A DNA stretch of 64,000 nt. Origin: a virus. Shown piece by piece: positions 1 through 64,000 of this stretch; position 1 is the first letter of the stretch, and each line of letters begins with the position of its first letter. Where the stretch lies: positions 1-64,000 of IMG/VR virus record IMGVR_UViG_3300031576_000010; one strand, given 5' to 3'. The notes below the pieces were generated by a model. It had not been told where the DNA came from, made no database searches, and saw only the letters and a list, made by a program, of their open reading frames with translations. The position numbers were made by a program, and so were the translations under genes.

Positions 1-1
1 C

Positions 2-670
2 GTTCACGCGGACCTCGGTCGGGTCGAGTGGGAAGGGACCCGCGAGCTAGCCGAGCGACAGGCGAAGCACTACGGTGTCCGGTTCGAGGTCGTGAAGCGG
101 ACCCAGAACGACCTGCTCGACCACGTGGCCGAGCGCGGAATGTGGCCGTCCAGCCAGGCGCGCTACTGCACCAGCGACCACAAGCGCGGCCCAGTTCGTA
201 CCCTCATGACCCGGTTGACCGACGAGATCCGGCGGGTCAACGGTGGCGCCCAGGCCCGCATCCTCAACTGCATGGGGATCCGGGCGCAAGAGAGTCCCGC
301 GCGCGCCAAGAAGGTGCCGTTCGGCTTCGATAAGAGCGCGTCGAACGGGCGCCGCTCGGTCGACACCTGGTTCCCCATCTTCGACTGGTCGGTCGAGGAC
401 GTATGGGCGTGCATCAAGCGGTCGGGCGTCGAGCACCACCGGGCCTACGACCTCGGAATGCCTCGACTGAGCTGTTGCTTCTGTGTCCTGGCCCCCGAGG
501 CCGCCCTGGTGTTGGCCGGCCAGCACAACCGGAAGCTCTTGGACGAGTACGTGGCGGTCGAGAAGAAGATCGGCCACACGTTCCGCAAGAGCCTCCCGAT
601 CCTCAAGGTGCTGGAGAAGGTGGAGGCGGGCGAGCAGGGCGAAGGTGGCGTCGAAAGCTGGTGCATGTGA
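2..670 (+). CDS. PAPS reductase / ATP-pyrophosphatase family protein, 5'-truncated by window edge
   Basis: The frame is open from base 2, so the true start and the N-terminal PP-loop (SGGKDS-type) lie outside the window. What remains reads HADLGRVEWEGTRELAERQA, then CTSDHKRGP, GIRAQESPARAKK, and a C-terminal FPIFDWSVEDVWACIKRSG with a cysteine cluster SCCFC. This order (strand and helix after the PP-loop, R-x-x-ES motif, W-x-x-x-DVW) is characteristic of the phosphoadenosine-phosphosulfate reductase family, which activates substrates with ATP. Phage members are common, but their substrate is usually unknown; DNA modification (DndC-like) is one possibility. The stop overlaps the next start as ATGA, so it is the first visible member of an operon. 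Confidence 0.75.
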   Translation, partial: VHADLGRVEWEGTRELAERQAKHYGVRFEVVKRTQNDLLDHVAERGMWPSSQARYCTSDHKRGPVRTLMTRLTDEIRRVNGGAQARILNCMGIRAQESPARAKKVPFGFDKSASNGRRSVDTWFPIFDWSVEDVWACIKRSGVEHHRAYDLGMPRLSCCFCVLAPEAALVLAGQHNRKLLDEYVAVEKKIGHTFRKSLPILKVLEKVEAGEQGEGGVESWCM

Positions 671-1077
671 TGGCCCGGCCGCTCAAACAGATCGCCCGCT
701 ACATCAACGACAACGCCGAGCGCCTCCAGTTGAGCCGCGCGACCGTCGAGGCAACGAGCGTGTCGACCGACCGGCACTGGAGGGGGAGCCGGCTGCGTCA
801 CCCGGGCAAGGGGCGGAAAGGCAACCGCATCAAGGTCTGGGACCTGAAGGGCGAGATCGTACTCGACCACAACGCGGCCGAAACGTACCGGCGCAACGAC
901 GAGGTCGAGCGGTGGCTGGCCGACTGGGAGCGGGGTCGCCGGTGGGCCTTCGACGGGTGGGTAGACCGGAACGGCGTGAAGGCGAAGCCGGCGTTCTGCG
1001 ACTGCCCCGCGTCCGACGAGCCCTACATGATGATGACGGTGCAGCACCTGCCCGGGTGTCCGAGGCTGGAGGGTTGA
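670..1077 (+). CDS. Hypothetical protein, 135 aa
   Basis: The ATG overlaps the stop of the PAPS-reductase-like gene (ATGA). The protein begins MARPLKQIARYINDNAERLQ and is basic. It has a conserved-looking WDLKGEIVLDHNAAETYRR segment and a C-terminal C-D-C ... GCP cysteine set that could bind a metal. I do not recognise the family. Translational coupling suggests a shared role or shared timing with its neighbours. Confidence 0.6.
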   Translation: MARPLKQIARYINDNAERLQLSRATVEATSVSTDRHWRGSRLRHPGKGRKGNRIKVWDLKGEIVLDHNAAETYRRNDEVERWLADWERGRRWAFDGWVDRNGVKAKPAFCDCPASDEPYMMMTVQHLPGCPRLEG

Positions 1078-1079
1078 CG

Positions 1080-1631
1080 ATGAACAAGTTGCTCGACGCC
1101 GTCGAATTCGCGACCATCCGGCACGCTGGTCAACTCCGCCAGCGGGCCAAAGGGATCGCGCCCCTACCATACATCGTCCATCCGGTTGGGGTGGCCCGCC
1201 TGGTCGCCGACCACACGGACGTCGACGACGATGTGCTGATCGCCGCCGTCCTGCACGACGTCGTCGAGGACACCGACACGACCGTCGAGGAGGTGGAGCG
1301 CGCGTTCGGCGCCAGGGTCGCCGGCCTGGTCGCCGAGCTGACCGACCCACCAGGTTTGAAGGGGGCGGCCAAGAACGCCAGCCAGCTCGCCCGCATCCAC
1401 GCCATGTCCCACTACGCCCGCATCATCAAGCTGGCGGACAAGACCTACAACGTGCGCGACATCCGGATCAACCCGCCCGGCTGGTCGCGGGCCGCCCGGC
1501 TAGGCTACCTGGAGCACGCCGAAGCAGTCGTGCGCGCGTTCGAGTTCGGGCTGGGGGTCCGGCTGGTCGAGCGATTCGACGCGGAAGCGGCGATGACGCG
1601 CGCCGTCATGATGGATGAAGCGGCCCGCTAG
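1080..1631 (+). CDS. HD-domain phosphohydrolase, MESH1/SpoT-hydrolase-like
   Basis: 183 residues starting MNKLLDAVEFATIRHAGQLR. The H at RHAGQ, HPVGVA, the doublet in VLHDVVEDT and the later KLADKTYNVRD match the metal-binding HD pattern of small RelA/SpoT-type hydrolases (MESH1), which remove pyrophosphate from (p)ppGpp or act on related nucleotides. Length fits the stand-alone hydrolase. In a phage it could dampen the host stringent response. That role is inferred from the family, and the actual substrate cannot be read from the sequence. It follows the previous gene by 2 bp. Confidence 0.75.
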   Translation: MNKLLDAVEFATIRHAGQLRQRAKGIAPLPYIVHPVGVARLVADHTDVDDDVLIAAVLHDVVEDTDTTVEEVERAFGARVAGLVAELTDPPGLKGAAKNASQLARIHAMSHYARIIKLADKTYNVRDIRINPPGWSRAARLGYLEHAEAVVRAFEFGLGVRLVERFDAEAAMTRAVMMDEAAR

Positions 1632-1677
1632 GTAATCCTCTTGCTGGACCGCCACCACTTTGCTAGCTGGGAATCAG

Positions 1678-2397
1678 ATGACCACCTGGCTCGACACCAT
1701 CTGCGACCCGACCGCCAAGAACCGTCCCTCGTTCGTTGCGGCGCCCAAGACCGCGCGGATCAATGGGACGAGCTACACGGTCGCGTCGGACAGCAAGAGG
1801 GTCGTGTTCGTGCCGGGCGACCTCGGGTACGACGCGACCGACCAGCAGGAGGACAACCTGTTGACCGACTTCCACGACCCCGCCGTCGTGGTCGCGACCA
1901 TGGAGGTGGCGGTCGATCGGTTGCGCGGATGGGCGGCCGAACCGGTCGCGTGCGACTACCAGGCGGACCACGGCAAGGGCGTGACGTGTTCAATGTGCCG
2001 GGGGGCGGGCTCGACCGCGTGCGAGTGCGACGCGTGTGGCCACCGCCACCAGTCCGCCTGCGAGGAGTGCCGGGGGACTGGTCGGGGCGGCCTGGCCGTC
2101 TGCCTGGAATGCACGTTCGATCCGGTTGTCGGGCTCCAAACCGAGCGGCTCGGTTGGCTGGCGGACGACGTTCTGGTCAACCGCCACCTGTTCGACGCGA
2201 TCCTCCCGAACGTCACGGACGCGACCATCACGGTCACGACCGGCAACCAATTCGACCCCATCTTCTTGGTGGGGACGTCGTCGGGCATCCGGATCGTCAT
2301 GATGCCCACCAGATCCGACACCAACCGGACGGTCGACAGCCGCTTCAGCCGGTGGCCCACCAGCCCGCCCCGCCGGATGGGCAACTTGCTCGTGTAA
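1678..2397 (+). CDS. Protein with DnaJ-like zinc-finger cluster
   Basis: 239 residues from ATG 1678; an upstream in-frame TTG (1660) is possible but less likely. The centre carries CSMCRGAG, CECDACGH, CEECRGTG and CLEC, a repeated C-x-x-C-x-G-x-G arrangement like the zinc-binding region of DnaJ chaperones. The J-domain itself is absent. The N-terminal third has a VASDSKRVVFVPGD strand-like segment and the C-terminus a VGTSSGIRIVMMPTR segment. The function is unknown; a zinc-stabilised DNA- or protein-binding role is an inference. Confidence 0.6.
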   Translation: MTTWLDTICDPTAKNRPSFVAAPKTARINGTSYTVASDSKRVVFVPGDLGYDATDQQEDNLLTDFHDPAVVVATMEVAVDRLRGWAAEPVACDYQADHGKGVTCSMCRGAGSTACECDACGHRHQSACEECRGTGRGGLAVCLECTFDPVVGLQTERLGWLADDVLVNRHLFDAILPNVTDATITVTTGNQFDPIFLVGTSSGIRIVMMPTRSDTNRTVDSRFSRWPTSPPRRMGNLLV

Positions 2398-2398
2398 C

Positions 2399-3322
2399 AT
2401 GAGTCACCTACAGAACCTACAGCGGCAACGGCAGCGGCGAGAGCGCCGGTCGCTTGGGTTGTGCTGCCGGTGCAGTAGGAAGGCGTTGCCCGACCGTTCC
2501 CTCTGTCAATTGTGTCGAGAGAAAATCTCGCTATCCAGGGCCTGGACCGGACATCGCGCCTGGGCGCAGGTGTGGCGACGTCGCCGATGGGAGCGACGCC
2601 TCTGCTGTGCCGCCTTGTTGGCGGCCGGTCGGGTCGTCCGGTTGACTCGGGTGGACGATCTGGCGTTGTCGCTTGGGATCGCCCGCACCACCGATCTTGC
2701 CCATTTGTACGGGTGCCCGATGTCGATGGTCTCGGCGGCCCGTTGCGAAACCGACACCCGGTATGCGCGCGCTGGACTACGAAAGCTCGGCCTGCTGGAC
2801 CCGACCAAGAGACTCTTGGTGCCAGTCCAGGATGCTCGCCCGCCAGATGATGCATTGTCCGTTCGCGAAGGTCTCGCCCTCTTGCCCGCGATCGTGAGGC
2901 TCGCGCGCGACGAGTACGACCTTACCGATCGCCACATACGTGTGGCTCGCCTGCGTGCTCAAGGATTGCGGTTGAAGCAGATCGGCCAACAGGAGGGGGT
3001 GTCGCGCGAGCGGATCCGCCAGATCGAAGCGGAGGCCATCCGGTTGATGCGTGAGGCGCTCAACCAGTTGAACCGCTTGACCACCGCCGCGGTGATCCAG
3101 TACCGGAAGCGGTACATGATGGAGGCCAATCAACCCCGTCGCCCGTTCCGCACCGCCATTGCCTATCGGGTAGCTGCTGGCGGATGGGCGCTAGGGCTGT
3201 CGTGCGGGCATGTCGTACGGCGCCCGAACATGACCAACGAATCGCTGTGGGATCAGTACGGGAAGGCGTTTCTCGTGCGATGCCAGCATTGCCCGATGGA
3301 ACCGACCGGCGCGACACCATGA
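2399..3322 (+). CDS. Sigma-70 region 4-like transcription factor with zinc ribbons
   Basis: 307 residues. Residues about 180-225 contain a helix-turn-helix with the sigma-70 region-4 signature: RLKQIGQQEGVSRERIRQIE followed by AEAIRLMR. This is the part of sigma factors that reads the -35 element and touches the beta-flap. The N-terminus has a zinc-knuckle (CCRCSRKALPDRSLCQLC) and the C-terminus another CGH...CQHC pair. Regions 2 and 3 are not recognisable, so it could be a divergent phage sigma factor or a co-activator. It is a candidate reader of the late motif found at 40.3, 56.5 and 62.5 kb. Its stop overlaps the next start (ATGA). Confidence 0.65.
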   Translation: MSHLQNLQRQRQRRERRSLGLCCRCSRKALPDRSLCQLCREKISLSRAWTGHRAWAQVWRRRRWERRLCCAALLAAGRVVRLTRVDDLALSLGIARTTDLAHLYGCPMSMVSAARCETDTRYARAGLRKLGLLDPTKRLLVPVQDARPPDDALSVREGLALLPAIVRLARDEYDLTDRHIRVARLRAQGLRLKQIGQQEGVSRERIRQIEAEAIRLMREALNQLNRLTTAAVIQYRKRYMMEANQPRRPFRTAIAYRVAAGGWALGLSCGHVVRRPNMTNESLWDQYGKAFLVRCQHCPMEPTGATP

Positions 3323-3894
3323 CCAAGCCGGTCGACCAGTTCAGCCGGATCCCCGCGAAGGCGGGATGGTGCGACACCACCAAGCTGCCCCGTGGGCCGA
3401 ACGGCAGAGCGCACTGCCGGCAGTGCGGCGCGGAAGTGCCGAAGGGGTCGCGGTCGTTCTGCTCGAACGCGTGCATCCACCTGTGGAAGCTGACGACCGA
3501 CCCGGCCTACCAGCGCCAGCACGTCCACAAGCGCGACCGGGGCGTGTGCGCGATGTGCCGGCTCGACACCGACCAGCTCGAACGCGATTTCCGCGAGGCC
3601 CGGCGGGCCAGCTATCGGGAGCGCTATCCCGATCGCGACCCGCCCCACCACACCTCGGACTACTGGCTGTACAGCAACCGGGAAGGGCCCACCGCCCTAC
3701 TCAAGCGGCTCGGGTTCCTGGCGGGTCGATCGTTCTGGGAGATGGACCACATCGTTCCCGTCGTCGAAGGCGGGGGCGGCTGCACGCTCGCCAACCTCCG
3801 GACGCTCTGCCGTCCGTGCCACCTGGAAGTTACCAGGGCGCTCCGAGCCCGGCGCGCCAAGAACCCGAAAATCCGCAGGAGAGCGATGCCATGA
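3319..3894 (+). CDS. HNH endonuclease with N-terminal zinc finger
   Basis: 191 residues. An N-terminal CRQCGAEVPKGSRSFCSNAC zinc motif precedes VCAMC and a C-terminal HNH core, WEMDHIVPVVEGGGGCTLAN followed by LCRPCH. This layout is common in phage operons and does not look like the repeat-bearing homing families elsewhere in the window. Its position inside an ATGA-coupled operon suggests a native phage nuclease rather than a recent invader. It starts inside the stop of the sigma-like gene and its own stop overlaps the next start. Confidence 0.75.
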   Translation: MTKPVDQFSRIPAKAGWCDTTKLPRGPNGRAHCRQCGAEVPKGSRSFCSNACIHLWKLTTDPAYQRQHVHKRDRGVCAMCRLDTDQLERDFREARRASYRERYPDRDPPHHTSDYWLYSNREGPTALLKRLGFLAGRSFWEMDHIVPVVEGGGGCTLANLRTLCRPCHLEVTRALRARRAKNPKIRRRAMP

Positions 3895-4202
3895 AGAACA
3901 TCGGAAGCCACTCGCACGCCGCCATCACCAAGCTGCTGCCCGACCTGGACGCCCAGTACCGTCGCGCGTGCGACGAGCTGGCGGCCGCGCAGGCCAACCA
4001 GGAGATGGCCCGCCAGAAGGTCGAGCAGGCCGAAACGCTCCTGACGACCGCGATGGGCAAGTGGATGGCGGGGTTCCCCCGCCACATCGTCGTCCTGGCG
4101 GCCAGCCAGATCGACGAGCTGGCGGCCCGGCCGTCCGAGCCGCCCGCCGCCCCAACGGTCGAGCCTGGCAACGGGGCCGGCTTGCTGGTCGAGGAGCGGT
4201 GA
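3891..4202 (+). CDS. Small coiled-coil-like protein, 103 aa
   Basis: Starts MKNIGSHSHAAITKLLPDLD with an ATGA overlap to the HNH gene. Residues 20-60 are alanine-, glutamine- and glutamate-rich with heptad-like spacing, suggesting a helical coiled coil. The tail is proline-rich. I do not recognise the family. Confidence 0.5.
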   Translation: MKNIGSHSHAAITKLLPDLDAQYRRACDELAAAQANQEMARQKVEQAETLLTTAMGKWMAGFPRHIVVLAASQIDELAARPSEPPAAPTVEPGNGAGLLVEER

Positions 4203-4203
4203 A

Positions 4204-4449
4204 GTGAAGCGGCAGCGCCGCCCGCCGAAGGCCCCCCGGTTCCCCCTGACCCTCCCGTTGCTGCCTGGGCTTCGGTGGAAGGGGAAGCTGAAAGTGAGTG
4301 CCCGCTGTCAGGATGGGTACCCGGTCGCGTTCGACGCGGAGATCAATCGACCGGAACCAGAGGTCCGCAACCATCCCGAGCGCTACATCTTCGACCGCAC
4401 CGTCCTGACCGCCAAGCAGTTGAAGGACTGGACCGGATGGAGCGAGTGA
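4204..4449 (+). CDS. Hypothetical protein, 81 aa
   Basis: Starts ATG 4204, one base after the previous stop, in the same operon. The protein has a basic proline-rich start, a strand-like middle (GKLKVSARCQDGYPV) and a C-terminal TAKQLKDWTGWSE. I do not recognise it. The operon is interrupted just after it by an opposite-strand HNH gene. Confidence 0.5.
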   Translation: MKRQRRPPKAPRFPLTLPLLPGLRWKGKLKVSARCQDGYPVAFDAEINRPEPEVRNHPERYIFDRTVLTAKQLKDWTGWSE

Positions 4450-4454
4450 TGCTG

Positions 4455-5105
4455 CTACCTTCTGCTCCCGAACGTAGGGGTCTTACGGTGGCACGGGACA
4501 CAGAGGGTTCTGCCGTTCCGGACGTCGAACCGAAGCTCCGGGTATCGCGCGAACGGCTTGATGTGGTCAGCGTTCAGCCGGCCACCACGAGTACCGCATG
4601 TTCGACAGGTGTAGTCGTCCCGCGTGAACACGGCCGTCCGCCAAGTCGCGTACTCAGCGGACATGCGAATTCGAGTGGCTTCCGGAGATGCACCGCCTTT
4701 CCAGTTGTGCGCTTTCTCACCACGTTGAGCCGCAGCGATCTTCGCGCGTGTTTCCGGTCGGCACTCACGTCCAAGCAACGCCTTACGCAGCTTTTCCCTA
4801 ACGCTGGGCCTCGACAGGATCTCCCTGTTCGCCTTCTGAATTCGCTCCAGTGCTTCTGGGCTGTGTCGCCTGCCTGTGTGCTTAGTGATCATCCTGGTGC
4901 GATACGCGGGATCGGCCCATCGCCTCTTCATTCCAGCCGACATCTTCGCGATCGTTTCGGGCGCCTTCTCGACCCCCTTGTTCTGTGTCTTCCCGCGGTG
5001 GGCAGCGGCCATCATCTCGGCATAGCCTGGATCCCTCCAGGACCGAAATTTAGCTTCCGACAGCTTCCTCCTCGTCTCCTTGCTGTGCTTGGACCCCTTC
5101 CGCAC
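4455..5105 (-). CDS. HNH homing endonuclease with NUMOD repeats
   Basis: 216 residues on the strand opposite to its surroundings. Three copies of a NUMOD-type DNA-binding helix occur (KHSKETRRKLSEAKF, HSPEALERIQKANRE, RPETRAKIAAAQRG), then NWKGG, then a C-terminal HNH core (CRTCG, NADHIKPFARYP, LCVPCH). NUMOD plus HNH is the usual build of free-standing homing endonucleases that cut allelic sites to spread. It sits exactly between two operon genes, leaving 5 bp on one side and 14 on the other, and its sequence is visibly less GC-rich than its neighbours. Both points indicate a mobile insertion. Confidence 0.85.
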   Translation of the reverse strand: MRKGSKHSKETRRKLSEAKFRSWRDPGYAEMMAAAHRGKTQNKGVEKAPETIAKMSAGMKRRWADPAYRTRMITKHTGRRHSPEALERIQKANREILSRPSVREKLRKALLGRECRPETRAKIAAAQRGEKAHNWKGGASPEATRIRMSAEYATWRTAVFTRDDYTCRTCGTRGGRLNADHIKPFARYPELRFDVRNGRTLCVPCHRKTPTFGSRR

Positions 5106-5119
5106 ACCAAGAGGATATC

Positions 5120-6754
5120 ATGTACCTCATAGACGGTACGCCACTCCTCTACAGGGCCGCCCACTCCTATACCCTGACAACCTCACGCGGTGAGCCAAGC
5201 GGCATCGTCTACGGAGCGGTTAAGATCCTGTTGGGGCTCATTCGCAAGCTCGACACCACCACCGCGGAGATAGTCGTGTTCTGGGACCATGGGAGATCAC
5301 GTTATCGGACCGCCCGCTACCCCGCCTACAAGGACACGCCCGCCCGCGCCGCATCCAAGGCGATGTTGCCAGGAGGATCGTTCCAGGATCAGCGGGCCGC
5401 CGTCCATGCCATCTTCCAGGCGAAGGGGATCCGACAGGTCTCGGTCGAGGGAATCGAAGCGGATGACCTCATCGCCATCGCGACGACCACCGGCACTCAT
5501 GTGGTCGTGTCGGACGATCTAGACCTTTGGCAGCTCATCGGGCAGCGCGGCACCCAGGTGTACGCGCCCGTCAAGGAGATGTGGGTCCGCGATCGGGACG
5601 ACTGCTTCAAGCTGACGGGCCTGTGGCCCGAGCAGATCGCCCCCTACAAATCACTTTCCGGTGATCCAAGTGACGGACTACCCGGCGTCACGGGCGTGGG
5701 CGACAAGACCGCCAAGCAGCTCCTGTCGGTCGTCCAAGACCTCGCCGAGCTGTACCGACGGCTTCGCACACCTGGCGACCGCTTGCCCGTCAGCGACCGG
5801 ATCGTCAACGCGCTGCTCGCCGAGGAGGATCGAGTCAAGCTGTGGTTCGACCTGTGCCAGCCGCTCGATTGGTCGATGCTGTCGCCCGCCGAGCAGGCCG
5901 GCTTTCTGGCCGGATGGCAGGGCCCCCTCCAGACCGACCGGACCGCCGAGTTCGAGCTGTACGAATCGTGGGAGCTGTACGAGTTCCGCCGGAAGCTATC
6001 GGAAGTCCCGTGGACCCGCCCGATCGCGGAGCCGGAGGTCCCGCGGGGCGATAGGATCGCCCGCCGGGGCATGCCGGCCAACCCGGACGATTGGCAGGTC
6101 CAACAGGCCGCCACCGCCGCGCAGGTGCGAGGCTGTCATGCCTGCACGATGCGACAGGAGTGCAGCGGGCCAGTTCCCGGCAACGTCGAGCGCGCGACTG
6201 AACGGCCGTGGGCCATGATCGTTGGGCGCAACCCAGGCGCCTCGGAGGACCGGGAAGGTCGTGGGTTCGTGGGGCCGGCGGGCAAGCGGCTCAACCAGTT
6301 GCTCGTCGGTCGAGCGGCCGATGAACGTGAGGTCCACGGCCGGTTGATCGAGCGCGCGACCACCTGGGTGACCAACACAGCGAAATGCTGGACAACAGGC
6401 AATCGAGAACCAGAGCCGCATGAGTGGCAGGTGTGCGCGGGGCTATTTCTCCGGGAAGAGATCCGGGCGATTCAGCCACGCCTCATCCTATCGTTCGGCG
6501 CGCTTGCGATGACTGCCTTGACAGGGTATACTGACTCCATCATGCAGCGATCCGGCACGACCGTCGCGGGCGTGGAAGCAAATGGGATAGTACAGTACGC
6601 CGTGCTGGATGGCGGGGAACGCCGGTGGGACCCTGTCATACCGCCCGCCTGCACGATCGTGTTGCTGCCCCACCCTGCCGCCGCGCTACGGACCAGGCAA
6701 GCGGAGCTGAAGCTCCAGCAGGCCGGCAGAGTTGTTGCGGATCTTCTCAAGTGA
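5120..6754 (+). CDS. Fusion of 5'-3' exonuclease (FEN) and family-4 uracil-DNA glycosylase
   Basis: 544 residues. Residues 1-290 are a PolA-type 5' nuclease: MYLIDGTPLLYR, FWDHGRSRYRTARYPAYKDT, EGIEADDLIAI, VVSDDLDLW and SGDPSDGLPGVTGVGDKTAK carry the metal-binding acidic residues and the helix-hairpin-helix. Residues about 335-544 are a family-4 UDG: Fe-S cysteines C339, C342, C423 and C439, the GRNPGASEDREGRGFVGPAG loop, the asparagine in TNTAKC, and the C-terminal HPAAALR. The usual GEaPG motif reads GRNPG, so catalysis may be altered. Joining Okazaki/repair flap removal to uracil excision in one protein is unusual. SPO1-like phages fuse UDG to a polymerase instead. Confidence 0.85.
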   Translation: MYLIDGTPLLYRAAHSYTLTTSRGEPSGIVYGAVKILLGLIRKLDTTTAEIVVFWDHGRSRYRTARYPAYKDTPARAASKAMLPGGSFQDQRAAVHAIFQAKGIRQVSVEGIEADDLIAIATTTGTHVVVSDDLDLWQLIGQRGTQVYAPVKEMWVRDRDDCFKLTGLWPEQIAPYKSLSGDPSDGLPGVTGVGDKTAKQLLSVVQDLAELYRRLRTPGDRLPVSDRIVNALLAEEDRVKLWFDLCQPLDWSMLSPAEQAGFLAGWQGPLQTDRTAEFELYESWELYEFRRKLSEVPWTRPIAEPEVPRGDRIARRGMPANPDDWQVQQAATAAQVRGCHACTMRQECSGPVPGNVERATERPWAMIVGRNPGASEDREGRGFVGPAGKRLNQLLVGRAADEREVHGRLIERATTWVTNTAKCWTTGNREPEPHEWQVCAGLFLREEIRAIQPRLILSFGALAMTALTGYTDSIMQRSGTTVAGVEANGIVQYAVLDGGERRWDPVIPPACTIVLLPHPAAALRTRQAELKLQQAGRVVADLLK

Positions 6755-7539
6755 GAAGGATTTTCTCAACTAAGCAAGAGCGCCACGTTGCCAGGCGATA
6801 CGTGCAAGGAGCCAGTCTGCAAGCCCTGGCCATGTTTTTTGGTGTTTCGACGCCGACGATTTCCACCGCGCTCAAGCACGTAGGTGTGCGCGCCAGGCCG
6901 GCCCATCGTCATCGCACGTATCGCTGTGATGAGAGCGTCTTCGATACACTGACACGGGACACTGCTTACTGGGTTGGGTTTTTGATGGCAGATGGGTGTA
7001 TCTACTATGATGGGAGTTATCGAATAACTGTGGGGCTACAAAGTCAAGATCGCGCGCACCTGCACAAGCTGCGGCGATTCCTGAGATCAGATCACGCTAT
7101 CACCGAAACGGTGAAGAGGACGACTCAACATCGAGGAGTTCGATACAGCATCAGATCCGGACGACTCGCGCTTGCACTTGGCCGATGGGGTGTAACGCCA
7201 AGAAAGTCCTTTTCGGCGAAAGCGCGTGGTGGAATCGATCAGATGGCATCGTTCTGGCGGGGTGTTGTCGACGGCGATGGGAGCGTCATGCTGACCCGTG
7301 GTAGGCGCTACCCGTGCATCAGCCTCGTAGGCGCGTCGCGTGCTTTACTCAACCAGTTCGTTGCCTTTCTCGCCAGACGCGGGCTCGTTGCCAAAAATCG
7401 TTCTGGCGGATCCGGTCGCTGGCAAGTTGCGGTGTACGGTGAGAGCGCCAGTAGGCTTGCCAAGATCCTGTATACGAAGACCGGCCCAGCTCTTGCGCGG
7501 AAGAGGAAGACAGCGAACAAGCTGATGAAAAACGATTGA
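6751..7539 (+). CDS. LAGLIDADG homing endonuclease with N-terminal HTH
   Basis: 262 residues starting at GTG 6751, which overlaps the stop of the FEN-UDG gene. An N-terminal helix-turn-helix (ARRYVQGASLQALAMFFGVS) is followed by two LAGLIDADG-type motifs, YWVGFLMADGCI and FWRGVVDGDGSV, each ending in the acidic catalytic position. Two motifs in one chain mean it can cut as a monomer. The TGA stop forms part of the -35 element of the next promoter. Codon use is less GC-rich than in the flanking genes, consistent with mobility. Confidence 0.85.
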   Translation: MRRIFSTKQERHVARRYVQGASLQALAMFFGVSTPTISTALKHVGVRARPAHRHRTYRCDESVFDTLTRDTAYWVGFLMADGCIYYDGSYRITVGLQSQDRAHLHKLRRFLRSDHAITETVKRTTQHRGVRYSIRSGRLALALGRWGVTPRKSFSAKARGGIDQMASFWRGVVDGDGSVMLTRGRRYPCISLVGASRALLNQFVAFLARRGLVAKNRSGGSGRWQVAVYGESASRLAKILYTKTGPALARKRKTANKLMKND

Positions 7540-7564
7540 CACCGGCAAGCCGACGTGCTACGTT
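7536..7564 (+). promoter_or_regulatory. Sigma70-like promoter at 3' end of homing gene
   Basis: TTGACA at 7536-7541 and TACGTT at 7559-7564 with a 17-bp spacer. The element begins TTGACACCGGCAA, sharing TTGACACnnGCAA with promoters at 11916, 22586 and 25478. The TGA inside the -35 box is the stop codon of the LAGLIDADG gene. A start near 7571 would give a short leader with a GGAAGG ribosome site before GTG 7593. Confidence 0.7.
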
Positions 7565-7592
7565 GAAACCAACAAGCTGGAAGGAAGGGGTC

Positions 7593-8264
7593 GTGGAACA
7601 GATCGAAGCCAAGCAGTCGGAGCCCGCCGAAGGCGAGGTCCGGACGATCACGTGGATGAAGGGGCGGAACGACGGGGTCGTCACCTGGGAGCTGGGCAAG
7701 CTGGGCGTGCTCGCCCGGGAAGCGACCGAGCGGCCGAACGTCGGGGAGATGTGGGTCGTGCAGGTCGTCAAGGACACGGCGCCCGGGACCCACGGGGGCG
7801 TCTTGATCCTCCTGCCCGTCCGAAAGGTCACGGCCGTCGAGATCGACGAGAGTGTCGCGGAGAACGCGATCGAGGACGTCACCAACGTGGTCCAGTTGTC
7901 CGTCAATGCGCTGTGCGAAGACGCGACCGTCGAGGTCGTGCGGACCAGCCGGCTGGTCCGCTACACCATCCAGTCGGACCAAGACACCCGCTGGCTGTTC
8001 GGTCACGATGGCGCGACGATTGCGGCGCTCCGGACGGTTGTGGCGGCCATGTTGTTGCGCGCGGGCGCGCGCGGCTGGGTCGACTTCGGTGAGGCCCCCC
8101 CGGCCGCCGAGTGCGAGTGCGGCGAGCGCTACACCGACCCGGTCGACTTCGACATGCGGACGACCGGGCCGAGCGAGACGGAAGAGCGGTTCGAGGACGA
8201 TCGCCCCACATACTACGCGCGTCGCACGTGCGGGTGCGGGGTGGCGGTCTACATGAGGACTTGA
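7593..8264 (+). CDS. KH-domain-like protein with C-terminal zinc motif
   Basis: 223 residues. GTG 7593 was chosen over upstream in-frame codons because the promoter at 7536-7564 would exclude them and because AAGGAAGGGG lies just upstream as ribosome site. Residues about 130-175 read RYTIQSDQDTRWLFGHDGAT and then IAALRTVV, resembling a KH nucleic-acid-binding fold (glycine loop followed by a helix). The C-terminal region has CECGERY and CGCG, a possible zinc site. An RNA- or ssDNA-binding role is plausible but not shown. Confidence 0.6.
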   Translation: MEQIEAKQSEPAEGEVRTITWMKGRNDGVVTWELGKLGVLAREATERPNVGEMWVVQVVKDTAPGTHGGVLILLPVRKVTAVEIDESVAENAIEDVTNVVQLSVNALCEDATVEVVRTSRLVRYTIQSDQDTRWLFGHDGATIAALRTVVAAMLLRAGARGWVDFGEAPPAAECECGERYTDPVDFDMRTTGPSETEERFEDDRPTYYARRTCGCGVAVYMRT

Positions 8265-8267
8265 CTG

Positions 8268-8774
8268 GTGGGGATCCCGCTCTACAAGGCGGCCGTCCTG
8301 ATGGGCTACCAGAAGGCCCACGTGGCCGGGCCAAGAGGCCAGCTCATCCGGGTGTCGATTGGGTCGCCCCTGTTCCCCGGCCAATGGACCGAGCTGAAGA
8401 TCGGGGACGGGTCCGGCATGTACATGCACGGCCGCACCAAGAAACCGATGCTCTGGTGGGTCGCGGAGCAGTGGCTGGCGGACGGCGACCTCCTCAAGAT
8501 CGAGACGAAGGTGGGGGAGGCGGGGGTCGGGCGGGACGAAACCCGCTCGATGGAGATGGTGTTCTCGATCGATCCACGCGCCCCTCTCGTCGAGGTCAAG
8601 TGGAAGGGGCTGGGCTATCGGGACTGGCCCCTCCTGAAGGCACGGGTCCGGGAGGTGTCGCGCACGACCCCCCAGATGGAACGGGACATCTCGATCACCG
8701 CGGTCTATGACGACCGGCAGGACGGCCCGCGCGATAGCGAGGCGGTGGCAACCAAGCGGCAGGCTGACGAATGA
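8268..8774 (+). CDS. Hypothetical protein, 168 aa
   Basis: Starts GTG 8268, 3 bp after the previous stop. It contains aromatic-rich strand-like segments (LFPGQWTELKIGDGSGMY, KPMLWWVAEQWL) and an acidic/basic tail. No family recognised. It belongs to a run of small, tightly packed rightward genes and overlaps the next start by 4 bp. Confidence 0.55.
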   Translation: MGIPLYKAAVLMGYQKAHVAGPRGQLIRVSIGSPLFPGQWTELKIGDGSGMYMHGRTKKPMLWWVAEQWLADGDLLKIETKVGEAGVGRDETRSMEMVFSIDPRAPLVEVKWKGLGYRDWPLLKARVREVSRTTPQMERDISITAVYDDRQDGPRDSEAVATKRQADE

Positions 8775-9034
8775 GCGGCCGGCCCATCACCGTCTCGATC
8801 GACTACTTGCCAGACGGATCCAACGACTTGGTCGCCGACGACGTCGTGGTGGTGGCGTTCCGGCGGGACGGCCGCGCGAACGTCGAGACCGTTCAGACGT
8901 TCCAACCGCGCCCCGATCGTCGCATCATGCTGAACGCCGCGAAGGCGCTGCTCGCCGAGCTGGCGGAGGATGAGCGTGACATCTATGGGAAAGCGGCGGC
9001 CAGGGCGCTCGAACGGGTCCACCGGAAACTGTAG
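8771..9034 (+). CDS. Hypothetical protein, 87 aa
   Basis: Starts ATG 8771 inside the previous stop (ATGA). An N-terminal strand-rich half (ITVSIDYLPDGSNDLVADDV) is followed by a helical half rich in alanine and leucine. The family is unknown, and it sits in the same small-gene operon. Confidence 0.5.
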   Translation: MSGRPITVSIDYLPDGSNDLVADDVVVVAFRRDGRANVETVQTFQPRPDRRIMLNAAKALLAELAEDERDIYGKAAARALERVHRKL

Positions 9035-9071
9035 GGTCCGATGGGTCAACGGACGAGGCGGCGGCAGAGTG

Positions 9072-9329
9072 GTGGGGGGCGACACGATCAAGTGGATCGC
9101 GCCCGCCGAGTTCATTGTGCCGGTCACCATCGTCACCAGGAACATCGAGCAGGCGCTCGACGCGCTGGGTTGGAGGAAGCGACGTGGACACGATCGTCAA
9201 GTACGTGGGGATCCGGCACGAAGGCGTCTGCATGGTCCGGCGGACCGAGCTGCGAAAGGGCGTGGTCATCCGGATGAACGAGATGACCAGCGTGCCCGCC
9301 TTCGACTGGGGGGACGCCGGAGACCATGA
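9072..9329 (+). CDS. Possible small gene, probably frameshifted near 9180
   Basis: From GTG 9072 the frame shows good phage codon use through TIKWIAPAEFIVPVTIVTRN up to about 9180. After that the same frame degenerates (runs of arginine codons) while the adjacent frame becomes coding. It may be a short gene whose reading continues by chance, or the 5' part of the 9184 gene separated by a frameshift. The 3' boundary given is only the next stop in frame. Confidence 0.3.
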   Translation: MGGDTIKWIAPAEFIVPVTIVTRNIEQALDALGWRKRRGHDRQVRGDPARRRLHGPADRAAKGRGHPDERDDQRARLRLGGRRRP

Positions 9330-9504
9330 CGGAGCCGGCCAGCTCGCGCTCGCGATCCTGTCCGACCACCTTCGCGATGACCTGAAGGCCATCCGGTTCC
9401 GTTCGGCCTACCGGGACGCTGTGATCGCAAGACTCCCGCAAGCCACCTGGGAGCTGCCCGCCGAAGAGGTCGAGCGGGTCGTGAAGGAGTTGCGGGTTGG
9501 CTGA
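9184..9504 (+). CDS. Hypothetical protein, 106 aa
   Basis: GTG 9184 begins a frame with consistent codon use: VDTIVKYVGIRHEGVCMVRR, then a helical C-terminal half ending EEVERVVKELRVG. No family recognised. It may originally have continued from the coding-looking frame just upstream (9072-9180). It overlaps the next gene by 8 bp. Confidence 0.5.
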   Translation: MDTIVKYVGIRHEGVCMVRRTELRKGVVIRMNEMTSVPAFDWGDAGDHDGAGQLALAILSDHLRDDLKAIRFRSAYRDAVIARLPQATWELPAEEVERVVKELRVG

Positions 9505-9772
9505 CCAGTTCATCTACGTCCACGAGGACGAATACGACCCGGTCGACTGCATCACGGCCGGCGAGTTACGCGCCAGCGGGGTCGCGATCCCCTCGGACGT
9601 GCCGGACTGCGGGTGGGTGCCGCGCGCGTCCATCAAGCAGTCGATCGCGGACGATTGCTCGGTCACACCGGACGGCCGGTTCAACGCGACCATCGAGATC
9701 CAGTTCACCGTGGCGTTCCGGTGGGTCGAGATGGACTGTACGGTCGATCCGCCCGTCCAGGAGGAGCCATGA
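9497..9772 (+). CDS. Hypothetical acidic protein, 91 aa
   Basis: TTG start at 9497 within the end of the previous gene. The sequence is acidic at the start (FIYVHEDEYDPVDCITAGEL) and strand-rich later (ATIEIQFTVAFRWVEMDC). Unknown family, part of the small-gene operon. The stop overlaps the next ATG. Confidence 0.45.
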   Translation: MADQFIYVHEDEYDPVDCITAGELRASGVAIPSDVPDCGWVPRASIKQSIADDCSVTPDGRFNATIEIQFTVAFRWVEMDCTVDPPVQEEP

Positions 9773-10167
9773 ACGACGCGACCAAGTGGGGCTGGATGTG
9801 GGACGGGGATGAGGATGCGCACGGCCCGTTCGACTCGCGCGAAGAGGCGCTCGCGGATGCCAACGCCAAGCTGGTGGACATAGGTGACGCGTTCTCCGCG
9901 ACCGTCATGCTGGGTCACTGCCGATACGCCGACCCGGTCGACTCGATCGACATGGAGGTCGATCACGTCCTCGATATGATGGACCAGCGGGCAGGCGAAA
10001 ACGACTTCGGATGGTACGACGACGAGATTTTCGAGGCGAAGGGAACGAAGGTCGACGCCCAGAAGGCGCTCACCGCCTGCCTGGAGGGATGGGCGCGCGA
10101 GTGGGTCGAAACGTCCGTCTGGACGCTCGATGAGGTCGATCGGGTCGAGCTGACCCGGGATTGCTAG
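9769..10167 (+). CDS. Hypothetical acidic protein, 132 aa
   Basis: ATGA overlap with the previous gene. The protein is strongly acidic with many tryptophans (ATKWGWMWDGDEDAHGPF), an EEALADANAKL helix and a C-terminal EGWAREWVETSVWTLDEVD. Small acidic proteins of this sort in early phage operons often bind host factors, but nothing here shows a target. Confidence 0.5.
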   Translation: MNDATKWGWMWDGDEDAHGPFDSREEALADANAKLVDIGDAFSATVMLGHCRYADPVDSIDMEVDHVLDMMDQRAGENDFGWYDDEIFEAKGTKVDAQKALTACLEGWAREWVETSVWTLDEVDRVELTRDC

Positions 10168-10173
10168 GGAGGA

Positions 10174-10395
10174 GTGGGTCGGATCAAGGTCGAGGTGAAT
10201 GGCAAACTGGCCATGTTGCGCGAGGAGACGTCCATGGAGACGCGGGAGCGGGAGACTCGCGAGGCGTGGGCGGTTGAGGACCGGCAGACCCTCGTGTGCG
10301 CGGCCAAGAGCCGCCGGGTACCCGGCGCCGACCACATGAGCAGAGCTAAGCTGCTCGACGCTATTGTGGCGATTGAGCTGGGCAAGGATCGATGA
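10174..10395 (+). CDS. Small protein with SAP/Rho-N-like C-terminus
   Basis: 73 residues from GTG 10174. The C-terminal half (SRRVPGADHMSRAKLLDAIV) resembles the helix-extended-loop-helix of SAP or Rho-N domains that bind nucleic acid; the match is short and tentative. The stop overlaps the start of the helicase gene by 4 bp, so the two are probably translated together. Confidence 0.45.
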   Translation: MGRIKVEVNGKLAMLREETSMETRERETREAWAVEDRQTLVCAAKSRRVPGADHMSRAKLLDAIVAIELGKDR

Positions 10396-11288
10396 TCACG
10401 CTGGCGGGCGCGGGGCGCGACCGACTCGCCATCTTCCTGGTCGACGAACCCGAGGATGCCGCGGCGGTGATCCGCTCGCTCCTGAACGTCCGGGAGAACC
10501 GGAACCAGACCGGCTTCTTCCTCCCGGTCCACGACTTCCCGATCCTCCGCGAACGGCTCGACCGCCTTGGCATCACCCAAACAACCGGCCGGCGCGAAAT
10601 GGACGACAACGCCGCACTCGCGGTCCGGTCGTACCTGGCCGCGCTCGAACGGAACGATCGCATCAAGGCGGGCGACCTGAACGACGAGATCGTCGCGGAC
10701 ATCGAAGCAGGTGCGCTCAAGAGTCCCCTGTGGACCGACCAGGTCGCGGACGTCCGGTTCATCCTGCGGCACGGGCGTGTCGGGGTGTTCAGCGAGATGG
10801 GGGTGGGCAAGAGCTTGACCGCGCTCGCCGGCTTCGTGGTCTTGCGGGCCCGCCGGCTCGCAAGGTACGCGCTGGTCATCGGGCCCAACGCGGTCAAGCA
10901 GAACTGGATCCGGCAGATCGCCCAGCACACCAGCATGACGGTCGAGGAGCTGGGGAACGGGCGGTCGACCGTCTTGCGCCGCATCAAGAAGCAGGCGGCC
11001 CGCCGGACCGACGTCTGCATCACGCACTACGAGGCGCTCCGGTCCGACGACATCCGCGACCAGCTCGTCAAGATGCCGTTCGACATGGTCATCTTAGATG
11101 AGATTCATCGTGCAAAAAACCTCGACACCGACACGACCAAGGCGGTGGCCGACACGCTCGCGCGGATCCGCCCGGCCGTCGAGCTAGTCGAAGCTGATAT
11201 CGAGCTGGTGACAGAGACTGGCATCGTATTGACGACCGCACTTCTTCCTGCTAGCATGGCCATTGGTGATGAGGTCGAGTTCCTCTAG
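10392..11288 (+). CDS. SNF2-family helicase, N-terminal half (split gene)
   Basis: 298 residues. Walker A is SEMGVGKS (134-141), motif Ia lies in VIGPNAVKQNWIRQI, and motif II is DEIH (236-239). Similarity to SNF2/DEAD helicases stops after DTLARIRP (about residue 261, base 11,172). The last 37 residues are unlike the family and contain the promoter of the following HNH gene, so they look like read-through into inserted DNA. The missing motifs III-VI are found 8.6 kb away at 19866-20933. The protein could work only if it pairs with that second half. Alternatively it is an inactive remnant. Confidence 0.8.
   Translation: MITLAGAGRDRLAIFLVDEPEDAAAVIRSLLNVRENRNQTGFFLPVHDFPILRERLDRLGITQTTGRREMDDNAALAVRSYLAALERNDRIKAGDLNDEIVADIEAGALKSPLWTDQVADVRFILRHGRVGVFSEMGVGKSLTALAGFVVLRARRLARYALVIGPNAVKQNWIRQIAQHTSMTVEELGNGRSTVLRRIKKQAARRTDVCITHYEALRSDDIRDQLVKMPFDMVILDEIHRAKNLDTDTTKAVADTLARIRPAVELVEADIELVTETGIVLTTALLPASMAIGDEVEFL
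11229..11257 (+). promoter_or_regulatory. Promoter for HNH gene
   Basis: TTGACG (11229-11234), 17-bp spacer, TAGCAT (11252-11257), directly before the HNH start. It lies in the tail of the SNF2 N-terminal half, supporting the view that this tail is inserted sequence. Confidence 0.5.
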
Positions 11289-11919
11289 ACGAAAGTTTAC
11301 CGACAGGCAGGAGAAGGCGATCTGCCGTCGTTACTCGGCCGGCGGAGACGGCTGCGTCATACTTGCCAAGGCGTTCGGCTGCACGCACCAGACCATCTTG
11401 GATGTGTTGCGACGTCACGATGTCGCGGTCCGAGACCACACCGCACCAAAGCCAGGCCGCCGAAAGCTGAAAGGACAGGAGAGACGCGTGCTCGCCGCGT
11501 ATGCGGCTGGAGCCAGCATCAGAAAGCTAGCGGTCAAACACGGGGTCTCGGACGTGGCGGTCAAGGGGCTCCTCGTTCGCAACGCCGTCGAGATCCGCAA
11601 GGTGCGAGGGCCGACGGCTTGGAACTGGAACGGCGGCCGTCATGCGACGAGCGCCGGTTACATCTACGTGCGGTTATACCCTGGCCACCGCTTCTTCCAC
11701 CTGACGAGACGCGGCTTGATCCTTGAACACCGGTTGATCATGGCGCAACTGCTTGGGCGACCACTCACGGCACGCGAGATGGTTCACCATATCAACGGGA
11801 TCAAGGACGACAACCGCCAGGAGAACCTTCAGCTCCACCACAGGAACCACGGATCCGGAGTGGTGCTCAGATGTCAGGCGTGTGGGTCTGTAGATATCAA
11901 ACCGGACAAGATCGCTTGA
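11263..11919 (+). CDS. HNH homing endonuclease with HTH repeats
   Basis: 218 residues from TTG 11263 (ATG 11269 is also possible). Two N-terminal helix-turn-helix units (RRYSAGGDGCVILAKAFGCT and AYAAGASIRKLAVKHGVSDV) precede NWNGG and an HNH core, LEHRLIMAQLLG and MVHHINGIKDDNRQENL, with a C-terminal CQACG. This is a free-standing homing endonuclease. It lies where the SNF2 helicase is broken, between motifs II and III, which are conserved codons typical of homing target sites. The stop codon forms part of the next promoter's -35 box. Confidence 0.85.
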   Translation: MVMRSSSSRRKFTDRQEKAICRRYSAGGDGCVILAKAFGCTHQTILDVLRRHDVAVRDHTAPKPGRRKLKGQERRVLAAYAAGASIRKLAVKHGVSDVAVKGLLVRNAVEIRKVRGPTAWNWNGGRHATSAGYIYVRLYPGHRFFHLTRRGLILEHRLIMAQLLGRPLTAREMVHHINGIKDDNRQENLQLHHRNHGSGVVLRCQACGSVDIKPDKIA

Positions 11920-11945
11920 CACACGCAACCCGTCAGCGCCATAAC
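11916..11945 (+). promoter_or_regulatory. Promoter driving DinG-Cas12 operon
   Basis: TTGACA at 11916-11921 in the shared context TTGACACACGCAA, with CATAAC at 11940-11945 after an 18-bp spacer. The TGA within the -35 box is the HNH stop codon. The only genes immediately downstream are the DinG helicase and the coupled Cas12-like gene. Confidence 0.65.
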
Positions 11946-11958
11946 TGCCCGAGGATCC

Positions 11959-14049
11959 ATGAGCGACTACATCGACGACGTCTTCGGGGCGAACGGCATC
12001 TTGGCCAAGAGTGACCTGCGCGCCGCCGTCCGGCCCGGCCAGATCGAGATGGCGCGAGCGGTCGACCATTCGCTCCGCGCCCGCGCCAACATGATGTGCG
12101 AGGCGGGAACCGGGACGGGCAAAACGTTCGCCTACCTGGTGCCCGCGATCGCCAACCAGTTGGTCACGATCGTCGTGACGCGCAACAACCTGCTGGCCGA
12201 CCAGCTCTACCTCAAGGACCTGCCGACCCTCCACCGGCTCCTTCCGTGGAAGTTCACGTTCGCGCAGATCAAGGGGAAGGGGCGGTACCTGTGCGTCGCC
12301 AAGTTCCCGGGGCTTCCGGGCTCATCGCCCCCGCCCCTACAACGGTACGATGACGCCGACGTCGACGCCGAGATCCAGCGGTGGGCCCCAACCACCCGGA
12401 CGGGCGACTTCTCGGAGCTGTCGTTCACCATCCCGGACCGCCTGCTCCACCGCTACACCGCCAACCAGGACGAGTGTGAACGGCGCAAGTGCCCCGCGTT
12501 CCAGTCGTGCCACTACTACGCGGCCAAGCGGAACGCGGCAGTCGCCCAGGTGGTCGTGACCAACTACCACGTGTTCTTCTCGCACCTGCGGTACGGCCGC
12601 GTCCTGCCCGACTACGACGTCGTCATCATGGACGAGGGGCACGACGCCCCCGACATCGCGCGCGACTTCTTCGGGTTCCGCGTGACCGCTGGGGCGGTCA
12701 GGAGGATCGCGGGTCTGGTCGGCAGAGCCTCGAAGGCCAGCGGGGACGCGGCCGCCGCGCTCAAGAACGAGTTGATCGACTCGGCCAACACCCTGTTCGC
12801 CGACCTGGCTGCCTACCAGGCGATCGAGCGGGGCATCCGGATCAGGAAACCGATCGCCGTCGAGTACACCGGAACCGTCCGGCTGCTCCGCGATGCCGCC
12901 AGCCAGTTGAAAGACGAGGCCGATGAGCTGGCTGTAGAGGACCCGCCTGGCCGCCAGGAGTTGCTCCGGCATTCCCGCCGCGCCTCCGAACTGGCCCGCC
13001 AGATCACCGAGGCGGTCAACCTCTCGAAGCACGAGTCGTTCATCTACCAGATCGACGGCGATCGCGCCGACCTGGTCAGCCGGGCGATCAACCCGGCCGA
13101 GTTTCTCGCGCGCCATCTCAACGTCGGGCCCGCGCCCGACACCGAGGAGTCGAGCGCGGCCGAGAATGACGATGGCGTCTACGACGACCAACCGGCCGAC
13201 GAGACACCCGAGCCCCACGCGCACGTCATGACGTCCGCGACCATCACGACCCCGACGCTCGGCGGGGCGCCGTCGTTCGAGTTCGTGCGCACCACCATGG
13301 GGATCAAGGAGACGGGCGTCTGCTTGGCCGAGTCGCCATTCCAGCTCGACCGACAGTGCCTCCTGATCATCCCGTGGGAAGCGCCCAGGCCGCCGGAGGG
13401 TCGTCTGTCCCCCGCCACCAGAGCCGAACGGATGAAGGGGTGGCACGCGGGTGTCGCCAGCATGGTGGTCAAGGTGGCGGAGCGGGCGCGCGGCCGTACC
13501 CTCGCGCTCTTCACGTCGAACGCGTCGCTCAACGCATCGTACGACGCGCTCGTGCGCGCGGGCCTGCCGTACCAGATCCTCCGGCAGGGTGGCGGCACCC
13601 CCAACGCCAAGCTGGTCGAGGCGTTCAAGCGGGACGTCAACTCGGTCCTGCTGGGCGTCGACTCGTTCTGGCAGGGGATCGATGTGCCTGGCGAATCGCT
13701 CTCGTGCGTCGTGATCGACAAGCTGCCATACAAGCACAGCGGCATCGACCCCATCCTCGACGCGATCGAAGAGCGGGACGGACGCGACCGTGCGTTCACC
13801 GAGTACAACCTGCCCCGCACCATCATCCAGTTCCGACAGGCGTTCGGCCGGCTGATTCGGTCAGAGGCCGACAAGGGCGTGGTCGTCATGCTCGACCCGC
13901 GCGTCATCGAGCGAAACCGCGCCCAGTTTCTCGGCGCGTTGCCTGGTGTGCGACTCAGCCAGGACCTCGGCGACATCCCATGCTTCCTCGACGGCGCTGC
14001 ACCGATCCCATTCGTGTTGCCGCCTCCGCCGCGGGTTGGAATCCGATGA
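11959..14049 (+). CDS. DinG/XPD-family Fe-S DNA helicase
   Basis: 696 residues, the normal length for DinG. Walker A AGTGTGKT is at 49-56. Fe-S cysteines are C112, C173, C178 and C184, in the spacing of XPD/DinG enzymes, followed by VVTNYHVFF. The Walker B box reads DEGH (225-228). The C-terminal half has SFWQGIDVPGESLSCVVIDK and the motif VI sequence QFRQAFGRLIRSE. These enzymes unwind DNA 5'-3' and displace R-loops. The stop overlaps the start of the Cas12-like gene (ATGA), so the two are coupled. In type IV-A CRISPR a DinG helicase is the working enzyme, which suggests a similar partnership here, although an ordinary replication role is also possible. Confidence 0.85.
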   Translation: MSDYIDDVFGANGILAKSDLRAAVRPGQIEMARAVDHSLRARANMMCEAGTGTGKTFAYLVPAIANQLVTIVVTRNNLLADQLYLKDLPTLHRLLPWKFTFAQIKGKGRYLCVAKFPGLPGSSPPPLQRYDDADVDAEIQRWAPTTRTGDFSELSFTIPDRLLHRYTANQDECERRKCPAFQSCHYYAAKRNAAVAQVVVTNYHVFFSHLRYGRVLPDYDVVIMDEGHDAPDIARDFFGFRVTAGAVRRIAGLVGRASKASGDAAAALKNELIDSANTLFADLAAYQAIERGIRIRKPIAVEYTGTVRLLRDAASQLKDEADELAVEDPPGRQELLRHSRRASELARQITEAVNLSKHESFIYQIDGDRADLVSRAINPAEFLARHLNVGPAPDTEESSAAENDDGVYDDQPADETPEPHAHVMTSATITTPTLGGAPSFEFVRTTMGIKETGVCLAESPFQLDRQCLLIIPWEAPRPPEGRLSPATRAERMKGWHAGVASMVVKVAERARGRTLALFTSNASLNASYDALVRAGLPYQILRQGGGTPNAKLVEAFKRDVNSVLLGVDSFWQGIDVPGESLSCVVIDKLPYKHSGIDPILDAIEERDGRDRAFTEYNLPRTIIQFRQAFGRLIRSEADKGVVVMLDPRVIERNRAQFLGALPGVRLSQDLGDIPCFLDGAAPIPFVLPPPPRVGIR

Positions 14050-15959
14050 AAAGAAAACTATTGACTACCGAAACAATGGACGATGACGTCACGCGAGAGA
14101 ATCAAGAGGAAGAGAAAACGGGACCAAAGCGCCATGTCCCGCGAGAGCGAGCAACCGCTGCCCTCCGACTCGATGTTCGACGCGTCACGTCCACCGGCCT
14201 CGTCGGCAAAGAGGCATGGGCATTGCTCACCTCCGAGTATGAAAAGGTCGCGCGGGGCGTCCAAGACGGACTGACACGTGTGTGGTTGCGGATCCACCAG
14301 CTACGTCAACAACACGGTCGAATCAGGTGGCCGTTTACCGCTGAGATGACGGCGTGGCCTGAAGGTACCCCATTACCAGTCGAGTGGTTTCGGGACACCG
14401 ACTTCGACCGGGATCCGACCGTAGGTCCGAGGTATATGCCGCCTATCATTACCGGCAAGACAAGCAAGCCATTGAAGAATCAACCCAAGAAGCCCGACTT
14501 CCTTGCGGCCTACCGGGCCGGCGAATGGTTGGGCGTACAGGACACCATCTACTACGCGCTCCGTGCCCAAGGGGTCGGTAGCGCGATCGCTGCCAGCACA
14601 TCCAACAAGATCGCCGGCTCGGAGCTGTCCTGGTCGAAGTTGATCCGGCTGATCAATGGTGGACTCAAGTATCCGGTGCTCGACCGAACATTCATGATCA
14701 TTCCAGGGAGTGACTGGAGCCTCTCGTTCTCTCCGGTCGAGCGCCCCGTCACCAAGAAGGATGAGCACGGCAACGTCATGGTCGACAAACGCGGCAAGGA
14801 GCTTTACGTACGCGATGCGGCCAAGAAGGTCATGTACGCGCCCGTCTTCGATGAGAACGGCGACCCGGTCCTCGCGCCCGTCATCAATTTCCGCGTCGGT
14901 ATCGACAACCTGCCTTTACGACTCACGTGCGAGCGGTTCCACGGGAAGGGCGCGCGTTCACGCAACGTCATCCTCAACCACTTGGCAGCGATGGGGGCAA
15001 GTGTCGGAGATGTCAACACCGACCAAAAGAAGACGCGAAGGAAGAAACCGCTCGATGCCGACGAAGTGGCCGCTATCATAAAGACTGGCTGGCACCGCGG
15101 AGCCATCACGATCCGTCGTGTCTGTGAGAGGGCCGGGGCCAAGACGTCGTGGCAAGCGATCATCGCATACCACTCGCCAAGACCGGACAAGAACACGGAG
15201 ACAGACGCGGTCGTCGCGGTACACCGAGGCATCGCCAACTTTCTGACGGTTGCGGTGCTGTATCCTAATCGAGACAAGCCGTGGTTTCCGCATGCTTTCT
15301 CCGGCGACGGGATCGTCCGATCGAAAGTGATGTTCGGGGCTGAGCGTGATCGAGCACGACGCCGCGGCGGCGGCGTTGGGCGGCGGGCGCGCAACCGCCT
15401 GATGGCAAAAGTGGGTGACAAGGAAAGACGGCTCAGCAGTCTTCACTGCTGGCGGGCTGCCGCCTGGCTACAACGTATCATCGAGGAGGTAAATCCCAAA
15501 CTAGTCATCCTAGACGATTTCTCCACGCCGATCGTATCGGACTCTGGAGAATCATTGCCAGGGATGATTACCAGGTTTCCGTTCGCCCAACTCAAGCTGA
15601 AGGTGATCGACGCCATCACTAGAAGGGCGGGCGTTGAAGTCATCGAGGTACCGTCGAAGTACGTGTCGGTCCAGTGCCCAGTGTGCAACAACACCGATCA
15701 GGGGAACATTCACAAGCGTGCGGGCGTACGGTGCATCCCGCATTTGGAACGAGATGATCGCAACGCTGGCACGTTCGTGGAATCGGGTGAGTTCCACTGC
15801 ACCATGTGTCACACGGTCGGCGACTTGGATCGGATCGCCGCGCTAAATCTGCTGATTCGAGTAGGTGATCCGGACGGGAAGCTCCGCAAAGGGCTGTGGC
15901 GATACTATGAGCAGATCAACAGGGTCAAGGAGGCGGAAAAGAAGAAGAAGGTCGGATAG
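14046..15959 (+). CDS. Cas12-like CRISPR effector with degraded RuvC active site
   Basis: 637 residues, about the size of compact type V effectors. The C-terminal third aligns with TnpB/Cas12 RuvC order. RuvC-I is AVVAVHRGIANFLTVAV, with His393 where catalytic Asp is expected. A bridge segment is KVGDKERRLSSLHCWRA. RuvC-II is KLVILDDFSTP, with Asp490 replacing the catalytic Glu. Then come VEVIEVPSKYVSVQCPVC (C544, C547), a second pair FHCTMC (C585, C588), and RuvC-III DRIAALNLL with Asp595 kept. Two of three metal ligands are changed, so DNA cutting should be lost or weak while guided binding may persist. It precedes the CRISPR array by 288 bp. The N-terminal 390 residues match nothing I can name. 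The gene is less GC-rich than DinG, hinting at separate acquisition. Confidence 0.85.
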   Translation: MKRKLLTTETMDDDVTRENQEEEKTGPKRHVPRERATAALRLDVRRVTSTGLVGKEAWALLTSEYEKVARGVQDGLTRVWLRIHQLRQQHGRIRWPFTAEMTAWPEGTPLPVEWFRDTDFDRDPTVGPRYMPPIITGKTSKPLKNQPKKPDFLAAYRAGEWLGVQDTIYYALRAQGVGSAIAASTSNKIAGSELSWSKLIRLINGGLKYPVLDRTFMIIPGSDWSLSFSPVERPVTKKDEHGNVMVDKRGKELYVRDAAKKVMYAPVFDENGDPVLAPVINFRVGIDNLPLRLTCERFHGKGARSRNVILNHLAAMGASVGDVNTDQKKTRRKKPLDADEVAAIIKTGWHRGAITIRRVCERAGAKTSWQAIIAYHSPRPDKNTETDAVVAVHRGIANFLTVAVLYPNRDKPWFPHAFSGDGIVRSKVMFGAERDRARRRGGGVGRRARNRLMAKVGDKERRLSSLHCWRAAAWLQRIIEEVNPKLVILDDFSTPIVSDSGESLPGMITRFPFAQLKLKVIDAITRRAGVEVIEVPSKYVSVQCPVCNNTDQGNIHKRAGVRCIPHLERDDRNAGTFVESGEFHCTMCHTVGDLDRIAALNLLIRVGDPDGKLRKGLWRYYEQINRVKEAEKKKKVG

Positions 15960-16247
15960 GGATTCTCGGCGGCGAGAAGGAGCTGTGAAGCGATGGTCCC
16001 CAACAGACGGCCGACTGCACCGGCCGACTGGGTACCGCACTGTCGGTATCGCAAAACCACCGCGAGCATACGGGCCAGCAGCTTCACATCTCCTTCTTGC
16101 CGCAGAGTACGGCGTGCGAGCGGTCCAGTGGTGCGTAACCAACAGAACCGACGTTCTTTGACAATTCAAAGGTAGCTGACGACGTTTTGCTAGGTGCTCG
16201 CAATCCCGTCGCCAGGTACGCGGATTTGTACCGCTACCTGGCGACGG
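15960..16247 (+). other. Leader region between Cas12-like gene and array
   Basis: 288 bp without a convincing gene. It holds a weak promoter (16158-16186) and a strong inverted repeat beside the first CRISPR repeat. I looked for a stretch complementary to the repeat (a tracrRNA anti-repeat) and saw only short, unconvincing matches. The first 190 bp show nothing else I can name. Confidence 0.6.
16158..16186 (+). promoter_or_regulatory. Candidate leader promoter for CRISPR array
   Basis: TTGACA at 16158-16163, 17-bp spacer, GACGTT at 16181-16186; the latter differs from the TACGTT box at 7559 by one base. A start near 16193 would run through the hairpin into the array on the + strand. The -10 box is weak. 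Confidence 0.4.
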
Positions 16248-16248
16248 G
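16205..16248. repeat. 14-bp perfect inverted repeat abutting first CRISPR repeat
   Basis: Left arm CCCGTCGCCAGGTA (16205-16218) and right arm TACCTGGCGACGGG (16235-16248) are exact complements around a 16-nt loop that can itself form a GCGG/CCGC stem. The right arm shares its last G with the first base of the array. No T-run follows on either side, so it is not a classical terminator. Confidence 0.75.
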
Positions 16249-19240
16249 TTCGCATCGGTAGGGACGATGCGGTGGAGTGCAGGAAGCGGATCAGCGAACG
16301 GGAGAAGGACCGCCGGGAGGTTCGCATCGGTAGGGACGATGCGGTGGAGTGCAGGTCGGCCGCTATCAGTGCGATCGCCTCGTTGAGGGTCGTTCGCATC
16401 GGTAGGGACGATGCGGTGGAGTGCAGGAGATAGTGACATCGGAATGGGACCGATTCTGAACCGAGTTCGCATCGGTAGGGACGATGCGGTGGAGTGCAGG
16501 GGCAGCGTCGAAGCGCAATGCGCGGCCGACGCGGAGTTCGCATCGGTAGGGACGATGCGGTGGAGTGCAGGCGGAAACGGAACTGCATGACGCGCATGAA
16601 GCTGGGTGGTTCGCATCGGTAGGGACGATGCGGTGGAGTGCAGGCCGTGGGCCAACCGGGCGAGCCAGTCGGCCTGGTTCGGTTCGCATCGGTAGGGACG
16701 ATGCGGTGGAGTGCAGGCAGTTTTCGGCCCGCCAGGCGGCGCCCGCTCTCACCGTTCGCATCGGTAGGGACGATGCGGTGGAGTGCAGGGTGAAGTAGCC
16801 GTCGGCCGATGCCGCCGCGCACCTGCCGGGTTCGCATCGGTAGGGACGATGCGGTGGAGTGCAGGGAGCGAGTCGCGTTCGATCAACCATCCCGGCCCGA
16901 CGTTCGCATCGGTAGGGACGATGCGGTGGAGTGCAGGGGCGCAAGCTGAAGGTGCTATTCGATGTCGGCTTCTCGTTCGCATCGGTAGGGACGATGCGGT
17001 GGAGTGCAGGGAGAACAAGGACCAGAGCCTGAACGTTGTCCTTGACGTTCGCATCGGTAGGGACGATGCGGTGGAGTGCAGGTGGGCCGAGCGATACGGC
17101 AAGTCCCTCGGGCTGGACGGTTCGCATCGGTAGGGACGATGCGGTGGAGTGCAGGTCCTGATCGGCGGCTCTACGGGATCAACGTGAGTAGTAGTTCGCA
17201 TCGGTAGGGACGATGCGAAGGAGTGCAGGGCGATCGTTTCGCGAACCGGGGTCGGCACCGTCTACTTCGGTTCGCATCGGTAGGGACGATGCGGTGGAGT
17301 GCAGGGGAGGTTCCGACGGCGCCTCCTCCGAAAGACTGGAGTTCGCATCGGTAGGGACGATGCGGTGGAGTGCAGGTCGTGTGGCGCGTCGACGAAGCGA
17401 TGGAGCAGGAGTGGTTCGCATCGGTAGGGACGATGCGGTGGAGTGCAGGATCGGAATGCCGCGCGCCAGCCCCTGCCGCACGATGGGTTCGCATCGGTAG
17501 GGACGATGCGGTGGAGTGCAGGGTCGGACACACCTCGGCCCTCGCGCGGCCAGGCGACAGGTTCGCATCGGTAGGGACGATGCGGTGGAGTGCAGGCACG
17601 AGACGAAACACCCACGACTTGCGCGGGCGGAGAGTTCGCATCGGTAGGGACGATGCGGTGGAGTGCAGGGGGAGTGCGCGGTCTGGGTTGACGATGAGGT
17701 CGCGAGGTTCGCATCGGTAGGGACGATGCGGTGGAGTGCAGGAACGCGGAACCAAGGCGACCGAGTTCCTCCCACTCGGGCGGTTCGCATCGGTAGGGAC
17801 GATGCGGTGGAGTGCAGGGCGTGCTGACCGGTGCCGGGCGGTAGCGATCTGACCGGTTCGCATCGGTAGGGACGATGCGGTGGAGTGCAGGTCCATCGAG
17901 GGCATCCCCCTCCTAAGCGGAGCTATCGGTTCGCATCGGTAGGGACGATGCGGTGGAGTGCAGGATCGGGTGCATCGAGAATGGCCCTGGTCGCTCTCGC
18001 AGTTCGCATCGGTAGGGACGATGCGGTGGAGTGCAGGAACTGGCGGTTCTCGGGGGTGAGGGCGCAACGGACGCGTTCGCATCGGTAGGGACGATGCGGT
18101 GGAGTGCAGGATGGTCGAGGTGTTCATGACGTCGAGCGGAACTGGGGTTCGCATCGGTAGGGACGATGCGGTGGAGTGCAGGATGGTCGAGGTGTTCATG
18201 ACGTCGAGCGGAACTGGGGTTCGCATCGGTAGGGACGATGCGGTGGAGTGCAGGCAGCGCAGCGACGATGGCCACAGGCGTCACTGGTGCGGGTTCGCAC
18301 CGGTAGAAACGATGCGGTGGAGTGCAGGGTTCGCCAACACGATCATGAAGTATGAAGTCTCGGCATCTGCCGATCGCACCGGTAGGGACGATGCGGTGGA
18401 GTGCAGGCGATGAATGGCTGCTCGGCGAGCTTGCCGACTTCGCGGATCGCACCGGTAGGAACGATGCGGTGGAGTGCAGGTGGTAGTGCGACAACGAGAA
18501 GTCGTGGTGACGGACCAGATCGCACCGGTAGGATGCGGTGGAGTGCAGGCCCAACTCCCCTCGAACCAACCGCGCACCAAATCGCCGAGATCGCACCGGT
18601 AGGGACGATGCGGTGGAGTGCAGGTACGAAGCGAGGCACGTCCGAGGCGAGATTCTGGACTGATCGCACCGGTAGGGACGATGCGGTGGAGTGCAGGAAC
18701 AACCCGGGCTGCACCGCAACGTGTGCGAGCGCCTAGGAACGATGTGGTGGAGTGGTGGAGTGGTGGAGTGCAGGAACGTGTTGTCGGTCCACTCGATAGG
18801 AACGATGTGGTGGAGTGCAGGCAGCCAGGTCAGCCAGCACCCTTCAGCACCCTTGCGGTGATGCCTGTTCGCACCGGTAGGAACGATGCGGTGGAGTGCA
18901 GGCAGGCGGGTGCCGCGTCAGGTGCCCAGCTCGGCTCCAGGTTCGCACGATGTGGTGGAGTGCAGGGCACAGATCGCGGGTGACTTGGTGCTCGCGGAGA
19001 CGCACTGGTATGAACGATGCGGTGGAGTGCAGGGGGCGCGACGAGATGCCTGTCGCCCCTAGGATACCGGATCGCAGTAGGAACGATGCGGTGGAGTGCA
19101 GGACCACAACGTGCGGGTCCGTCAACTGCCGGATTGCGCACCGGTAAGAACGATGCGGTGGAGTGCAGGATCTGGTTCTCGTCGTTCTTCGCTTGGGCCC
19201 AGGTTGTTCAGCACCGGTAGGAACGGTGCGGTGGAAGTAA
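16248..19240. CRISPR. CRISPR array, about 42 repeat units of 36 bp
   Basis: The repeat begins GTTCGCATCGGTAGGGACGA and continues TGCGGTGGAGTGCAGG (36 bp in total on the + strand). Spacers are mostly 35-40 bp. Copies 1-28 (16248-18254) are nearly identical, except copy 14 at 17194, where GGTG reads GAAG. From copy 29 (18293) rightward they drift: GCATCG becomes GCACCG, internal deletions appear (18518, 18941), and one unit near 18726-18773 has a GGTGGAGT expansion. The spacer at 18111-18146 is repeated exactly at 18183-18218. Each repeat holds a 7-bp hairpin, CGCATCG/CGATGCG. Transcription direction is unresolved: the decay gradient and leader favour +, while repeat structure (hairpin then AAC before the spacer) favours -. 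No Cas1 or Cas2 lies nearby. Confidence 0.97.
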
Positions 19241-19272
19241 AGATCGCACAGGCGTAGGAGAGGAAGACTGAG

Positions 19273-19869
19273 ATGGAAGAGAGAAAAAGCAGGTACACAA
19301 ACTGGCTCACAGAGCTACGTGCGACACGTGCTCAAAGGGCCAAGGACGAGATCGCGTTCTACGCTCGCATCGCCGAGTTCGAGACCGATACGGACTCGTG
19401 GGAATGGACAGGTATCTCGTTCGACCGAATCCTCAAGCTGGAATGCGGCATCTCGCCAGACCGCTACCGCGCGTACGTCAAGGCTGTCCGGCTCATCGGC
19501 CATGAGATGCTGCTTGGACTCGGGATGGACGTTGCGCTACGGCTCCGTCGTTTCATCGTTGATGACATTATACTGGCGACCCGTCTTTATGAGCGGGTTG
19601 CCACCCGCATCATTGGGTTCTCTGCTACGCACGACCGCTACCCAAGCCCAACCTACATCGGCCAGATCCTACGTGAAGAAGCCAAACGGCTCGGCATCGT
19701 CGTGCCGGTCAAGCAGAAGACCGAAGACAAGCTACAAACGGCGATCGGTGCGCTTCGCCGCATCGCTGAAGCGAAGGGTCTGAGCCGCAAAGAGATGCAG
19801 ACGATCGCCGCCGAAACGCTCGTACAAGTGGACATTGAGGTGGATGGTGTGGAGGACCACCCGGAGTGA
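19273..19869 (+). CDS. Unknown helical protein next to CRISPR array, 198 aa
   Basis: ATG 19273 follows a good ribosome site (GGAGAGGAAG), 32 bp after the last degenerate repeat. The protein is mostly helical and charged: KSRYTNWLTELRATRAQRA near the start, a WEWTGISFDRILKLECGIS segment, and a C-terminal GLSRKEMQTIAAETLVQVD helix. No catalytic motif or membrane segment is visible, and I do not recognise a family. Its codon use resembles the Cas12-like gene more than the helicases. Its stop overlaps the start of the SNF2 C-terminal half. An accessory or regulator of the CRISPR system is a guess based on position only. Confidence 0.7.
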   Translation: MEERKSRYTNWLTELRATRAQRAKDEIAFYARIAEFETDTDSWEWTGISFDRILKLECGISPDRYRAYVKAVRLIGHEMLLGLGMDVALRLRRFIVDDIILATRLYERVATRIIGFSATHDRYPSPTYIGQILREEAKRLGIVVPVKQKTEDKLQTAIGALRRIAEAKGLSRKEMQTIAAETLVQVDIEVDGVEDHPE

Positions 19870-20933
19870 AGGGCCGCATCCGCTCCGTCCGCCCGTTCCA
19901 GGAGGCCCGCCGCGTCCTCCTGACCGGCACGCCTGTCAGCGAATCTCCGCTCAACGCGTTCCCCGTCCTCCAGCTCATCGCGCCCGAACGCGTTCCGTCG
20001 AAGACCCGGTTCGACCACCACTTCATCGTCCGGGCCGCCACAAAGGCGGGGCCCGTCACCGTCCAGAAGGCGGTCGGCTACAACAACCTCGACGAGCTGA
20101 AGCGGATGCTGGAGGCGGTGTCGGTCCGGCGCCTGAAGGCCGACATCCGCGGGATGCCCGACCGCGTCGAGACGGTGCGGTACTGCCAGCCATCCGGCCG
20201 CCAACACGACCACTACCGCGAGATCCTCAAGGGCATCCTGGCCGACATCGCCGCGTCGCCCGACTGGGCCCTCACGCTCGACATCGCGTGCGTCAAGTTG
20301 CTGCGGCTCCGCCAGGTGCTCAACTCGCCCGAGATCCTCGGGCTCGACGGGCGGTCCGGCAAGTACGACGAGCTGGATGGAGTGGTCGAGGAGGTGCTCT
20401 CTGATTCCGGCCCATACGAAGCGAAGCTGTTGATCTGGACCGAGTGGAACCGGGCGGTCGACCTCCTAGCCAGCCGGTACTCTGGACACGGAGTCATCAC
20501 GGTCGACCAGCGGACCACTCAGCAGCAACTCGCCGAGTATGAGAGGACGTTTGACCGTTCAGATGAGCGGATTGTGATTGGGACGCCAAAAAAGGCCGGG
20601 ACGGGGATGGACTGGCTGGCTAGGTGTCGGACGGCCATTTACGTCGAGAAGACGTACTCGCTGGTCAACCATGTTCAAAGCATAGATCGGATCGTCCGGA
20701 GGGTCGGGGAGGGTGACCCGGCCGACTCACCGGCTGTTCAGCAGGTCAAGCGAATCAAGCGGTCACCCGCGTCCATCCTGTATCTCCACGTGCAAAACAG
20801 CGTTGACGACGCGGTTGATTTCGTCCTCCGGAGGAAAATCGATCTTGGCGTCGCCCTCCTCACAGAAGATGCTAGACTCATGGAAGATGGGCGTATGGAT
20901 TTACTCCAGATGCTCCAGACGGGCATGAGCTAG
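19866..20933 (+). CDS. SNF2-family helicase, C-terminal half (split gene)
   Basis: 355 residues from GTG 19866, which overlaps the previous stop (GTGA). It starts just before helicase motif III (VLLTGTPVSES, about residue 17) and has no Walker A or DEAH box. It contains the usual second RecA domain: LLRLRQVLNSPEIL, LLIWTEWNRAVDLLASRY, IVIGTPKKAGTGMDW and motif VI VQSIDRIVRRVGEG. With residues 1-261 of the gene at 10392 it makes one complete SNF2 helicase of about 610 residues. The repeated RIRP at both edges (ARIRPA and RIRSVRPF) suggests where the gene was opened. Confidence 0.8.
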   Translation: MKGRIRSVRPFQEARRVLLTGTPVSESPLNAFPVLQLIAPERVPSKTRFDHHFIVRAATKAGPVTVQKAVGYNNLDELKRMLEAVSVRRLKADIRGMPDRVETVRYCQPSGRQHDHYREILKGILADIAASPDWALTLDIACVKLLRLRQVLNSPEILGLDGRSGKYDELDGVVEEVLSDSGPYEAKLLIWTEWNRAVDLLASRYSGHGVITVDQRTTQQQLAEYERTFDRSDERIVIGTPKKAGTGMDWLARCRTAIYVEKTYSLVNHVQSIDRIVRRVGEGDPADSPAVQQVKRIKRSPASILYLHVQNSVDDAVDFVLRRKIDLGVALLTEDARLMEDGRMDLLQMLQTGMS

Positions 20934-20998
20934 GAGGATGAGGTGCGAAGAGGGGTGGTTTCGACGACATCACAGGTCGGCAGTTCGGCCGACTCAAG

Positions 20999-21691
20999 GT
21001 GGTTCGGAGGGTCGCGAACAAGGGGACCGCTACCGCGTGGGAGTGCGTCTGCGATTGTGGCAAGAAGGTCGTCGTGCTTGGTTACTCCCTCTGCCGAGGG
21101 AACACACGTAGCTGCGGGTGCTTGGCGATGGATCTGCGCCGTGAGCGAAACCGGTCCAAGGGAATCCCACCTGGAACGTTCGGGAAGCTCACGGTCATCA
21201 AGCAGCACGGGTTGTCACGCGGACGAGATGCTACGTACCTATGCCACTGCGCGTGCGGCCGCGAGGTCGTAGCGGTCGGACACCGTCTTCGTAGCGGCAA
21301 GACGGTGAGCTGCCGATGCAAGCGGCGGCTGTTGCCAGGTGAAGCCGAAAAGCACCGGGTCCTCCGCGGGTACATGAGAAATGCAACCACCCGTGGGCAC
21401 AAGTTCACGCTGTCAGAAGACGAAGCCTTCGCGATCTTCGCATCGCTATGCTTCTACTGCGGGGCAGCACCAGCGAACATCTCGGATGGTGGTCGAGGCG
21501 TTTTCGGATCCTTCACCTACAGCGGGATCGATAGGATCGACAGCGACTACGGGTACACGCCAGAGAACGTCCGTCCATGCTGCAAGATGTGCAACACCGC
21601 CAAGCACAACTACTCCGTGGGCGTGTTTCTCGCGTGGGCACGACGGCTCGTTGAGCACCAAGCAGCGCAATGCTTGACAGCCGCAGGATAG
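20999..21691 (+). CDS. HNH homing endonuclease, 5' end uncertain or frameshifted
   Basis: 230 residues from GTG 20999. The N-terminal half has two C-x-C-G units (WECVCDCGKKVVVLG, CHCACGREVVAVG) of a DNA-binding zinc module. The C-terminal half has CFYCGAAP, GIDRIDSDYGYTPENVRPCC and KMCNTAKHNYS, an HNH fold of free-standing homing enzymes. The domain clearly begins upstream (FDDITGRQFGRLKVV in the same frame, from about 20960), but no start codon lies in that frame after a TGA at 20939. A good ribosome site AGGAGG (20932-20937) precedes GTG 20943 in another frame, so a small frameshift near 20950 is likely. It sits just after the SNF2 C-terminal half. Confidence 0.75.
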   Translation: MVRRVANKGTATAWECVCDCGKKVVVLGYSLCRGNTRSCGCLAMDLRRERNRSKGIPPGTFGKLTVIKQHGLSRGRDATYLCHCACGREVVAVGHRLRSGKTVSCRCKRRLLPGEAEKHRVLRGYMRNATTRGHKFTLSEDEAFAIFASLCFYCGAAPANISDGGRGVFGSFTYSGIDRIDSDYGYTPENVRPCCKMCNTAKHNYSVGVFLAWARRLVEHQAAQCLTAAG

Positions 21692-21702
21692 GTGTGTGAG
21701 AA
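21674..21702 (+). promoter_or_regulatory. Weak promoter at 3' end of HNH gene
   Basis: TTGACAGCCGCAG at 21674 resembles the shared TTGACACnnGCAA element and lies in the last codons of the HNH gene, ahead of the winged-helix gene. The -10 (TGAGAA) is poor. Confidence 0.3.
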
Positions 21703-21731
21703 GGACTGACCAAACTTTGAGGAAGGGGAAC

Positions 21732-22016
21732 ATGGCGACCAAGACGAAGACGACGAAGCGGTCGACCGGCAAGAAGACGGCGATGCAACGGACCAAGACC
21801 AGGGTGGCGGCCCACACCAGCGCCTCGATCGAGAAGAGGGTGCTGACCGCCATCAAGCGGGCGGGCCGCGCGTACATCGCGAGCATGGACCTCGCCCACC
21901 TGACCGCCAGGTCGACCTCGTGGGTCGCGGTGACGATCCGGAGGCTCCGGGACGCCGGCCATTCGATCGAGTCGAAGCGGGGGATCGCGGGGGGCTACAG
22001 GCTCGCGCGCGCCTGA
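21732..22016 (+). CDS. Small basic winged-helix DNA-binding protein
   Basis: 94 residues from ATG 21732, preceded by GGAAGGGG as ribosome site. The first 30 residues are lysine/threonine-rich, like a histone or H-NS-type tail. Residues 32-94 (SIEKRVLTAIKRAGRAYIAS, then HLTARSTSWVAVTIRRLRDA and a GIAGGYRL wing) fit a winged helix. A DNA-binding regulator or nucleoid-like protein is likely. Confidence 0.6.
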   Translation: MATKTKTTKRSTGKKTAMQRTKTRVAAHTSASIEKRVLTAIKRAGRAYIASMDLAHLTARSTSWVAVTIRRLRDAGHSIESKRGIAGGYRLARA

Positions 22017-22028
22017 CCTGGCCGGTTC

Positions 22029-22295
22029 GTGGACCTCCGGTCATCTGATGTCGTGCTGGCCGCCCGGATGGCCGAGAATCCAGAAGTATTGCGCCTAGTT
22101 ATAGGCCGTCAACCCGCCCAACCAACCACTTTGCCGACCGTAGCCCTCCTCGTCCTCCTGGTGGTCGTGGTCGTGGTCGTGCTCGCCTGGCCGCCCAGCC
22201 GCTCCGCTGAGCCACGTTCTAGCCGGCCGGTCCACGAGCGGTCGTCGTGCTGGACGGACGGCTGGGAGGCGGCCAGGCCGGTCTCCCCACGCTAG
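22029..22295 (+). CDS. Small single-pass membrane protein
   Basis: 88 residues from GTG 22029. One strong transmembrane stretch, TVALLVLLVVVVVVVLAW, lies in the middle, with a polar N-terminus and a basic, arginine-rich C-terminus. No family recognised. The valine run comes from a low-complexity GTGGTCGTGGTC stretch. Confidence 0.45.
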   Translation: MDLRSSDVVLAARMAENPEVLRLVIGRQPAQPTTLPTVALLVLLVVVVVVVLAWPPSRSAEPRSSRPVHERSSCWTDGWEAARPVSPR

Positions 22296-22311
22296 CGAAA
22301 GGACGTGCCCG

Positions 22312-22578
22312 ATGACTTCGCCCAGCACGAAGGGGCCGGCCGCCAGCCGGGTGGCCGAGCTGTACATGTGGGTCATCTACGAACGACCCAGCGACTTCCC
22401 GGACGCCTGGGTGGTGCGCAAGTGGCGGACGGGTCCGGGCGGACGGCTGGAAGTGGCGCTCACGTGCAACACGTTCGACTCGCTGGAACGCGCGCGAGCC
22501 GAGGGGGTGCCGGCCGGCACCGTCCGGATCCACCGCGGCCCGAACGACGATCCCGTCATCGTGGAGACGTGGCTGTAA
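22312..22578 (+). CDS. Hypothetical protein, 88 aa
   Basis: ATG 22312. The sequence has regular strand/helix character: YMWVIYERPSDFPDAWVVRK, then LEVALTCNTFDSLERARAEG and VIVETWL. It looks like a real small globular protein but has no motif I recognise. It is followed by a promoter at 22586. Confidence 0.55.
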   Translation: MTSPSTKGPAASRVAELYMWVIYERPSDFPDAWVVRKWRTGPGGRLEVALTCNTFDSLERARAEGVPAGTVRIHRGPNDDPVIVETWL

Positions 22579-22585
22579 GTTTCTC

Positions 22586-22614
22586 TTGACACACGCAAGC
22601 AACAGCGATATGAG
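22586..22614 (+). promoter_or_regulatory. Sigma70-like promoter, possibly giving a leaderless mRNA
   Basis: TTGACA (22586-22591) in TTGACACACGCAA, 17-bp spacer, TATGAG (22609-22614). The expected start site, about 7 bp on, coincides with GTG 22621 of the next gene, so translation may be leaderless. Confidence 0.65.
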
Positions 22615-22620
22615 TGTCGC

Positions 22621-23319
22621 GTGAACCGGAAGGACCGGGAAGACCGCCGCTACCACCTGCCCATCCTGGGCAAGCGGATGAACCTGCGGCTCGACCGGCT
22701 CCGCCACGACCTCGATGAAGCGGCCAGGAAGGTGGCGGGAGGTGCCAGGAAGGCTGGCACGACCTGCCGGACCGATTGCTTCGGGTGCTGCTACCAACTC
22801 GTCCTCGTTGGCCTAGCGGAGGCGCTCCTGATGGTCCGGTGGCTCAACCGGCACGGCCGCATCACCACCGAGATGATCGACCGGCTCCAGCGGGCCGCCG
22901 GGCAGTCATTCGGCACGACCGCCACCCAGCACTTCCGGCAGGCGATCCCATGCGTCTTCCTCGACCAATCGACACCCGACCACCACTGCACCATCTACCC
23001 GGTCCGGCCGTTCGCCTGCGCGACCTACTGGACCAAGGTGGACGATCCAGCCGTCTGCTACCCAACCGCCAAGCTGGACATCCCGGTGGTCGACACGAGC
23101 GTCGCGGCCGCCTGGTACCTGGTCCATACCGGTGAGGTGGAGGCGGCGCTCCGCAAGACCGACGGGACCGAGATGTACCTCCCAGCCCCATTGCCCATCG
23201 CCCTGCTGGTCGCGATCGACATGATGGCGCGGGGGGTAGGAGCGATCGACGCCTGGACCGCCCGGACACCAGAGGATCAGGCTAGGGCGCGCAGCATCCT
23301 GGACAGGAGCGGAGCATGA
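22621..23319 (+). CDS. YkgJ-family cysteine-cluster protein
   Basis: 232 residues. The pattern CRTDCFGCCYQLVLVG, later IPCVFLDQ, then CTIYPVRPFACATYW and a further cysteine, is that of the YkgJ/UPF0153 family, whose cysteines bind zinc or an Fe-S cluster. Members are proposed metal chelators, and their biological role is poorly known. The GTG start coincides with the predicted transcription start. ATG 22678 is an alternative with a normal leader. The stop overlaps the next ATG. Confidence 0.65.
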   Translation: MNRKDREDRRYHLPILGKRMNLRLDRLRHDLDEAARKVAGGARKAGTTCRTDCFGCCYQLVLVGLAEALLMVRWLNRHGRITTEMIDRLQRAAGQSFGTTATQHFRQAIPCVFLDQSTPDHHCTIYPVRPFACATYWTKVDDPAVCYPTAKLDIPVVDTSVAAAWYLVHTGEVEAALRKTDGTEMYLPAPLPIALLVAIDMMARGVGAIDAWTARTPEDQARARSILDRSGA

Positions 23320-23447
23320 CGCCAGAGGAACGGCTCGCAAAACTGCTGGACGATCGGGACGAAGAAATCGCCCGGCTGAGCGATATGGTCGAGGAGCTGA
23401 AGGATCGGCTCGAAGGACATGAAGAAAGGGGACGACAGCGAAGGTAA
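23316..23447 (+). CDS. Tiny coiled-coil protein, 43 aa
   Basis: ATGA overlap with the previous gene. MTPEERLAKLLDDRDEEIAR followed by LSDMVEELKDRLEGHEE shows clear leucine heptads. Good codon use and the coupled start make it likely real. The 83 bp that follow (23448-23530) contain no gene I can support. Confidence 0.5.
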   Translation: MTPEERLAKLLDDRDEEIARLSDMVEELKDRLEGHEERGRQRR

Positions 23448-23530
23448 AGGGACGCCGTTCCGCATGGGTGCGCGGCGGCTGGGACCACCAACGCCAGGTC
23501 GGACGCGAACACCGACGGGGAGCATGACGG

Positions 23531-23740
23531 ATGCACCGGATCGACAGGATCAAGAAGAAGGCGAACAAGACGCCCGAGGAGAAGTGGTTGCTCGACCTGC
23601 TCGACGTCTTCATCGCGGCGCTGGACGACGAGTGCTCCCACTCGCACCATCCGGGCTCGTGCCACGCGATCGGCAAGCCGTGCGGGTCGAAGAGCTGCGA
23701 GGCGTTCTTCATGCTGGGCGAACAAGAGGCGCGGCGATGA
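23531..23740 (+). CDS. Small cysteine/histidine-rich protein, 69 aa
   Basis: ATG 23531: a basic helical start (IDRIKKKANKTPEEKWLLDL) and a C-terminal metal-type cluster (CSHSHHPGSCHAIGKPCGSK and C). It possibly binds zinc. Family not recognised. The stop overlaps the next ATG (ATGA). Confidence 0.55.
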   Translation: MHRIDRIKKKANKTPEEKWLLDLLDVFIAALDDECSHSHHPGSCHAIGKPCGSKSCEAFFMLGEQEARR

Positions 23741-24387
23741 AGGTCAAGATCCCAGAGCCGCTCTACCGCGTCGAGACCAAGGCGCTCAAGTCCTACCTCA
23801 ACGAGGACAAGTTCCGCTACCAGAAGTACGCGGAGGTCGAGCTGTCCGAGCTGTCGCGGCCACGGTTCCGCGCGCTCGTGAAGATGTGCGAGCCCCACCA
23901 GAAGATCCGGGGGGTCGGCCTTCTCCTCAAGGACATGCGCGCGTGGGAGCGGGTCGCGGCCGGCGACCATTCGGTCAAGCCCCGGTCGGTCGAGCAGTTC
24001 GCCGATATGGCGACCGAACTGATCCGTACGTCGGCGGGCCACCGGCTCTACCGCAAGGACCCCGAACGAGACATCTGGCTCGCCTACTACGTCAACAGGG
24101 TCGCGTACCACCCGCCCGAACATCGCAGCCATGGGTACGAGACGCCCCCGTCATGCAGCATCCGGCTCATCTGGGAGGAATTCGCCCAGCGCCACCAAGA
24201 TAGCCCGACGTGGCACGCGGAGGACTCGCTCCACATCACGCCCGCCGAAGCGCTGGGCCGCAAGGGCTACTTCATCGAGACCGAAGAGATGCGCGCCACT
24301 ACATGGCCGACAGGGACCGGTTCCACCAGCTTGTCGGTCGGGTCGGCCTCCAGGTTCTCGCGACCGGCGTCGCGACCGACGACCTAG
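23737..24387 (+). CDS. N-terminal domain of an AAA+ protein, apparently frameshifted
   Basis: 216 residues. The body (KALKSYLNEDKFRYQKYAEV, GHRLYRKDPERDIWLAYYVN, and GRKGYFIETEEMR at the end) reads well until about 24,295. The last 30 residues are serine/arginine-rich and look like the wrong frame. In the +0 frame the sequence continues sensibly as MADRDRFHQLVGRVGLQVLA of the AAA+ gene. The simplest reading is one long gene broken by a 1-2 base change at GCGCCACTACATGG. The alternative is two genes overlapping by 85 bp. Confidence 0.6.
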   Translation: MKVKIPEPLYRVETKALKSYLNEDKFRYQKYAEVELSELSRPRFRALVKMCEPHQKIRGVGLLLKDMRAWERVAAGDHSVKPRSVEQFADMATELIRTSAGHRLYRKDPERDIWLAYYVNRVAYHPPEHRSHGYETPPSCSIRLIWEEFAQRHQDSPTWHAEDSLHITPAEALGRKGYFIETEEMRATTWPTGTGSTSLSVGSASRFSRPASRPTT

Positions 24388-25481
24388 ATGGCAACCGGGA
24401 GGGGCGTAAGAGTTCATGGTACTGGAGCCGGACGAATCGTATCCGGCTCGAACACGCGGGCGAGCCGGCCCGCATGGTCGTGGACGTGTTCCGCGAAGGC
24501 GACAAGGAAGACGAGGAGCGGGACATTCCGATCGACCCGTGGTTCTGGGACCGCAAGACGACGGCGGTTGGCGAGTGGGACGATGACGACGGCGGTGACC
24601 AAGATGACGACCGCGAGGATCTGGCGCCCGATGACGTCAAGGAGCGCCAGCTCCCAGAGATCCCCCTCCACCCGATGCTCGCCACGTTCGACATGCGGCG
24701 CCACATGCGCCTGCGCGTCCACGTCGCGTGCGTCGAGCCCTACCGCTACGACGAGACGATCGCCACCAGGCTGATCCTTCCGCCGGACGACCGAGGGCTC
24801 GTCGAGATGCTGGTCGCGCACAACGGCGTGTTCCGCGACGTGGTGGCGGGCAAGAGTGGGGGCGCCGTCATCCTGGCGGCCGGGCCGCCCGGCACCGGCA
24901 AGACGCTGACCGCTGAGGTGTACGCCGAGGCGATGAAGCGGCCGCTCTACAGCGTGCAGTGCAGCCAGTTGGGCGTCAGCCCCGAGGAGCTGGAGGAAGA
25001 GCTGCTCAAGGTGTTCGTCAGATCCCAGAGGTGGAACGCGATCCTCCTGCTCGACGAGGCGGACGTGTACGTGGCGGCTCGGGGCAACGACCTCGACCAG
25101 AACGCGATTGTCGGGGTATTCCTCCGGACCCTCGAATACTACGCGGGCGTCCTGTTCCTCACGACCAACCGGGCCGACGCGGTCGACGATGCGGTGGCGA
25201 GCCGGTGCATCGCGCGCATCGACTATCGGGTGCCGGCCAGCGAGGCGCAGCGGCGCATCTGGGAGGTGCTGTCCACGACGGCCGGCATCGCCATCTCCGA
25301 TGCGGTCATCGACCAGGCGGTCGGCGAGTTCCACGACCTGACCGGCCGCGACATCAAGAACCTGTTGAAGCTCTCCCGGATGGTCGGGGCGGCACGCAAC
25401 CAACCCATCACCATCGAAACGATCCGGTGGGTCAAGCGGTTCAAGCCGACCGGACGGGCATCCCGTAGCCGTTTCTATTGA
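24303..25481 (+). CDS. AAA+ ATPase
   Basis: 392 residues from ATG 24303. Walker A GPPGTGKT is at 194-201, Walker B ILLLDEAD at 247-254, sensor I in LFLTTNRADAVDD, and arginine-finger region SRCIARIDY follows. The C-terminal lid (GEFHDLTGRDIKNLLKLS) is of the classic meiotic/katanin-type AAA group. Such proteins remodel protein or DNA complexes in a hexamer. An acidic linker (DDDDGGDQDDDRED) precedes the ATPase core. The N-terminal partner domain is probably the frameshifted gene upstream. The TGA stop is part of the next promoter's -35 box. Confidence 0.8.
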   Translation: MADRDRFHQLVGRVGLQVLATGVATDDLDGNREGRKSSWYWSRTNRIRLEHAGEPARMVVDVFREGDKEDEERDIPIDPWFWDRKTTAVGEWDDDDGGDQDDDREDLAPDDVKERQLPEIPLHPMLATFDMRRHMRLRVHVACVEPYRYDETIATRLILPPDDRGLVEMLVAHNGVFRDVVAGKSGGAVILAAGPPGTGKTLTAEVYAEAMKRPLYSVQCSQLGVSPEELEEELLKVFVRSQRWNAILLLDEADVYVAARGNDLDQNAIVGVFLRTLEYYAGVLFLTTNRADAVDDAVASRCIARIDYRVPASEAQRRIWEVLSTTAGIAISDAVIDQAVGEFHDLTGRDIKNLLKLSRMVGAARNQPITIETIRWVKRFKPTGRASRSRFY

Positions 25482-25507
25482 CACGCGCAATCATGCTGTG
25501 GTACGGT
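25478..25507 (+). promoter_or_regulatory. Sigma70-like promoter for lipoprotein gene
   Basis: TTGACA (25478-25483) in TTGACACGCGCAA, 18-bp spacer, TACGGT (25502-25507). The stop of the AAA+ gene lies inside the -35 box. A GGAGG ribosome site at 25521 precedes ATG 25532. Confidence 0.65.
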
Positions 25508-25531
25508 AGAGTCGTAAGCTGGAGGTTGGCG

Positions 25532-26125
25532 ATGAAGAACGTGTTGGTCGCGATGATGCTGGTGCTGGTCGGATGTGTCGGAGTGGATGACGACCCACGC
25601 TGCGGCGCCGGCACGGTCGAACGCGGAGGCGAGTGTGTCGCGGGCGACGGGGATGCCGATGCCGACTCAGACGGGGACGGCGATGGCGACGGGGACGGCG
25701 ACGCCGACGGTGATGCGGACGCGGATGCCGACAGCGACGCCGACGGGGACGGCGACGGGGACGGCGACCTCGATTGCGACGAGGACCAGGACTGCTACCC
25801 AGACGAGGACGGGAACAACTGCACGGTGCCGAGGTGCTCGACGGGCGTCTGCATCCAGAGCCACGAAGAGGATCAGGACGGAGATGGGTACACGTCAATC
25901 GACTGCGGTGGGATCGACTGCGATGACCGCAACCCCGACATCAACCCGGAGCTGCCGGAGATCCCTGGCGACGGGATCGACCAGGACTGCGACGGGGCCG
26001 ATGGCGCCAACCCGGACACCGAGAACATGGACGCGACCTGCTCGGACCGGTCGGACAACGACGACGACGGCTACACCGATTGCGACGATTCCGACTGCGA
26101 CGGAACGGCTCCGTGTTCAGGCTGA
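25532..26125 (+). CDS. Asp/Gly-repeat calcium-binding-type lipoprotein (MopE-like)
   Basis: 197 residues. The N-terminus MKNVLVAMMLVLVGC is a lipoprotein signal with Cys15 as lipidation site; Val at +2 suggests outer-membrane sorting in a Gram-negative host. Residues about 38-88 are a low-complexity run of D-A/S/G-D units. The rest contains MopE-type metal-binding units (QDGDGYTSIDC..DCDDRNPDI and GDGIDQDCDGAD, then DNDDDGYTDCDDSDCDG). Proteins of this composition are abundant in Myxococcota. In a phage it is a likely moron expressed from its own promoter, perhaps changing the host surface. Its stop touches the convergent fibre gene. Confidence 0.8.
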   Translation: MKNVLVAMMLVLVGCVGVDDDPRCGAGTVERGGECVAGDGDADADSDGDGDGDGDGDADGDADADADSDADGDGDGDGDLDCDEDQDCYPDEDGNNCTVPRCSTGVCIQSHEEDQDGDGYTSIDCGGIDCDDRNPDINPELPEIPGDGIDQDCDGADGANPDTENMDATCSDRSDNDDDGYTDCDDSDCDGTAPCSG

Positions 26126-29100
26126 TTACGGGATGTTCGCGGCGGTCACGGCCGCTCCGAGCGCTGCGGTCCCGTTTACCCCGGCCGAGTTCCTGATGAT
26201 GTTGCCCGCGTAGGTGCAGCCGGTCCCGGCACCCAGGTCCACCTCATCGGTCGCGACATCCGTCCTGGGGAACCGGTTGCCCGTGATCGCGACCCCCTGG
26301 GTCGTGACGACAAGCGCCTGAACCTGTGTGGTATCGCCCGCATCCACCACGTTGCCCGTGACCGTGCAGCCGAACGCCTGGATCCGGATGCCGATCGAGT
26401 CCGAGTCGGACACGACGAACTGGATCTCGTTGCCCGACACGACCGTCGAGGCACCTGACACGTCGATCGCGGCGGCCAGGACGTTGTCCTGCTCGGTCTC
26501 GATGTGGTTGTTCGAGATGACGCAGTTGCCCCCGCTCGTCAGGATGGCGGTCCGAAGGGTCGTGCCCGCCCCCTCGATCGTGAGGTAGTTGCCGGTGATG
26601 ACGACGTCGGGCGACGACGCGATGATGCCGACGTGCGCGTTGGTCGTGTTGTCGGTTGTGAGCGTGTTGCCCGAGATGGTCCCGTGGCCGCTTGAGTTCT
26701 CGATCAGGATACCGCCGATCGTGCTGGTCCCGTACGAGATGACGTTGCCGCTGATGACCCACTCGGTGATCGATTGGGCCAACCAGATGCCCGCCGTCGT
26801 GGACGCCCCAGCAACCTCGTCGATCACGTTGTTGCTGATCTCCACCAGCCGGATGGCATCGCCCGCCGCCGCCCCGATCTGGATTTGACCAGCCGATATG
26901 CTGTTGTCGGAAATCTCGATGTCGTCGCTGGTCGGCGCGCCAACCGGGTGGATCCAGATAGTTGGATCAGTAACCCCGCCGACAGCACCGAAATTGTTGC
27001 CGATGATTTTGAGACCTGCCTGGGCGGCCGCGAAACCAGAGTCGAAGTAGCCGGACGTCGGGCCCGCTTGCGTTTGGAACGTGTTGTGCAGAATGCGAGT
27101 GTTGAGATGCAGGAAAGACGCGCTGCCAGCGAACAGAATGCAACCGAGCGTTGCGGTCGTGGCGCGCTCGATATCGTTGCCTTCGACGAGGAGCCGCGCG
27201 GTAGCGTTGTTGACCCGGATGAACCGCCCCGTGACGAGGAACCGGTTGTTCCGGATGATCCAGTCGTTCCAAGTGGCGTCGATGGTACCGTTGAACGCGA
27301 CGCCACATTCGATATCGCAGTCGTGGACGTGCAGGTTCGCGATCGTTTCGGCGCCCGCGATCGCGCTGTCCGAGTAGAACGAGTCGGTCCCGACGTCGAA
27401 GAAGCAGTTCTCGAAAACGATCTGACTGGTCGATGACCATCCTTCCGCCATCAGGATCATGGTGGAACCGGCGGCTCCTAGGTCGACGTTGCACCCCTCC
27501 ATCCGGAACCCCTTCTCATCCGCCACCGACGTCGTGTTGGTGAAGAGGCCGGCCGACACGGTGATCTCGGCGTCTCGGATCAGCACCCACGAGGCCGTGT
27601 TGCCCCCGTACGAGATGAATCGCTCGCCAGTAATTGCCAGGTCGCCCCCGATCCACTCCAGCGCGCCGTTCGACCCGATCGTGAACTTGACGGCCGCGCC
27701 ACTGAGCGTGACGGTGACGTCCGGGTCGCACGTGATGCGCAACGGGGTCGTGAGCGTCATGGTCGTGATGACCGATTCGCTCACCAGGCTGGTGATGTGG
27801 AGCGCGCGGATCCCCAGGGTCGTGGCGTAATCGACGGCGGCTTGCAGGGAGAAAAACTGGGCCCTGTTGCGCGCGCCCGCCTCGCTCCTCCCGACCGTCA
27901 GGCTGCCGACGATGTTGTCCAGCCGGAAGATGTTGCGCCGGTAGTCCAACAGGGATGTGATCGCACCCGCCGCCGTCACCACCTTGGCGAGCGCGATGCC
28001 ACGGCCCGGTTGATTGGCCGACCCGTCCCCGATGATCTGCAAGAGGGTCGAGATCGAGGTGCTGGCTTGCAGCACGCCATTCAGGTCGAGGTAGAGCCAG
28101 TTGGTCGCGTTGTCGGTAAGGGCGACACCCGTCTGCTCGCCCCGCTCGATCCGCTCGCCGAAGATGTAGGAAATGCCGCCCGCCACGTTGACGTTCAAGC
28201 CGCCCGCACTCGTGACCTTCAGGCTGTTGTCTTCCGGGATCGAGCCGATCTGGTTGTAGCCGACCAGCACACCCGACACCCGCAGCTCATCGAGGTTGCG
28301 CTCGTGGACCGTCCGGCGGATCACCTGGGCGGCCGTCCCATCCCCGAAGATGAAGTAGCGGGAATCCTCGTCGTGGAAGTTGAATTCCTCGGTGGTGCCG
28401 TAGAACCGCTTGTCGAGCGCCCGCTCGGTCGTGACGCCACGGCTCGGCGTGTAACCGAGGAACCCGGTCGCCGAACCGGTCCAGCAGACCATCGCGATCC
28501 GCATGAACGCGTCGGCCGACGCGACCGTCGCGACCGTGATGGAGTCGGTCTGGCTGGCGCCCGGCAGATCGGCCGTGATGACGAATACGTCGATGTAGTC
28601 GCGGTCGTTCGCCGCGACCAACCGGAACCATCCGCCCGCCGCCACTGCAACGGTTGGACCCAAGTCCCACGCGAGCGTCTGGGCGGGGAACACGTAGGCT
28701 AGGTTCTTGGCGCCCGCGGTCGTCCCGTCCGACATGTCGATCATCTCGACGCCCGTCATCCTTGCGGGAGCGGTCGGCCAGGTCGCGCGCGCCGACACTG
28801 AGATGGCGGTGGTGTTGTCGATCAGCACCTCGTACAGCACCGCGGCGACCGGCGCGGTCGTGAACGTCACGATCGTCGACAAGATGGAGGTGAGGCGACG
28901 ACCGTTCACGTAGTAGGTGTCGACACCGGCGGGCGCCGTGACGACGAGGCGGTCGGGCGCGGTCGTCGCATCGATCGCGACCGCCAACGCGGTGCCGCTG
29001 GACCCCCGCCAGATGCCGTTCGAGTGCTGGATGTCCTGGTGGGTCTCCAGCTCCTCCAGCTCGACGCCGCCCAAGTCCGAGATGCGGAGGCCGTGTGGGT

Positions 29101-30004
29101 TGGTTGGAGTGGGGGTGCCGGTCCCAAGAAGGCTGCGGTGCAGCCAGTCCTCCGAGGTGAACCGGGCGATCGTCTGGTTGTAGAGCGCGGTGATCGTGAT
29201 GGAGTCGCTCTGGTTCGAGCCGGGCAGCGATGCCGAGATCACTTCAACGGTGATGCTGGGCGGGCTGCCGCCGCCACCGAACAGCGTGAACGAGCCGCCG
29301 CCCCCGACGTTGACGCCCGCGCCCGCCGAGCCACCTGGTGGCGTCCAGGTCAACAGGGTGCCGACGAACGTGAACGCGAGCGTGCCGGTCCCCGACGCCG
29401 TGTTGGACGAGACGCCCGTGATCGTCACGCCCGTCACGTTGATCGGCTGGGACGAGTAGTTGATCGTGTTGAACGCGGTGGGGCTCGCGATCGAGCCGGC
29501 CGTCAAGGCGCCGCCGGTTGCGGTCACGCGCGCGAGCACGAGGGCGCGGTCCTGCGCGTCGTTCGCGAGGTTCGGGTCGGTGGTGAGGAGGGCGGCGTAT
29601 CCAGCCGCCGTGTAGACCCGGATCCGGACTGACCGGTTCGCGTGGGTGTCGGGCGAGTTGGTGCCGGTCTCGTGGGGCTGTGGGTCGGTCTCGTTTTCCG
29701 TGTAAATCGCGAGCACGAAATTGACGACCCCGAGCACCGAGCTGGCCAACGTGATGGCCGATTGACCGGGGCTCAGCACCACGTAGTTGCCGTCGGGCGC
29801 GTAGCCGGTCCCCGCCGCCACGTCGATCTTGGTGGCGTCCGCGCCGTTCACAGTGACGCCGAACCCGCTCTGCACCCCCATGGCCGCTTCGTCGAGCGAG
29901 CGTTGGATGTGCTCGAAGATCCTGGTATCCCGCTCGAACGCGAGATCGTTCTGATGGATTTCGACGCCCTCGGGGTAGAGGGACCGCTGCGCAGACGCTG
30001 CCAT
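26126..30004 (-). CDS. Tail fibre / tailspike with right-handed beta-helix
   Basis: 1292 residues. The N-terminal part (MAASAQRSLYPEGVEIHQND, then FGVTVNGADATKIDVAAGTG) resembles fibre proteins that attach to the baseplate. The middle carries one copy of the W-PPGG / GGGGSF beta module shared with other tail proteins. From about residue 690 to the end there are repeated ISGN-type rungs (ISDNSISAGQIQIG, WVISGNVISYGTSTIGGILI, HGTISGNTLTT, VITGNYLT), characteristic of a parallel beta-helix that binds or degrades surface polysaccharide. It is the last gene of the leftward late operon. Confidence 0.8.
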   Translation of the reverse strand: MAASAQRSLYPEGVEIHQNDLAFERDTRIFEHIQRSLDEAAMGVQSGFGVTVNGADATKIDVAAGTGYAPDGNYVVLSPGQSAITLASSVLGVVNFVLAIYTENETDPQPHETGTNSPDTHANRSVRIRVYTAAGYAALLTTDPNLANDAQDRALVLARVTATGGALTAGSIASPTAFNTINYSSQPINVTGVTITGVSSNTASGTGTLAFTFVGTLLTWTPPGGSAGAGVNVGGGGSFTLFGGGGSPPSITVEVISASLPGSNQSDSITITALYNQTIARFTSEDWLHRSLLGTGTPTPTNPHGLRISDLGGVELEELETHQDIQHSNGIWRGSSGTALAVAIDATTAPDRLVVTAPAGVDTYYVNGRRLTSILSTIVTFTTAPVAAVLYEVLIDNTTAISVSARATWPTAPARMTGVEMIDMSDGTTAGAKNLAYVFPAQTLAWDLGPTVAVAAGGWFRLVAANDRDYIDVFVITADLPGASQTDSITVATVASADAFMRIAMVCWTGSATGFLGYTPSRGVTTERALDKRFYGTTEEFNFHDEDSRYFIFGDGTAAQVIRRTVHERNLDELRVSGVLVGYNQIGSIPEDNSLKVTSAGGLNVNVAGGISYIFGERIERGEQTGVALTDNATNWLYLDLNGVLQASTSISTLLQIIGDGSANQPGRGIALAKVVTAAGAITSLLDYRRNIFRLDNIVGSLTVGRSEAGARNRAQFFSLQAAVDYATTLGIRALHITSLVSESVITTMTLTTPLRITCDPDVTVTLSGAAVKFTIGSNGALEWIGGDLAITGERFISYGGNTASWVLIRDAEITVSAGLFTNTTSVADEKGFRMEGCNVDLGAAGSTMILMAEGWSSTSQIVFENCFFDVGTDSFYSDSAIAGAETIANLHVHDCDIECGVAFNGTIDATWNDWIIRNNRFLVTGRFIRVNNATARLLVEGNDIERATTATLGCILFAGSASFLHLNTRILHNTFQTQAGPTSGYFDSGFAAAQAGLKIIGNNFGAVGGVTDPTIWIHPVGAPTSDDIEISDNSISAGQIQIGAAAGDAIRLVEISNNVIDEVAGASTTAGIWLAQSITEWVISGNVISYGTSTIGGILIENSSGHGTISGNTLTTDNTTNAHVGIIASSPDVVITGNYLTIEGAGTTLRTAILTSGGNCVISNNHIETEQDNVLAAAIDVSGASTVVSGNEIQFVVSDSDSIGIRIQAFGCTVTGNVVDAGDTTQVQALVVTTQGVAITGNRFPRTDVATDEVDLGAGTGCTYAGNIIRNSAGVNGTAALGAAVTAANIP

Positions 30005-30017
30005 AATGTTCTCCTCT

Positions 30018-30667
30018 TTACGCGACCAGCCCGCGGCGCGGGATCAGCGCGGACCTGACGTGCAGGCCGCGACGAAGTCGGTACTCGACGAATTCCTCGA
30101 CGGTTTTGCTGTGCTTCATCAAGTTACAGGGCTTGCACGCGCAGCAGATGTTCGAGATGTCGTTCGTCGGATGAATCTCAGCTCTGCTGAGCGGGATCTT
30201 GTGATCGACGGCGTACTCGGTGCGGAGCACGGCTTCGCAGTAGTAACAATGACCACCTTGTTCGGCGAAGAGCCTACGAAGATCGTCGGTTGTGTGCTGA
30301 CCTGGCACACCATGCTCTCGCGAGCGTCGACGGTGGTATTGGATTTCACGGCCGCAGGGTTGTTCCGAGCCCATTGACGGTAGTACTCCCTAACTCCCTC
30401 CGGATCCGCCGCTCTACGTACCTCTGCACACTTCGTCACCATGGCCCGCGCTGCATCTGGATGTGCCAGCCGCCATCTACGAACGCTTCTGCGTGCAGCC
30501 CACTCCGGGTTTTTGGCAGCCATGTCTGCATCCCTGCGACTCACACAGCTCTTGCAGTCGGCCCGAAGACCATCCTTTCCTTTGGCCTGTGAATGAAACT
30601 CCGAGCGCGGCTTCTCTTCGCCGCATTTCGAGCACCGCTTCAACGCTGGCGTCGAACGTCGCATCAA
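30018..30667 (-). pseudogene. HNH homing endonuclease, disrupted by a frameshift
   Basis: The first frame (from ATG 30667) begins MMRRSTPALKRCSKCGEEKP and carries CKSC and the basic helix. The second frame, open to 30018, carries the HNH core: GHCYYCEAVL, VDHKIPLSRAEIHPTNDISN and CKPCNLMKH. The frames swap near 30,320, where VDAR in one frame joins REHGVPGQHTTDDLRRLF in the other. It is the same family as the intact genes at 33810 and 60811. Unless the shift is programmed or a sequence error, the enzyme is inactive. Its start overlaps the stop of the upstream tail gene by 4 bp. Confidence 0.75.
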
Positions 30668-33600
30668 GGTCTCAGAATCGGGATCGTGCCGCCCACTCCG
30701 AAGGCATTCAAGCCCTTCGCGCTCACGCTCGACAGCCTGAAGTCCCGAACATCCACGATCCCAGAGATGCTGACACGGTATTGCAAGAAGCGGCCGGTCG
30801 CGGGCAAGACCGCATCCTTCTCGGTCGCGGCGTACGGGGCGGCCGCGAGCGCGATGAGCGTGGCGGCGCGCCGCCGCTCGATCGTGATGGTCGGGACTTT
30901 CGTCGGGTTGGCGCGGAGCGACTGGTAGGTCAGGAAGTAGATCGCGTCCGTGTTGAACTGGTCGGGCGCAATCAAGACGGTCTGGTTATCCAGATATCTA
31001 TACCCGACCGATGGGACCGTCCTGACGTTGAGCCCGTCATTCTCGATGAGCGATGAGGTCGTCTTGTCCTGGTCGCTCCGGTCGCCCAGCCGGGCCCTGC
31101 GGGTCTGCGGGTTGAACACCACCTGACTGGTCCGCGCGACCGTCACGAGCAACGACTCGTACCGGCTCCATGCATGGATGTCCACATAGAAGATATAGTC
31201 GGCGAACGTGCCGGCCAGGTCGATCGAGGCCGACTCGAACCTGATGAGCGCCTGGTAGTCGATCGTGTAGACGGCGCCCGAGTTGTAGCCGGTCAGGACC
31301 CGCACGACCGTCGCGCTGTCGAACTGCCAGCGGGTGTTGGGCATGAGGGTGCCGTCCTCGTACATCCGGGTGGCCGTCTGGTCCTGGTTGCTCGTGATCG
31401 CCAAGGTCGCAACGAACGGGGCGACCGGTGGAGTCGGGAACGTGAGCAGCTCGCCCGACACCAGCGAGATGCGGGCGGCGCGCAGGTATGATCTGCGCGC
31501 GGGCGTCCGGACGACCAGATCGAGGTTTGTGCGGATCCCGCCGAACAGGTCCGCCTCGGTGAACGCGCCCTTCAGGTTTTTCGCGACCCCCACCGTGTAC
31601 TCGGTCACGTCGAACCGGTCGCCCTCCACGTGGGCGGGCAGGACGGTATCGACATGGCCTTTCGGGGTCGCGGGATCGAACGGCAGGCCGATGAGCTGGT
31701 CCTCGGTGGCGGCGAGCGCGATGGGGCTCCAGATGAAGATCAGCTCGCCGAAGTAGGCGCGGTGCTCGCTCCTGGGTGTCGTGTTGACCCCGAGGTTCAG
31801 GGCGGTGACGTTCGGTTGCCGGAGGACCGCGCGCGCCAACTCGATCGTCTGGCCGGCACCAGCGCCATCGTGCCGGACCCGCACCTTGAACTGGGTGGCG
31901 GTCGCGGGCAAGACGGTCGCGAGCGAGATGTAGGTCATCTCGTCGCCCCCGTTCGCGTTGACCGACGGGACCGCAACCGCACCGCTCTCGACCCACCCGA
32001 CCCCGAAGTTGACCCCGACCCGCACGCTGATCGGGGCGGTATGGCGGTTCCGCACCCACACAGAAAACGTGAACGGCCACTCCAGGTACTGGAAGACGCG
32101 ATCGTCCGCGTCGGTCTCCAGGGTGGTGTCGCCGGTCCCATCATTCGCGAGAGCGAGCTGCTGGAAATCGAACCACCCGTACTCCAGCAGGTTGGCGTCG
32201 GCGGACGCAACGTTGTCGGCCAGCCAACCGTCCGGCACGTTCGAGCCGAGCAGCGTGACGGTCTCGGTGTCGTTGATGCCCGGCAGCGACCCCGCCACTA
32301 CCGTGATGCTCGCGCCCTGCTCTTCGTTGGCCGACCCATCAAGCTGGTAGGGGAACGAGCTGTACTGCTCGACCACATCGCCCGCCAGCTTGCCGATCAC
32401 GAGCCCGGGGGCCGGTACTGTCAAGATGTCGGTCGTCCGGTTGTTCGCCGAGATGGTGACGAGTTCCTCGCGGACCGTGTTGCGCGCGACAACCACCTGG
32501 AACGTGTTGCTCGCGTCGGCCGATCGGAAATCGTCCGAGCTGACCAGCTCCAACGAGGTCGACCCGATTGCCTCGGGATTGACGAGGGTGCTGCGGACCC
32601 ACGGGTAGCCCAGCACCGTGAAGTACGCGTCGGCCGCGATGTTTTCCAAGACGATCGAGGCGGTCGCGCCAGCCGTGCTGGCGGGTGTCTGGAGCCGGAC
32701 GCGATCGGTCGTCAGGACGCTCGCGACCGCCCCGTAGGTCGCGCCGTACCGTGTGTCGGCCGTGAGGGCCGCGTTGATGTCGGCGGCGACCTGCGCGCCT
32801 GTACGGGCCCCACCAGCCGTCAGCGTGATCGTGATGGACCCTTTGCCATCCAGGTTGAGTCGGAGCTTGTCGTTGGTCGCCGCGACGATCGCGAACGTCC
32901 CGTTCGTCCGGCCGTCCAGGCGGGCGGGCAGGGCAGGCCCGTTCAGCTCGAACGCGCCCCCCGCCCCCACGTTGACGGCTGGCCCAATCGCGCCCCCCGG
33001 CGTCGTCCACGCGAGCGTCGTGCCAACGAACGTGAACGTCAGGGTCCCGGCACCCAACTGGTTGGCCGGCCCGAACCCGGTTGGCGTGACGCCCGGGATC
33101 GCGGACGCGCGAGTGAACTGGCTGCGGTCCCGCTCCTGAAACCTGGCGTTTCGCACGAACGAGTCGCCCAGCACCCAGCGGGGCCCGAACGTCCGGAACG
33201 GGAACGCCAATGGGGTGGCGGTCGTGATCGATGAGACGGTATTGTCCAGCCCCTTGCGTCGCCCGCCGAACATCCGGTACGCCTGGTGGACTTCCTGGAG
33301 CTGCTCGCGGTACGCCTCGTGCTGGTAGGCGGGCGTATTGAGGTGGAGGAGCCGCTTGCCCCATACGTCCTCGATCTGGCCCCGCTCAGCCGTTTCGAGC
33401 CGGAGGTCGTTGAACGAGTCGGTGATGTTGGCGTCGATGACTTCCAGGACCTCGGCGAGCGCGGCGAGCGCGGTGTGGACATGGCGGGCGTCGACGGTCG
33501 TCTGGATCCGTTCGGCCGTGATGTCGTCTTCCAGGACGATCGTGTTCTTTCCGAGGTCGAGCGTCAGGGAGAACCGGGCAACCGAGTCGGTGTCGGTCGT

Positions 33601-33813
33601 GACGGTCCCGCGGAACCGGTCGTTCGTGAAGATGCCGAACACGCGGTTCGGCTGGCTGGTCTGCATGACCAGGTCGTACGGCCGGGTTCCCTGGTACGGG
33701 ATCCGGATGCCGGTCGCCTGGTAGAACTGTCCATTGGGGATCTCGTCGATGAGGTCGGCGTACCGATTCACATCGGAGCCATCAAGATTCCTGCCTGGAT
33801 TTCCCGGCATCAC
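30664..33813 (-). CDS. Large tail/baseplate structural protein with repeated beta modules
   Basis: 1049 residues beginning MMPGNPGRNLDGSDVNRYAD. It contains a W-TPGG / VGAGGAFEL module (about residues 250-290) and a DINAALTADTRYGATYGAVA module also found three times in the tail sheath, then further strand-rich regions including two TYQSL/DYQAL hairpins. Late-operon position next to the fibre gene suggests a baseplate-fibre connector. The exact role is not recognisable. It is bounded on both sides by HNH genes joined with 4-bp overlaps. Confidence 0.65.
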   Translation of the reverse strand: MMPGNPGRNLDGSDVNRYADLIDEIPNGQFYQATGIRIPYQGTRPYDLVMQTSQPNRVFGIFTNDRFRGTVTTDTDSVARFSLTLDLGKNTIVLEDDITAERIQTTVDARHVHTALAALAEVLEVIDANITDSFNDLRLETAERGQIEDVWGKRLLHLNTPAYQHEAYREQLQEVHQAYRMFGGRRKGLDNTVSSITTATPLAFPFRTFGPRWVLGDSFVRNARFQERDRSQFTRASAIPGVTPTGFGPANQLGAGTLTFTFVGTTLAWTTPGGAIGPAVNVGAGGAFELNGPALPARLDGRTNGTFAIVAATNDKLRLNLDGKGSITITLTAGGARTGAQVAADINAALTADTRYGATYGAVASVLTTDRVRLQTPASTAGATASIVLENIAADAYFTVLGYPWVRSTLVNPEAIGSTSLELVSSDDFRSADASNTFQVVVARNTVREELVTISANNRTTDILTVPAPGLVIGKLAGDVVEQYSSFPYQLDGSANEEQGASITVVAGSLPGINDTETVTLLGSNVPDGWLADNVASADANLLEYGWFDFQQLALANDGTGDTTLETDADDRVFQYLEWPFTFSVWVRNRHTAPISVRVGVNFGVGWVESGAVAVPSVNANGGDEMTYISLATVLPATATQFKVRVRHDGAGAGQTIELARAVLRQPNVTALNLGVNTTPRSEHRAYFGELIFIWSPIALAATEDQLIGLPFDPATPKGHVDTVLPAHVEGDRFDVTEYTVGVAKNLKGAFTEADLFGGIRTNLDLVVRTPARRSYLRAARISLVSGELLTFPTPPVAPFVATLAITSNQDQTATRMYEDGTLMPNTRWQFDSATVVRVLTGYNSGAVYTIDYQALIRFESASIDLAGTFADYIFYVDIHAWSRYESLLVTVARTSQVVFNPQTRRARLGDRSDQDKTTSSLIENDGLNVRTVPSVGYRYLDNQTVLIAPDQFNTDAIYFLTYQSLRANPTKVPTITIERRRAATLIALAAAPYAATEKDAVLPATGRFLQYRVSISGIVDVRDFRLSSVSAKGLNAFGVGGTIPILRP

Positions 33814-34505
33814 ACACCCTCTTCGCGTACAGGAAGGCCACGATTACGCCTGAACCGCACATACTCATCAGCAGTCTTGTCCTGCTTCTGGAGATTGCAC
33901 GGCGGGCATGCACAGCAAAGATTCTCAACCAGGTTTGATGCTCCTTGCCTGAACACCGGGATCTTGTGATCCACATGAAAAGACGTACCCAACGGAACGC
34001 CGCAGTAGAAACACGACCCAGCCTGCCGCTCGTAGATGGCCGTGACCACTGCTTGCGTCACTGTGCCGGCGAGGTCAGCCTTCCGAGCGCGGCGATTGCG
34101 TACGTGGCAGCGCACCTTTTCTTTGTTTGCCTTCTTCCACTCACGGAGTCTGATTCGCTCCTCTGGTGTCCTGCTGCGACGCGCTGCCCTCTCCCGCTCC
34201 TTCTCAATATTGTCCTTAACCCAAGAGGTCGCCGCCGCTCGGACCTTTCTCTTGTTCTCCGGCCTGATGTACCACTGATTGAACTTGGTCCAACACCGTT
34301 CCGCGTATCGCTTGTGGTACTCCCGATCGCTAGCGCGCTTTCGCTCGACATTGGTCTCACGCCAGCGGGCAACACGGGCGACGACACAGACGCAACACTG
34401 GCTACACAAGCCATCCGAAGATGCTGACTTGCGATGGAAAAACTTGGAGGTGGCCGGCTTTTCCTCGCCGCACTTCGAGCACTGCTTCATCGCCGATCGC
34501 GTCAT
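33810..34505 (-). CDS. HNH homing endonuclease, CSKCGEEKP family
   Basis: 231 residues. An N-terminal zinc motif (CSKCGEEKPATSKFFHRK, CSQCC) is followed by a long basic helical arm and an HNH core: GSCFYCGVPL, FHVDHKIPVFRQGASNLVEN, CPPCNLQKQ. Its ATG overlaps the previous gene's stop and its stop overlaps the next gene's start, so it sits in the late operon without disturbing translation coupling. It is less GC-rich than its neighbours. It is related to the genes at 30018 and 60811. Confidence 0.85.
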   Translation of the reverse strand: MTRSAMKQCSKCGEEKPATSKFFHRKSASSDGLCSQCCVCVVARVARWRETNVERKRASDREYHKRYAERCWTKFNQWYIRPENKRKVRAAATSWVKDNIEKERERAARRSRTPEERIRLREWKKANKEKVRCHVRNRRARKADLAGTVTQAVVTAIYERQAGSCFYCGVPLGTSFHVDHKIPVFRQGASNLVENLCCACPPCNLQKQDKTADEYVRFRRNRGLPVREEGV

Positions 34506-35575
34506 GATAGCAACCCGGGCCGCCCGGCCGTTCGGTTCCGGAGGGTTCGGTCGTTGACGAATCCGATCGACGTGCCCGCATTTGACAGGACGCGGAACTC
34601 GAACGTCAGCAAGTAGGTGAAGGCGTCGACCAGTTCGGTCAGGAACCCGCTGGCCAGGTAGACCCTGAGCGTCACGGTCCTGGGGGTCCGGACCTCCGGT
34701 GACTCGGTCCGGATGAAGTCGGCCGCGACCTCCCGGACGAGCGCCGGCTCATTGGCGAACAGGATGAGGGCTGGCACAACGAAATCGTCGAGTGCAACGG
34801 TGAAATCGTACGGCTGTGTCAGGGACGGGTTGACCGCCCGAAACACGACCGACACGCTGGCGTCTGGATCGAACGGGGCGCCGTCGTAGATGACGAACGA
34901 GTTGGCCCGCACGACCACCCTGTTGCGCACGCGCGTGAGCCGCAGGATGCCGCCCCGCGTATCGTTCGGGACGATGACGTTCTCGACCGTCGCATCCCCC
35001 ATCACGCACGTGATCCGGAAGATGTGGCGGAAACGTGGCGGTAGAGACGCGTCGAACTCGCGCGACACACGGAAGTAGTTGGATGCGTCGACCCGCAGCT
35101 CGAAGTCGAAGAACCGGGTGGTAGCGGCGGGCGGCAGCCCCACCACATTCGTGATGATGTCGAACGAGACCTGCGTCTCGACGATCGGGTCGAACGTCAG
35201 GACGGACGTCAGGACCGCCGAGCTGTTGACGGTCGTGCCGGACCGAAGGCGTAGATCATCGTCCTGCACGACTGTGCCCGACCCCGTCGTACTCGCCGTC
35301 CACTTGGTCGGGTCGATCACGACACCCGTGAAGCTATCGTCCCGGCTGGTGTCGATGAAGACGTTCGGCAGCCCATCCGTCGTTCCACCGATCAACGTCA
35401 GGATGGTGCCGCCCTCGATCGGCCCATCCACCACCGCCTCGATGATGGCGGGGGGCGTCGGCGAAGGTGGCGGTAGCTGCGTGCATACTTGGAACCCCTG
35501 ACTAACTACGGAATCGATAGTGGCTTCGCCAAAAGACGCGCCACTGTCGAATCCCTCGCCAGGAAAGTCCGCCAC
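34502..35575 (-). CDS. Tail structural protein, paralogue of 36704-37627
   Basis: 357 residues starting MADFPGEGFDSGASFGEA. A GGTILTLIGG segment is followed by a lectin-like region with KWTASTTGSGTVVQDDDLRL and VDASNYFRVSRE, and an ending DRTLRNRTAGRPGLLS. The gene two steps upstream has the same order (KWTASTNGAGSA, IDANNYAQIARK, DPVLRNLRAGRPGFTR), so the two are duplicates. The sugar-binding-like jelly-roll suggests a receptor-binding or virion decoration part. Function is inferred from fold only. Confidence 0.6.
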   Translation of the reverse strand: MADFPGEGFDSGASFGEATIDSVVSQGFQVCTQLPPPSPTPPAIIEAVVDGPIEGGTILTLIGGTTDGLPNVFIDTSRDDSFTGVVIDPTKWTASTTGSGTVVQDDDLRLRSGTTVNSSAVLTSVLTFDPIVETQVSFDIITNVVGLPPAATTRFFDFELRVDASNYFRVSREFDASLPPRFRHIFRITCVMGDATVENVIVPNDTRGGILRLTRVRNRVVVRANSFVIYDGAPFDPDASVSVVFRAVNPSLTQPYDFTVALDDFVVPALILFANEPALVREVAADFIRTESPEVRTPRTVTLRVYLASGFLTELVDAFTYLLTFEFRVLSNAGTSIGFVNDRTLRNRTAGRPGLLS

Positions 35576-35576
35576 G

Positions 35577-35735
35577 CTACTCCTCGCACTGGTTCATTTC
35601 TTGAGCTTGTGCCGACGGATCTGGTGAACCCTCACCAAATACCGGCGCCTCGAACGGTTCTCCAGACGGGGGATCGGGCGGTCCTTCGCCGAACGATGTT
35701 GTCGGATCAAACCCCTCTCCCGGGAAGTCGGCCAC
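35577..35735 (-). CDS. Very small proline/glycine-rich protein, 52 aa
   Basis: GTG 35735 gives VADFPGEGFDPTTSFGEGPP, nearly the same N-terminus as the next gene (MADFPGEGFDSGASFGEA), followed by an acidic proline-rich tail. It appears to be a partial duplicate of that gene's 5' end. Whether it is translated is uncertain. Confidence 0.45.
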   Translation of the reverse strand: MADFPGEGFDPTTSFGEGPPDPPSGEPFEAPVFGEGSPDPSAQAQEMNQCEE

Positions 35736-35736
35736 G

Positions 35737-36699
35737 CTACACCACTGGGACGCTGCCGTCCCAAGGCAGCACCACATCGCCGACGATCACCTTGGTCCTC
35801 GTCCCACCATCGGAGAGCGTGGACATGTTGGCCCGGACCGTCCCCTTCCAGCGCATCTGCGAGCCGAAGCCCTTCCAACCGAGCGAGCTGGCCGTGGACG
35901 TGTCCCGTCCATACGGGATCGGGAAGTGGTTGTCGTCTCCGTCGTAGGGATTCGACCCGGCCCCGTTAGGCGCGATCGTACCGCCGCTACGACGGTACTC
36001 TAACGCGGGCATGTCCACGAACAGCTCAGGTCCGCCGGGACCGACCGTATTCTTGTTGAACCAACCAACAGGTCCGCCGGTGGCGGCAAGGCTCGTACTC
36101 ACGAGCGTCGTGGCTGAGGCCGCTTCGACGTAGTAGACGGCCGGATCGGCGTCCACCGAGTTGAAACTGCCAGCAGCCAGCGGCTCAAAGACGATGGCGG
36201 TCGGGTTTGCGCCGGTCCCGTTCGTTACGCAGAAGAACCAGAACGCGAACGGCGCCGCGTTGTCCGCTCCGATGTGGATCCTGTAGGACGCGGCTGCCGC
36301 GAACAGCGTGGTGCCGACCGTGGTGGTGCCGAAGAGATTCTCGTCGTCGGTGGCGGTCGGCTTGTCGTCCGCGTCGCCGGCCGTCAGCGTGAACCCGTCC
36401 TCGGCCGACATCGTGATCCACCAGAACGCCTCGCCCGAGCTGCCGCGCTGGCAGCAGAACTCACGCCGCGGCACGGCTGAGGGCGGCTGCCGGATGCAGA
36501 ACCAGGCGCGCGAGTTGTTCATGCCGCCCGCCCCAGCGCCGGCAGTCGTGATCCCGTCGGACGCTGCGAAGAACGTGGTGCCGTCGCCTGACGATCGCAC
36601 CACCCAGCCGGCCGACTTCAGCAGTTCCTTGAGCAAGAAGACGGCCTCGGCGCCGCCGTTTGCACCACCCGCGTTGTTCACGTCAAATTGGTACGCCAT
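35737..36699 (-). CDS. Virion-associated protein, 320 aa
   Basis: ATG 36699 was chosen over upstream in-frame codons because it sits right after the previous stop and reads MAYQFDVNNAGGANGGAEAV. Residues 10-60 (FLLKELLKSAGWVVRSSGDG) and the aromatic EAFWWITMSAED segment resemble phage tail proteins that hold short alpha/beta domains. There is no firm family. It stands in the late operon between two paralogous genes. Confidence 0.6.
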   Translation of the reverse strand: MAYQFDVNNAGGANGGAEAVFLLKELLKSAGWVVRSSGDGTTFFAASDGITTAGAGAGGMNNSRAWFCIRQPPSAVPRREFCCQRGSSGEAFWWITMSAEDGFTLTAGDADDKPTATDDENLFGTTTVGTTLFAAAASYRIHIGADNAAPFAFWFFCVTNGTGANPTAIVFEPLAAGSFNSVDADPAVYYVEAASATTLVSTSLAATGGPVGWFNKNTVGPGGPELFVDMPALEYRRSGGTIAPNGAGSNPYDGDDNHFPIPYGRDTSTASSLGWKGFGSQMRWKGTVRANMSTLSDGGTRTKVIVGDVVLPWDGSVPVV

Positions 36700-36703
36700 T
36701 GTT

Positions 36704-37627
36704 TCACCTCGTGAAGCCGGGCCGACCAGCCCGGAGGTTTCGGAGGACCGGGTCGTTCGTGATGGCGATTGAGACGGCACCACTCAATGGCGCCAGCACG
36801 GTGAAGCGGGCGGCGTCATCGTAGGTGAACGCGTTGGTGAAGACGGGCAAGATGGCCGAGCATATCGCCATCTTGATCGCGACCGTCTCGACCCGAGCGC
36901 CTGGTGGCGTCGTGCCGAGAACCCGATCGCTCGTGATCGGATTGGCGTCTAGCATCGGCTCGGCGCCGAACACCACCATCGTGTGGACGAAGAAGTCGTC
37001 GAAGTCGGTGGCGATCGCGTAGGCGGCCGTGAGGTTTCCGACCGTGATGCGCGCGCTCGCGGCGGTCGTGGGAAACCCGCTGCGCCGCAACACCTCGGTC
37101 GTGCCGGCCAGCAGGTAGACGGTTGAACCGGCCCGGATGATTCGCAGGCTCCCGGACAGATCGGAAGTAGACAGGAAGGCCGACTCGATCGTCACGCCCG
37201 CCACCACTACCGTGACCTCGTAGCGGTTGCCGAACGACCCACCCGTCTTGCGCGCGATCTGCGCGTAGTTGTTGGCGTCGATGAAGAGGCGGACGGCCGC
37301 CATCTCGATCGGGCTGGCGGCCGGCAAGGCCGCCACATCGGTCTGGACGTCGAACTCGACCTCGATGTCGGTGTCGAGCAAGGTGGCGACCGAGTCGATG
37401 CGCGCGTAGCTGCCCGCTACCGCGCCTGTCGACAGATGGAGGCGACCGCCCGATTGTGTGGCGGCCGAGCCCGCCCCATTGGTCGAGGCGGTCCACTTGG
37501 CCGGGTTGATCGAACCGGCCGCAAAGTCGTCGTCGCAAGCGATGTCGAGCAGGTTGTTGGGGCTCGCGATCTCGACAGACGTGCCGCCCGTCACTGGTCC
37601 GGCTGTCGGCGTGATGAAGTCGGTCAT
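36704..37627 (-). CDS. Tail structural protein, paralogue of 34502-35575
   Basis: 307 residues. It starts MTDFITPTAGPVTGGTSVEI, an IPT/TIG-like beginning, then a jelly-roll-like region (NPAKWTASTNGAGS, RLFIDANNYAQIARKTGGSF) and ends DPVLRNLRAGRPGFTR. The shared order with 34502-35575 shows an old duplication. A carbohydrate-binding virion part is plausible. Confidence 0.6.
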   Translation of the reverse strand: MTDFITPTAGPVTGGTSVEIASPNNLLDIACDDDFAAGSINPAKWTASTNGAGSAATQSGGRLHLSTGAVAGSYARIDSVATLLDTDIEVEFDVQTDVAALPAASPIEMAAVRLFIDANNYAQIARKTGGSFGNRYEVTVVVAGVTIESAFLSTSDLSGSLRIIRAGSTVYLLAGTTEVLRRSGFPTTAASARITVGNLTAAYAIATDFDDFFVHTMVVFGAEPMLDANPITSDRVLGTTPPGARVETVAIKMAICSAILPVFTNAFTYDDAARFTVLAPLSGAVSIAITNDPVLRNLRAGRPGFTR

Positions 37628-37628
37628 G

Positions 37629-37826
37629 CTACTTCTCGAACTCGATGCCGATTGTTCGGCGGTTCCCAGCGGTTTCGTGTGCGGTCCACGTGAACCGTGC
37701 CCCTTCCACGATCAGACCCCGCTGGTCGGTTGGGACGTACTCGTACCACAGCACTGCCCGGTCGGTCGTTCCATCCTGTGTCGTGACGTCCGCGACGAAG
37801 ACGCGCGCGAGGCATCGCACCACCAC
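37629..37826 (-). CDS. Small virion-associated protein, 65 aa, 5' end uncertain
   Basis: VVRCLARVFVADVTTQDGTT followed by AVLWYEYVP and FTWTAHETAGNRRTIGIEFE looks like a small beta protein. Upstream codon use is good for about 15 more codons in the same frame, but the only clear start (ATG 37912, MDANLQKRRRGEDNAAG) is in another frame. A frameshift near 37,850 or an unusual start is possible. The 86 bp between 37827 and 37912 hold nothing else. Confidence 0.45.
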   Translation of the reverse strand: MVVRCLARVFVADVTTQDGTTDRAVLWYEYVPTDQRGLIVEGARFTWTAHETAGNRRTIGIEFEK

Positions 37827-37912
37827 ACCACGCAGTCGTCTGATGGGATCGGTAACTCCGTCCCCGCCGCATTGTCCTCACCCCTTCTTCTTTTTTGAAG
37901 ATTTGCATCCAC

Positions 37913-39334
37913 CTACACCACCGTGAGCGTCACGTTCGTGCTGGAGATCCTTCCGTACGATGCCTTGTCGATCGGGATGTCGGCGGGCGCGGCGCCCGAC
38001 CCGATGATCCGGAACACCGTGAACACCAGGTTGTCGACCCCCGCGATCTTCCGGACCTCCGCGTTCACGTCCGACTGCTCGTCGTCGTCACCAAGCCCCT
38101 GCCCGTTGATGAACGCGACGATCGATGAGACGGCCGCCGCCACCCCGTTGACCGAGTTGGTGCCGGCCAGGAACGAGATGTTGCCGGCGATCTCGACGTC
38201 GATCTCGGTCCCCTCCTTGAACAGGAGGTCGCGACCGAACACGAACCGGTCCGGGTTGACGAACTCGTCCTGTAGGGTCTGGGGGAGCGTGTTGTAGTTG
38301 TAGGTCACGTTGATGCTGGCGCCGATCGTGGGCGCCGCACCCCCCGCGATGAACACGACCGCGTCCTGCGCGCGGATCGAACCAGCGTTCGGACCCGTGT
38401 CCTTCAGCAAGACGTAGTCGACCCCCTGGATGAACGCGGGGCCGCCCGCGTCGACCGACGCGACCGACGAGACGGGTTGGCGGTCCAGCACAACCATCTG
38501 GCCGACCCCCAGGAAGGTGTGCGACTCGGTCGTCGACACGAGCGACTGGCCGATCAAGTACGCGTCCACCGCGCCCGCGTTGGTGGTGGCGCGCGTGAGG
38601 AGCGGGTCCTGCCCGAACACCATCCCGACCCCCTCGACCGATGTGAACAGGTCGTCGACGTCGCGGCTCAGGCCGAACGGGGTCGAAATGTCGGTGCCGG
38701 CGATCGCGACGAACAGGCGCTCGGCGAACCGCTCGTTCGACTCGCGGTCCGCCCCGTTGATCGTCCGGACCCGGTTGGTCACCTGGTCGAAGCCGGGCAG
38801 GCTGGTCTGCATTTGGGTGATGCGACCTGGCCCCACGTTCCCCGCCTCCCCCACCGCAATCGCCTCGATCGCAACCTCCAGCTCGTAGAAGTTGGTCGCG
38901 GCATTGAAGTAGAGGGCGGCGGTGGCGGACGGGAGCGTTTGGGTCTCGGTCGTCCGAAACGTGATGGCGCGCCCGAGCGTCGCGTCCACGTTGGTGGCGA
39001 GCGGGAAGTTGATCGGGACGGTGAGGTCGGAGCCGGGCGCGATCCTCGCCTGGAAGATGACGGACCCGGCCGCCCGGGTGCCAGACGACCGGAGCAACTG
39101 CTCGTTGAACGCGTACTCGTCCAGCTCCTGCTCGGTGAAATCGCCGACGTTCAGGAGCGACATGATCAGGCTGAGGCGCCGGATCCTGTCGTTCTGCGGC
39201 TCCATGGTGGTGGAGACGGGCGCGATCGTGTCGTGGATGGGGCCGACATCGACGTCCAGGCTGGGGTTCCGGTCGAGCACCGCCGTCTTGATCTGCTCCT
39301 CGAATTCAGCGGCCGTGATCTTTGCGATCGCCAT
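37913..39334 (-). CDS. Baseplate J-like protein
   Basis: 473 residues starting MAIAKITAAEFEEQIKTAVL. The length, the RAAGSVIFQARIAPGSDLTV segment, the NVGPGRI turn and the C-terminal repeats (DINVEIAG-type EIDVEIAGNISFLAGTNS) match the baseplate J/gp6/gp47 family that forms the baseplate wedge ring of contractile tails. It is followed downstream by a gp25-like gene in the order usual for such baseplates. Confidence 0.75.
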   Translation of the reverse strand: MAIAKITAAEFEEQIKTAVLDRNPSLDVDVGPIHDTIAPVSTTMEPQNDRIRRLSLIMSLLNVGDFTEQELDEYAFNEQLLRSSGTRAAGSVIFQARIAPGSDLTVPINFPLATNVDATLGRAITFRTTETQTLPSATAALYFNAATNFYELEVAIEAIAVGEAGNVGPGRITQMQTSLPGFDQVTNRVRTINGADRESNERFAERLFVAIAGTDISTPFGLSRDVDDLFTSVEGVGMVFGQDPLLTRATTNAGAVDAYLIGQSLVSTTESHTFLGVGQMVVLDRQPVSSVASVDAGGPAFIQGVDYVLLKDTGPNAGSIRAQDAVVFIAGGAAPTIGASINVTYNYNTLPQTLQDEFVNPDRFVFGRDLLFKEGTEIDVEIAGNISFLAGTNSVNGVAAAVSSIVAFINGQGLGDDDEQSDVNAEVRKIAGVDNLVFTVFRIIGSGAAPADIPIDKASYGRISSTNVTLTVV

Positions 39335-39337
39335 TCC

Positions 39338-39763
39338 CTACTCTCCAGTGACCGGCGAGATGGAACCGCCGCGCGCGATCTCCTCGCCCGCCTTCGTCGT
39401 GATGGCGGCCCGGAAGATGACGGTGGTGGGGTCGGAGTCGTCGATGCGCGCCTGGTTGAACGCGAGCCTCGCGACCGTCTCGTTCTTCGCGAGGACGGCG
39501 CGAATGCGACGCTGGATACCGATCCAGCGGTCTACCGCGGCCGAAATCCGCTCCATCACGGAGAACGCGACCATCTCGGGCGAGTCGGGCACCGATCCAA
39601 CCAGGCTGACGATCGACGCGCCGAACCCGTTCGCTTGCGTCTCGATCGACAGCAGCTCGCTGAAGTCCTGCCGGGTCTTCGCTAACCCGGAGATCGTCAG
39701 GGGGCGACCGGTCGCATCATCGACCACCCAGTCGCCGTTCTTGATGAAGAGTGAAAGGGCCAT
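39338..39763 (-). CDS. Baseplate wedge protein, gp25/W-like
   Basis: 141 residues: MALSLFIKNGDWVVDDATGR, then KTRQDFSELLSIETQANGFG and a C-terminal strand pair. Size, the early DW-V strand, and position next to the J-like gene fit the gp25/GpW baseplate wedge family. The assignment depends partly on context. Confidence 0.6.
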   Translation of the reverse strand: MALSLFIKNGDWVVDDATGRPLTISGLAKTRQDFSELLSIETQANGFGASIVSLVGSVPDSPEMVAFSVMERISAAVDRWIGIQRRIRAVLAKNETVARLAFNQARIDDSDPTTVIFRAAITTKAGEEIARGGSISPVTGE

Positions 39764-39772
39764 TCGTTCGCC

Positions 39773-40246
39773 TCACGCGGCTGGGGTGACCAGCTCCACG
39801 ATGATGATCTCGATGAGGGCGCAGACGTCGTCCAGCAGGGTTGTCAGGCTGTTGAGCCGGTCGATCTCCGTGTTGATGTCGTCGATGATGCCGGTGTATT
39901 CGCGGGCCCGGTAGAGCAGGTTGTCGAGCGTGGCCTTGAGCGACTCGATGATCTCCTGGGGGGCCGACAGGAAATCGCCGAACTGCGCGCACGTGTTCAC
40001 CAGCCTGGCGACACCGGTCGGGTAGAACGAGAGGCCCTCGGTGATTGGTGCGAGCGCGCTCTCGTAGAGCGTCTGGACCGTCTCCAGCTTGATGGTTTGG
40101 AGCTGGACCTGGGTCCGGTTGACCAGCAATTTGGTCACGCGGAAGTCGGCAACCGCTTTCTGGGCGGTCGCGGCATCACAGACGGCCCGGAGGGTCGCGA
40201 CCGACAGGGTCCGCAAGATGGTGGCGACGCAGGGTTCCAGGGCCAT
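39773..40246 (-). CDS. Helical structural protein, 157 aa
   Basis: Begins MALEPCVATILRTLSVATLR and is almost wholly helical, with long coiled-coil-like stretches (NLLYRAREYTGIIDDINTEI). It is the first gene after the late promoter motif at 40275-40290. Probably a baseplate component, family unknown. Confidence 0.55.
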   Translation of the reverse strand: MALEPCVATILRTLSVATLRAVCDAATAQKAVADFRVTKLLVNRTQVQLQTIKLETVQTLYESALAPITEGLSFYPTGVARLVNTCAQFGDFLSAPQEIIESLKATLDNLLYRAREYTGIIDDINTEIDRLNSLTTLLDDVCALIEIIIVELVTPAA

Positions 40247-40274
40247 CGGGCTCCTACGATACCGCCCAACCGAG

Positions 40275-40290
40275 CGGAACTTTAGAAGTC
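40275..40290 (-). promoter_or_regulatory. Candidate late promoter motif
   Basis: On the - strand it reads GACTTCTAAAGTTCCG, ending 28 bp before the ATG at 40246. Near-identical copies occur at 56492-56507 and 62461-62476, each in front of a leftward gene. Confidence 0.6.
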
Positions 40291-40294
40291 CAGG

Positions 40295-40762
40295 TCACAG
40301 GAGGGTCGCGACCGTTGGGCCCGGGAACGTGACCGTAACCGTGAGGGTCCAGGCGTGGATCGCGGCCGCCACGTTGGCCGCCACCTCCGCGGATGTCGCG
40401 GCCGCCACGCCCGTCGCAAACACGGCGGCCAGCAGGCTGGAGAGGCCGGGGGGCGCGAGCGTCACGACCCCCGCGCCGAACAGGACCGGCGGCACCATCC
40501 AGAACGCCTGGAACGCCAGCTCCATGGCGGACAGGGTAGTGGTACCCAGAGACGCCACCCCTCCTGCGAATGCGGCGGCCAGCGCGCCAGCCAGCACCCC
40601 CTCCTCCAGGCCGGTGAACGCGGGAATGACCCCGTTGGCCGTCGCGACCGCCGCGTAATCGGCGTACCCGCTTGCCCACGAGGCTGCCGCGTCGGCCATG
40701 TCGCTGGAGCCCGCGAACACGCCCAGCAGCCCAGACGTCAACGTGGTGGGGTCGAGGGGCAC
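40295..40762 (-). CDS. Alanine-rich structural protein, 155 aa
   Basis: MPLDPTTLTSGLLGVFAGSS followed by alanine/glycine-rich helices and a C-terminal WTLTVTVTFPGPTVATLL strand. The hydrophobic helices are weak candidates for membrane contact. It is placed in the baseplate cluster, with no family recognised. Confidence 0.55.
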   Translation of the reverse strand: MPLDPTTLTSGLLGVFAGSSDMADAAASWASGYADYAAVATANGVIPAFTGLEEGVLAGALAAAFAGGVASLGTTTLSAMELAFQAFWMVPPVLFGAGVVTLAPPGLSSLLAAVFATGVAAATSAEVAANVAAAIHAWTLTVTVTFPGPTVATLL

Positions 40763-40763
40763 G

Positions 40764-41915
40764 CTAGGGGGTCCCGGGCGACGCGAGCTTCTGGGTGAAC
40801 GACACGTCCGACAGGATCGCGTTGGACGTCAGGTACGTGGCCTTGAGGGCCGACAGGGTCGCGAGGGTCGCGGGGTTGAACGAGGCCGGCCCCATGGCGG
40901 TCGCGATGACCGCGCTGTTGAGCGCATCCATGAGGGCCTGTAGGAACTGGTTGAGCTGGACGCCCAACGGCACGTTCTCGATGGCGCCAGGACCCCCCAG
41001 CTTGATGGTGGTGGAAGGCTGGAGCACGAAATCGCGGAACTGCGCGAGGAACGGGCTCGACAGCCCCGTCAGCTTGACGCCCAGCACGGTCGCGAGGGCC
41101 GACAGGGTGGCCTCCACGTTGCCGAGCGCGTCCACCTCCAGCTCGAACGCGACGGTCGCGCCAGCCGCATCGTAGACGCGTACGTGGGCGCGGAGCGGCC
41201 CCCCTCCCGATCCAACCGTTGGGGCGAACGGGGTCATGTCGTCCACCACATCCCCGAACTTCGCGTCCACCACCGGGAGGGCGACGGGTCCGGCGTCGTG
41301 GGCCAGGTAGGTGCGGTGCTCTCGCAACGCCCCGCCCGACAGAGCCGACTCTTCCGTGTCGGTCGGGAGGAGTTGGCGGCGCACCTCCCCGAACCGCACC
41401 TCCGACCCGAACGCCGTGACCTTGTGGAGCGAGCCGTCCAGGATGCTTTCGAGCCGGTCACGCGACAGCGTGAGGGCGACAGGTCCGCCGGCAAGCCGTA
41501 GGGTGCCATCCGCCCCGCCCCAGATGGTCGCGCGGCCGGCCGACCGCAGCTCGTACTCGCCCGGCTTCAGCTCCCGGATGAGGAACTGGTCGGCCGCGTC
41601 CTCGTCGGCGAGCTGGCCGTAGTTGATCGCCTCGAAGTTGACGATGTGCATCGCGCCATCCATCCCCTGGACGAGCGTGACGGTGTCGCCAACCTGCGGC
41701 ATGAACCGGAACCAGCTCGACCGGCCCAGCGCGAACGAGAACTGGATCATCGGCAGCTTGACGTCGTCACGGACGCTGCCGCCCTGACGGATCCGAACCT
41801 TCAGGATACCGTTCCGCGCGTCGACCGCCGTGATGACGCCGTCGACAGCATCGCCCGGGATCTCATCACGAGACCCGTGGAAGGGATCCTCGTCACCAGG
41901 GATCGGTTCCCTCAT
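40764..41915 (-). CDS. Baseplate assembly / spike protein V-like
   Basis: 383 residues. The N-terminal domain (GVITAVDARNGILKVRIRQG and FRFMPQVGDTVTLVQGMDG) fits the OB-fold of baseplate V/gp45-type spike proteins, whose trimers puncture the membrane. Strand-rich later parts (YELRSAGRATIWGGADGTLR) suit a beta-prism stem. It lies next to the hub-like gene, as usual in contractile phages, and overlaps it by 4 bp. Confidence 0.65.
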   Translation of the reverse strand: MREPIPGDEDPFHGSRDEIPGDAVDGVITAVDARNGILKVRIRQGGSVRDDVKLPMIQFSFALGRSSWFRFMPQVGDTVTLVQGMDGAMHIVNFEAINYGQLADEDAADQFLIRELKPGEYELRSAGRATIWGGADGTLRLAGGPVALTLSRDRLESILDGSLHKVTAFGSEVRFGEVRRQLLPTDTEESALSGGALREHRTYLAHDAGPVALPVVDAKFGDVVDDMTPFAPTVGSGGGPLRAHVRVYDAAGATVAFELEVDALGNVEATLSALATVLGVKLTGLSSPFLAQFRDFVLQPSTTIKLGGPGAIENVPLGVQLNQFLQALMDALNSAVIATAMGPASFNPATLATLSALKATYLTSNAILSDVSFTQKLASPGTP

Positions 41916-44464
41916 ATCGTGACATCTCCTTCCTCGATCTCGCGCAAGTCTAGATCCTCGATCGGCACCATGACGGCGCCCTGCTGGATGGTCGCCTCCC
42001 TGGTGTGCCGCTCTTCTTCATTCAGATCCGGTGTTGTGGTGTCGGGCTGGGCGCCGAACAACACCCGGTAATTAAGTGGACGGCTCGAATGTCCGGAAAG
42101 CGGCGTGTATATCATCTTCGACGTTTTCGAGTTGCTGTCGAACGACATCATGCCGGTCCAGCCGCGGAGATACCGGAGCCCGACGGACGTCCGCCACCCT
42201 CCATTCCACGCGAGCGAATGGGATACGTCCGCGGACGTCCCAATGTGGTTCCGCAGCTTCCACAGATATGGACGGTTCAGCCCGCAGGCAAACCGAGGAA
42301 CGATCGGCAGCCCAACCGAATGGGCATCCGCGTTGACCCGGTTGAGCATGATGTTGGCATAGATGCGAGCCGCCTCTTCGGTGCGGATCCGTCCCTTCGC
42401 GTTGCCCCGCTCCTGTCTGGTCCCGTAGACCGGGAAGAGGGCGGGCAGTTTGACAACGACGTCCGACAGGTTCGCCATGATCTCGTTGCTCGTCTGGGTG
42501 TGGCGCGATGGGGCCACCGGAACTGCCGCGATCGTCCTGACGGCCGCGTCCGAGAAGGTCGACGACGTGGCAAACTGGTCGTCCAGTTCGACGATGTAGT
42601 TGCGCTCGAACACGCCGAAGTCGTCTGGATCGAAGTCGTACAACGGGAACTCGACGATCAGGTCCCCCTTCGGGGTCGCGTAGAATACGAACTCGATGCG
42701 GGCGAGTGCTTCGTAGAGGAGCTGTAGGAAGTTCTGCGATTCCGACTTCATGTTGTACGACTGGACCAGCTCCAACCCGACCACGTCGTTGCCGATCGAC
42801 TCGGCGCCGGACGGCAGCAGCATGAACACGCGGCCTCCGTCGACCGGGAAGTTGACCGGGTCCTCGCCGATCAACGTGATGAGATCCTCGGTGGTCGCTT
42901 CCGAGACGCTCTTGCCCAACCGCTCGCCAGTCCTGAGCCGGTAGTCAGCCTCGTCGGTGTCCTTGTTGATCAATGTGTGGATGTCGCTAAGCTGCACGGG
43001 CCACGAAGTGATCCCCTCCCACTGTTGTAGCGAGACCGGCACGAGACCGTCGGGCAGCGTGTCGCCCCCGTTGATCGACAAGCCGAACACATGGGCACCG
43101 ACGTACGGAGACTCCAGTGCGAGCCGGGCATCGCTGACCCGGTTCTGTGCAACCTGCATGACCGATCGATTCTGTTGTCCCGAAACAACCGTGTCTTGGC
43201 CGGTCGCCTCGGCGGGTGGGACTTGAATGGTCGCACGAAGCGTCTGGATCTCCTCCTCGACCCTCGCGCGCAACTCCACCCGGTCCGTATCCTTGGCCGG
43301 CTTGAACGACCCGATCCCCGAGATACCGAACCGACGCTGGACCCGATCGCCAAACCGGTTGACGAAATCGATGGCGAACGCTTCCTTTTGCAGCTCGCCG
43401 AGACGGGTGCGATCCTCACCGCGTCGCTTGATGTAGCTGTCGAGGTCGCGGCGTTGCGCGTCCGTCAAGGTCTCGCGGATCTCCTCGATCGAGGAGGTCG
43501 GTGAATACCTGGTCGTGTCGATCTGCCCGATGAAACCAGCCTCGATGGCACGCTTCTGCGCGTCCGCCTCGGTGATGTTGGGCGGGGCGATCAAGAGGGT
43601 CTCGAAGATGGGTTCCCGCTGGGTCCCGAATACGATGAAGTCGATGATCTCCGTAAGCGTCTTGTTGGCAAGCGGGTTGGAGAACGCGCTGTACTGCGCC
43701 TGGTCCGCCAACGTCCTGGTGTTGGAGTCGATGAGACCGGGGTTCGAGTAGACGCGGGCGTACCGGAACAGCTTGGTTGGGTCCTCGGACGAGATGTTCA
43801 GGACCTTCTGGTTGTTGACCGAGCAGTCGTCGGTGATGTCGGTCAGGAGACCCGAAAATCCGTAGTACCAGATGGTCGGGTTGAACGGGTCCCGGAGGAA
43901 GATGCGGAGCGGGTCGTTCGGGTGGAAGATGGGCACGCCGTCTGCGTATGGGTAGCGCGACCGCCTGATTCGCCCGATCGTGTTGCCCTTCGCATCGATG
44001 TTGTCGACCGTGATCTTCGTGTGGGCTTGCTTGAGGAAGAAGATTTTGCTCTTGACCGACGCGGAATTGGACAGCCGGTAATCCGCCGTGGTCGTGTCGC
44101 TCGCCGCGTACTGGTCGGACCGCTGACACGCCAGGTCTGCCACCTCCTCGCCGATTTGCGTGACGCCGATGTCCCGACTCCTGACCTGCACGCGCTTCGG
44201 GTCGATGCCGGTCAGGAAGAACATGTCCTCGGTGGTCAGGAGGTACTTGTCCCTCTCGTTGATCAGGGTGATCGAACAGGTGTTCGGCTGGTTGCCGACG
44301 TGGTTCTTGATGTTGACGGCGGTGACGTCGTTGGTGACGTCGAAGCCGTATAGAAAAACACGGTAGGCCGGGAACGCATGCCGCACCTTCGGGAGAGGCC
44401 CCGTCGGAGGCGAAGAACCGAACATGAACGTGAGGGCACGGTCGACCGCTCGATTGTCAGCCAT
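41912..44464 (-). CDS. Baseplate hub-like protein
   Basis: 850 residues. The N-terminal part (AYRVFLYGFDVTNDVTAVNI and PNTCSITLINERDKYLL) resembles the beta-rich start of gpD/gp27-type hubs. The long middle is rich in charged helices (EEIQTLRATIQV), and the C-terminal third contains NPNDPLR- and LRYLRGW-type segments. Place between the spike V-like gene and the tail protein at 44466 supports a hub role. The length is greater than usual. Confidence 0.55.
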   Translation of the reverse strand: MADNRAVDRALTFMFGSSPPTGPLPKVRHAFPAYRVFLYGFDVTNDVTAVNIKNHVGNQPNTCSITLINERDKYLLTTEDMFFLTGIDPKRVQVRSRDIGVTQIGEEVADLACQRSDQYAASDTTTADYRLSNSASVKSKIFFLKQAHTKITVDNIDAKGNTIGRIRRSRYPYADGVPIFHPNDPLRIFLRDPFNPTIWYYGFSGLLTDITDDCSVNNQKVLNISSEDPTKLFRYARVYSNPGLIDSNTRTLADQAQYSAFSNPLANKTLTEIIDFIVFGTQREPIFETLLIAPPNITEADAQKRAIEAGFIGQIDTTRYSPTSSIEEIRETLTDAQRRDLDSYIKRRGEDRTRLGELQKEAFAIDFVNRFGDRVQRRFGISGIGSFKPAKDTDRVELRARVEEEIQTLRATIQVPPAEATGQDTVVSGQQNRSVMQVAQNRVSDARLALESPYVGAHVFGLSINGGDTLPDGLVPVSLQQWEGITSWPVQLSDIHTLINKDTDEADYRLRTGERLGKSVSEATTEDLITLIGEDPVNFPVDGGRVFMLLPSGAESIGNDVVGLELVQSYNMKSESQNFLQLLYEALARIEFVFYATPKGDLIVEFPLYDFDPDDFGVFERNYIVELDDQFATSSTFSDAAVRTIAAVPVAPSRHTQTSNEIMANLSDVVVKLPALFPVYGTRQERGNAKGRIRTEEAARIYANIMLNRVNADAHSVGLPIVPRFACGLNRPYLWKLRNHIGTSADVSHSLAWNGGWRTSVGLRYLRGWTGMMSFDSNSKTSKMIYTPLSGHSSRPLNYRVLFGAQPDTTTPDLNEEERHTREATIQQGAVMVPIEDLDLREIEEGDVTI

Positions 44465-44465
44465 A

Positions 44466-45182
44466 TCACTCGCCTCCCACGACCTCTGGGCTCGAAAAGA
44501 CAGAGTCGGCCAGGTCGAGGGCGCCCTGAACTCGCTGGAGCGATGACTCGCTGAAGATGTAGTCGGACACGAAACGAACGAGGTCGTCGAGCGGCGGGTC
44601 AGTCGACTGCACGGTGAACTGGACGCTCCACTGCCGCTGGAACGGTTCCTGCGCCGACTCGCTGAACTGGAGCACGTTCATGAAGAACCCGCGAAACTTG
44701 ACCTGCTTGGGAAACAGGGCGGACGCGTACGTCATCGTGACCATGTTGGGGACGCCCGCCTCCAGGTCGACGATCGGGTCGAGCGTGAGCTTGTAGAACC
44801 GGAGCCACGCGAGAAGATGGTCCTTCGCGCCAGTCCGATCGAACGTCAGGTCGGCGCCCAGGATGCGACCGATCTGCCGCTGGAACGCGCGCGGGTCGAT
44901 GTTGCCGGTCGTCCCAGATAGCGAGAGGGTCAGGATGTCGTTGTTCTGGCCCCTCGCGTTCGAGAAGTGGAAGTAGATCGTTCCCCCAACAACATCCTGC
45001 TTCTGGATCCTCTTGGTCTGGGCGAACTGGACCTGCTGCGGGTTGATGAGCATGCAGAGGGGTGCGACGCCGTTGCGCGCGTTCATGTCGGACTGCCAGA
45101 TGATCGGCACCCGCGTGGTGTTGTCCGGCCCGGCCGTCAGCGTGCTTCGCAGAATCGACCCGATGTCTGCCAGGAGTGCCAT
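44466..45182 (-). CDS. Tail/baseplate connector protein, 238 aa
   Basis: MALLADIGSILRSTLTAGPD, a strand-rich core (VVGGTIYFHFSNARGQNNDI, LTLSLSGTTGNI) and a helical end. Similar-size proteins between tape measure and hub in contractile phages link the tube to the hub. No diagnostic motif such as LysM is visible. Confidence 0.55.
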   Translation of the reverse strand: MALLADIGSILRSTLTAGPDNTTRVPIIWQSDMNARNGVAPLCMLINPQQVQFAQTKRIQKQDVVGGTIYFHFSNARGQNNDILTLSLSGTTGNIDPRAFQRQIGRILGADLTFDRTGAKDHLLAWLRFYKLTLDPIVDLEAGVPNMVTMTYASALFPKQVKFRGFFMNVLQFSESAQEPFQRQWSVQFTVQSTDPPLDDLVRFVSDYIFSESSLQRVQGALDLADSVFSSPEVVGGE

Positions 45183-47258
45183 CTATTGTTGCTTCCTTCC
45201 GGATCGAACCGCTTTGTGTCTGGTCGCGCTGATCGATAGCGCCTGCGTGCCGATCACACCCGTGACGCTTCCGCTCCGTTGAGCCGGTTGAGTAGCGGCA
45301 CCCGCGGGGTCATAGCCGGGCTCGATGGTACCGCCTCGCCGAGGCCCGCCCCCCCGCAGACCAGCCGCCTTTCGAGCGCCCGCCACATCCCCGCGGATCA
45401 ACTTGTTGATCCCGGCGACATCCGTTGGGTCGCCCGCCCCCAGGCCAAAACCGGCCGGTTGGTCGAGCCTACGACCCGTCGCGATGTCCTCGATCTGGCC
45501 GGCCGCCGGGGGATCCTCTTCGCCGATCCCCTCCAGCGCCTTCTTGAGCGGCTGGAGCCCCTCCACGCTGCCCAGGAGATTCTCGCCAGCTCCACCGATG
45601 TCCTTCAAGCCCGCCCACGCCCTGCCGAGTGCGTCGGGAAATATCTTGGCCGTCTCCTTCATCGCCTCGCTGTAGGCCGCCGCCGTCTTGTCCTCGCCCT
45701 TGAGTACCGCGATGGTGTAGCGGACCCCGAGGACCAGCTCGGCCAACCCGGCCATCACGATGTCGAACAGAGCGGTCCCGACCTTGCGGACGCCTTCGAG
45801 CGATTGCCGCATGAACTTTTGGAACTCCTCGGTCTTCTGCGCTTCCGTCTTGAATGCGCCGGCCAGCGCCTTCTTCTCCTCCTTGGAGAGTTGTTCGACC
45901 GTCAAGCCACCCGCCAGTTTGTCGCCGATGTCCATGATGGCCTTCGCGCCCTTGAACCCCATCCGCCCTTCTAGCCACGCGCGAGCGGACTGCGGGTCGC
46001 CCCGCGACATTTCCAGCGCCATGCTGCGCAACTCCGTGATGCTGCCGGCCAGCACTTGCGGGTCAGGTCCACCCTCACGGGTGAGCTGGTTGAGCAAGTG
46101 GGACCGCGCCTCCAGCCCTTTGCCCATCCCGAGCCGCTCGGCCAGCATGACCTGCTCGCCCATCCCGAAGGAACCAAGACCCCCAAGGATCTGCTGGGTC
46201 GCTTGCAACGCCTCGGCACCAGCGAAGTGCTTCTTGACACCAATCGCCTCGTACTGAGCGGTAAGCTGTTGGGTGAGGCCGATCACCTCCTTGGTGTTGA
46301 TGCCCATGTGGCGGACACCACCGGTCGCTTGCGCGATCGCGTTCGTGAACGTGGCGAGTCCAACGCCCGACTTCGCGCCAGCGAAATTCAGCTCGACGAC
46401 CGCCTCGGCCGCTTCCTTGGTGGAATAGCCGTACTTCGTCATGAACTCGCCCGCTTGCCTGGCGGCCGTTCCGCCAGCCAGCTCGAAGTGACGTTCGAGC
46501 CCAAGCGTGAGCCCGTAGAGCGTCTGCATCTGGGTGCCGTACGCCTTCGTGACCCTAGAGCCCGCCTCGCCCGCCGAGATGCCGGCGTCGCCGTACGCCT
46601 TCGCGACCGCCTCCAGCTCTCCGCGCGTCGCGCCAAACTGGATCTCCAACTCCTTCGCGACACCCGCCAGCTTGCCGGCCGCCATGCGATCGGCCTTCTC
46701 GGCCTTCGCGCTGTACGTCCTGGTCGACTCCTCGAAAATCTGGACGAACCGGTTGGCCTCCGCCTCGTACTTCTGGGTCTCCGCAACCCCCCAGAGCATG
46801 AGGCCCAGGATGCCCCCCACCCCCATGGCACCTGGGGTCAGCATGGAGAACAGGTTGCCCGAGACCTTCCGGATGTCCTCCGCGATAGCGTCGGGCGTGA
46901 TGCGGATCTTGCTGACCGCGCCCGACAGCATCCCCCGGATCTTCCGGAGCCACTTGGACCGTTGGCCCTTCTGGCCCTTGCCCTTGTCGACGTCGGTCGA
47001 CTTCTGGTGGACCTCCTGCCAGTCCTTGACGATGTCGTCGATCTCACGACGGCACCGTTCGGTGTACTGGCGGATGTCCTGGATGGGGCCGAGCCCTACC
47101 TCGGCGAGCAGGCGGTCGACCTCGATCTTCTGATCGGCGCCGGTCCCCAGCGACTCGGCCGCCTGGACCATCCGCTGTTGCGCTTGCGCGTACTCGGTGA
47201 CCGCCTCTTCGGTGCCCGAGATTTTGACCTTGGCTTCAAGCAGCTCGGACATCGTCAT
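45183..47258 (-). CDS. Tape-measure-like protein 2
   Basis: 691 residues, mostly helical, with a hydrophobic segment GAMGVGGILGLMLWGVAE around residue 150 and the repeated tape-measure-type sequence STKEAAEAVVELNFAGAKSG and VGLATFTNAI. It is clearly related to the C-terminal neighbour at 47255 (same order: hydrophobic segment, ARE/KEA helices, SGxGxxxF, ATGxxR). It lacks the peptidase domain. Two tape-measure-like genes in tandem suggest duplication. Confidence 0.6.
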   Translation of the reverse strand: MTMSELLEAKVKISGTEEAVTEYAQAQQRMVQAAESLGTGADQKIEVDRLLAEVGLGPIQDIRQYTERCRREIDDIVKDWQEVHQKSTDVDKGKGQKGQRSKWLRKIRGMLSGAVSKIRITPDAIAEDIRKVSGNLFSMLTPGAMGVGGILGLMLWGVAETQKYEAEANRFVQIFEESTRTYSAKAEKADRMAAGKLAGVAKELEIQFGATRGELEAVAKAYGDAGISAGEAGSRVTKAYGTQMQTLYGLTLGLERHFELAGGTAARQAGEFMTKYGYSTKEAAEAVVELNFAGAKSGVGLATFTNAIAQATGGVRHMGINTKEVIGLTQQLTAQYEAIGVKKHFAGAEALQATQQILGGLGSFGMGEQVMLAERLGMGKGLEARSHLLNQLTREGGPDPQVLAGSITELRSMALEMSRGDPQSARAWLEGRMGFKGAKAIMDIGDKLAGGLTVEQLSKEEKKALAGAFKTEAQKTEEFQKFMRQSLEGVRKVGTALFDIVMAGLAELVLGVRYTIAVLKGEDKTAAAYSEAMKETAKIFPDALGRAWAGLKDIGGAGENLLGSVEGLQPLKKALEGIGEEDPPAAGQIEDIATGRRLDQPAGFGLGAGDPTDVAGINKLIRGDVAGARKAAGLRGGGPRRGGTIEPGYDPAGAATQPAQRSGSVTGVIGTQALSISATRHKAVRSGRKQQ

Positions 47259-50158
47259 CCTCTCTTACGGAGAGCAGCGATATACGGGTAGGGATCGATC
47301 GCACCGACCCTCCGCTCCCTCGGATCCGAGGACTTTTTGACGCCCGGATCGACGATCCTGTAGTGAAGATGCGGCGCCCCCTTGTGGAAGGGGGCGCCCG
47401 GGGTCGATGGAGGGCTAAACGACTGCTCCATCAGCTCCCCAACCGGATCGCCCGCCTCTATCTTTTCTCCCCTCTTGATCAGCAACGGGTGTTTCAGGTG
47501 GGCGAGGTAGTGGTCCAGTCCGGTGACTGGGTCGTGGATGGTGGTGCTCGCCTGACCTTTGTGTGAAGGTCGCGCCACTTTCACGATCCCGGTAACGGGC
47601 GAGAACACTGGAGTGCCGCCCGCCGCCCCGATGTCGGACGCGGCGTGGAACGCGCCGATGCTGCCGACCGCCTTCGCGAACGCGTGACCGAACGAACCCG
47701 GTAGGAGCGCGCCTTTGCCGCGCAGGGGGTCCGCTTGGACGACCTTGTCGCCGTGGGGTCCACTGTAGACACCAGAGACATCATCCTCCGCATGGCTGTG
47801 GTCGTGCCCTTCCTCGGCGGCTGAATCGGCGTGGGCGGCGTGTGCGGTAGGGGGCGCCACACTGGTGAGGGCACCGCGCGACTTCTCGGCGCCCGCCCTC
47901 ACCGCCACTCGACGCATCTTGTCGCTCTCGATCGTCACGAAATGGATGGTGACGGGGAGGTTCTCGCCGCGGACCGTCCCGAATTCGACGCCGGTGATCG
48001 CGATGTCGCCCGCGCCAAGATCGGTGCCAGCGAACGTGCTCTGCACCCCGGGCGCCGACTCCGCCGCCTCCGACAGGATGTCCTGGACCGCCTCGAAGTC
48101 CCCTCCCCGCTGCGCCGCGGAGAGAGCGAGCTGTTGCTCGACCCCGAGGGTAGCGGTAGCGCCCACCCCCGCCATTCCCCCTTGTTGTCGCGACACCCCA
48201 CGGATCATCTCACCGCTGGTCCTCATCGCTGCGGTGATCGCCTCCTTGGACCCGGCGCTGAACGTCAGCGCGGCCATCCGCTTGACTGCCTCGGGTGTCG
48301 TGACCGCCCCCATGAACGCATCCATCCCGGCGGACGACGGTAGCAAATCCTTCCCGTGTTTTCCCAGATCGGTGAACCCTTTACCGATGTCCTTGAGGAT
48401 CTTCTCGTTGGCCGTCTCCGCCTCCCAGAACGTGTCTTCCAACCGGCCCATCTGCCTCTTCTCCGACTCGGTCAAGTTGGAGAAGCCGGGGATCGCCGAG
48501 AGCTTGTCCTTGAGGGCGAGGGGGATGTAGCGGAACCCGATGACCAGCTCGGCGAGCCCGACGGCGATCAAGTTGAACAGGCCGAGTCCGATGACCGCGA
48601 TGTCGCGCGAGATGTCCTTGAAGGACGTCTCGAAGTCGGTGTGGGTGGCGCGCTCCTTCTTGAACGCCTCGTTGAACGCCTTCTCGGCGTCGACCCGCTC
48701 CTTCTTGGTCGCGTTGGTGTTGTGGAGCGTATCGACCGCCTGGATCATGATGAGGGCGGATTGTGGACCGAGCTGCGGCATCACCCGTTCGAGCGCGACG
48801 CCGATCTCCTCGCGGGACAACTTCCGGCCCCCACGGAACAGGTCGACAGTCGCGCGCGCCATCTTAAGCGCGACGCCCGGCCCCTTACTCGGGTCCATGT
48901 AGGCGTCGCGGAGCGCGTAGTAGGCGCCCAGGTCTGTCCCGAGCCCCATCTTATCGGCGACCGCCATCTGCATCCCCTTCGACATGCCCGCAAGCCCGGC
49001 GGCGATCTGGCCGGTCGCCATCACGGCGGTCGTGGCGGCGAAATGGGGCTCCAGCCCCTTCTCCTCCAGCATCTTCTGGAGCCCGTACACCATGTTGAGG
49101 CCGTCCTGCACGGTCGCGCCGTACTGGCGCATCTGGCCGGTCGCCGACATCACATCGCTCATGAAGTTCTGGATCCCGATGCCCGAGTCGCGGCCGGCCA
49201 GCGCGAACGTCCCGACCAGCTCGGTCGCCTCCCTGGCGGTAATGTTGTACTGCTGCATCAATTGACCCGCCGTCCTGGCGGCCGTGCCCTCCGGTAGTCG
49301 GAGCGTTTGATCGATCGCGGCGGTCGCGATCGCAACGCTCGCGCGAGCGCCATCTACCCGGATGGACGTCTTGGCCGTCGCCTCCTCGATCGTGACACCA
49401 GCGTCCGTGAGCGAGCGGGTGACCGCCATCGCCTCCCCTTTGGACATCCTGAACGTGTCGACCAGGTTGGCGAACTGGCTGCCCAGCGTTGCCATGTGCT
49501 GCTTGGCAACCGCGTAGCCTTTCGCATCACCTGTCGCGATCGTCTTCTCCCAGAGCTGGGAGTACCGCTCGCCCTCCGCCCGGAGCTTGTCTTCGTAGGA
49601 GAGGCCGTAGAGCAAGAGGCCGACAACGCCCCCCACCCCCATGGTCGTGATGGTGGAGCCGACCATTCGACCGGCGGCCCCGAGCGCCTGGATCGACTGT
49701 TTGCCGACGTTGAAGAAGTCGCCCACCTTCTTGGCGATCGAACCCCGCTTCTTCGCGCCGGTCCTGGCGCCCTCCTCGTCCTCTTCGTCGTCTTCTCCGC
49801 CCCCATCATCCTCTCCATCCTCTTCGAGGACGGCGGCCCGGAGCGTGTCGATCGCCGTGACCAACTGCTTGTACTCGGTGAAAACGCGGGCGAACGCCTG
49901 CGATTGCACCTCCGACTCCTCGCCCGTCTTCTTCGCGATCCCAGCCGCCTCAGAAAACTCGGCGGCCGCCTCTCTCGCCTCCTCGCCCAACCGTTTGGCC
50001 GCCGCGATCTCCGCGTCCGACACGACCGCCTTGTTCCGCTTGATCTCCTCGATCAGCTCCTTGTACTTGTCGACAACGTCGCCGAGACCGACGTGCTGAA
50101 CGATGAGGTCGAGGTCGGCGCCGCCCCCTCCAACCGATCCTGTTTCGGGGGGCGGCAT
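47255..50158 (-). CDS. Tape measure protein with C-terminal M23 peptidase domain
   Basis: 967 residues. An acidic helical N-terminus is followed by a hydrophobic stretch (TITTMGVGGVVGLLLYGL) and long helices of tape-measure type (ITAREATELVGTFALAGRDS). The last 150 residues are an M23 metallopeptidase: FHAASDIGAAGGTPVFSPVT near 835 and PHLHY near 930 carry the zinc ligands H, D and H. Such a domain cuts peptidoglycan cross-links during DNA entry. The gene overlaps the second tape-measure-like gene by 4 bp. Confidence 0.8.
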   Translation of the reverse strand: MPPPETGSVGGGGADLDLIVQHVGLGDVVDKYKELIEEIKRNKAVVSDAEIAAAKRLGEEAREAAAEFSEAAGIAKKTGEESEVQSQAFARVFTEYKQLVTAIDTLRAAVLEEDGEDDGGGEDDEEDEEGARTGAKKRGSIAKKVGDFFNVGKQSIQALGAAGRMVGSTITTMGVGGVVGLLLYGLSYEDKLRAEGERYSQLWEKTIATGDAKGYAVAKQHMATLGSQFANLVDTFRMSKGEAMAVTRSLTDAGVTIEEATAKTSIRVDGARASVAIATAAIDQTLRLPEGTAARTAGQLMQQYNITAREATELVGTFALAGRDSGIGIQNFMSDVMSATGQMRQYGATVQDGLNMVYGLQKMLEEKGLEPHFAATTAVMATGQIAAGLAGMSKGMQMAVADKMGLGTDLGAYYALRDAYMDPSKGPGVALKMARATVDLFRGGRKLSREEIGVALERVMPQLGPQSALIMIQAVDTLHNTNATKKERVDAEKAFNEAFKKERATHTDFETSFKDISRDIAVIGLGLFNLIAVGLAELVIGFRYIPLALKDKLSAIPGFSNLTESEKRQMGRLEDTFWEAETANEKILKDIGKGFTDLGKHGKDLLPSSAGMDAFMGAVTTPEAVKRMAALTFSAGSKEAITAAMRTSGEMIRGVSRQQGGMAGVGATATLGVEQQLALSAAQRGGDFEAVQDILSEAAESAPGVQSTFAGTDLGAGDIAITGVEFGTVRGENLPVTIHFVTIESDKMRRVAVRAGAEKSRGALTSVAPPTAHAAHADSAAEEGHDHSHAEDDVSGVYSGPHGDKVVQADPLRGKGALLPGSFGHAFAKAVGSIGAFHAASDIGAAGGTPVFSPVTGIVKVARPSHKGQASTTIHDPVTGLDHYLAHLKHPLLIKRGEKIEAGDPVGELMEQSFSPPSTPGAPFHKGAPHLHYRIVDPGVKKSSDPRERRVGAIDPYPYIAALRKRG

Positions 50159-50164
50159 GACGGT

Positions 50165-50659
50165 TTAGTCGTCGAGCACGAAGCTGCTGCGACGCGCGCG
50201 GGCGCGCTGGCCTGGAACGTCCTGCTCGGGAGGAGCTGGGGGATGAACGCCGTCGACCACATGAACGCCCGCGACCGCCAGTACCTGGCGGCGCTCCACC
50301 TCGCTCATCCGCGAAATATCGATCGGCCTGTCGAGGATCTCCATGCCCGTGTCAGTCGACAGCGGCCCAGGCGGAACATCGTCGACCTCCTCGATGACCG
50401 GGGCCTCGACCTCATCTTTGCCAAGCGCGTCGATCGACTTGGCCAGGTAGTCGAGGAACGCGGGCCTCGCGATAGCGGGAAGGATCGGCTGAACCTCCGC
50501 GAACGTCTCGGGCATCCGGATCTTGCCGGTCACAGGGTCGTGGATGGGGATGAGGTGGGCGCCCAGCACACGACCAAACGACGCCTGTAGGAGGTCGGCG
50601 TGTTGCTTCTCGTGCCGCTGGATACCGGTGTACAAAAACGCCCACCTCGTCGGGTTCAT
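50165..50659 (-). CDS. Tail protein, probable tape-measure chaperone, 164 aa
   Basis: Starts MNPTRWAFLYTGIQRHEKQH inside the stop of the preceding gene. Its position just upstream of the tape measure gene is where tail assembly chaperones lie. In many phages the second chaperone is made by ribosomal frameshift; here a 4-bp overlap and an own ATG make an independent start more likely. Confidence 0.5.
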   Translation of the reverse strand: MNPTRWAFLYTGIQRHEKQHADLLQASFGRVLGAHLIPIHDPVTGKIRMPETFAEVQPILPAIARPAFLDYLAKSIDALGKDEVEAPVIEEVDDVPPGPLSTDTGMEILDRPIDISRMSEVERRQVLAVAGVHVVDGVHPPAPPEQDVPGQRARARRSSFVLDD

Positions 50660-51261
50660 GTCGCGAAGCTGCTGCCATGGATCGCCGGCATTTCCTCCAG
50701 CCCCGTTTCCTCCTCCCCCGCCGAAGAGAGACCATCCTCGACAGATGACGTACTGCTGGATGTCGAGGAGTCGGTCTCCCTCGATGATGCTTTTAGGCGG
50801 GTGATCACCTCCGCGCGCCGCTCCTCCAGCTTGCCGTAGAACTGGAAAAACTCGGTGATGATGGCGTCGTCGAACTGTTGCAGGTACTCGTAGAACCGCT
50901 CGCGGAAGTAGCTCTTCATCTCGTCAGGATCATTCCGGATGAGGCCGAGAAGCTGCTCGTCCTGCGGGAGGGGGAACAGCGCGGAGATGGGGGTTTCGTT
51001 GACGTGGCTGGTGGCGGCCGCGACCGTCGCGCTCTTGCGCGACGACAGAAGCGCCATGTTGGACGCCATCGAGACGTACTGGTCGCGCCAGAGCGCCTCC
51101 CCATCCGACAGGGTGTGGAGGCGGAACCGCCGATCCGCGAACTCGAACGTGTCCTCGATACGACCCTTGAGCAGGTCGGCCTTGAGGTCGAGCAAGATGG
51201 GCGACAAGGGTGGAGGTGCGGGGGGCGCGCTAGGCGCCTTCTTCTTCTTACTTTCGGCCAT
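50656..51261 (-). CDS. Tail assembly chaperone-like protein, 201 aa
   Basis: ATG 51261 was chosen over a longer frame because MAESKKKKAPSAPP begins a typical lysine-rich start and the upstream part overlaps nothing useful. A helical middle (KSYFRERFYEYLQQFDDAII) and a serine-rich acidic tail follow. Position between tube and tape measure genes matches the gpG-type chaperone. Confidence 0.55.
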   Translation of the reverse strand: MAESKKKKAPSAPPAPPPLSPILLDLKADLLKGRIEDTFEFADRRFRLHTLSDGEALWRDQYVSMASNMALLSSRKSATVAAATSHVNETPISALFPLPQDEQLLGLIRNDPDEMKSYFRERFYEYLQQFDDAIITEFFQFYGKLEERRAEVITRLKASSRETDSSTSSSTSSVEDGLSSAGEEETGLEEMPAIHGSSFAT

Positions 51262-51348
51262 TGGTGGCCCTCCTGTTCGCCCTCCGGGACAGCCGGAGGG
51301 GTATGGGGTGGATGGGGCGGCATGGTAGCGCCGACCCACCCGCCCGAG

Positions 51349-51801
51349 CTACTGCAACCGGACCTTCCGGACGTACACGAGGGTGCCCTGCGTCTGGACC
51401 AGGCGATCGCCACCGGCCGTGTAGGTCCGGCCCAGGCTGCTGAACCAGCAGCCGATGTAGCTGCGCCCCTCGGTCGAGTTGTTGGGGAACCGCCAGGTCT
51501 CCCGCACCTCGAACGGGTTGGCCTGGTCGCCCAGCATCTCGAAGTCGGGCGTGCCGAACGCCTGCTCCATCCTGCAGGTGAACAGGTCGTACCGACCGAC
51601 CGAGATGGAAAGGCCGCCCACGTTGCCCGGCACCGTCTCGATCGGCTCGCCGGACGTCGCCTGGTTGATCTCGTACACGTGCGAGACCTGCCGGGTCATG
51701 TTGACGCCCCAGCTCTGGATCGAGCCGACCGTGAGGCCGGACGCCCGGATCGTCATCGCGTGGGACGTCCGATGGACTGTGTTGGGAGGGTTGACAGGCA
51801 T
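51349..51801 (-). CDS. Tail tube protein
   Basis: 150 residues: ASGLTVGSIQSWGVNMTRQV, GLSISVGRYDLFTCRMEQAF, then a C-terminal RTYTAGGDRLVQTQGTLVYV strand pair. The length and all-beta pattern fit the tube protein of contractile tails, and it lies directly downstream of the sheath gene as expected. Confidence 0.7.
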   Translation of the reverse strand: MPVNPPNTVHRTSHAMTIRASGLTVGSIQSWGVNMTRQVSHVYEINQATSGEPIETVPGNVGGLSISVGRYDLFTCRMEQAFGTPDFEMLGDQANPFEVRETWRFPNNSTEGRSYIGCWFSSLGRTYTAGGDRLVQTQGTLVYVRKVRLQ

Positions 51802-51812
51802 GTTTCGTCTCC

Positions 51813-54608
51813 TTACGCCGTCGCGGCGCTCTCACCCACGCTGAAGAACGGCGAGTCCACCGAGAACTCACCGAAGATCCTCTTGGCCGGGTACCGAAGG
51901 TTGAAGAAGAACTTGAAGTCGAACCTGGTCGGATCCGTGCTCGACTGGAACACCTGGATGTCGGACGCGAGGTTGATGTCCCTCGACCTGCCGTTCTCGT
52001 CGCGGAACGGACCGATCGCCCCCGACGCGATCAGGGAAGAGAGTGTGACGGCCACGACCGTCTTGATGTCGAAGATGAAGTCGGTCAGGTCTTCCGGCAC
52101 GATGCCGATCAGGTTGGAGTCGACCGCCTGCGAGACGGTCCGGACCGCGTTGTCCTTCTGGGCGCCCGCCGAAATCTCGGCGAACGAGATGAGACCACCG
52201 CCTCCCGGTTCCGTGGTGATGGGGTCGAGCATGAGGAGGCGGCCGGCATCGTTCGTGACGACCAGGACGCCCGCGGGCGCGAGCAAGTGGCGCTCGGCAT
52301 CCAGGTACGTCTGGAACGTGTCGAGGTCGAACCCGGTGATCGTCTTGCGCAACAGTGAGGTCGCGACCGACACGAAGCTGGTGTGACGGGCCGCCACCGC
52401 GACCGCCAGGTAGGTGGAGTTCAGCTCGACGACCGGCTGTGATCCGTCCGGCAGCGTCAGGGTCTTGTCGATGTTGGGCGGGGCGCACAGGATGAACCGG
52501 CCGCGCCCGGGGCTGTCGGCCGCCACCTGGAAGGTCCGCTTGGCCGCGTAGATGAACGTGTGGGCCGTGTCGATGTCGCCGATGTCCGTGTCCCTGAGCA
52601 TCCCGAACCAGCCCCGCCGGAACTTCTTCTCGGTGATGGACGACTTGTTCGTCACGTGGTTCACGAGGGTCGACTGGATCGAGAGCAACTGGGTCGCCGA
52701 GAGGGTCTGGGGCAGGGGCGTCACGATCGCCACTTCCGTGATGGCGAAGTTGTCGAGCCCGTTGTTGATCGCGTTCTGGAAGTCGGCGACCGAGTAGACG
52801 TCGTCGTCGTTCGAGTCCTCGACCTGCACGACGAAGATGCTGGGCGCGTCGTTCTCGAACGCGATCTGCCCCGCAACCGCGAGCGCGTTGTCGGTCGCGG
52901 AATCGCCCACCTGACCGAACACCTGGTCCTGGTTGAACACGCGGAGCGGCACGTTGTAGTCGGTGGAGGGGCGGACGTAATCGTACGAGACGAAGTAGAC
53001 CGACCCGGTCTCCGGCCGGGTGCCCGTCCCCTCGATCGTGAAGGGGAGCTGGGCGGTCGTGAGGCCCAGCACGTTGAGATGCGCGCTGGCCGTCTGGGCC
53101 TGCTGGATCCGGACCTTGGAGGTCTCGCCCTGGGTGGACGACAGGAGGCGGAGCCGGTCGGTCCCGTCGTTCTGCGCGACCGTCGAGAACGCGGATCCGT
53201 ACTGGCTGTGGTCCGTAAGGCGCGCGTTGATGTCGACGATGATGGCGGCGATCGTGATGGCGGCGCCGACGTCCAGCCGACACTCGACCGACCCGTCGCC
53301 GAGCTGCCGGAGCGGCACCTGCGTGTCGTCCAGCTCGAAGATGGTGGTGTGGGCGTCGGACACGCCCTGGTCGAGGATCTGGACCGAGCTGCCCGCCCCG
53401 GTCGTCGGGCTGGTGAGCCGGACGCGCGTGACACCCACGACCGACGCGACCGTCCCGTAGGTTGCGCCGTAGCTGGCGGACGCCAGGAGCGCCGCATTGA
53501 TCTCCCCGACGATCGTGGCGGCCGTGACGGCCGCGCCGATCGTCAAGGTGATGTCGATGTTGCCGCGACCGTCGATGTTGAGCCGGAGGATGTTGTTGCC
53601 CGCCAGCGTGCTGTACGGACCGGCCAGCAGGGTGGTCCACTCGGCCGCGATGGCGCCGTCGACCAGGTCGTCGATCGCGATCTCCAGGACGGACGCGGTC
53701 AAGGTCGAGACGGTCGTGATGACCGGGGTGCCGACCAGCTCGGCGGCCTGATCGATCGACCAGTCGATCACGTCGCCCGCCACGATGAACGGGAACGCAG
53801 ACAGACCGAAGATGGCGGCCGCCGAATTGGTCACGCCCGAGTTGATGCGGATCTGCGAGACGGGCCCCTGGGTCGGGCTGGTGAGCCGGACCTGGTCGTT
53901 GTTGTACACCTCCGCGACCGACCCGTAGGCCGCCCCGTAGGTGCCGCTGGCGATCAGCGCCGTGTTGATGTCGGACACGACCTCCGCGGCGGTCGTGAGG
54001 GCCGGGCTCGCGCCCGCCGTCGTGATGATGATCTGGGCCCTGCCGTCGATCTGGAGGTAGAGCAGGTTGTTGACCGACAGATCGAACGTGTCGTTGATGT
54101 GCGAGTTGACCCGCGCGCGATCGTCGAGCTGGTAGTCGATGTTCTCGTCGAACGTGGTGACGCCAGCGAACGAGCCGACCCGAACGGCCAACCTGACATC
54201 GTCGTTCGCGAGGTCGTCCCGGTCGGTCGCGATCGCCACGTAGTCGATCGTGTAGGTCGCGCCCGCCACGTACCCGTTGTCGCTGATGCGCACGACCGTC
54301 GCGCTGTCGAACGACCAGAGCGCGACGTTCAGCGGGACCCCGTTGACGAACAGGGTCGAGTCGTTCTGGAGCCCGGTGGATGTGTTGGCGAGCGTGGCGG
54401 TGTGGGCGCCGGGTGTCGCCGACACCGTCAGCGCCTCCCCGTTGATGCCTCCCCGCCTGACCGCCTCGTTGGTCGCGCGCTTGAGCTTGTCGCCAGGCCC
54501 GACGAGCGCGAGCGTCTGGGGGACCGACGCGATCGACAGGGCGTTGGGGACGACGACCTCTTGGATGAGGACGCCTGGATCCGTGTAGGTGGTGACTTGA
54601 ACGGCCAT
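51813..54608 (-). CDS. Tail sheath protein with inserted repeat modules
   Basis: 931 residues. The start MAVQVTTYTDPGVLIQEVVV and the C-terminal third (TQTYLDAERHLL-type helices, TVVAVTLSSLIASGAIGPFR, RYPAKRIFGEFSV) are typical of myovirus sheaths that contract to drive the tube. The middle third is enlarged by three related modules (VVSDINTALIASGTYGAAYG, IVGEINAALLASASYGATYG, IVDINARLTDHSQYGSAF), each ending in RLTSPT-like strands. These probably decorate the outside of the sheath. The same module is found once in the protein at 30664. Confidence 0.75.
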   Translation of the reverse strand: MAVQVTTYTDPGVLIQEVVVPNALSIASVPQTLALVGPGDKLKRATNEAVRRGGINGEALTVSATPGAHTATLANTSTGLQNDSTLFVNGVPLNVALWSFDSATVVRISDNGYVAGATYTIDYVAIATDRDDLANDDVRLAVRVGSFAGVTTFDENIDYQLDDRARVNSHINDTFDLSVNNLLYLQIDGRAQIIITTAGASPALTTAAEVVSDINTALIASGTYGAAYGSVAEVYNNDQVRLTSPTQGPVSQIRINSGVTNSAAAIFGLSAFPFIVAGDVIDWSIDQAAELVGTPVITTVSTLTASVLEIAIDDLVDGAIAAEWTTLLAGPYSTLAGNNILRLNIDGRGNIDITLTIGAAVTAATIVGEINAALLASASYGATYGTVASVVGVTRVRLTSPTTGAGSSVQILDQGVSDAHTTIFELDDTQVPLRQLGDGSVECRLDVGAAITIAAIIVDINARLTDHSQYGSAFSTVAQNDGTDRLRLLSSTQGETSKVRIQQAQTASAHLNVLGLTTAQLPFTIEGTGTRPETGSVYFVSYDYVRPSTDYNVPLRVFNQDQVFGQVGDSATDNALAVAGQIAFENDAPSIFVVQVEDSNDDDVYSVADFQNAINNGLDNFAITEVAIVTPLPQTLSATQLLSIQSTLVNHVTNKSSITEKKFRRGWFGMLRDTDIGDIDTAHTFIYAAKRTFQVAADSPGRGRFILCAPPNIDKTLTLPDGSQPVVELNSTYLAVAVAARHTSFVSVATSLLRKTITGFDLDTFQTYLDAERHLLAPAGVLVVTNDAGRLLMLDPITTEPGGGGLISFAEISAGAQKDNAVRTVSQAVDSNLIGIVPEDLTDFIFDIKTVVAVTLSSLIASGAIGPFRDENGRSRDINLASDIQVFQSSTDPTRFDFKFFFNLRYPAKRIFGEFSVDSPFFSVGESAATA

Positions 54609-54697
54609 CTTTCAATCCTCGGAGATGCAGCGGTTGAAGCCCGCGCCAGGCGGACTCATCGTGGGCTCATCCTGGACACCCAGTAGTCGACAACCCA

Positions 54698-56458
54698 TCA
54701 GCTCGGCTCCGGAATCTCTTCGCGGTTGAGCGTGATGGAATCGGTGTAGGTCGTCGTGATTGTGATCGAGTCGGATTCGGGCGTGGTGGTCGGTAGGTCG
54801 AGCGGGTCGACCACGACCGTGATGGTGGAGCCGGCCCCACCAGTCAACACGAACGTGCCGCCCGCCGCCACGTTCACGATCGCGCCCGCCACATCGCCGA
54901 ACGGCGCCCACGTCATGTTGCGAGCGAGCCCGACGATCGCGTACGCGAGCGTCCCGACGCCCGCCGGAGCGGTCGCGCCGACCGAATCGATCCGCACGCC
55001 CGTGATGTTGACCGGCTGGCTCGCCCGGTTGACCGGCAGGCCGGCCGCCTGGACCGACACCGCGATGGAGGACCCATCCCCGCCCGGCAGCGTGAACACG
55101 CCCCCCGCCCCCACCGCTACCGCGGCGCCGGGTACAAGAGCACCGGGCGCCTGCCACTGGAGTGTCAGGGCCGCACCCGCCACGTACGTGAGGGTCCCGA
55201 CTCCCGACAGGGTCGCGCCATCCAGCGCAACGATCTTGACGCCCAGGATGTTGAGCGGCTGGGTGTTGGCCTTGTAGGTGTGGTCGCGGAGCTGGTAGTT
55301 GGGCGGGATCAGGTTGGCCGGGATGGTCCGGTCGACGTAGTCGTAGATGGTGATCGGGACGTTGAACCGGTTGACGTAGACCTTCCCTTCCTTCTCGCCG
55401 TCGGGCAGCGGGATGTCGGCCTCGCCGGCCAACGACCAGTCCGACAGGATGACCTGGAAGTACCGCTCGGTCGCGCCGCCCGCCACCGGCTCGGCGTAGA
55501 CGTGCTCGCCGTAGAACGTGAAGTCCCGGTCGGACATGTAGAGCGACAGGAAGTAGATGAGGAGATCGGTCAGCTCGGTGCGCTCGTTGTCCGAGTCGGC
55601 CCCCACGTCGATGCCGATCGTGAAGCTGGCGCCAGTCCCATACCGGTTGGCGGGCCGGCGGGCCGGGTTGTCCGAGTCGTCCGCCTGCCCGACCGTGAAC
55701 CCCAAGGCTGTCAAGAGAGTGGCGGTCCCGCCCGTCACCTCGATCCGGTTGGGTGTCTCGTGGTCGGACGACCGGTAGTTCCGCGGGTTGGTGGCGGCGG
55801 GCAGAGCGATCGGCTTGGTCGCGCGGACCGGCCCACCCGCCACCAGCTCCAAGAACGTGGAGCCGCCGGTCGTGACCGCGCGCGCCCGCGCATACAGCGC
55901 CTGCACGTTGATGATGTCGGCGAGCTGCTGGGCCGTTACGGCCGCGGGTGTGGGGAACGGGAACGACGGCAGCACCATCGTGCTGGTCCGGTAGTTCACA
56001 CCGTCCGGCTTGGTCCTGAACGCCAGAGTCGGGGGCGTCGTGATGTTCAGGATGGCGGATAGGTTGTAGGGCTGCGGGTTGGTCGCGCGGACTCGCGGTG
56101 GGTACTGCACGTGATCGACGAACGCGCCCGTCAGCCCGATGGGCTTGCGCGCCCCACCCGCCTTTGTGACCGAGATGAGGGGCAACTTCTTGAGGATGTC
56201 GGGGTACTCGCGGATGAGGGTGACGAGGTTCTCGAACGGGTCGGTCGACTGCTGGGAGATCCCGTACTTCCCGATCGTCAGGATCTCGGCGAACCGGGCC
56301 GCCGCAACGGTCGGCTGCGCGAAGAACTGGCGCAGCTCCTCGACGAACGAGTCCTTCGCGGTTTCGACCAGTTGACTGAACCGGAAGTTGTCGCGCGTGT
56401 CGACCGCAAGGGTCGGGACGTTGCGCTTGATCGCGAGGTCGTCGGACGTGAAAGCCAC
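54698..56458 (-). CDS. Virion structural protein with two GAGG beta modules
   Basis: 586 residues from ATG 56458. The first 400 residues include LVETAKDSFVEELRQFFAQP and an aromatic FYGEHVYAEPV segment. The C-terminus carries two tandem copies of a strand module (LTLQWQAPG... AVGAGGVFTL and MTWAPFGD... VAAGGTFVLTG), also present in three other tail proteins. It is expressed from the late motif at 56492-56507. Its position upstream of the sheath suggests a tail or neck part. Confidence 0.6.
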   Translation of the reverse strand: MAFTSDDLAIKRNVPTLAVDTRDNFRFSQLVETAKDSFVEELRQFFAQPTVAAARFAEILTIGKYGISQQSTDPFENLVTLIREYPDILKKLPLISVTKAGGARKPIGLTGAFVDHVQYPPRVRATNPQPYNLSAILNITTPPTLAFRTKPDGVNYRTSTMVLPSFPFPTPAAVTAQQLADIINVQALYARARAVTTGGSTFLELVAGGPVRATKPIALPAATNPRNYRSSDHETPNRIEVTGGTATLLTALGFTVGQADDSDNPARRPANRYGTGASFTIGIDVGADSDNERTELTDLLIYFLSLYMSDRDFTFYGEHVYAEPVAGGATERYFQVILSDWSLAGEADIPLPDGEKEGKVYVNRFNVPITIYDYVDRTIPANLIPPNYQLRDHTYKANTQPLNILGVKIVALDGATLSGVGTLTYVAGAALTLQWQAPGALVPGAAVAVGAGGVFTLPGGDGSSIAVSVQAAGLPVNRASQPVNITGVRIDSVGATAPAGVGTLAYAIVGLARNMTWAPFGDVAGAIVNVAAGGTFVLTGGAGSTITVVVDPLDLPTTTPESDSITITTTYTDSITLNREEIPEPS

Positions 56459-56491
56459 GGGCCTGTGCGGACAGGCTACCGCGAGATCGCA

Positions 56492-56507
56492 CGGAATTTT
56501 AGAAGGG
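56492..56507 (-). promoter_or_regulatory. Candidate late promoter motif
   Basis: On the - strand it reads CCCTTCTAAAATTCCG, ending 33 bp before the ATG at 56458. It matches the copies at 40275 and 62461 at 13 or more positions. Confidence 0.65.
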
Positions 56508-56517
56508 CGGACCCAGC

Positions 56518-56546
56518 TTGCACATGCGTCAAGATTCAGCTAAACT
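56518..56546 (+). promoter_or_regulatory. Promoter for LAGLIDADG gene
   Basis: TTGCAC (56518-56523), 17-bp spacer, TAAACT (56541-56546). The expected start site is about 56553, only 3 bp before GTG 56556. It reads against the late operon. Confidence 0.5.
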
Positions 56547-56555
56547 GACGTAACA

Positions 56556-57476
56556 GTGAGATTAGACCAGGCCGAAGCACGCAAGCTGCATGAGCAAGGG
56601 TTGAATGGTGCCGAGATCGCCAAACGACTCGGGGTGTGGCGCCAGACCGTCACCCACTATTTTCGCTCGATCGGGATCCGGGGCCACCAGTACGGTTTCG
56701 TCAAGACGCTCACGGATCGTCAACGCGCCATGCTGTATGGGACGGTGCTTGGGGACGGGCACCTCAGCCGCCGACAAGAGTCGTACCTTGCCATGAAGCA
56801 CGGATGGGTGCAACGCGCATACCTCACCTGGAAGGTCGAGGAACTTGCGCCGCTGTTCAAGACCACTAAGTTGCATGAAGGGACAACGACGATCCGACAC
56901 AAGACCTATCGGTTCGCCCAGATACATTCACGAGTACATCCACTACTGGGAGATGCACGCCGGCTGTTCTACACGGATGGCGGCAAGAAGACGGTAACGC
57001 ACGACGTGCTCGACGCCCTCGACAAGCTCGGGCCGTTGCTTTCGCTCGCACTGGCCGTCTGGTACATGGACGACGGGTCGCTGTACGACGATGGTCGCTA
57101 CGCGCAGATCACGCTTGGTGGAATGAGCCAGCCAGCATATCGACGGACTGCCGAGTGGTTTTGTCAACGAGGGTTCGCGGGCGCGATTGGCAAGCACACA
57201 ACCAAGAACAGCGTGGTGTTCCGAATGCACGCTCAAGGATCGCGCAGGTTTGCCAAGACCATCATCCCGCACATCTACCCGAGCATGAGGTACAAGATCC
57301 CATCCTCGTTGGAAGACCCACCAATACGATCTGTCTCGACTACTTGTTCCGCATGTGGATCGTTGATTACGCGTCCGAAGTCGCACGCGAGATCCTACAG
57401 CCTGTTCTGCTCACGTGAGTGTTACCACGAAGCGCGACGCGCTCGGCTCAAGTCGTTAGCCCGAGAACACGGATGA
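56556..57476 (+). CDS. LAGLIDADG homing endonuclease with HTH and zinc tail
   Basis: 306 residues from GTG 56556. An N-terminal helix-turn-helix (EQGLNGAEIAKRLGVWRQTV) is followed by LAGLIDADG motifs LYGTVLGDGHL and LAVWYMDDGSL with their acidic residues, and a C-terminal CSACGS ... FCSRECYHEAR zinc motif. It lies against the direction of the late operon, with its own promoter, and its 3' end overlaps the convergent neck-like gene by 29 bp. Confidence 0.85.
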   Translation: MRLDQAEARKLHEQGLNGAEIAKRLGVWRQTVTHYFRSIGIRGHQYGFVKTLTDRQRAMLYGTVLGDGHLSRRQESYLAMKHGWVQRAYLTWKVEELAPLFKTTKLHEGTTTIRHKTYRFAQIHSRVHPLLGDARRLFYTDGGKKTVTHDVLDALDKLGPLLSLALAVWYMDDGSLYDDGRYAQITLGGMSQPAYRRTAEWFCQRGFAGAIGKHTTKNSVVFRMHAQGSRRFAKTIIPHIYPSMRYKIPSSLEDPPIRSVSTTCSACGSLITRPKSHARSYSLFCSRECYHEARRARLKSLAREHG

Positions 57477-58005
57477 GAAGGCCCTCGTAGTCCGTGCGGA
57501 GTTTAGTCTGCACGTACTCCTCCATCCCCTTCTCAAGGAAGTGGGTGGGCTCAGATCCTGGATGCCACCACGGTGGACCACCAGGGTTACGAAGCATGTG
57601 CTTCGCGGTGGCAACTCGGAACGTCTTCTCGCCATCGATTATCAGCGGGATCGTCACCGCCTTGGTGCCGTCCCGCAGATACCAGGCGTTGTGTGCGTTG
57701 AGAAGGTACTGCATCTTGTGAGGACGCACGCCTACGGACCTCCAGTAGGCGTAGGGCTTGGTGTTTCCGATGTAGCCCATCGCCTTGGCGACGTCGTACC
57801 GGCTGAACCACGACTGGTCGAGTCCGCCACCCGACGGGTTCTTCCACAGGCGCGACGCGTACGCCCGGATGGTCGCGAGCGCCCCCTCAGTGATCTCGCG
57901 GATGGCGTACATCTTGTAGACCTCCCAGAAGCGCGGGTCCGCCATACGGGCGAGGAAGTTGTGGTCGGCGACCACCTGGAACGTGATGGCGGGCACCCCT
58001 AGCAC
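57448..58005 (-). CDS. Neck / tail-completion protein, HK97 gp10-like
   Basis: 185 residues. GTG 58005 was chosen because it overlaps the previous stop and begins VLGVPAITFQVVADHNFLAR. The body (EVYKMYAIREITEGALATIR, KNPSGGGLDQSWFSRYD, KPYAYWRSVGVRPHKMQYLL, KTFRVATAKHMLRNPGGPPW) follows the helix-then-beta pattern of HK97 gp10-like neck proteins. The assignment is by pattern and context. Confidence 0.55.
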   Translation of the reverse strand: MLGVPAITFQVVADHNFLARMADPRFWEVYKMYAIREITEGALATIRAYASRLWKNPSGGGLDQSWFSRYDVAKAMGYIGNTKPYAYWRSVGVRPHKMQYLLNAHNAWYLRDGTKAVTIPLIIDGEKTFRVATAKHMLRNPGGPPWWHPGSEPTHFLEKGMEEYVQTKLRTDYEGLLIRVLGLTT

Positions 58006-58262
58006 CTCCGCCGCGCGTACTCGTGGCGGGGCGACAGCGCGACCGATCGGAGCGCTTCTGGTGTGCAAAGACGGAGGGGGATCGAGAAGGACGGGAGCAG
58101 TCCCTTCGTGACCTTGATGTTCTTCAGCTCGAACGCTTGGCCCAACGAGGCGACGTGGTTGTAGCCGTAGTACAGCGGCTGACGACCAGCTCCGCAGCAG
58201 TTGCAGGTCTGGTGGTTCCAGCAGAGCGTCGTGGTGCTGCTGTAGCTGGTGTCGGGCGCCAT
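57999..58262 (-). CDS. Small cysteine-cluster protein, 87 aa
   Basis: MAPDTSYSSTTTLCWNHQTC then NCCGAG near the start suggests a zinc knuckle; the rest is strand-like. It overlaps the intein-bearing gene's stop and the next gene's start. Family unknown. Confidence 0.5.
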   Translation of the reverse strand: MAPDTSYSSTTTLCWNHQTCNCCGAGRQPLYYGYNHVASLGQAFELKNIKVTKGLLPSFSIPLRLCTPEALRSVALSPRHEYARRRC

Positions 58263-60814
58263 CAGAATACCTGGCCGATCATCTCGTCACGCTGGGGTCG
58301 CCGGCAACTGAACCCCTGCGAGATGAAGATGCCCTTCGGGTCATGATAGTCGAACGCGGTCAGGTCGTACCGGACCCCCACATGCGTGCCCTCGCGGAAC
58401 TCGATGAACGCCTTCTGCTGGATCAGGTTGACCTCGGGGGGCACGACGACGTCTGGATCCTGAGCGACCAGGTCGTCGAAGTGGCGGAGTGGCACGGTCC
58501 ACCAACGATGGTTCCCGTCCGAATCCACCACCCCCATGCCGCCCCGCTCCCTCGTCTTGGTCGGCAACCCCTTGAGCACCCGGATGAACGGCTCGTCGAG
58601 CCGTGGGTACCGGATCCGCGCGATCTCGAAGAACGGGCTCTTGTCGGTCACGAGCGCACGCGTGAGGGTCACGCGCAACTGGATCGTCCCTCCCGCCGCC
58701 ACCGACAGGCTCGGGAGGGTCGCGATCGACACGTACGGGCCCGCGTTGATCGACACCTCGACCAGCACGGACGTGCCGGCTGGTTGTCGGATGTAGCTGT
58801 CGACCCGGAACTGGAACGGGTTGACCGACGCGACGACGCCGGGCGCCCCGATCGTGAAGACGGGTGATGTGATGGTTGCGGTCAGCAGGCCGGTCGCGAT
58901 CTGGAGGCGGTACGGCTGGAACTCGGTGAACAGCGAGGTGCCCACGAGCGTGACGGCCGGGTCGATCGACGCGACGTGCAACTCGTGGTACCCGAACTTC
59001 GTGTAGCCCGGCACGATGCCGGTCCCGTAGCAGTTGTGAACCGTGACACCGTTCGCGACGAACTGATGGTCCTCCTCCACGGTCAAGTCGTACACAGGTT
59101 CGAGGACATCGTTTCGCTCGACGGACCGGACAAACGGAACCTTCCGCTGCACGACGGGCTCGGGTCCACGTCTTGCCGCCCTGGTGCTCTCCGCTTGGTC
59201 AATGCACGCCGCTAGCTTGGCACTCTTGCGCGCGTTGAAGAACCCGACTCGCGTTTGGAACGCTTGCACGTGGGCAAGGGCCGAAATATCCAGTGCGTAC
59301 AGTCTCCGATAGCCGCGCTCCGAACGCCACGTTGCCTTGTACTCGTGGATTGTTGACCGGATTCCGAGCCCCATCAGGAGTAGCTGCACGTCCTGCAAAA
59401 GCGGATAGGAGACGGATGCCAGCGAGAGACTCACCCGGCCGCCGGCCCCACCAACGCTGCCGTCCGTGGAGAACAACCCGGAAAGGAAGCCGCGCACACA
59501 CTCCACGGACGCTCCAAAGATATGCGCAGGCGCGCGACGGGCAGCGGGGTCCGCGCGCTTGTCCAGCCCCAATGCTCCCAGGAAGTCGGCCAGCCCCTTA
59601 ATCCGCCAGGAGACCGTCGCCATTGGCGCCGGCTCCGAGAGGACGAGGTTACTCTGCCGGTCCCACTTACGCTCGATCACCTCCGTCTGCGTCCCACACC
59701 AGCCGTGTACAACCTCTTGTAGGTGGTCGAGGTCCGCGCGGTCCACGATGGAGGAGCAGACCGTCACGATCGGGTACTTGCCCTTTCCCACCGAACCGTC
59801 CCCGAGAACGTAGCCCAGGAGAAGTCCAACATCGAATCCATCGCTATCTGGGAACTTGTAGTCCAGACTCTTGTCCGGACGAGCGGTCAGATCAGAAACG
59901 GCCGCGATAGGGACGGGCAGCGGCGAGACTGATTCCCCCTCTGGGGGGGCGAAGTCGAGTCTGTCGCCCTCCTCCAGGTCGCCCACCTCCAGCCAGCCGC
60001 GTTCCGCCATACGAATGAAGTGATCTGGAGTCGCACGAATGGAGAGCCCCCAGTTCGTCGTGACCGTCATGGTCTCGCGGATACCGGTCTGAAACGCCGT
60101 TGCCCTCCGCCATGCCTTACCGGACCAGACCTCGAACGGTTCACCCACCAAGTCCTCGACAGCGACCAATCCTCGGCCGCGCACGAACACGCGGGTGTCT
60201 CCAGAAACGCACGATCGACACTTGCCGTCCGGCTGTTTGCTTGTTTGCTTGTAGCAGGAGCACAGCGGGTAGACCGCGTTCGTGACGGTCGTCTGATCGA
60301 CCTGCGGGTTGAAGTTGGGGGTGTGGAGCAGCGACCTGGAGAACGTGATCGAGTTGCTGTAGGGACCGCCTGACGACGGCAGGAACGCGCTGTCGATCGA
60401 GACGGTCAGGTAGCTGCCGCTCGACTCCAGCTTGAAGATGCCGCCCGCCCGCACGTCGACCGTCGGGGCGGCGGTCCCGCCGGGCGGCGTCCACACGATC
60501 GTCCTGGCGGCTCCCGCGACCGTCAGGACCAGGGTGCCGGCGCCCGTGGGTGTCCGGTGGGAGAACGCGGCGATCGCGACGCCGGGGATCGGGGTGGCCT
60601 CCAGGATGGCGGACTGGGGGATCTCGTGCCACAGATCGGCCGCCAACCCGACGCCCAACACCTTGTCGATGTGGGCCTTCAGCATCTTGAAGATCGACTG
60701 GTCACCTCGAATGCGCGCGTCTACTCCCGTACCGGAGTATCGACCAAGATAACCAACGGCCAGATGCTTACCTTGCACCCGAACAAACCCACCCCGCCCA
60801 ACACCAGTGGTCAT
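58262..60814 (-). CDS. Virion structural protein interrupted by an intein
   Basis: 850 residues before splicing, about 457 after. The extein start (MTTGVGRGGFVRVQGKHLAV) is followed by one W-PPGG / RAGGIFKL module shared with other tail proteins, then a zinc motif C185-x-C187 ... C199-x2-C595 that the intein splits. After the intein come YGTGIVPGYTKFGYHELHVA, a second strand-rich domain (IRQPAGTSVLVEVSINAG) and an ending with FREGTHVGVRYDLTAFDYHD. It is probably a neck or baseplate part. Removal of the intein should rebuild the metal site, so splicing is likely essential. Confidence 0.75.
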   Translation of the reverse strand: MTTGVGRGGFVRVQGKHLAVGYLGRYSGTGVDARIRGDQSIFKMLKAHIDKVLGVGLAADLWHEIPQSAILEATPIPGVAIAAFSHRTPTGAGTLVLTVAGAARTIVWTPPGGTAAPTVDVRAGGIFKLESSGSYLTVSIDSAFLPSSGGPYSNSITFSRSLLHTPNFNPQVDQTTVTNAVYPLCSCYKQTSKQPDGKCRSCVSGDTRVFVRGRGLVAVEDLVGEPFEVWSGKAWRRATAFQTGIRETMTVTTNWGLSIRATPDHFIRMAERGWLEVGDLEEGDRLDFAPPEGESVSPLPVPIAAVSDLTARPDKSLDYKFPDSDGFDVGLLLGYVLGDGSVGKGKYPIVTVCSSIVDRADLDHLQEVVHGWCGTQTEVIERKWDRQSNLVLSEPAPMATVSWRIKGLADFLGALGLDKRADPAARRAPAHIFGASVECVRGFLSGLFSTDGSVGGAGGRVSLSLASVSYPLLQDVQLLLMGLGIRSTIHEYKATWRSERGYRRLYALDISALAHVQAFQTRVGFFNARKSAKLAACIDQAESTRAARRGPEPVVQRKVPFVRSVERNDVLEPVYDLTVEEDHQFVANGVTVHNCYGTGIVPGYTKFGYHELHVASIDPAVTLVGTSLFTEFQPYRLQIATGLLTATITSPVFTIGAPGVVASVNPFQFRVDSYIRQPAGTSVLVEVSINAGPYVSIATLPSLSVAAGGTIQLRVTLTRALVTDKSPFFEIARIRYPRLDEPFIRVLKGLPTKTRERGGMGVVDSDGNHRWWTVPLRHFDDLVAQDPDVVVPPEVNLIQQKAFIEFREGTHVGVRYDLTAFDYHDPKGIFISQGFSCRRPQRDEMIGQVF
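59033..60211 (-). mobile_element. LAGLIDADG intein, 393 residues
   Basis: Residues 202-594 of the host protein. It opens with the splice block CVSGDTRVFVRGRG (Cys1), has the block-B TPDHF histidine, two LAGLIDADG motifs (LLLGYVLGDGS and LSGLFSTDGSV), and ends in the block F-G pattern YDLTVEEDHQFVANGVTVHN, followed by Cys+1. All residues for splicing and the homing-nuclease acidic residues are present. Confidence 0.9.
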
Positions 60815-61560
60815 GCTGTTCGCTCTTGGTTGATCGGAAGACCGCGGTCGCGCCGGTACGCGATGTACTCGTCGTCCGTTCGCTTACCCTTGCTCTGATT
60901 GCATCGAGCACACGCAACAACGATGTTGCTTGGGTAGTTCGTTGGGCCCAGGTCCTTCCTGGCTAGTGGAATCTTGTGATCGATGTGCGGTCTGGTTACC
61001 TCTGCGCCGCAGTAGTAGCAGAGGTGTTGCTGCGCCAACAGTTTCGCAACGACGTCCTTGCTGGTCCATCTGCCCGGTATCGCTCGCTTGGCCGACCGAT
61101 ACCTGTGCGTGATGCCCCTCCGCTTCATCGGGTTCTTCAGGTCGTATCGCCGCTTAATCTGCCTGATGAGATCGGGGTGCTCGTCGGCATACTGTCGGTT
61201 CCTCGCCGCAGCTCTGGCGCGGTTGTGCTGATACCATGCCTTCGAGATAGCCTTGACTTTGACGGGGTGCTCCGCGGCCCATCGCTTTGCTGCGGCGCAA
61301 GCACAAGATCGACACCGCGTCACGAGCCCCGAACAATCACGCTTGTTCCGATGGAAAAACTTGATCGTCGCCGGACGAACGGCACCACACGCTGAGCATG
61401 TTCGCTTCCCCGCGTTCACCGGCTGGAATACCTTCTGCTTGGCAGCATCGTTTCTGCACTGCTTGCAAACCGAAGTGAGACCGAGCGTGCCCATCAAGTT
61501 TCGATGAAAAAATCTGAGCGACGCGGGCTTGCGTTCGCCACATTTCGAGCACGTTCTCAC
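60811..61560 (-). CDS. HNH homing endonuclease, CSKCGERKP family
   Basis: 249 residues. Two zinc motifs (CSKCGERKPASLRFFHRN and CSACGAVRPATIKFFHRN) precede a basic helical arm and an HNH core: HLCYYCGAEV, PHIDHKIPLARKDLGPTNYP and ARCNQSKGK. It is joined by 4-bp overlaps to the genes on both sides. It is the longest of three relatives in the window; the zinc repeat occurs twice here and once in the others. Confidence 0.85.
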   Translation of the reverse strand: MRTCSKCGERKPASLRFFHRNLMGTLGLTSVCKQCRNDAAKQKVFQPVNAGKRTCSACGAVRPATIKFFHRNKRDCSGLVTRCRSCACAAAKRWAAEHPVKVKAISKAWYQHNRARAAARNRQYADEHPDLIRQIKRRYDLKNPMKRRGITHRYRSAKRAIPGRWTSKDVVAKLLAQQHLCYYCGAEVTRPHIDHKIPLARKDLGPTNYPSNIVVACARCNQSKGKRTDDEYIAYRRDRGLPINQERTA

Positions 61561-62435
61561 GTGCTCAAGAACCCGCGAAAGAGGATCCCAGAGGGTGCGG
61601 CCGAAAGCAGTTGAAGCAGCCGGAACGACACACCAGCTTGGATGTGAATCGATCCCATCGTCGCGAAGTTGAGCTTGAACAACGGCACCAACCGATCGAG
61701 CCGCTGTTGCAGGAACGATAGAAATGACTGGAGTGGTTGTTGATGGTTGATGCTAAAACTATACCCCTGGTCAGAGTAATTGACAAGATCCGTGTCGATC
61801 GAGAACAACGTCTGGCTCTGGAGCGCCACCAACGTGGCGGTGTCGATGAGGAGCTGGCCGTGCGTCTTGAACGGGTAGTTCTCCAACAGGATGTTGGTGT
61901 TCGGCTGGTACAGGTTGATGACGTTGAGGCCGCCCTCCAGGTACATGAGGAGCTGGGCGTCCGAGTAGCCACCGAACAGGTTGGTCGCCTCCTCGACGAT
62001 CTTGACCGCCTTGTCGATCTGGAGCCGGAAGCTCGGCAGGTAGGCCAGGACCCTCGGGTCCAGCACCTTAACGACTTGGAGGACGACGGCCGGCTCGGTC
62101 CCGACCCCACCGATCGCCCGCCAGATGAAGAAGAGGTCGCGCACCAGGTTGGTCTCGGTTTGGGTCGGCACATTGACGGGTGCGAGCGGGTCGCCCCAGC
62201 CGATGTAGTAGTCGCCGGTCGTGCCGGCCGGCTTGATGATGCGGGTCGGGGGCGACGGCGGCGCGAAGAAGTCGTCCTCGTACAACACCGTCTTGCTCAC
62301 GTCCATGACGCGAAGGTGCAGGTAGGTGGCGTCGACCTTGTCGCCGTTCGCGTCGAACAACGTGATGTTGATGCGCTGGTCGAAGTTCTGGAGGATCAGC
62401 TCGACCGCGTTGGCGTTGAGGAAGGGGGCGGGCAC
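61557..62435 (-). CDS. Virion structural protein, 292 aa
   Basis: MPAPFLNANAVELILQNFDQ followed by strand-rich RINITLFDANGDKVDATYLH and a long mixed region ending RGFLST. It stands downstream of the late motif at 62461-62476. The HNH gene follows with a 4-bp overlap. Neck or tail role inferred from position. Confidence 0.55.
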   Translation of the reverse strand: MPAPFLNANAVELILQNFDQRINITLFDANGDKVDATYLHLRVMDVSKTVLYEDDFFAPPSPPTRIIKPAGTTGDYYIGWGDPLAPVNVPTQTETNLVRDLFFIWRAIGGVGTEPAVVLQVVKVLDPRVLAYLPSFRLQIDKAVKIVEEATNLFGGYSDAQLLMYLEGGLNVINLYQPNTNILLENYPFKTHGQLLIDTATLVALQSQTLFSIDTDLVNYSDQGYSFSINHQQPLQSFLSFLQQRLDRLVPLFKLNFATMGSIHIQAGVSFRLLQLLSAAPSGILFRGFLST

Positions 62436-62460
62436 GAACCCAGCCTAGCGCCACAACGTA

Positions 62461-62476
62461 CGGAATTTTAGAAGTC
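62461..62476 (-). promoter_or_regulatory. Candidate late promoter motif
   Basis: On the - strand it reads GACTTCTAAAATTCCG, ending 25 bp before the ATG at 62435. Overlaps the stop of the preceding small gene. Confidence 0.65.
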
Positions 62477-62673
62477 TAGTCGCCAGTGTCGCCCGGCTTG
62501 ATCCGGGAGGGTGTCGTACCTGGTCGAAGGGCGGGCCCGCGCGTCCCCACGTTCGCCGGCTTGATGAGCGGGGCGGTTGTGCCGGGCCGCATGGCTGGCC
62601 CACGCGTCCCCACGTTCGCCGGCTTGATGAACAGGTCTGTGGTCGATCCAGGACGAATACGGCTACGCGTCAT
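62476..62673 (-). CDS. Small repetitive basic protein, 65 aa
   Basis: ATG 62673 begins MTRSRIRPGSTTD. Two copies of IKPANVGTRGPAMRPGTT and a third partial IKPG follow. The repeats are proline- and glycine-rich, suggesting an extended structure. No family recognised. Its stop overlaps the late promoter motif. Confidence 0.55.
   Translation of the reverse strand: MTRSRIRPGSTTDLFIKPANVGTRGPAMRPGTTAPLIKPANVGTRGPALRPGTTPSRIKPGDTGD
62540..62630. repeat. 28-bp direct repeat in coding sequence
   Basis: The 28-bp segments 62540-62567 and 62603-62630 are identical, 63 bp apart (21 codons), encoding the repeated PANVGTRGP peptide. Indicates a recent in-frame duplication. Confidence 0.8.
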
Positions 62674-63148
62674 CAGATCGTCCCTCGATCCCGTTCGATG
62701 ACGACACAATCACCATAGCCTGCTCGACCTCACCCTCCCGGATGTCTCCCGCGCGAGCGGACTTGAGACGCCTGACGGCACGACGGATCCGGTACGTCAC
62801 CTCACCCGAGAGCTTCTCCTTGTCGGCCGCCTGCTGCACTACCGACAGGATGGTCCTGACCTCCTCGACCGTGAACTTCAGCTTCACGAGAGCTGGATCC
62901 GCGATCCTCTCATTCACCTCCTTTGCCCACTCACCCACCTCTTCCTTGCCGTAATTAGCAGGCGTGACAAAGGATTCGCACGTGCCATCACCCTCGATCG
63001 CCTCGATGGCATCGCTGTTGCGGTCTGTCGCATCGTCCTTCGGATTGTGAGCCGCGAGGAGGGTTCGCAGGTGAAACCGTTCCTCGAATGTCATCGCGAT
63101 GAACCATACCTGACTCGCCCGCTCCCGCTTCATTTTCGATTCTCCCAT
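62663..63148 (-). CDS. Hypothetical protein, 161 aa
   Basis: MGESKMKRERASQVWFIAMT, then a charged helical body with EEVRTILSVVQQAADKEKLS and RRAVRRLKSARAGD. It overlaps the repetitive gene's start by 11 bp. Family unknown. Confidence 0.5.
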   Translation of the reverse strand: MGESKMKRERASQVWFIAMTFEERFHLRTLLAAHNPKDDATDRNSDAIEAIEGDGTCESFVTPANYGKEEVGEWAKEVNERIADPALVKLKFTVEEVRTILSVVQQAADKEKLSGEVTYRIRRAVRRLKSARAGDIREGEVEQAMVIVSSSNGIEGRSDDA

Positions 63149-63170
63149 CGTTGGCCTCTTGGGGATCGCC

Positions 63171-63449
63171 CTACCGTGTCTTCGTCGTAGGCGTCAACTC
63201 TTGTGCGATAGCGGCCAGCTCCTCCTTGGTCAGCTCTTCGCTGGGGGTGAGGGTCTGAAGTGCCCAATCAAGCTTGTGCTGGAGCGCCTCTGCCTTGACC
63301 TTGCTGTCGCGTAGCTTCTCGTTGGCATCAGCGTACATACTGGTGACGGCGGTCGGCTCATCATCGTCGGGTACCGTCTTCTTCCGTTTAACGCGCGCGT
63401 GGATCGCGTAGGAGCCACCTTTCTCCTTCCCATCCTTCCCATCCTTCAT
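63171..63449 (-). CDS. Hypothetical charged protein, 92 aa
   Basis: MKDGKDGKEKGGSYAIHARV followed by a helical region (ALQHKLDWALQTL) and a C-terminal EELTKEELAAIAQEL. The stop is followed by a 22-bp gap before the next gene. Family unknown. Confidence 0.5.
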   Translation of the reverse strand: MKDGKDGKEKGGSYAIHARVKRKKTVPDDDEPTAVTSMYADANEKLRDSKVKAEALQHKLDWALQTLTPSEELTKEELAAIAQELTPTTKTR

Positions 63450-63706
63450 CGCCGCCCTCTCGATTCTAGGACCGCATCAACGACAGCCGATAGCTTCGCG
63501 ACCATCGTGTCGAAGTCGTGCTTGACCTCAAGAACCCGATCGGTCACCGCTTTCGCCTCCTCTACCCGTTTGTCCTGTAGCACGTCCTTCTCACGCTGCA
63601 GAGAACGATTCTGCTTCCACTGGAGCCAGTTGAACGCAGCGAGCGCGATGGCGGCGATCGATTGTAGTCCGCCGACCCTGAGGACTTCTGTCAGGAACTC
63701 CCACAC
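63446..63706 (-). CDS. Small membrane-anchored coiled-coil protein, 86 aa
   Basis: An N-terminal hydrophobic stretch (GLQSIAAIALAAFNWLQW) is followed by a long coiled coil (NRSLQREKDVLQDKRVEEAK). This shape resembles inner-membrane spanin-like or lysis-accessory proteins, but nothing diagnostic is visible. It overlaps the next start by 4 bp. Confidence 0.5.
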   Translation of the reverse strand: MWEFLTEVLRVGGLQSIAAIALAAFNWLQWKQNRSLQREKDVLQDKRVEEAKAVTDRVLEVKHDFDTMVAKLSAVVDAVLESRGRR

Positions 63707-63716
63707 AAAACCACCG

Positions 63717-63977
63717 TCAGAAGCCCTCGACCTGCTTCACAAGCGCGACCAGGGCCGCAGCCGCGCCGTCGAGAATAGCCTGGTCATCGGGATCGAGAGA
63801 CCCAGGCGGTAGGTCGACCGAGCGGGTCGCGTAGACACTCCCATCGGACACCCGCTTCAGGATGTAGGAGAGCGTCAAGATGACGCCAGTACCGTCCTCG
63901 GTCGGTCGCACGTACACGGCGGTGAAGTCTGCGATCGTCGGCTCGACGATCTCCTCGGTGATCATCTTCGTGGCCAT
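63717..63977 (-). CDS. Hypothetical protein, 86 aa
   Basis: MATKMITEEIVEPTIADFTA followed by a strand pair (TGVILTLSYILKRVSDGSVY) and a helical end DDQAILDGAAAALVALVKQV. A GGAGG ribosome site lies upstream. Family unknown. Confidence 0.5.
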   Translation of the reverse strand: MATKMITEEIVEPTIADFTAVYVRPTEDGTGVILTLSYILKRVSDGSVYATRSVDLPPGSLDPDDQAILDGAAAALVALVKQVEGF

Positions 63978-64000
63978 GATACCTCCCTACGATGAGAACG

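Follow-up and report, generated by a model that had tools for sequence, protein, structure and literature searches.

A viral gene joining a predicted FEN nuclease to a family-4-like uracil-DNA glycosylase with a GRNPG motif A

The fusion gene and its two halves

The window analyzed in this study comprises 64,000 nucleotides, positions 1-64000 of a 99,908-base IMG/VR virus record (IMGVR_UViG_3300031576_000010) that is linear and perhaps partial. A single open frame at 5120..6754 (+) starts with ATG and encodes 544 amino acids followed by a stop. The sequence AAGAGG, which by eye resembles a ribosome-binding site, is located 5 nt before the ATG (5109..5114, +). Three Pfam domains scored over their gathering cut-offs in the encoded protein: PF02739 (85.3 bits vs 34.3), PF01367 (51 bits vs 40), and PF03167 (66.2 bits vs 24.3). 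PF02739 marks the FEN N-terminal resolvase-like domain at residues 1-157 (5120..5590, +), and PF01367 the FEN C-terminal SAM-fold domain at residues 169-241 (5624..5842, +), which includes D182 and D185. PF03167 (residues 365-530) falls within a family-4-like Fe-S uracil-DNA glycosylase (UDG) domain, placed at about residues 331-544 (6110..6751, +) by the Pfam, NCBIfam, and fold matches. The single frame and these domains bear out the first-pass annotation, which had described a FEN and a family-4-like UDG in one 544-residue protein.

The N-terminal half is predicted to belong to the FEN/5'-3' exonuclease family, based on PF02739, PF01367, and the metal-binding carboxylates, which we take to be those listed for T5/Taq FEN. 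These residues (D5, D56, E113, D115, D116, D133, D135, D182, and D185) were kept in 11 of 11 fusions. Both Pfam domains and all nine carboxylates are common to phage and bacterial FENs (T5 D15, E. coli ExoIX/Xni, and the PolI N-terminal domain), from which the window protein differs by its additional C-terminal UDG domain.

The protein was then modeled with AlphaFold2 using 27 aligned rows (mean pLDDT 86.2, pTM 0.58). Both domains were mostly above pLDDT 90. Segments with pLDDT below 50 were residues 299-317, which form a low-confidence linker (6014..6070, +), 398-412, and 494-497. In Foldseek searches against the PDB, the FEN half best matched FENs (9l56, 6c36, 3zdb, and T5 FEN), and the UDG half matched family-4 UDG and UdgX (1ui1, 4zbx, and 6ioa). 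Among the 50 matches listed in a BFVD fold search, FEN and UDG were each matched separately, with no joint match; the best TMq was 0.44, which fits one half per match.

Related fusions and gene neighborhood

The first-pass annotation had proposed a domain search for other FEN-UDG fusions. Scans of IMG/VR with growing alignments found at least 10 further distinct full-length fusions (L048, L126, L144, L145, L148, L156, L162, L168, L166, and L172), so that with the window's own there are at least 11 fusion proteins on at least 13 contigs. L145 was found on three contigs identical over the fetched 9.4 kb. The relatives' fusions were 22-31% identical to the window protein. Among the 80 loci listed in the last fusion scan, 11 had fused ORFs and 69 had FEN ORFs without UDG. 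No FEN fusion appeared among 80 E-type motif loci listed, 79 of which gave a UDG ORF. A viral contig scan with P0001 alone returned no loci, and an INPHARED tblastn search matched 185 records, in none of which 80% of the query was covered at a single place. A genome contig scan with A2, patterns from the FEN half alone, gave six loci, none fused; five were PolA-length ORFs.

These relatives bear on whether the ORF is a chimera from sequencing or assembly, or two adjacent genes united by a missed frameshift, the weak point named in the first-pass annotation. We scored the ORF with a codon-usage model trained on other genes, with the fusion gene excluded. The UDG half scored lower than the FEN half, and this less typical codon usage counts in favor of a chimera. 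However, the gene's own frame scored above both remaining forward frames in each scoring window across the ORF, and no frame shift was seen near residue 300. Because the frame is open and 10 further distinct fused ORFs exist elsewhere, on independent contigs with common neighbors, a missed stop or frameshift was excluded. A chimeric origin was rejected, and we give it practically no chance. These results confirm that the FEN-UDG fusion is real, conserved, and coherent, and no assembly accident. Its presence in further viral lineages makes it a genuine, conserved form of the known phage replication-repair fusions.

We next compared the fused proteins. GRNPG, E376, F383, N419, and H518 were kept in 9 of the 11, the window's included. 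N428 was replaced by Asp in L144 and L148, and C342 by Tyr in L156. In L166 and L172, motif A, N419, and H518 are gone, but C339, C342, C423, and C439 remain. Among the catalytic relatives, the UDG halves were conserved as much as or more than the FEN halves. A UDG tree was built with 120 domains, including ten FEN-UDG rows; L144 was omitted as a near-duplicate (95%) of L148. All ten rows lay on one side of a branch, with weak support (SH-aLRT 69). L166 fell within a starred (96) nine-row set containing seven catalytic fusions and two others, which we read from the tip order as L166 and L172, the missing fusion being the window's. An earlier tree with three fusions had placed the stand-alone UDG of L026 among them. 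The history we favor, which is not proven, is that the fusion arose once and that catalytic decay came later in two members. The catalytic residues would have decayed while the cysteines stayed, and the loss looks secondary because L166 and L172 are nested inside the fusion clade. In these two, the role of the UDG-derived domain is probably limited to binding DNA or a partner.

The order fusion, 142-aa gene, and SNF2 helicase was found in 9 of 10 relatives' loci and in the window; neither the 142-aa gene nor the helicase was seen in the 7.4 kb of L162. In the window, the homologue of the 142-aa gene encodes 168 aa (8268..8774, +), and the SNF2 helicase lies in an N-terminal part (10392..11288, +) and a C-terminal part (19866..20933, +), corresponding to residues 7-262 and 270-603 of the intact 604-aa helicase of G002. 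The 8.6-kb insert between them contains an HNH-like ORF (by eye, 11263-11919), an XPD/DinG-like helicase, a Cas12-like ORF, and an array. In this CRISPR-like array (16248-19200), a 36-nt repeat recurs about every 73 nt in about 38-40 copies, and the adjoining ORF (13356-15959, +) carries a TNB domain similar to that of Cas12f1 (PF07282); together, array and ORF may form a phage-borne mini type V-like system. Homing-endonuclease-like ORFs (HNH; LAGLIDADG_3) lie on both sides of the fusion gene at 4455-5105 (-) and 6625-7539 (+). In L128 (3992-6610, +), a FEN that stands alone directly precedes what by eye is an SNF2-like helicase, so that the same pairing occurs without a UDG.

Downstream of SNF2, G002 carries DnaB-like and CHC2-like genes (both weak matches) followed by PolA, clamp-loader, and RecA genes, and G001 has homologues of these replication genes in unchanged order. 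The one PolA checked, that of G002, has only 3'-5' exonuclease and polymerase domains, without a FEN or UDG domain. A separate PolA (PF00476) was present in 7 of 7 relatives' records searched, and the only FEN in each of G001 and G002 is the fused one. The window's 99.9-kb record, which is linear and perhaps partial, gave no PF00476 (PolA) or PF07733 (PolIII-alpha) match and one PF03167 match. No PF00692-type dUTPase was found in the 7 records searched. Other features were seen in these records. One ORF of the window (2399-3322, +) contains sigma-70 region 4 and may encode a phage sigma factor. Two proteins have intein splicing domains, at 58262-60814 (-) in the window and 4778-7216 (-) in L004; one of them is an AAA ATPase that also has an HNH_3 domain, and the other has a LAGLIDADG domain. 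L004 also encodes a TROVE/Ro60-like protein (117-1826, -). Directly upstream of its FEN-UDG gene, L048 has an ORF that by eye is like ribosomal protein S12 (1150-1554, +).

Class of the UDG half and its motif A

The C-terminal half belongs to the UDG superfamily, with PF03167 above its cut-off and Foldseek matches to 1ui1 and 4zbx. It carries C339, C342, C423, C439, N419, N428, and H518. The four family 4 Fe-S cysteines are thus present, as the ligand pair C339-x2-C342 (6134..6145, +), C423, and C439 (6434..6436, +). The stretch TNTAKC runs from N419, the equivalent of the uracil-binding Asn, to C423 (6374..6388, +). N428 (6401..6403, +) is the equivalent of the family 4 water-coordinating Asn, and motif B HPA contains the catalytic His, H518 (6671..6673, +). 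By motif order and alignment, we take N419, N428, and H518 to match N80, N89, and H155 of family 4. Motif A is GRNPG at residues 369-373 (6224..6238, +), and GE(A/G)PG of family 4 is absent. The nearest NCBIfam models to this half were archaeal type-4 UDG, UdgX, and family-4, all below their curated cut-offs; the family 4 scores were 76.3 vs 125.3 bits for TIGR00758 and 82.5 vs 250 for NF040953. In comparison with the family 4 enzyme TthUDGa (1ui0/1ui1), the window protein has in common the fold, the four Fe-S cysteines, the N80/N89/H155 equivalents, E47, and F54, but differs by the GRNPG motif A, the FEN fusion, and the sub-cut-off TIGR00758 score.

Two other classes were considered. UdgX has the fold and Fe-S core in common with the window protein (Foldseek match 6ioa), but membership was rejected because motif A is GRNPG and not GEQPG, and because CWTTGNREP stands where the KRRIH R-loop would be. 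The scaffold of family 2 and 3 UDGs lacks Fe-S cysteines. These families (MUG and SMUG) were rejected because, although Asn at position 3 is common to them and the window protein, the latter has four cysteines and its closest folds are family 4. In the accessible text of PMC10359453, motif A is GINPG in family 2, GMNPG in family 3, GE(A/G)PG in family 4, and GEQPG in UdgX, and position 3 of family 4 is mostly A, G, or Q. PMC5387724 reports that family-4 catalysis is driven by H155 and N89, that the motif 1 doublets EG and QD are correlated, and that changes at E41 of TthUDGa cost activity, with E41Q causing an about 900-fold loss on k2/Km. Since E41 changes lower TthUDGa activity, R370 may point to an enzyme that is weak or altered.

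We then examined motif A across viral UDG domains, of which 113 remained after duplicates were removed from a set of 123. Positions 2-3 were EA in 63, EG in 11, ES in 1, QN in 18, RN in 14, IN in 3, and KN, MN, and EN in 1 each. Asn was therefore present at position 3 in 38 of 113 domains. The first-pass annotation had pointed to GRNPG in place of the family 4 motif; the motif and its departure from family 4 both stand, and the altered specificity suggested there is a hypothesis. The Asn type is not confined to the fusions. Glu at position 2 was lost in 37 of the 38 Asn-type domains and retained in 75 of 75 others, in a set partly fetched by an Asn pattern that left position 2 free; the p-value of this co-variation, 4e-29, is too small because the domains are related. 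The pattern GxNPGxxEDxxGxxFVG matched 37 viral stretches, and the E-type pattern had at least 120 viral matches. Within one bacterial phylum, the Asn pattern was found in none of 398 genomes and the E pattern in 70 of 119. On the earlier UDG tree, the Asn label needs 15 changes, at least 4 of which are forced by well-supported (starred) branches, and a single-origin N-type clade was therefore rejected. These results indicate that the Asn type is a natural third doublet beside E-A/G and Q-D; its chemistry is what we infer from the sequences.

Proposed function and relation to known fusions

We consider it somewhat probable that the protein is a phage replication-repair enzyme, in which FEN flap removal and uracil excision by a tethered Fe-S UDG serve long-patch base-excision repair. 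From the domains and gene context, the FEN half would supply the 5' nuclease missing from the phage's separate PolA and may trim 5' flaps and RNA primers in lagging-strand maturation. The Fe-S UDG half would scan the same DNA and excise uracil, whether produced by deamination or brought in as dUTP. Once an AP endonuclease has nicked the DNA and the strand has been displaced, the FEN half could remove the abasic-site flap, and the first and late steps of long-patch repair would then lie on one polypeptide. In the UDG active site, the Q/R-N doublet replaces E-A/G of motif A. By position, its Asn corresponds to the water-activating Asp of family 1 and the Asn of families 2/3 and may likewise act on water, in addition to the retained N419, N428, and H518.

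It is also conceivable, though unlikely, that the UDG-derived domain serves mainly as a non-catalytic Fe-S module for DNA binding or for docking of the FEN or the SNF2 helicase, with glycosylase activity incidental or lost. L166 and L172 speak for such a module, as they keep the four cysteines without motif A, N419, and H518, and the L166 model (pTM 0.87) still matches UdgX 6ioa, weakly (E 3e-6, TMt 0.53). Excision is thus not essential to the fusion everywhere, and R370 stands in the place of a Glu important in family 4. Against this, 9 of 11 fusions keep the catalytic positions (two with Asp for N428), GRNPG is invariant in these nine, and the degenerate members are nested. Less probable still is that the domain excises another base, for example another deaminated or a modified pyrimidine in host or rival phage DNA, with the R/Q-N doublet marking the change. 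Motif A positions 2-3 are unlike family 4, position 3 resembles families 2/3, and many viral UDGs carry the doublet, which was not found in the 398 bacterial genomes of the one phylum. However, the N419 equivalent was conserved in 113 of 113 viral domains and the F383 equivalent in 112 of 113, suggesting that the base pocket is unchanged, and the analysis turned up no evidence on modified bases. Beyond the replication-repair enzyme itself, we tentatively propose that an Asn-type Fe-S UDG with its own water activation or specificity may have originated repeatedly in phages, that one lineage joined it to a FEN as a two-enzyme excision-repair machine at the fork, and that in parts of this lineage the glycosylase became a catalytically dead Fe-S DNA-binding domain of the nuclease; we hold this broader picture to have clearly less than an even chance.

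UDG-polymerase fusions are already known in phages; the FEN partner and the active-site variant are new. The contrast with polymerase fusions drawn in the first-pass annotation holds. Among nine IMG/VR proteins scanned, UDG-PolA fusions were found in L013, L035, and L053 and PolIII-alpha-UDG fusions, with UDG C-terminal, in L049, L055, and L121; two further UDG-polymerase proteins (L046 and L082) were partial. The accessible text of PMC7412058 describes a UDG-PolA fusion with a separate FEN in phage PaBG and the Lupandier group. PaBG as described there and the window's relatives have in common a family-4-type UDG on a replication enzyme and a phage with FEN and PolA functions. In PaBG, UDG sits at the N terminus of PolA and a gene of its own encodes FEN, whereas in the window protein UDG is C-terminal on FEN, with PolA separate in the relatives. 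The FEN-UDG arrangement complements the published one. The PolIII-alpha-UDG proteins resemble the window protein in having a family-4-like UDG at the C terminus of a replication enzyme, but their partner is a C-family polymerase and their motif A positions 2-3 are EA. In the literature searched (CC-licensed PMC papers), we recognized no description of a FEN-UDG fusion.

The UDG partners in phage replication are now PolA, PolIII-alpha, and FEN. The addition of FEN to the UDG-bearing replication enzymes speaks for selection acting on uracil surveillance at the phage fork. The degenerate L166 and L172 allow glycosylase and DNA-binding roles to be separated without mutagenesis, and with the natural R/Q-N doublet the correlated-doublet model of UDG catalysis published for TthUDGa (EG to QD) can readily be tested. 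The sole UDG domain that combines Glu with Asn in motif A (GENPG), in an 821-aa ORF of L027 (5223-7685, +), is a possible intermediate.

Follow-up and report, generated by a model that had tools for sequence, protein, structure and literature searches.

The window analyzed here, a 64,000-nucleotide stretch of viral DNA, encodes a Cas12f-related effector of 637 amino acids with the RuvC residues His393, Asp490, and Asp595 in the positions where active Cas12 and TnpB relatives carry Asp, Glu, and Asp. We consider it probable that this protein is a Cas12f-related DNA binder that is carried by a phage, guided by RNA, and defective as a nuclease, and that it forms a single-effector type V system and silences by occupancy. 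Since its RuvC site is altered as in the noncutting Cas12m2, the phage probably switches genes off instead of cutting them.

Organization of the locus

The window comprises bases 1 to 64000 of a 99,908-base virus record, and weak matches to terminase together with clear matches to baseplate proteins identify it as a tailed phage. The effector gene (positions 14046 to 15959, plus strand) is an intact ORF, the ATG of which overlaps the stop codon of an upstream DinG-like helicase gene (ATGA). It is followed on the same strand by a structured intergenic RNA candidate (15960 to 16247), a CRISPR array with a 36-nt repeat (16248 to 19235), and a gene for an accessory protein of 198 amino acids (19273 to 19869).

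RuvC active site of the effector

The window effector matched the Pfam family Cas12f1-like_TNB above the cutoff (E = 1e-6), and the effector-family profile aligned with AsCas12f1 (8j12; E = 1e-26). The latter alignment pairs the His of "vavhrG" with the RuvC-I Asp (IDLGV), the "leD" position with the RuvC-II Glu (MEDL), and "rdvD" with the RuvC-III Asp (NADYNA). The corresponding motifs of the window protein are VAVHRGIANF, LVILDDF, and GDLDRIAALN. His393 at the RuvC-I catalytic Asp position is encoded by CAC (15222 to 15224, plus strand), Asp490 at the RuvC-II catalytic Glu position by GAC (15513 to 15515, plus strand), and the retained RuvC-III catalytic Asp595 by GAT (15828 to 15830, plus strand). 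Both zinc pairs of the TNB site, C544/C547 and C585/C588 (15675 to 15809, plus strand), are unbroken and lie within a match to PF07282 (residues 525 to 602).

The full-length AlphaFold2 model was poor (mean pLDDT, 43), and interpretation was confined to the part after the N-terminal 380 residues, where the RuvC part had a mean pLDDT of 64.5. In the model, H393 lies where strand 1 ends, D490 where a later strand ends, and D595 where the last RuvC helix begins; these sites are the canonical positions of the RNase-H fold. The best PDB fold matches to the RuvC model were Cas12f structures (E of about 5e-10). The original prediction had held that the RuvC landmarks align with TnpB/Cas12, that His393 stands for Asp and Asp490 for Glu with Asp595 kept, and that both zinc CxxC pairs are present. 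The zinc pairs are indeed there, the profile alignment and the RuvC model confirm the remaining claims, and the structure prediction proposed as a check put residues 393, 490, and 595 on RuvC positions, with Cas12f as the top fold matches.

Relatives and phylogenetic position

Only two near relatives were found, Rctr197k gp117 (KX853510), which is annotated as "transposase-like protein," and ORF L029:5992-7386 of IMGVR_UViG_3300029893_000001, a 392-kb IMG/VR contig (jumbo phage). The homologue in the jumbo contig was found via an alignment that included Cas12f relatives; further alignment-based scans returned the same contig only, and no match resulted when single proteins were used to scan the viral and genome collections. 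The HRG motif, searched for as degenerate DNA, yielded 16 genome matches, none of which was a Cas12 on translation. Both relatives are shorter than the window effector (464 to 467 versus 637 amino acids), and both are encoded directly upstream of CRISPR arrays (4 to 6 repeats). They are 43 to 47% identical to each other and 28 to 30% identical to the window protein.

In a tree of 13 proteins, which included five Cas12m proteins (one of them a Meiothermus silvanus plasmid protein) and did not include MmCas12m, the window protein, Rctr197k gp117, and the jumbo effector formed a clade with 99% support (97% without the HRG motif columns). This clade falls outside Cas12m and is nearest to Cas12f/TnpB. 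Profile scores of the window protein were 78 bits for the pair of relatives, 39 for TnpB, 9 for the Cas12f pair, and 6 (6.1) for Cas12m.

Both relatives have HRG at RuvC-I and keep the Glu at RuvC-II (HED); Asp490 occurs only in the window protein. All three clade members have Ile two residues past the RuvC-III Asp, where the compared Cas12f and Cas12m proteins have Asn. The presence of the RuvC-I His throughout the three-member clade makes it an inherited lineage trait, Asp490 being private to the window, and the Asp-to-His change is thus old and conserved in the phage lineage. The His codons are CAC, CAC, and CAT in the three phages, and because the residue is found with different codons in two independent phage relatives, neither chance nor sequencing error accounts for it. 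The homologue alignment suggested as a check on the original prediction thus found the RuvC-I His to be common to two CRISPR-linked phage homologues. The claim that two of three catalytic residues are replaced is true of the window protein (HDD), but for the family it is one of three (HED), only Asp490 being protein specific.

CRISPR array and guide RNA

The array contains 41 recognizable repeats; 27 are identical, and copies at the 3' end are degenerate. Most spacers are 35 to 40 nt long, and one spacer-repeat unit is duplicated. The repeat, GTTCGCATCGGTAGGGACGATGCGGTGGAGTGCAGG, is self-folding (-11.9 kcal/mol). Plus-strand transcription of the array fits the orientation in the relatives and the degenerate far end; minus-strand transcription would place the hairpin beside the guide, which is its location in many type V systems. 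The spacers gave no convincing match to phage or plasmid records (one match to a Streptomyces plasmid, 36 nt at 89%, had E = 0.07) and none above shuffled controls in their own record. Searches of the 99.9-kb record, which may be a fragment, gave no match for Cas1 or Cas2, and the same record gave none for RNase III. The size of the array and its unique spacers argue for acquisition of the spacers from outside, perhaps by host machinery.

The intergenic RNA candidate has 23-nt arms at 15969 to 15991 and 16081 to 16103, and a hairpin at about 16206 to 16247 abuts the first repeat. The region from 15960 to 16283 has a fold z score of -6.3 against dinucleotide shuffles. In the two relatives, the region separating the effector gene from the array holds a homologous structured RNA (mean column identity, 83% over 148 columns), and we regard these RNAs as tracrRNA candidates; that of the jumbo contig includes an anti-repeat of nearly full length (-45 kcal/mol; 0 of 200 shuffles). 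The structured RNA of the window is a different one, and no anti-repeat rose above the shuffled background by duplex energy, either in the intergenic region or in the whole window. Comparison of the window with a covariance model of the relatives' tracrRNA gave no match, nor did alignment, and Rfam gave none. A shared 14-nt motif, GCGAGCGGTCCAGT, was discarded (p of 0.01 to 0.05), the reverse-strand control having scored about as high.

Accessory gene

In Rctr197k and in the jumbo contig, the genes immediately 5' of the effector gene are homologous (4e-18), and a search of 50,697 phage records with the jumbo accessory protein matched only Rctr197k. The window protein encoded directly after the array matched the jumbo accessory protein by blastp (4e-4); hhalign gave 3.3e-5 over 85 columns. 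With the profile of the relatives' accessory proteins, it ranked at the top of the 650 ORFs of the record (E = 0.0036; next, 1.2). Although this similarity is weak, both the position of the gene and the specificity of the match are consistent with it, and a related accessory gene is shared by all three loci. A domain search of the accessory protein recognized none. The GC contents of the effector gene (58.5%) and the accessory gene (58.0%) are both below that of the window (64.5%), which hints that the two were imported jointly.

Comparison with known type V systems

Given the HDD triad, Cas12m was the first candidate for the window effector. MmCas12m (H317-D485-D579) and GoCas12m (H322-D497-D590) are both HDD proteins that leave dsDNA uncut and show silencing; as solved for MmCas12m, the His and the RuvC-III Asp bind a single Mg2+, there is no second metal, and the active site helps to grip the displaced strand (PMC10442227, PMC11013384). 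The D485A substitution in Cas12m2 is reported to reduce binding. Cas12m proteins with a DED triad are also noncutting, and swapping HDD to DED gave no cutting back (PMC10442227, PMC11013384). As these DED proteins fail to cut, the triad is neither necessary nor sufficient evidence of inactivity. The window effector is like Cas12m2 in its identical triad, in its size (about 600 amino acids in Cas12m2), and in having a single effector and an array without an obvious tracrRNA. However, its RuvC-I to RuvC-II spacing is 97 residues, versus 168 in MmCas12m (PMC10442227), and Cas12m membership was ruled out by the tree, the profile (6.1 bits), and the fold, for which Foldseek ranked Cas12m2 32nd, behind Cas12f. 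Cas12m2 is the closest mechanistic parallel, yet the change appears from the sequence comparisons to have arisen separately in a Cas12f-like phage lineage. By analogy, the window protein most likely works as MmCas12m and GoCas12m do.

AsCas12f1 (Cas12f1, V-F) is the best solved relative of the window effector by profile and by fold, and the two have the TNB zinc domain in common. Cas12f1 differs, however, in its DED triad, and the window effector is about 150 to 170 residues longer at the N terminus; Cas12f1 also has a tracrRNA, whereas none was detected in the window. Assignment to Cas12f/V-F proper was therefore rejected, the RuvC-TNB relation being present but the DED triad being absent and no tracrRNA having been found between effector and array. 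TldRs are, like the window effector, phage-borne RuvC-altered proteins of the TnpB superfamily with conserved partner genes, but the window carries a 41-repeat CRISPR array and not the single guide RNA cassette of TldRs, and TldR membership was also rejected. As regards Cas12k (CAST, V-K), for which Tn7-like transposition genes would be expected nearby, no match to the rve transposase was found in the record (the control search worked); TniQ likewise gave no match in the record, yet its control search also matched nowhere. Because defining features of Cas12m and of Cas12f were tested and did not hold for the window, the system is neither Cas12m nor Cas12f proper. It does show the traits of the phage HxD clade: the RuvC-I His, the RuvC-III D-x-I, the CRISPR link, and a nearby accessory gene.

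Proposed mechanism and alternative explanations

The mechanism that we infer extends to crRNA loading, DNA binding, lack of cutting, the silencing outcome, target identity, and the role of the accessory protein. The array would be transcribed and cut into crRNAs, and the effector with its crRNA would find complementary DNA beside a short PAM and open an R-loop. The His-Asp-Asp pocket would hold the displaced strand, probably via one metal ion as in Cas12m2, and because of this pocket, dsDNA would be left uncut. The bound effector would then block transcription or replication of its targets, most likely other mobile elements or host genes that the phage encounters during infection. Loss of RuvC has been described as recurrent in type V and as compatible with binding-based interference (Makarova et al., PMC12669027). 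The guided binder envisaged in the original prediction is well supported by the altered RuvC positions, the His in three phages, and the Cas12m2 precedent, but active-site letters alone do not prove that cutting was lost. Competing phage or host genes are possible targets, as the original prediction had it, but no spacer had a convincing match to phage or plasmid records or to the phage's own genome. The full HDD state was seen once, the relatives being HED, and neither a tracrRNA nor an anti-repeat was found in the window; both points, like the spacer result, count against the silencing explanation.

The protein could still be a nuclease in which His393 takes over metal binding from the RuvC-I Asp, with crRNA-guided nicking of DNA or cleavage of single strands or RNA. 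The RuvC-I His is conserved and not drifting, the relatives retain two acidic ligands (Glu and Asp), and the RuvC-III Asp and the zinc sites are unbroken. We nevertheless regard this as unlikely, given that His317 of Cas12m2 binds one Mg2+, with the second metal absent and dsDNA uncut (PMC10442227), and that the window protein has also undergone the Glu-to-Asp change, the same second step as in Cas12m2. That the two changed catalytic positions and the degenerate distal repeats reflect a gene losing function on its way to a pseudogene is very improbable: the identical change is found at the same site in three phages, and the long intact ORF, the retained zinc sites, and the 27 identical repeats indicate that the gene is otherwise maintained.

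A counterdefense decoy, with the effector and the structured RNA blocking host immunity by binding to CRISPR RNAs or targets of the host, would be in keeping with the phage-borne location, the lack of detected adaptation genes, and the strongly structured RNA adjoining the gene, and it has a precedent in phage Cas9 with a dead RuvC (II-C2) (PMC11656645, PMC12669027). Such a decoy would have no need of 41 repeats with diverse, mostly unique spacers, an array resembling a working guide library, and we find this explanation rather improbable. A phage-borne gene regulator, with a few guides on host or phage promoters (TldR-like or dCas12f-like) and the accessory protein giving the regulatory output, is quite improbable. 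Inactivated prophage TnpB proteins are RNA-guided repressors (PMC13418256), the dCas12f structure 9n9c is among the fold matches, and the accessory gene is kept at all three loci, but according to published descriptions, TldRs have a guide RNA cassette and not a large variable array, and spacer matches to the phage's own genome were not above shuffled controls.

Significance

In principle, type V effectors with an inactivated RuvC are already known, also from phages (PMC12669027, PMC11656645, PMC12607003, PMC13418256). No description of this HxD Cas12f-like phage lineage or of its accessory gene was found in the open-access literature searched, which is weak evidence of absence. We tentatively suggest, with somewhat less than even confidence, a phage-specific CRISPR variant in which a Cas12f-like lineage, separately from Cas12m but via the same first step (Asp to His), lost RuvC cutting and gained a dedicated accessory working with the effector, the window protein then reaching HDD, an enlarged N-terminal part, and possibly guides that need no tracrRNA, in convergence with the Cas12m2 design. 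If this is true, a "grip, do not cut" HDD site would have evolved at least twice in type V, in Cas12m and in phages, and the HED relatives, which look like an intermediate, would be part of a natural test of which changes make a guided nuclease a guided repressor. A further gain would be a silencing CRISPR system that is carried by a phage and has a dedicated partner gene, which is relevant to competition between phages and to compact binding tools.

The SNF2-type helicase gene of the window was found in two pieces (10392-11288 and 19866-20933), whose profile matches correspond to positions 682 to 832 (N half) and 840 to 1142 (C half) of phrog_62. The 8.6-kb gap between the halves contains the genes for an HNH endonuclease, a DinG-like helicase, the Cas12 protein, and the accessory protein, together with the CRISPR array. 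GC content is low in the HNH gene (60%), cas12, and the accessory gene but not in the DinG-like helicase gene (67.5%).

One spacer-repeat unit of the window array is exactly duplicated (18075-18218). Translated in one frame, its spacer reads PVPLDVMNTSTI, which is loosely similar to HAHVMTSATI, a segment of the phage's own DinG-like helicase. Judged from this likeness, which is not significant, the target of the duplicated spacer is possibly a related helicase. A long, near-perfect hairpin (16206-16247) was also observed, which stops exactly at the first repeat of the array.

In the large phages encoding the two HED effectors, Rctr197k (L002) and the 392-kb contig L029, a structured RNA lies beside the effector gene and is a tracrRNA candidate (L002:8852-8995 and L029:7398-7545); the two RNAs are homologous, with a mean column identity of 83%. 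In Alicyclobacillus phage MMB025 (L011), the DED triad is intact in a Cas12f1-like protein (L011:3941-5284) that is annotated as a transposase; an annotated CRISPR array adjoins its gene.

In Rctr197k, an additional CRISPR array adjoins gp108 (L002:14379-16247), a V-U1/Cas12m-type effector (PADLOC Cas12u1, E=6e-105) with a DED-like RuvC. This one phage carries two distinct type V systems.
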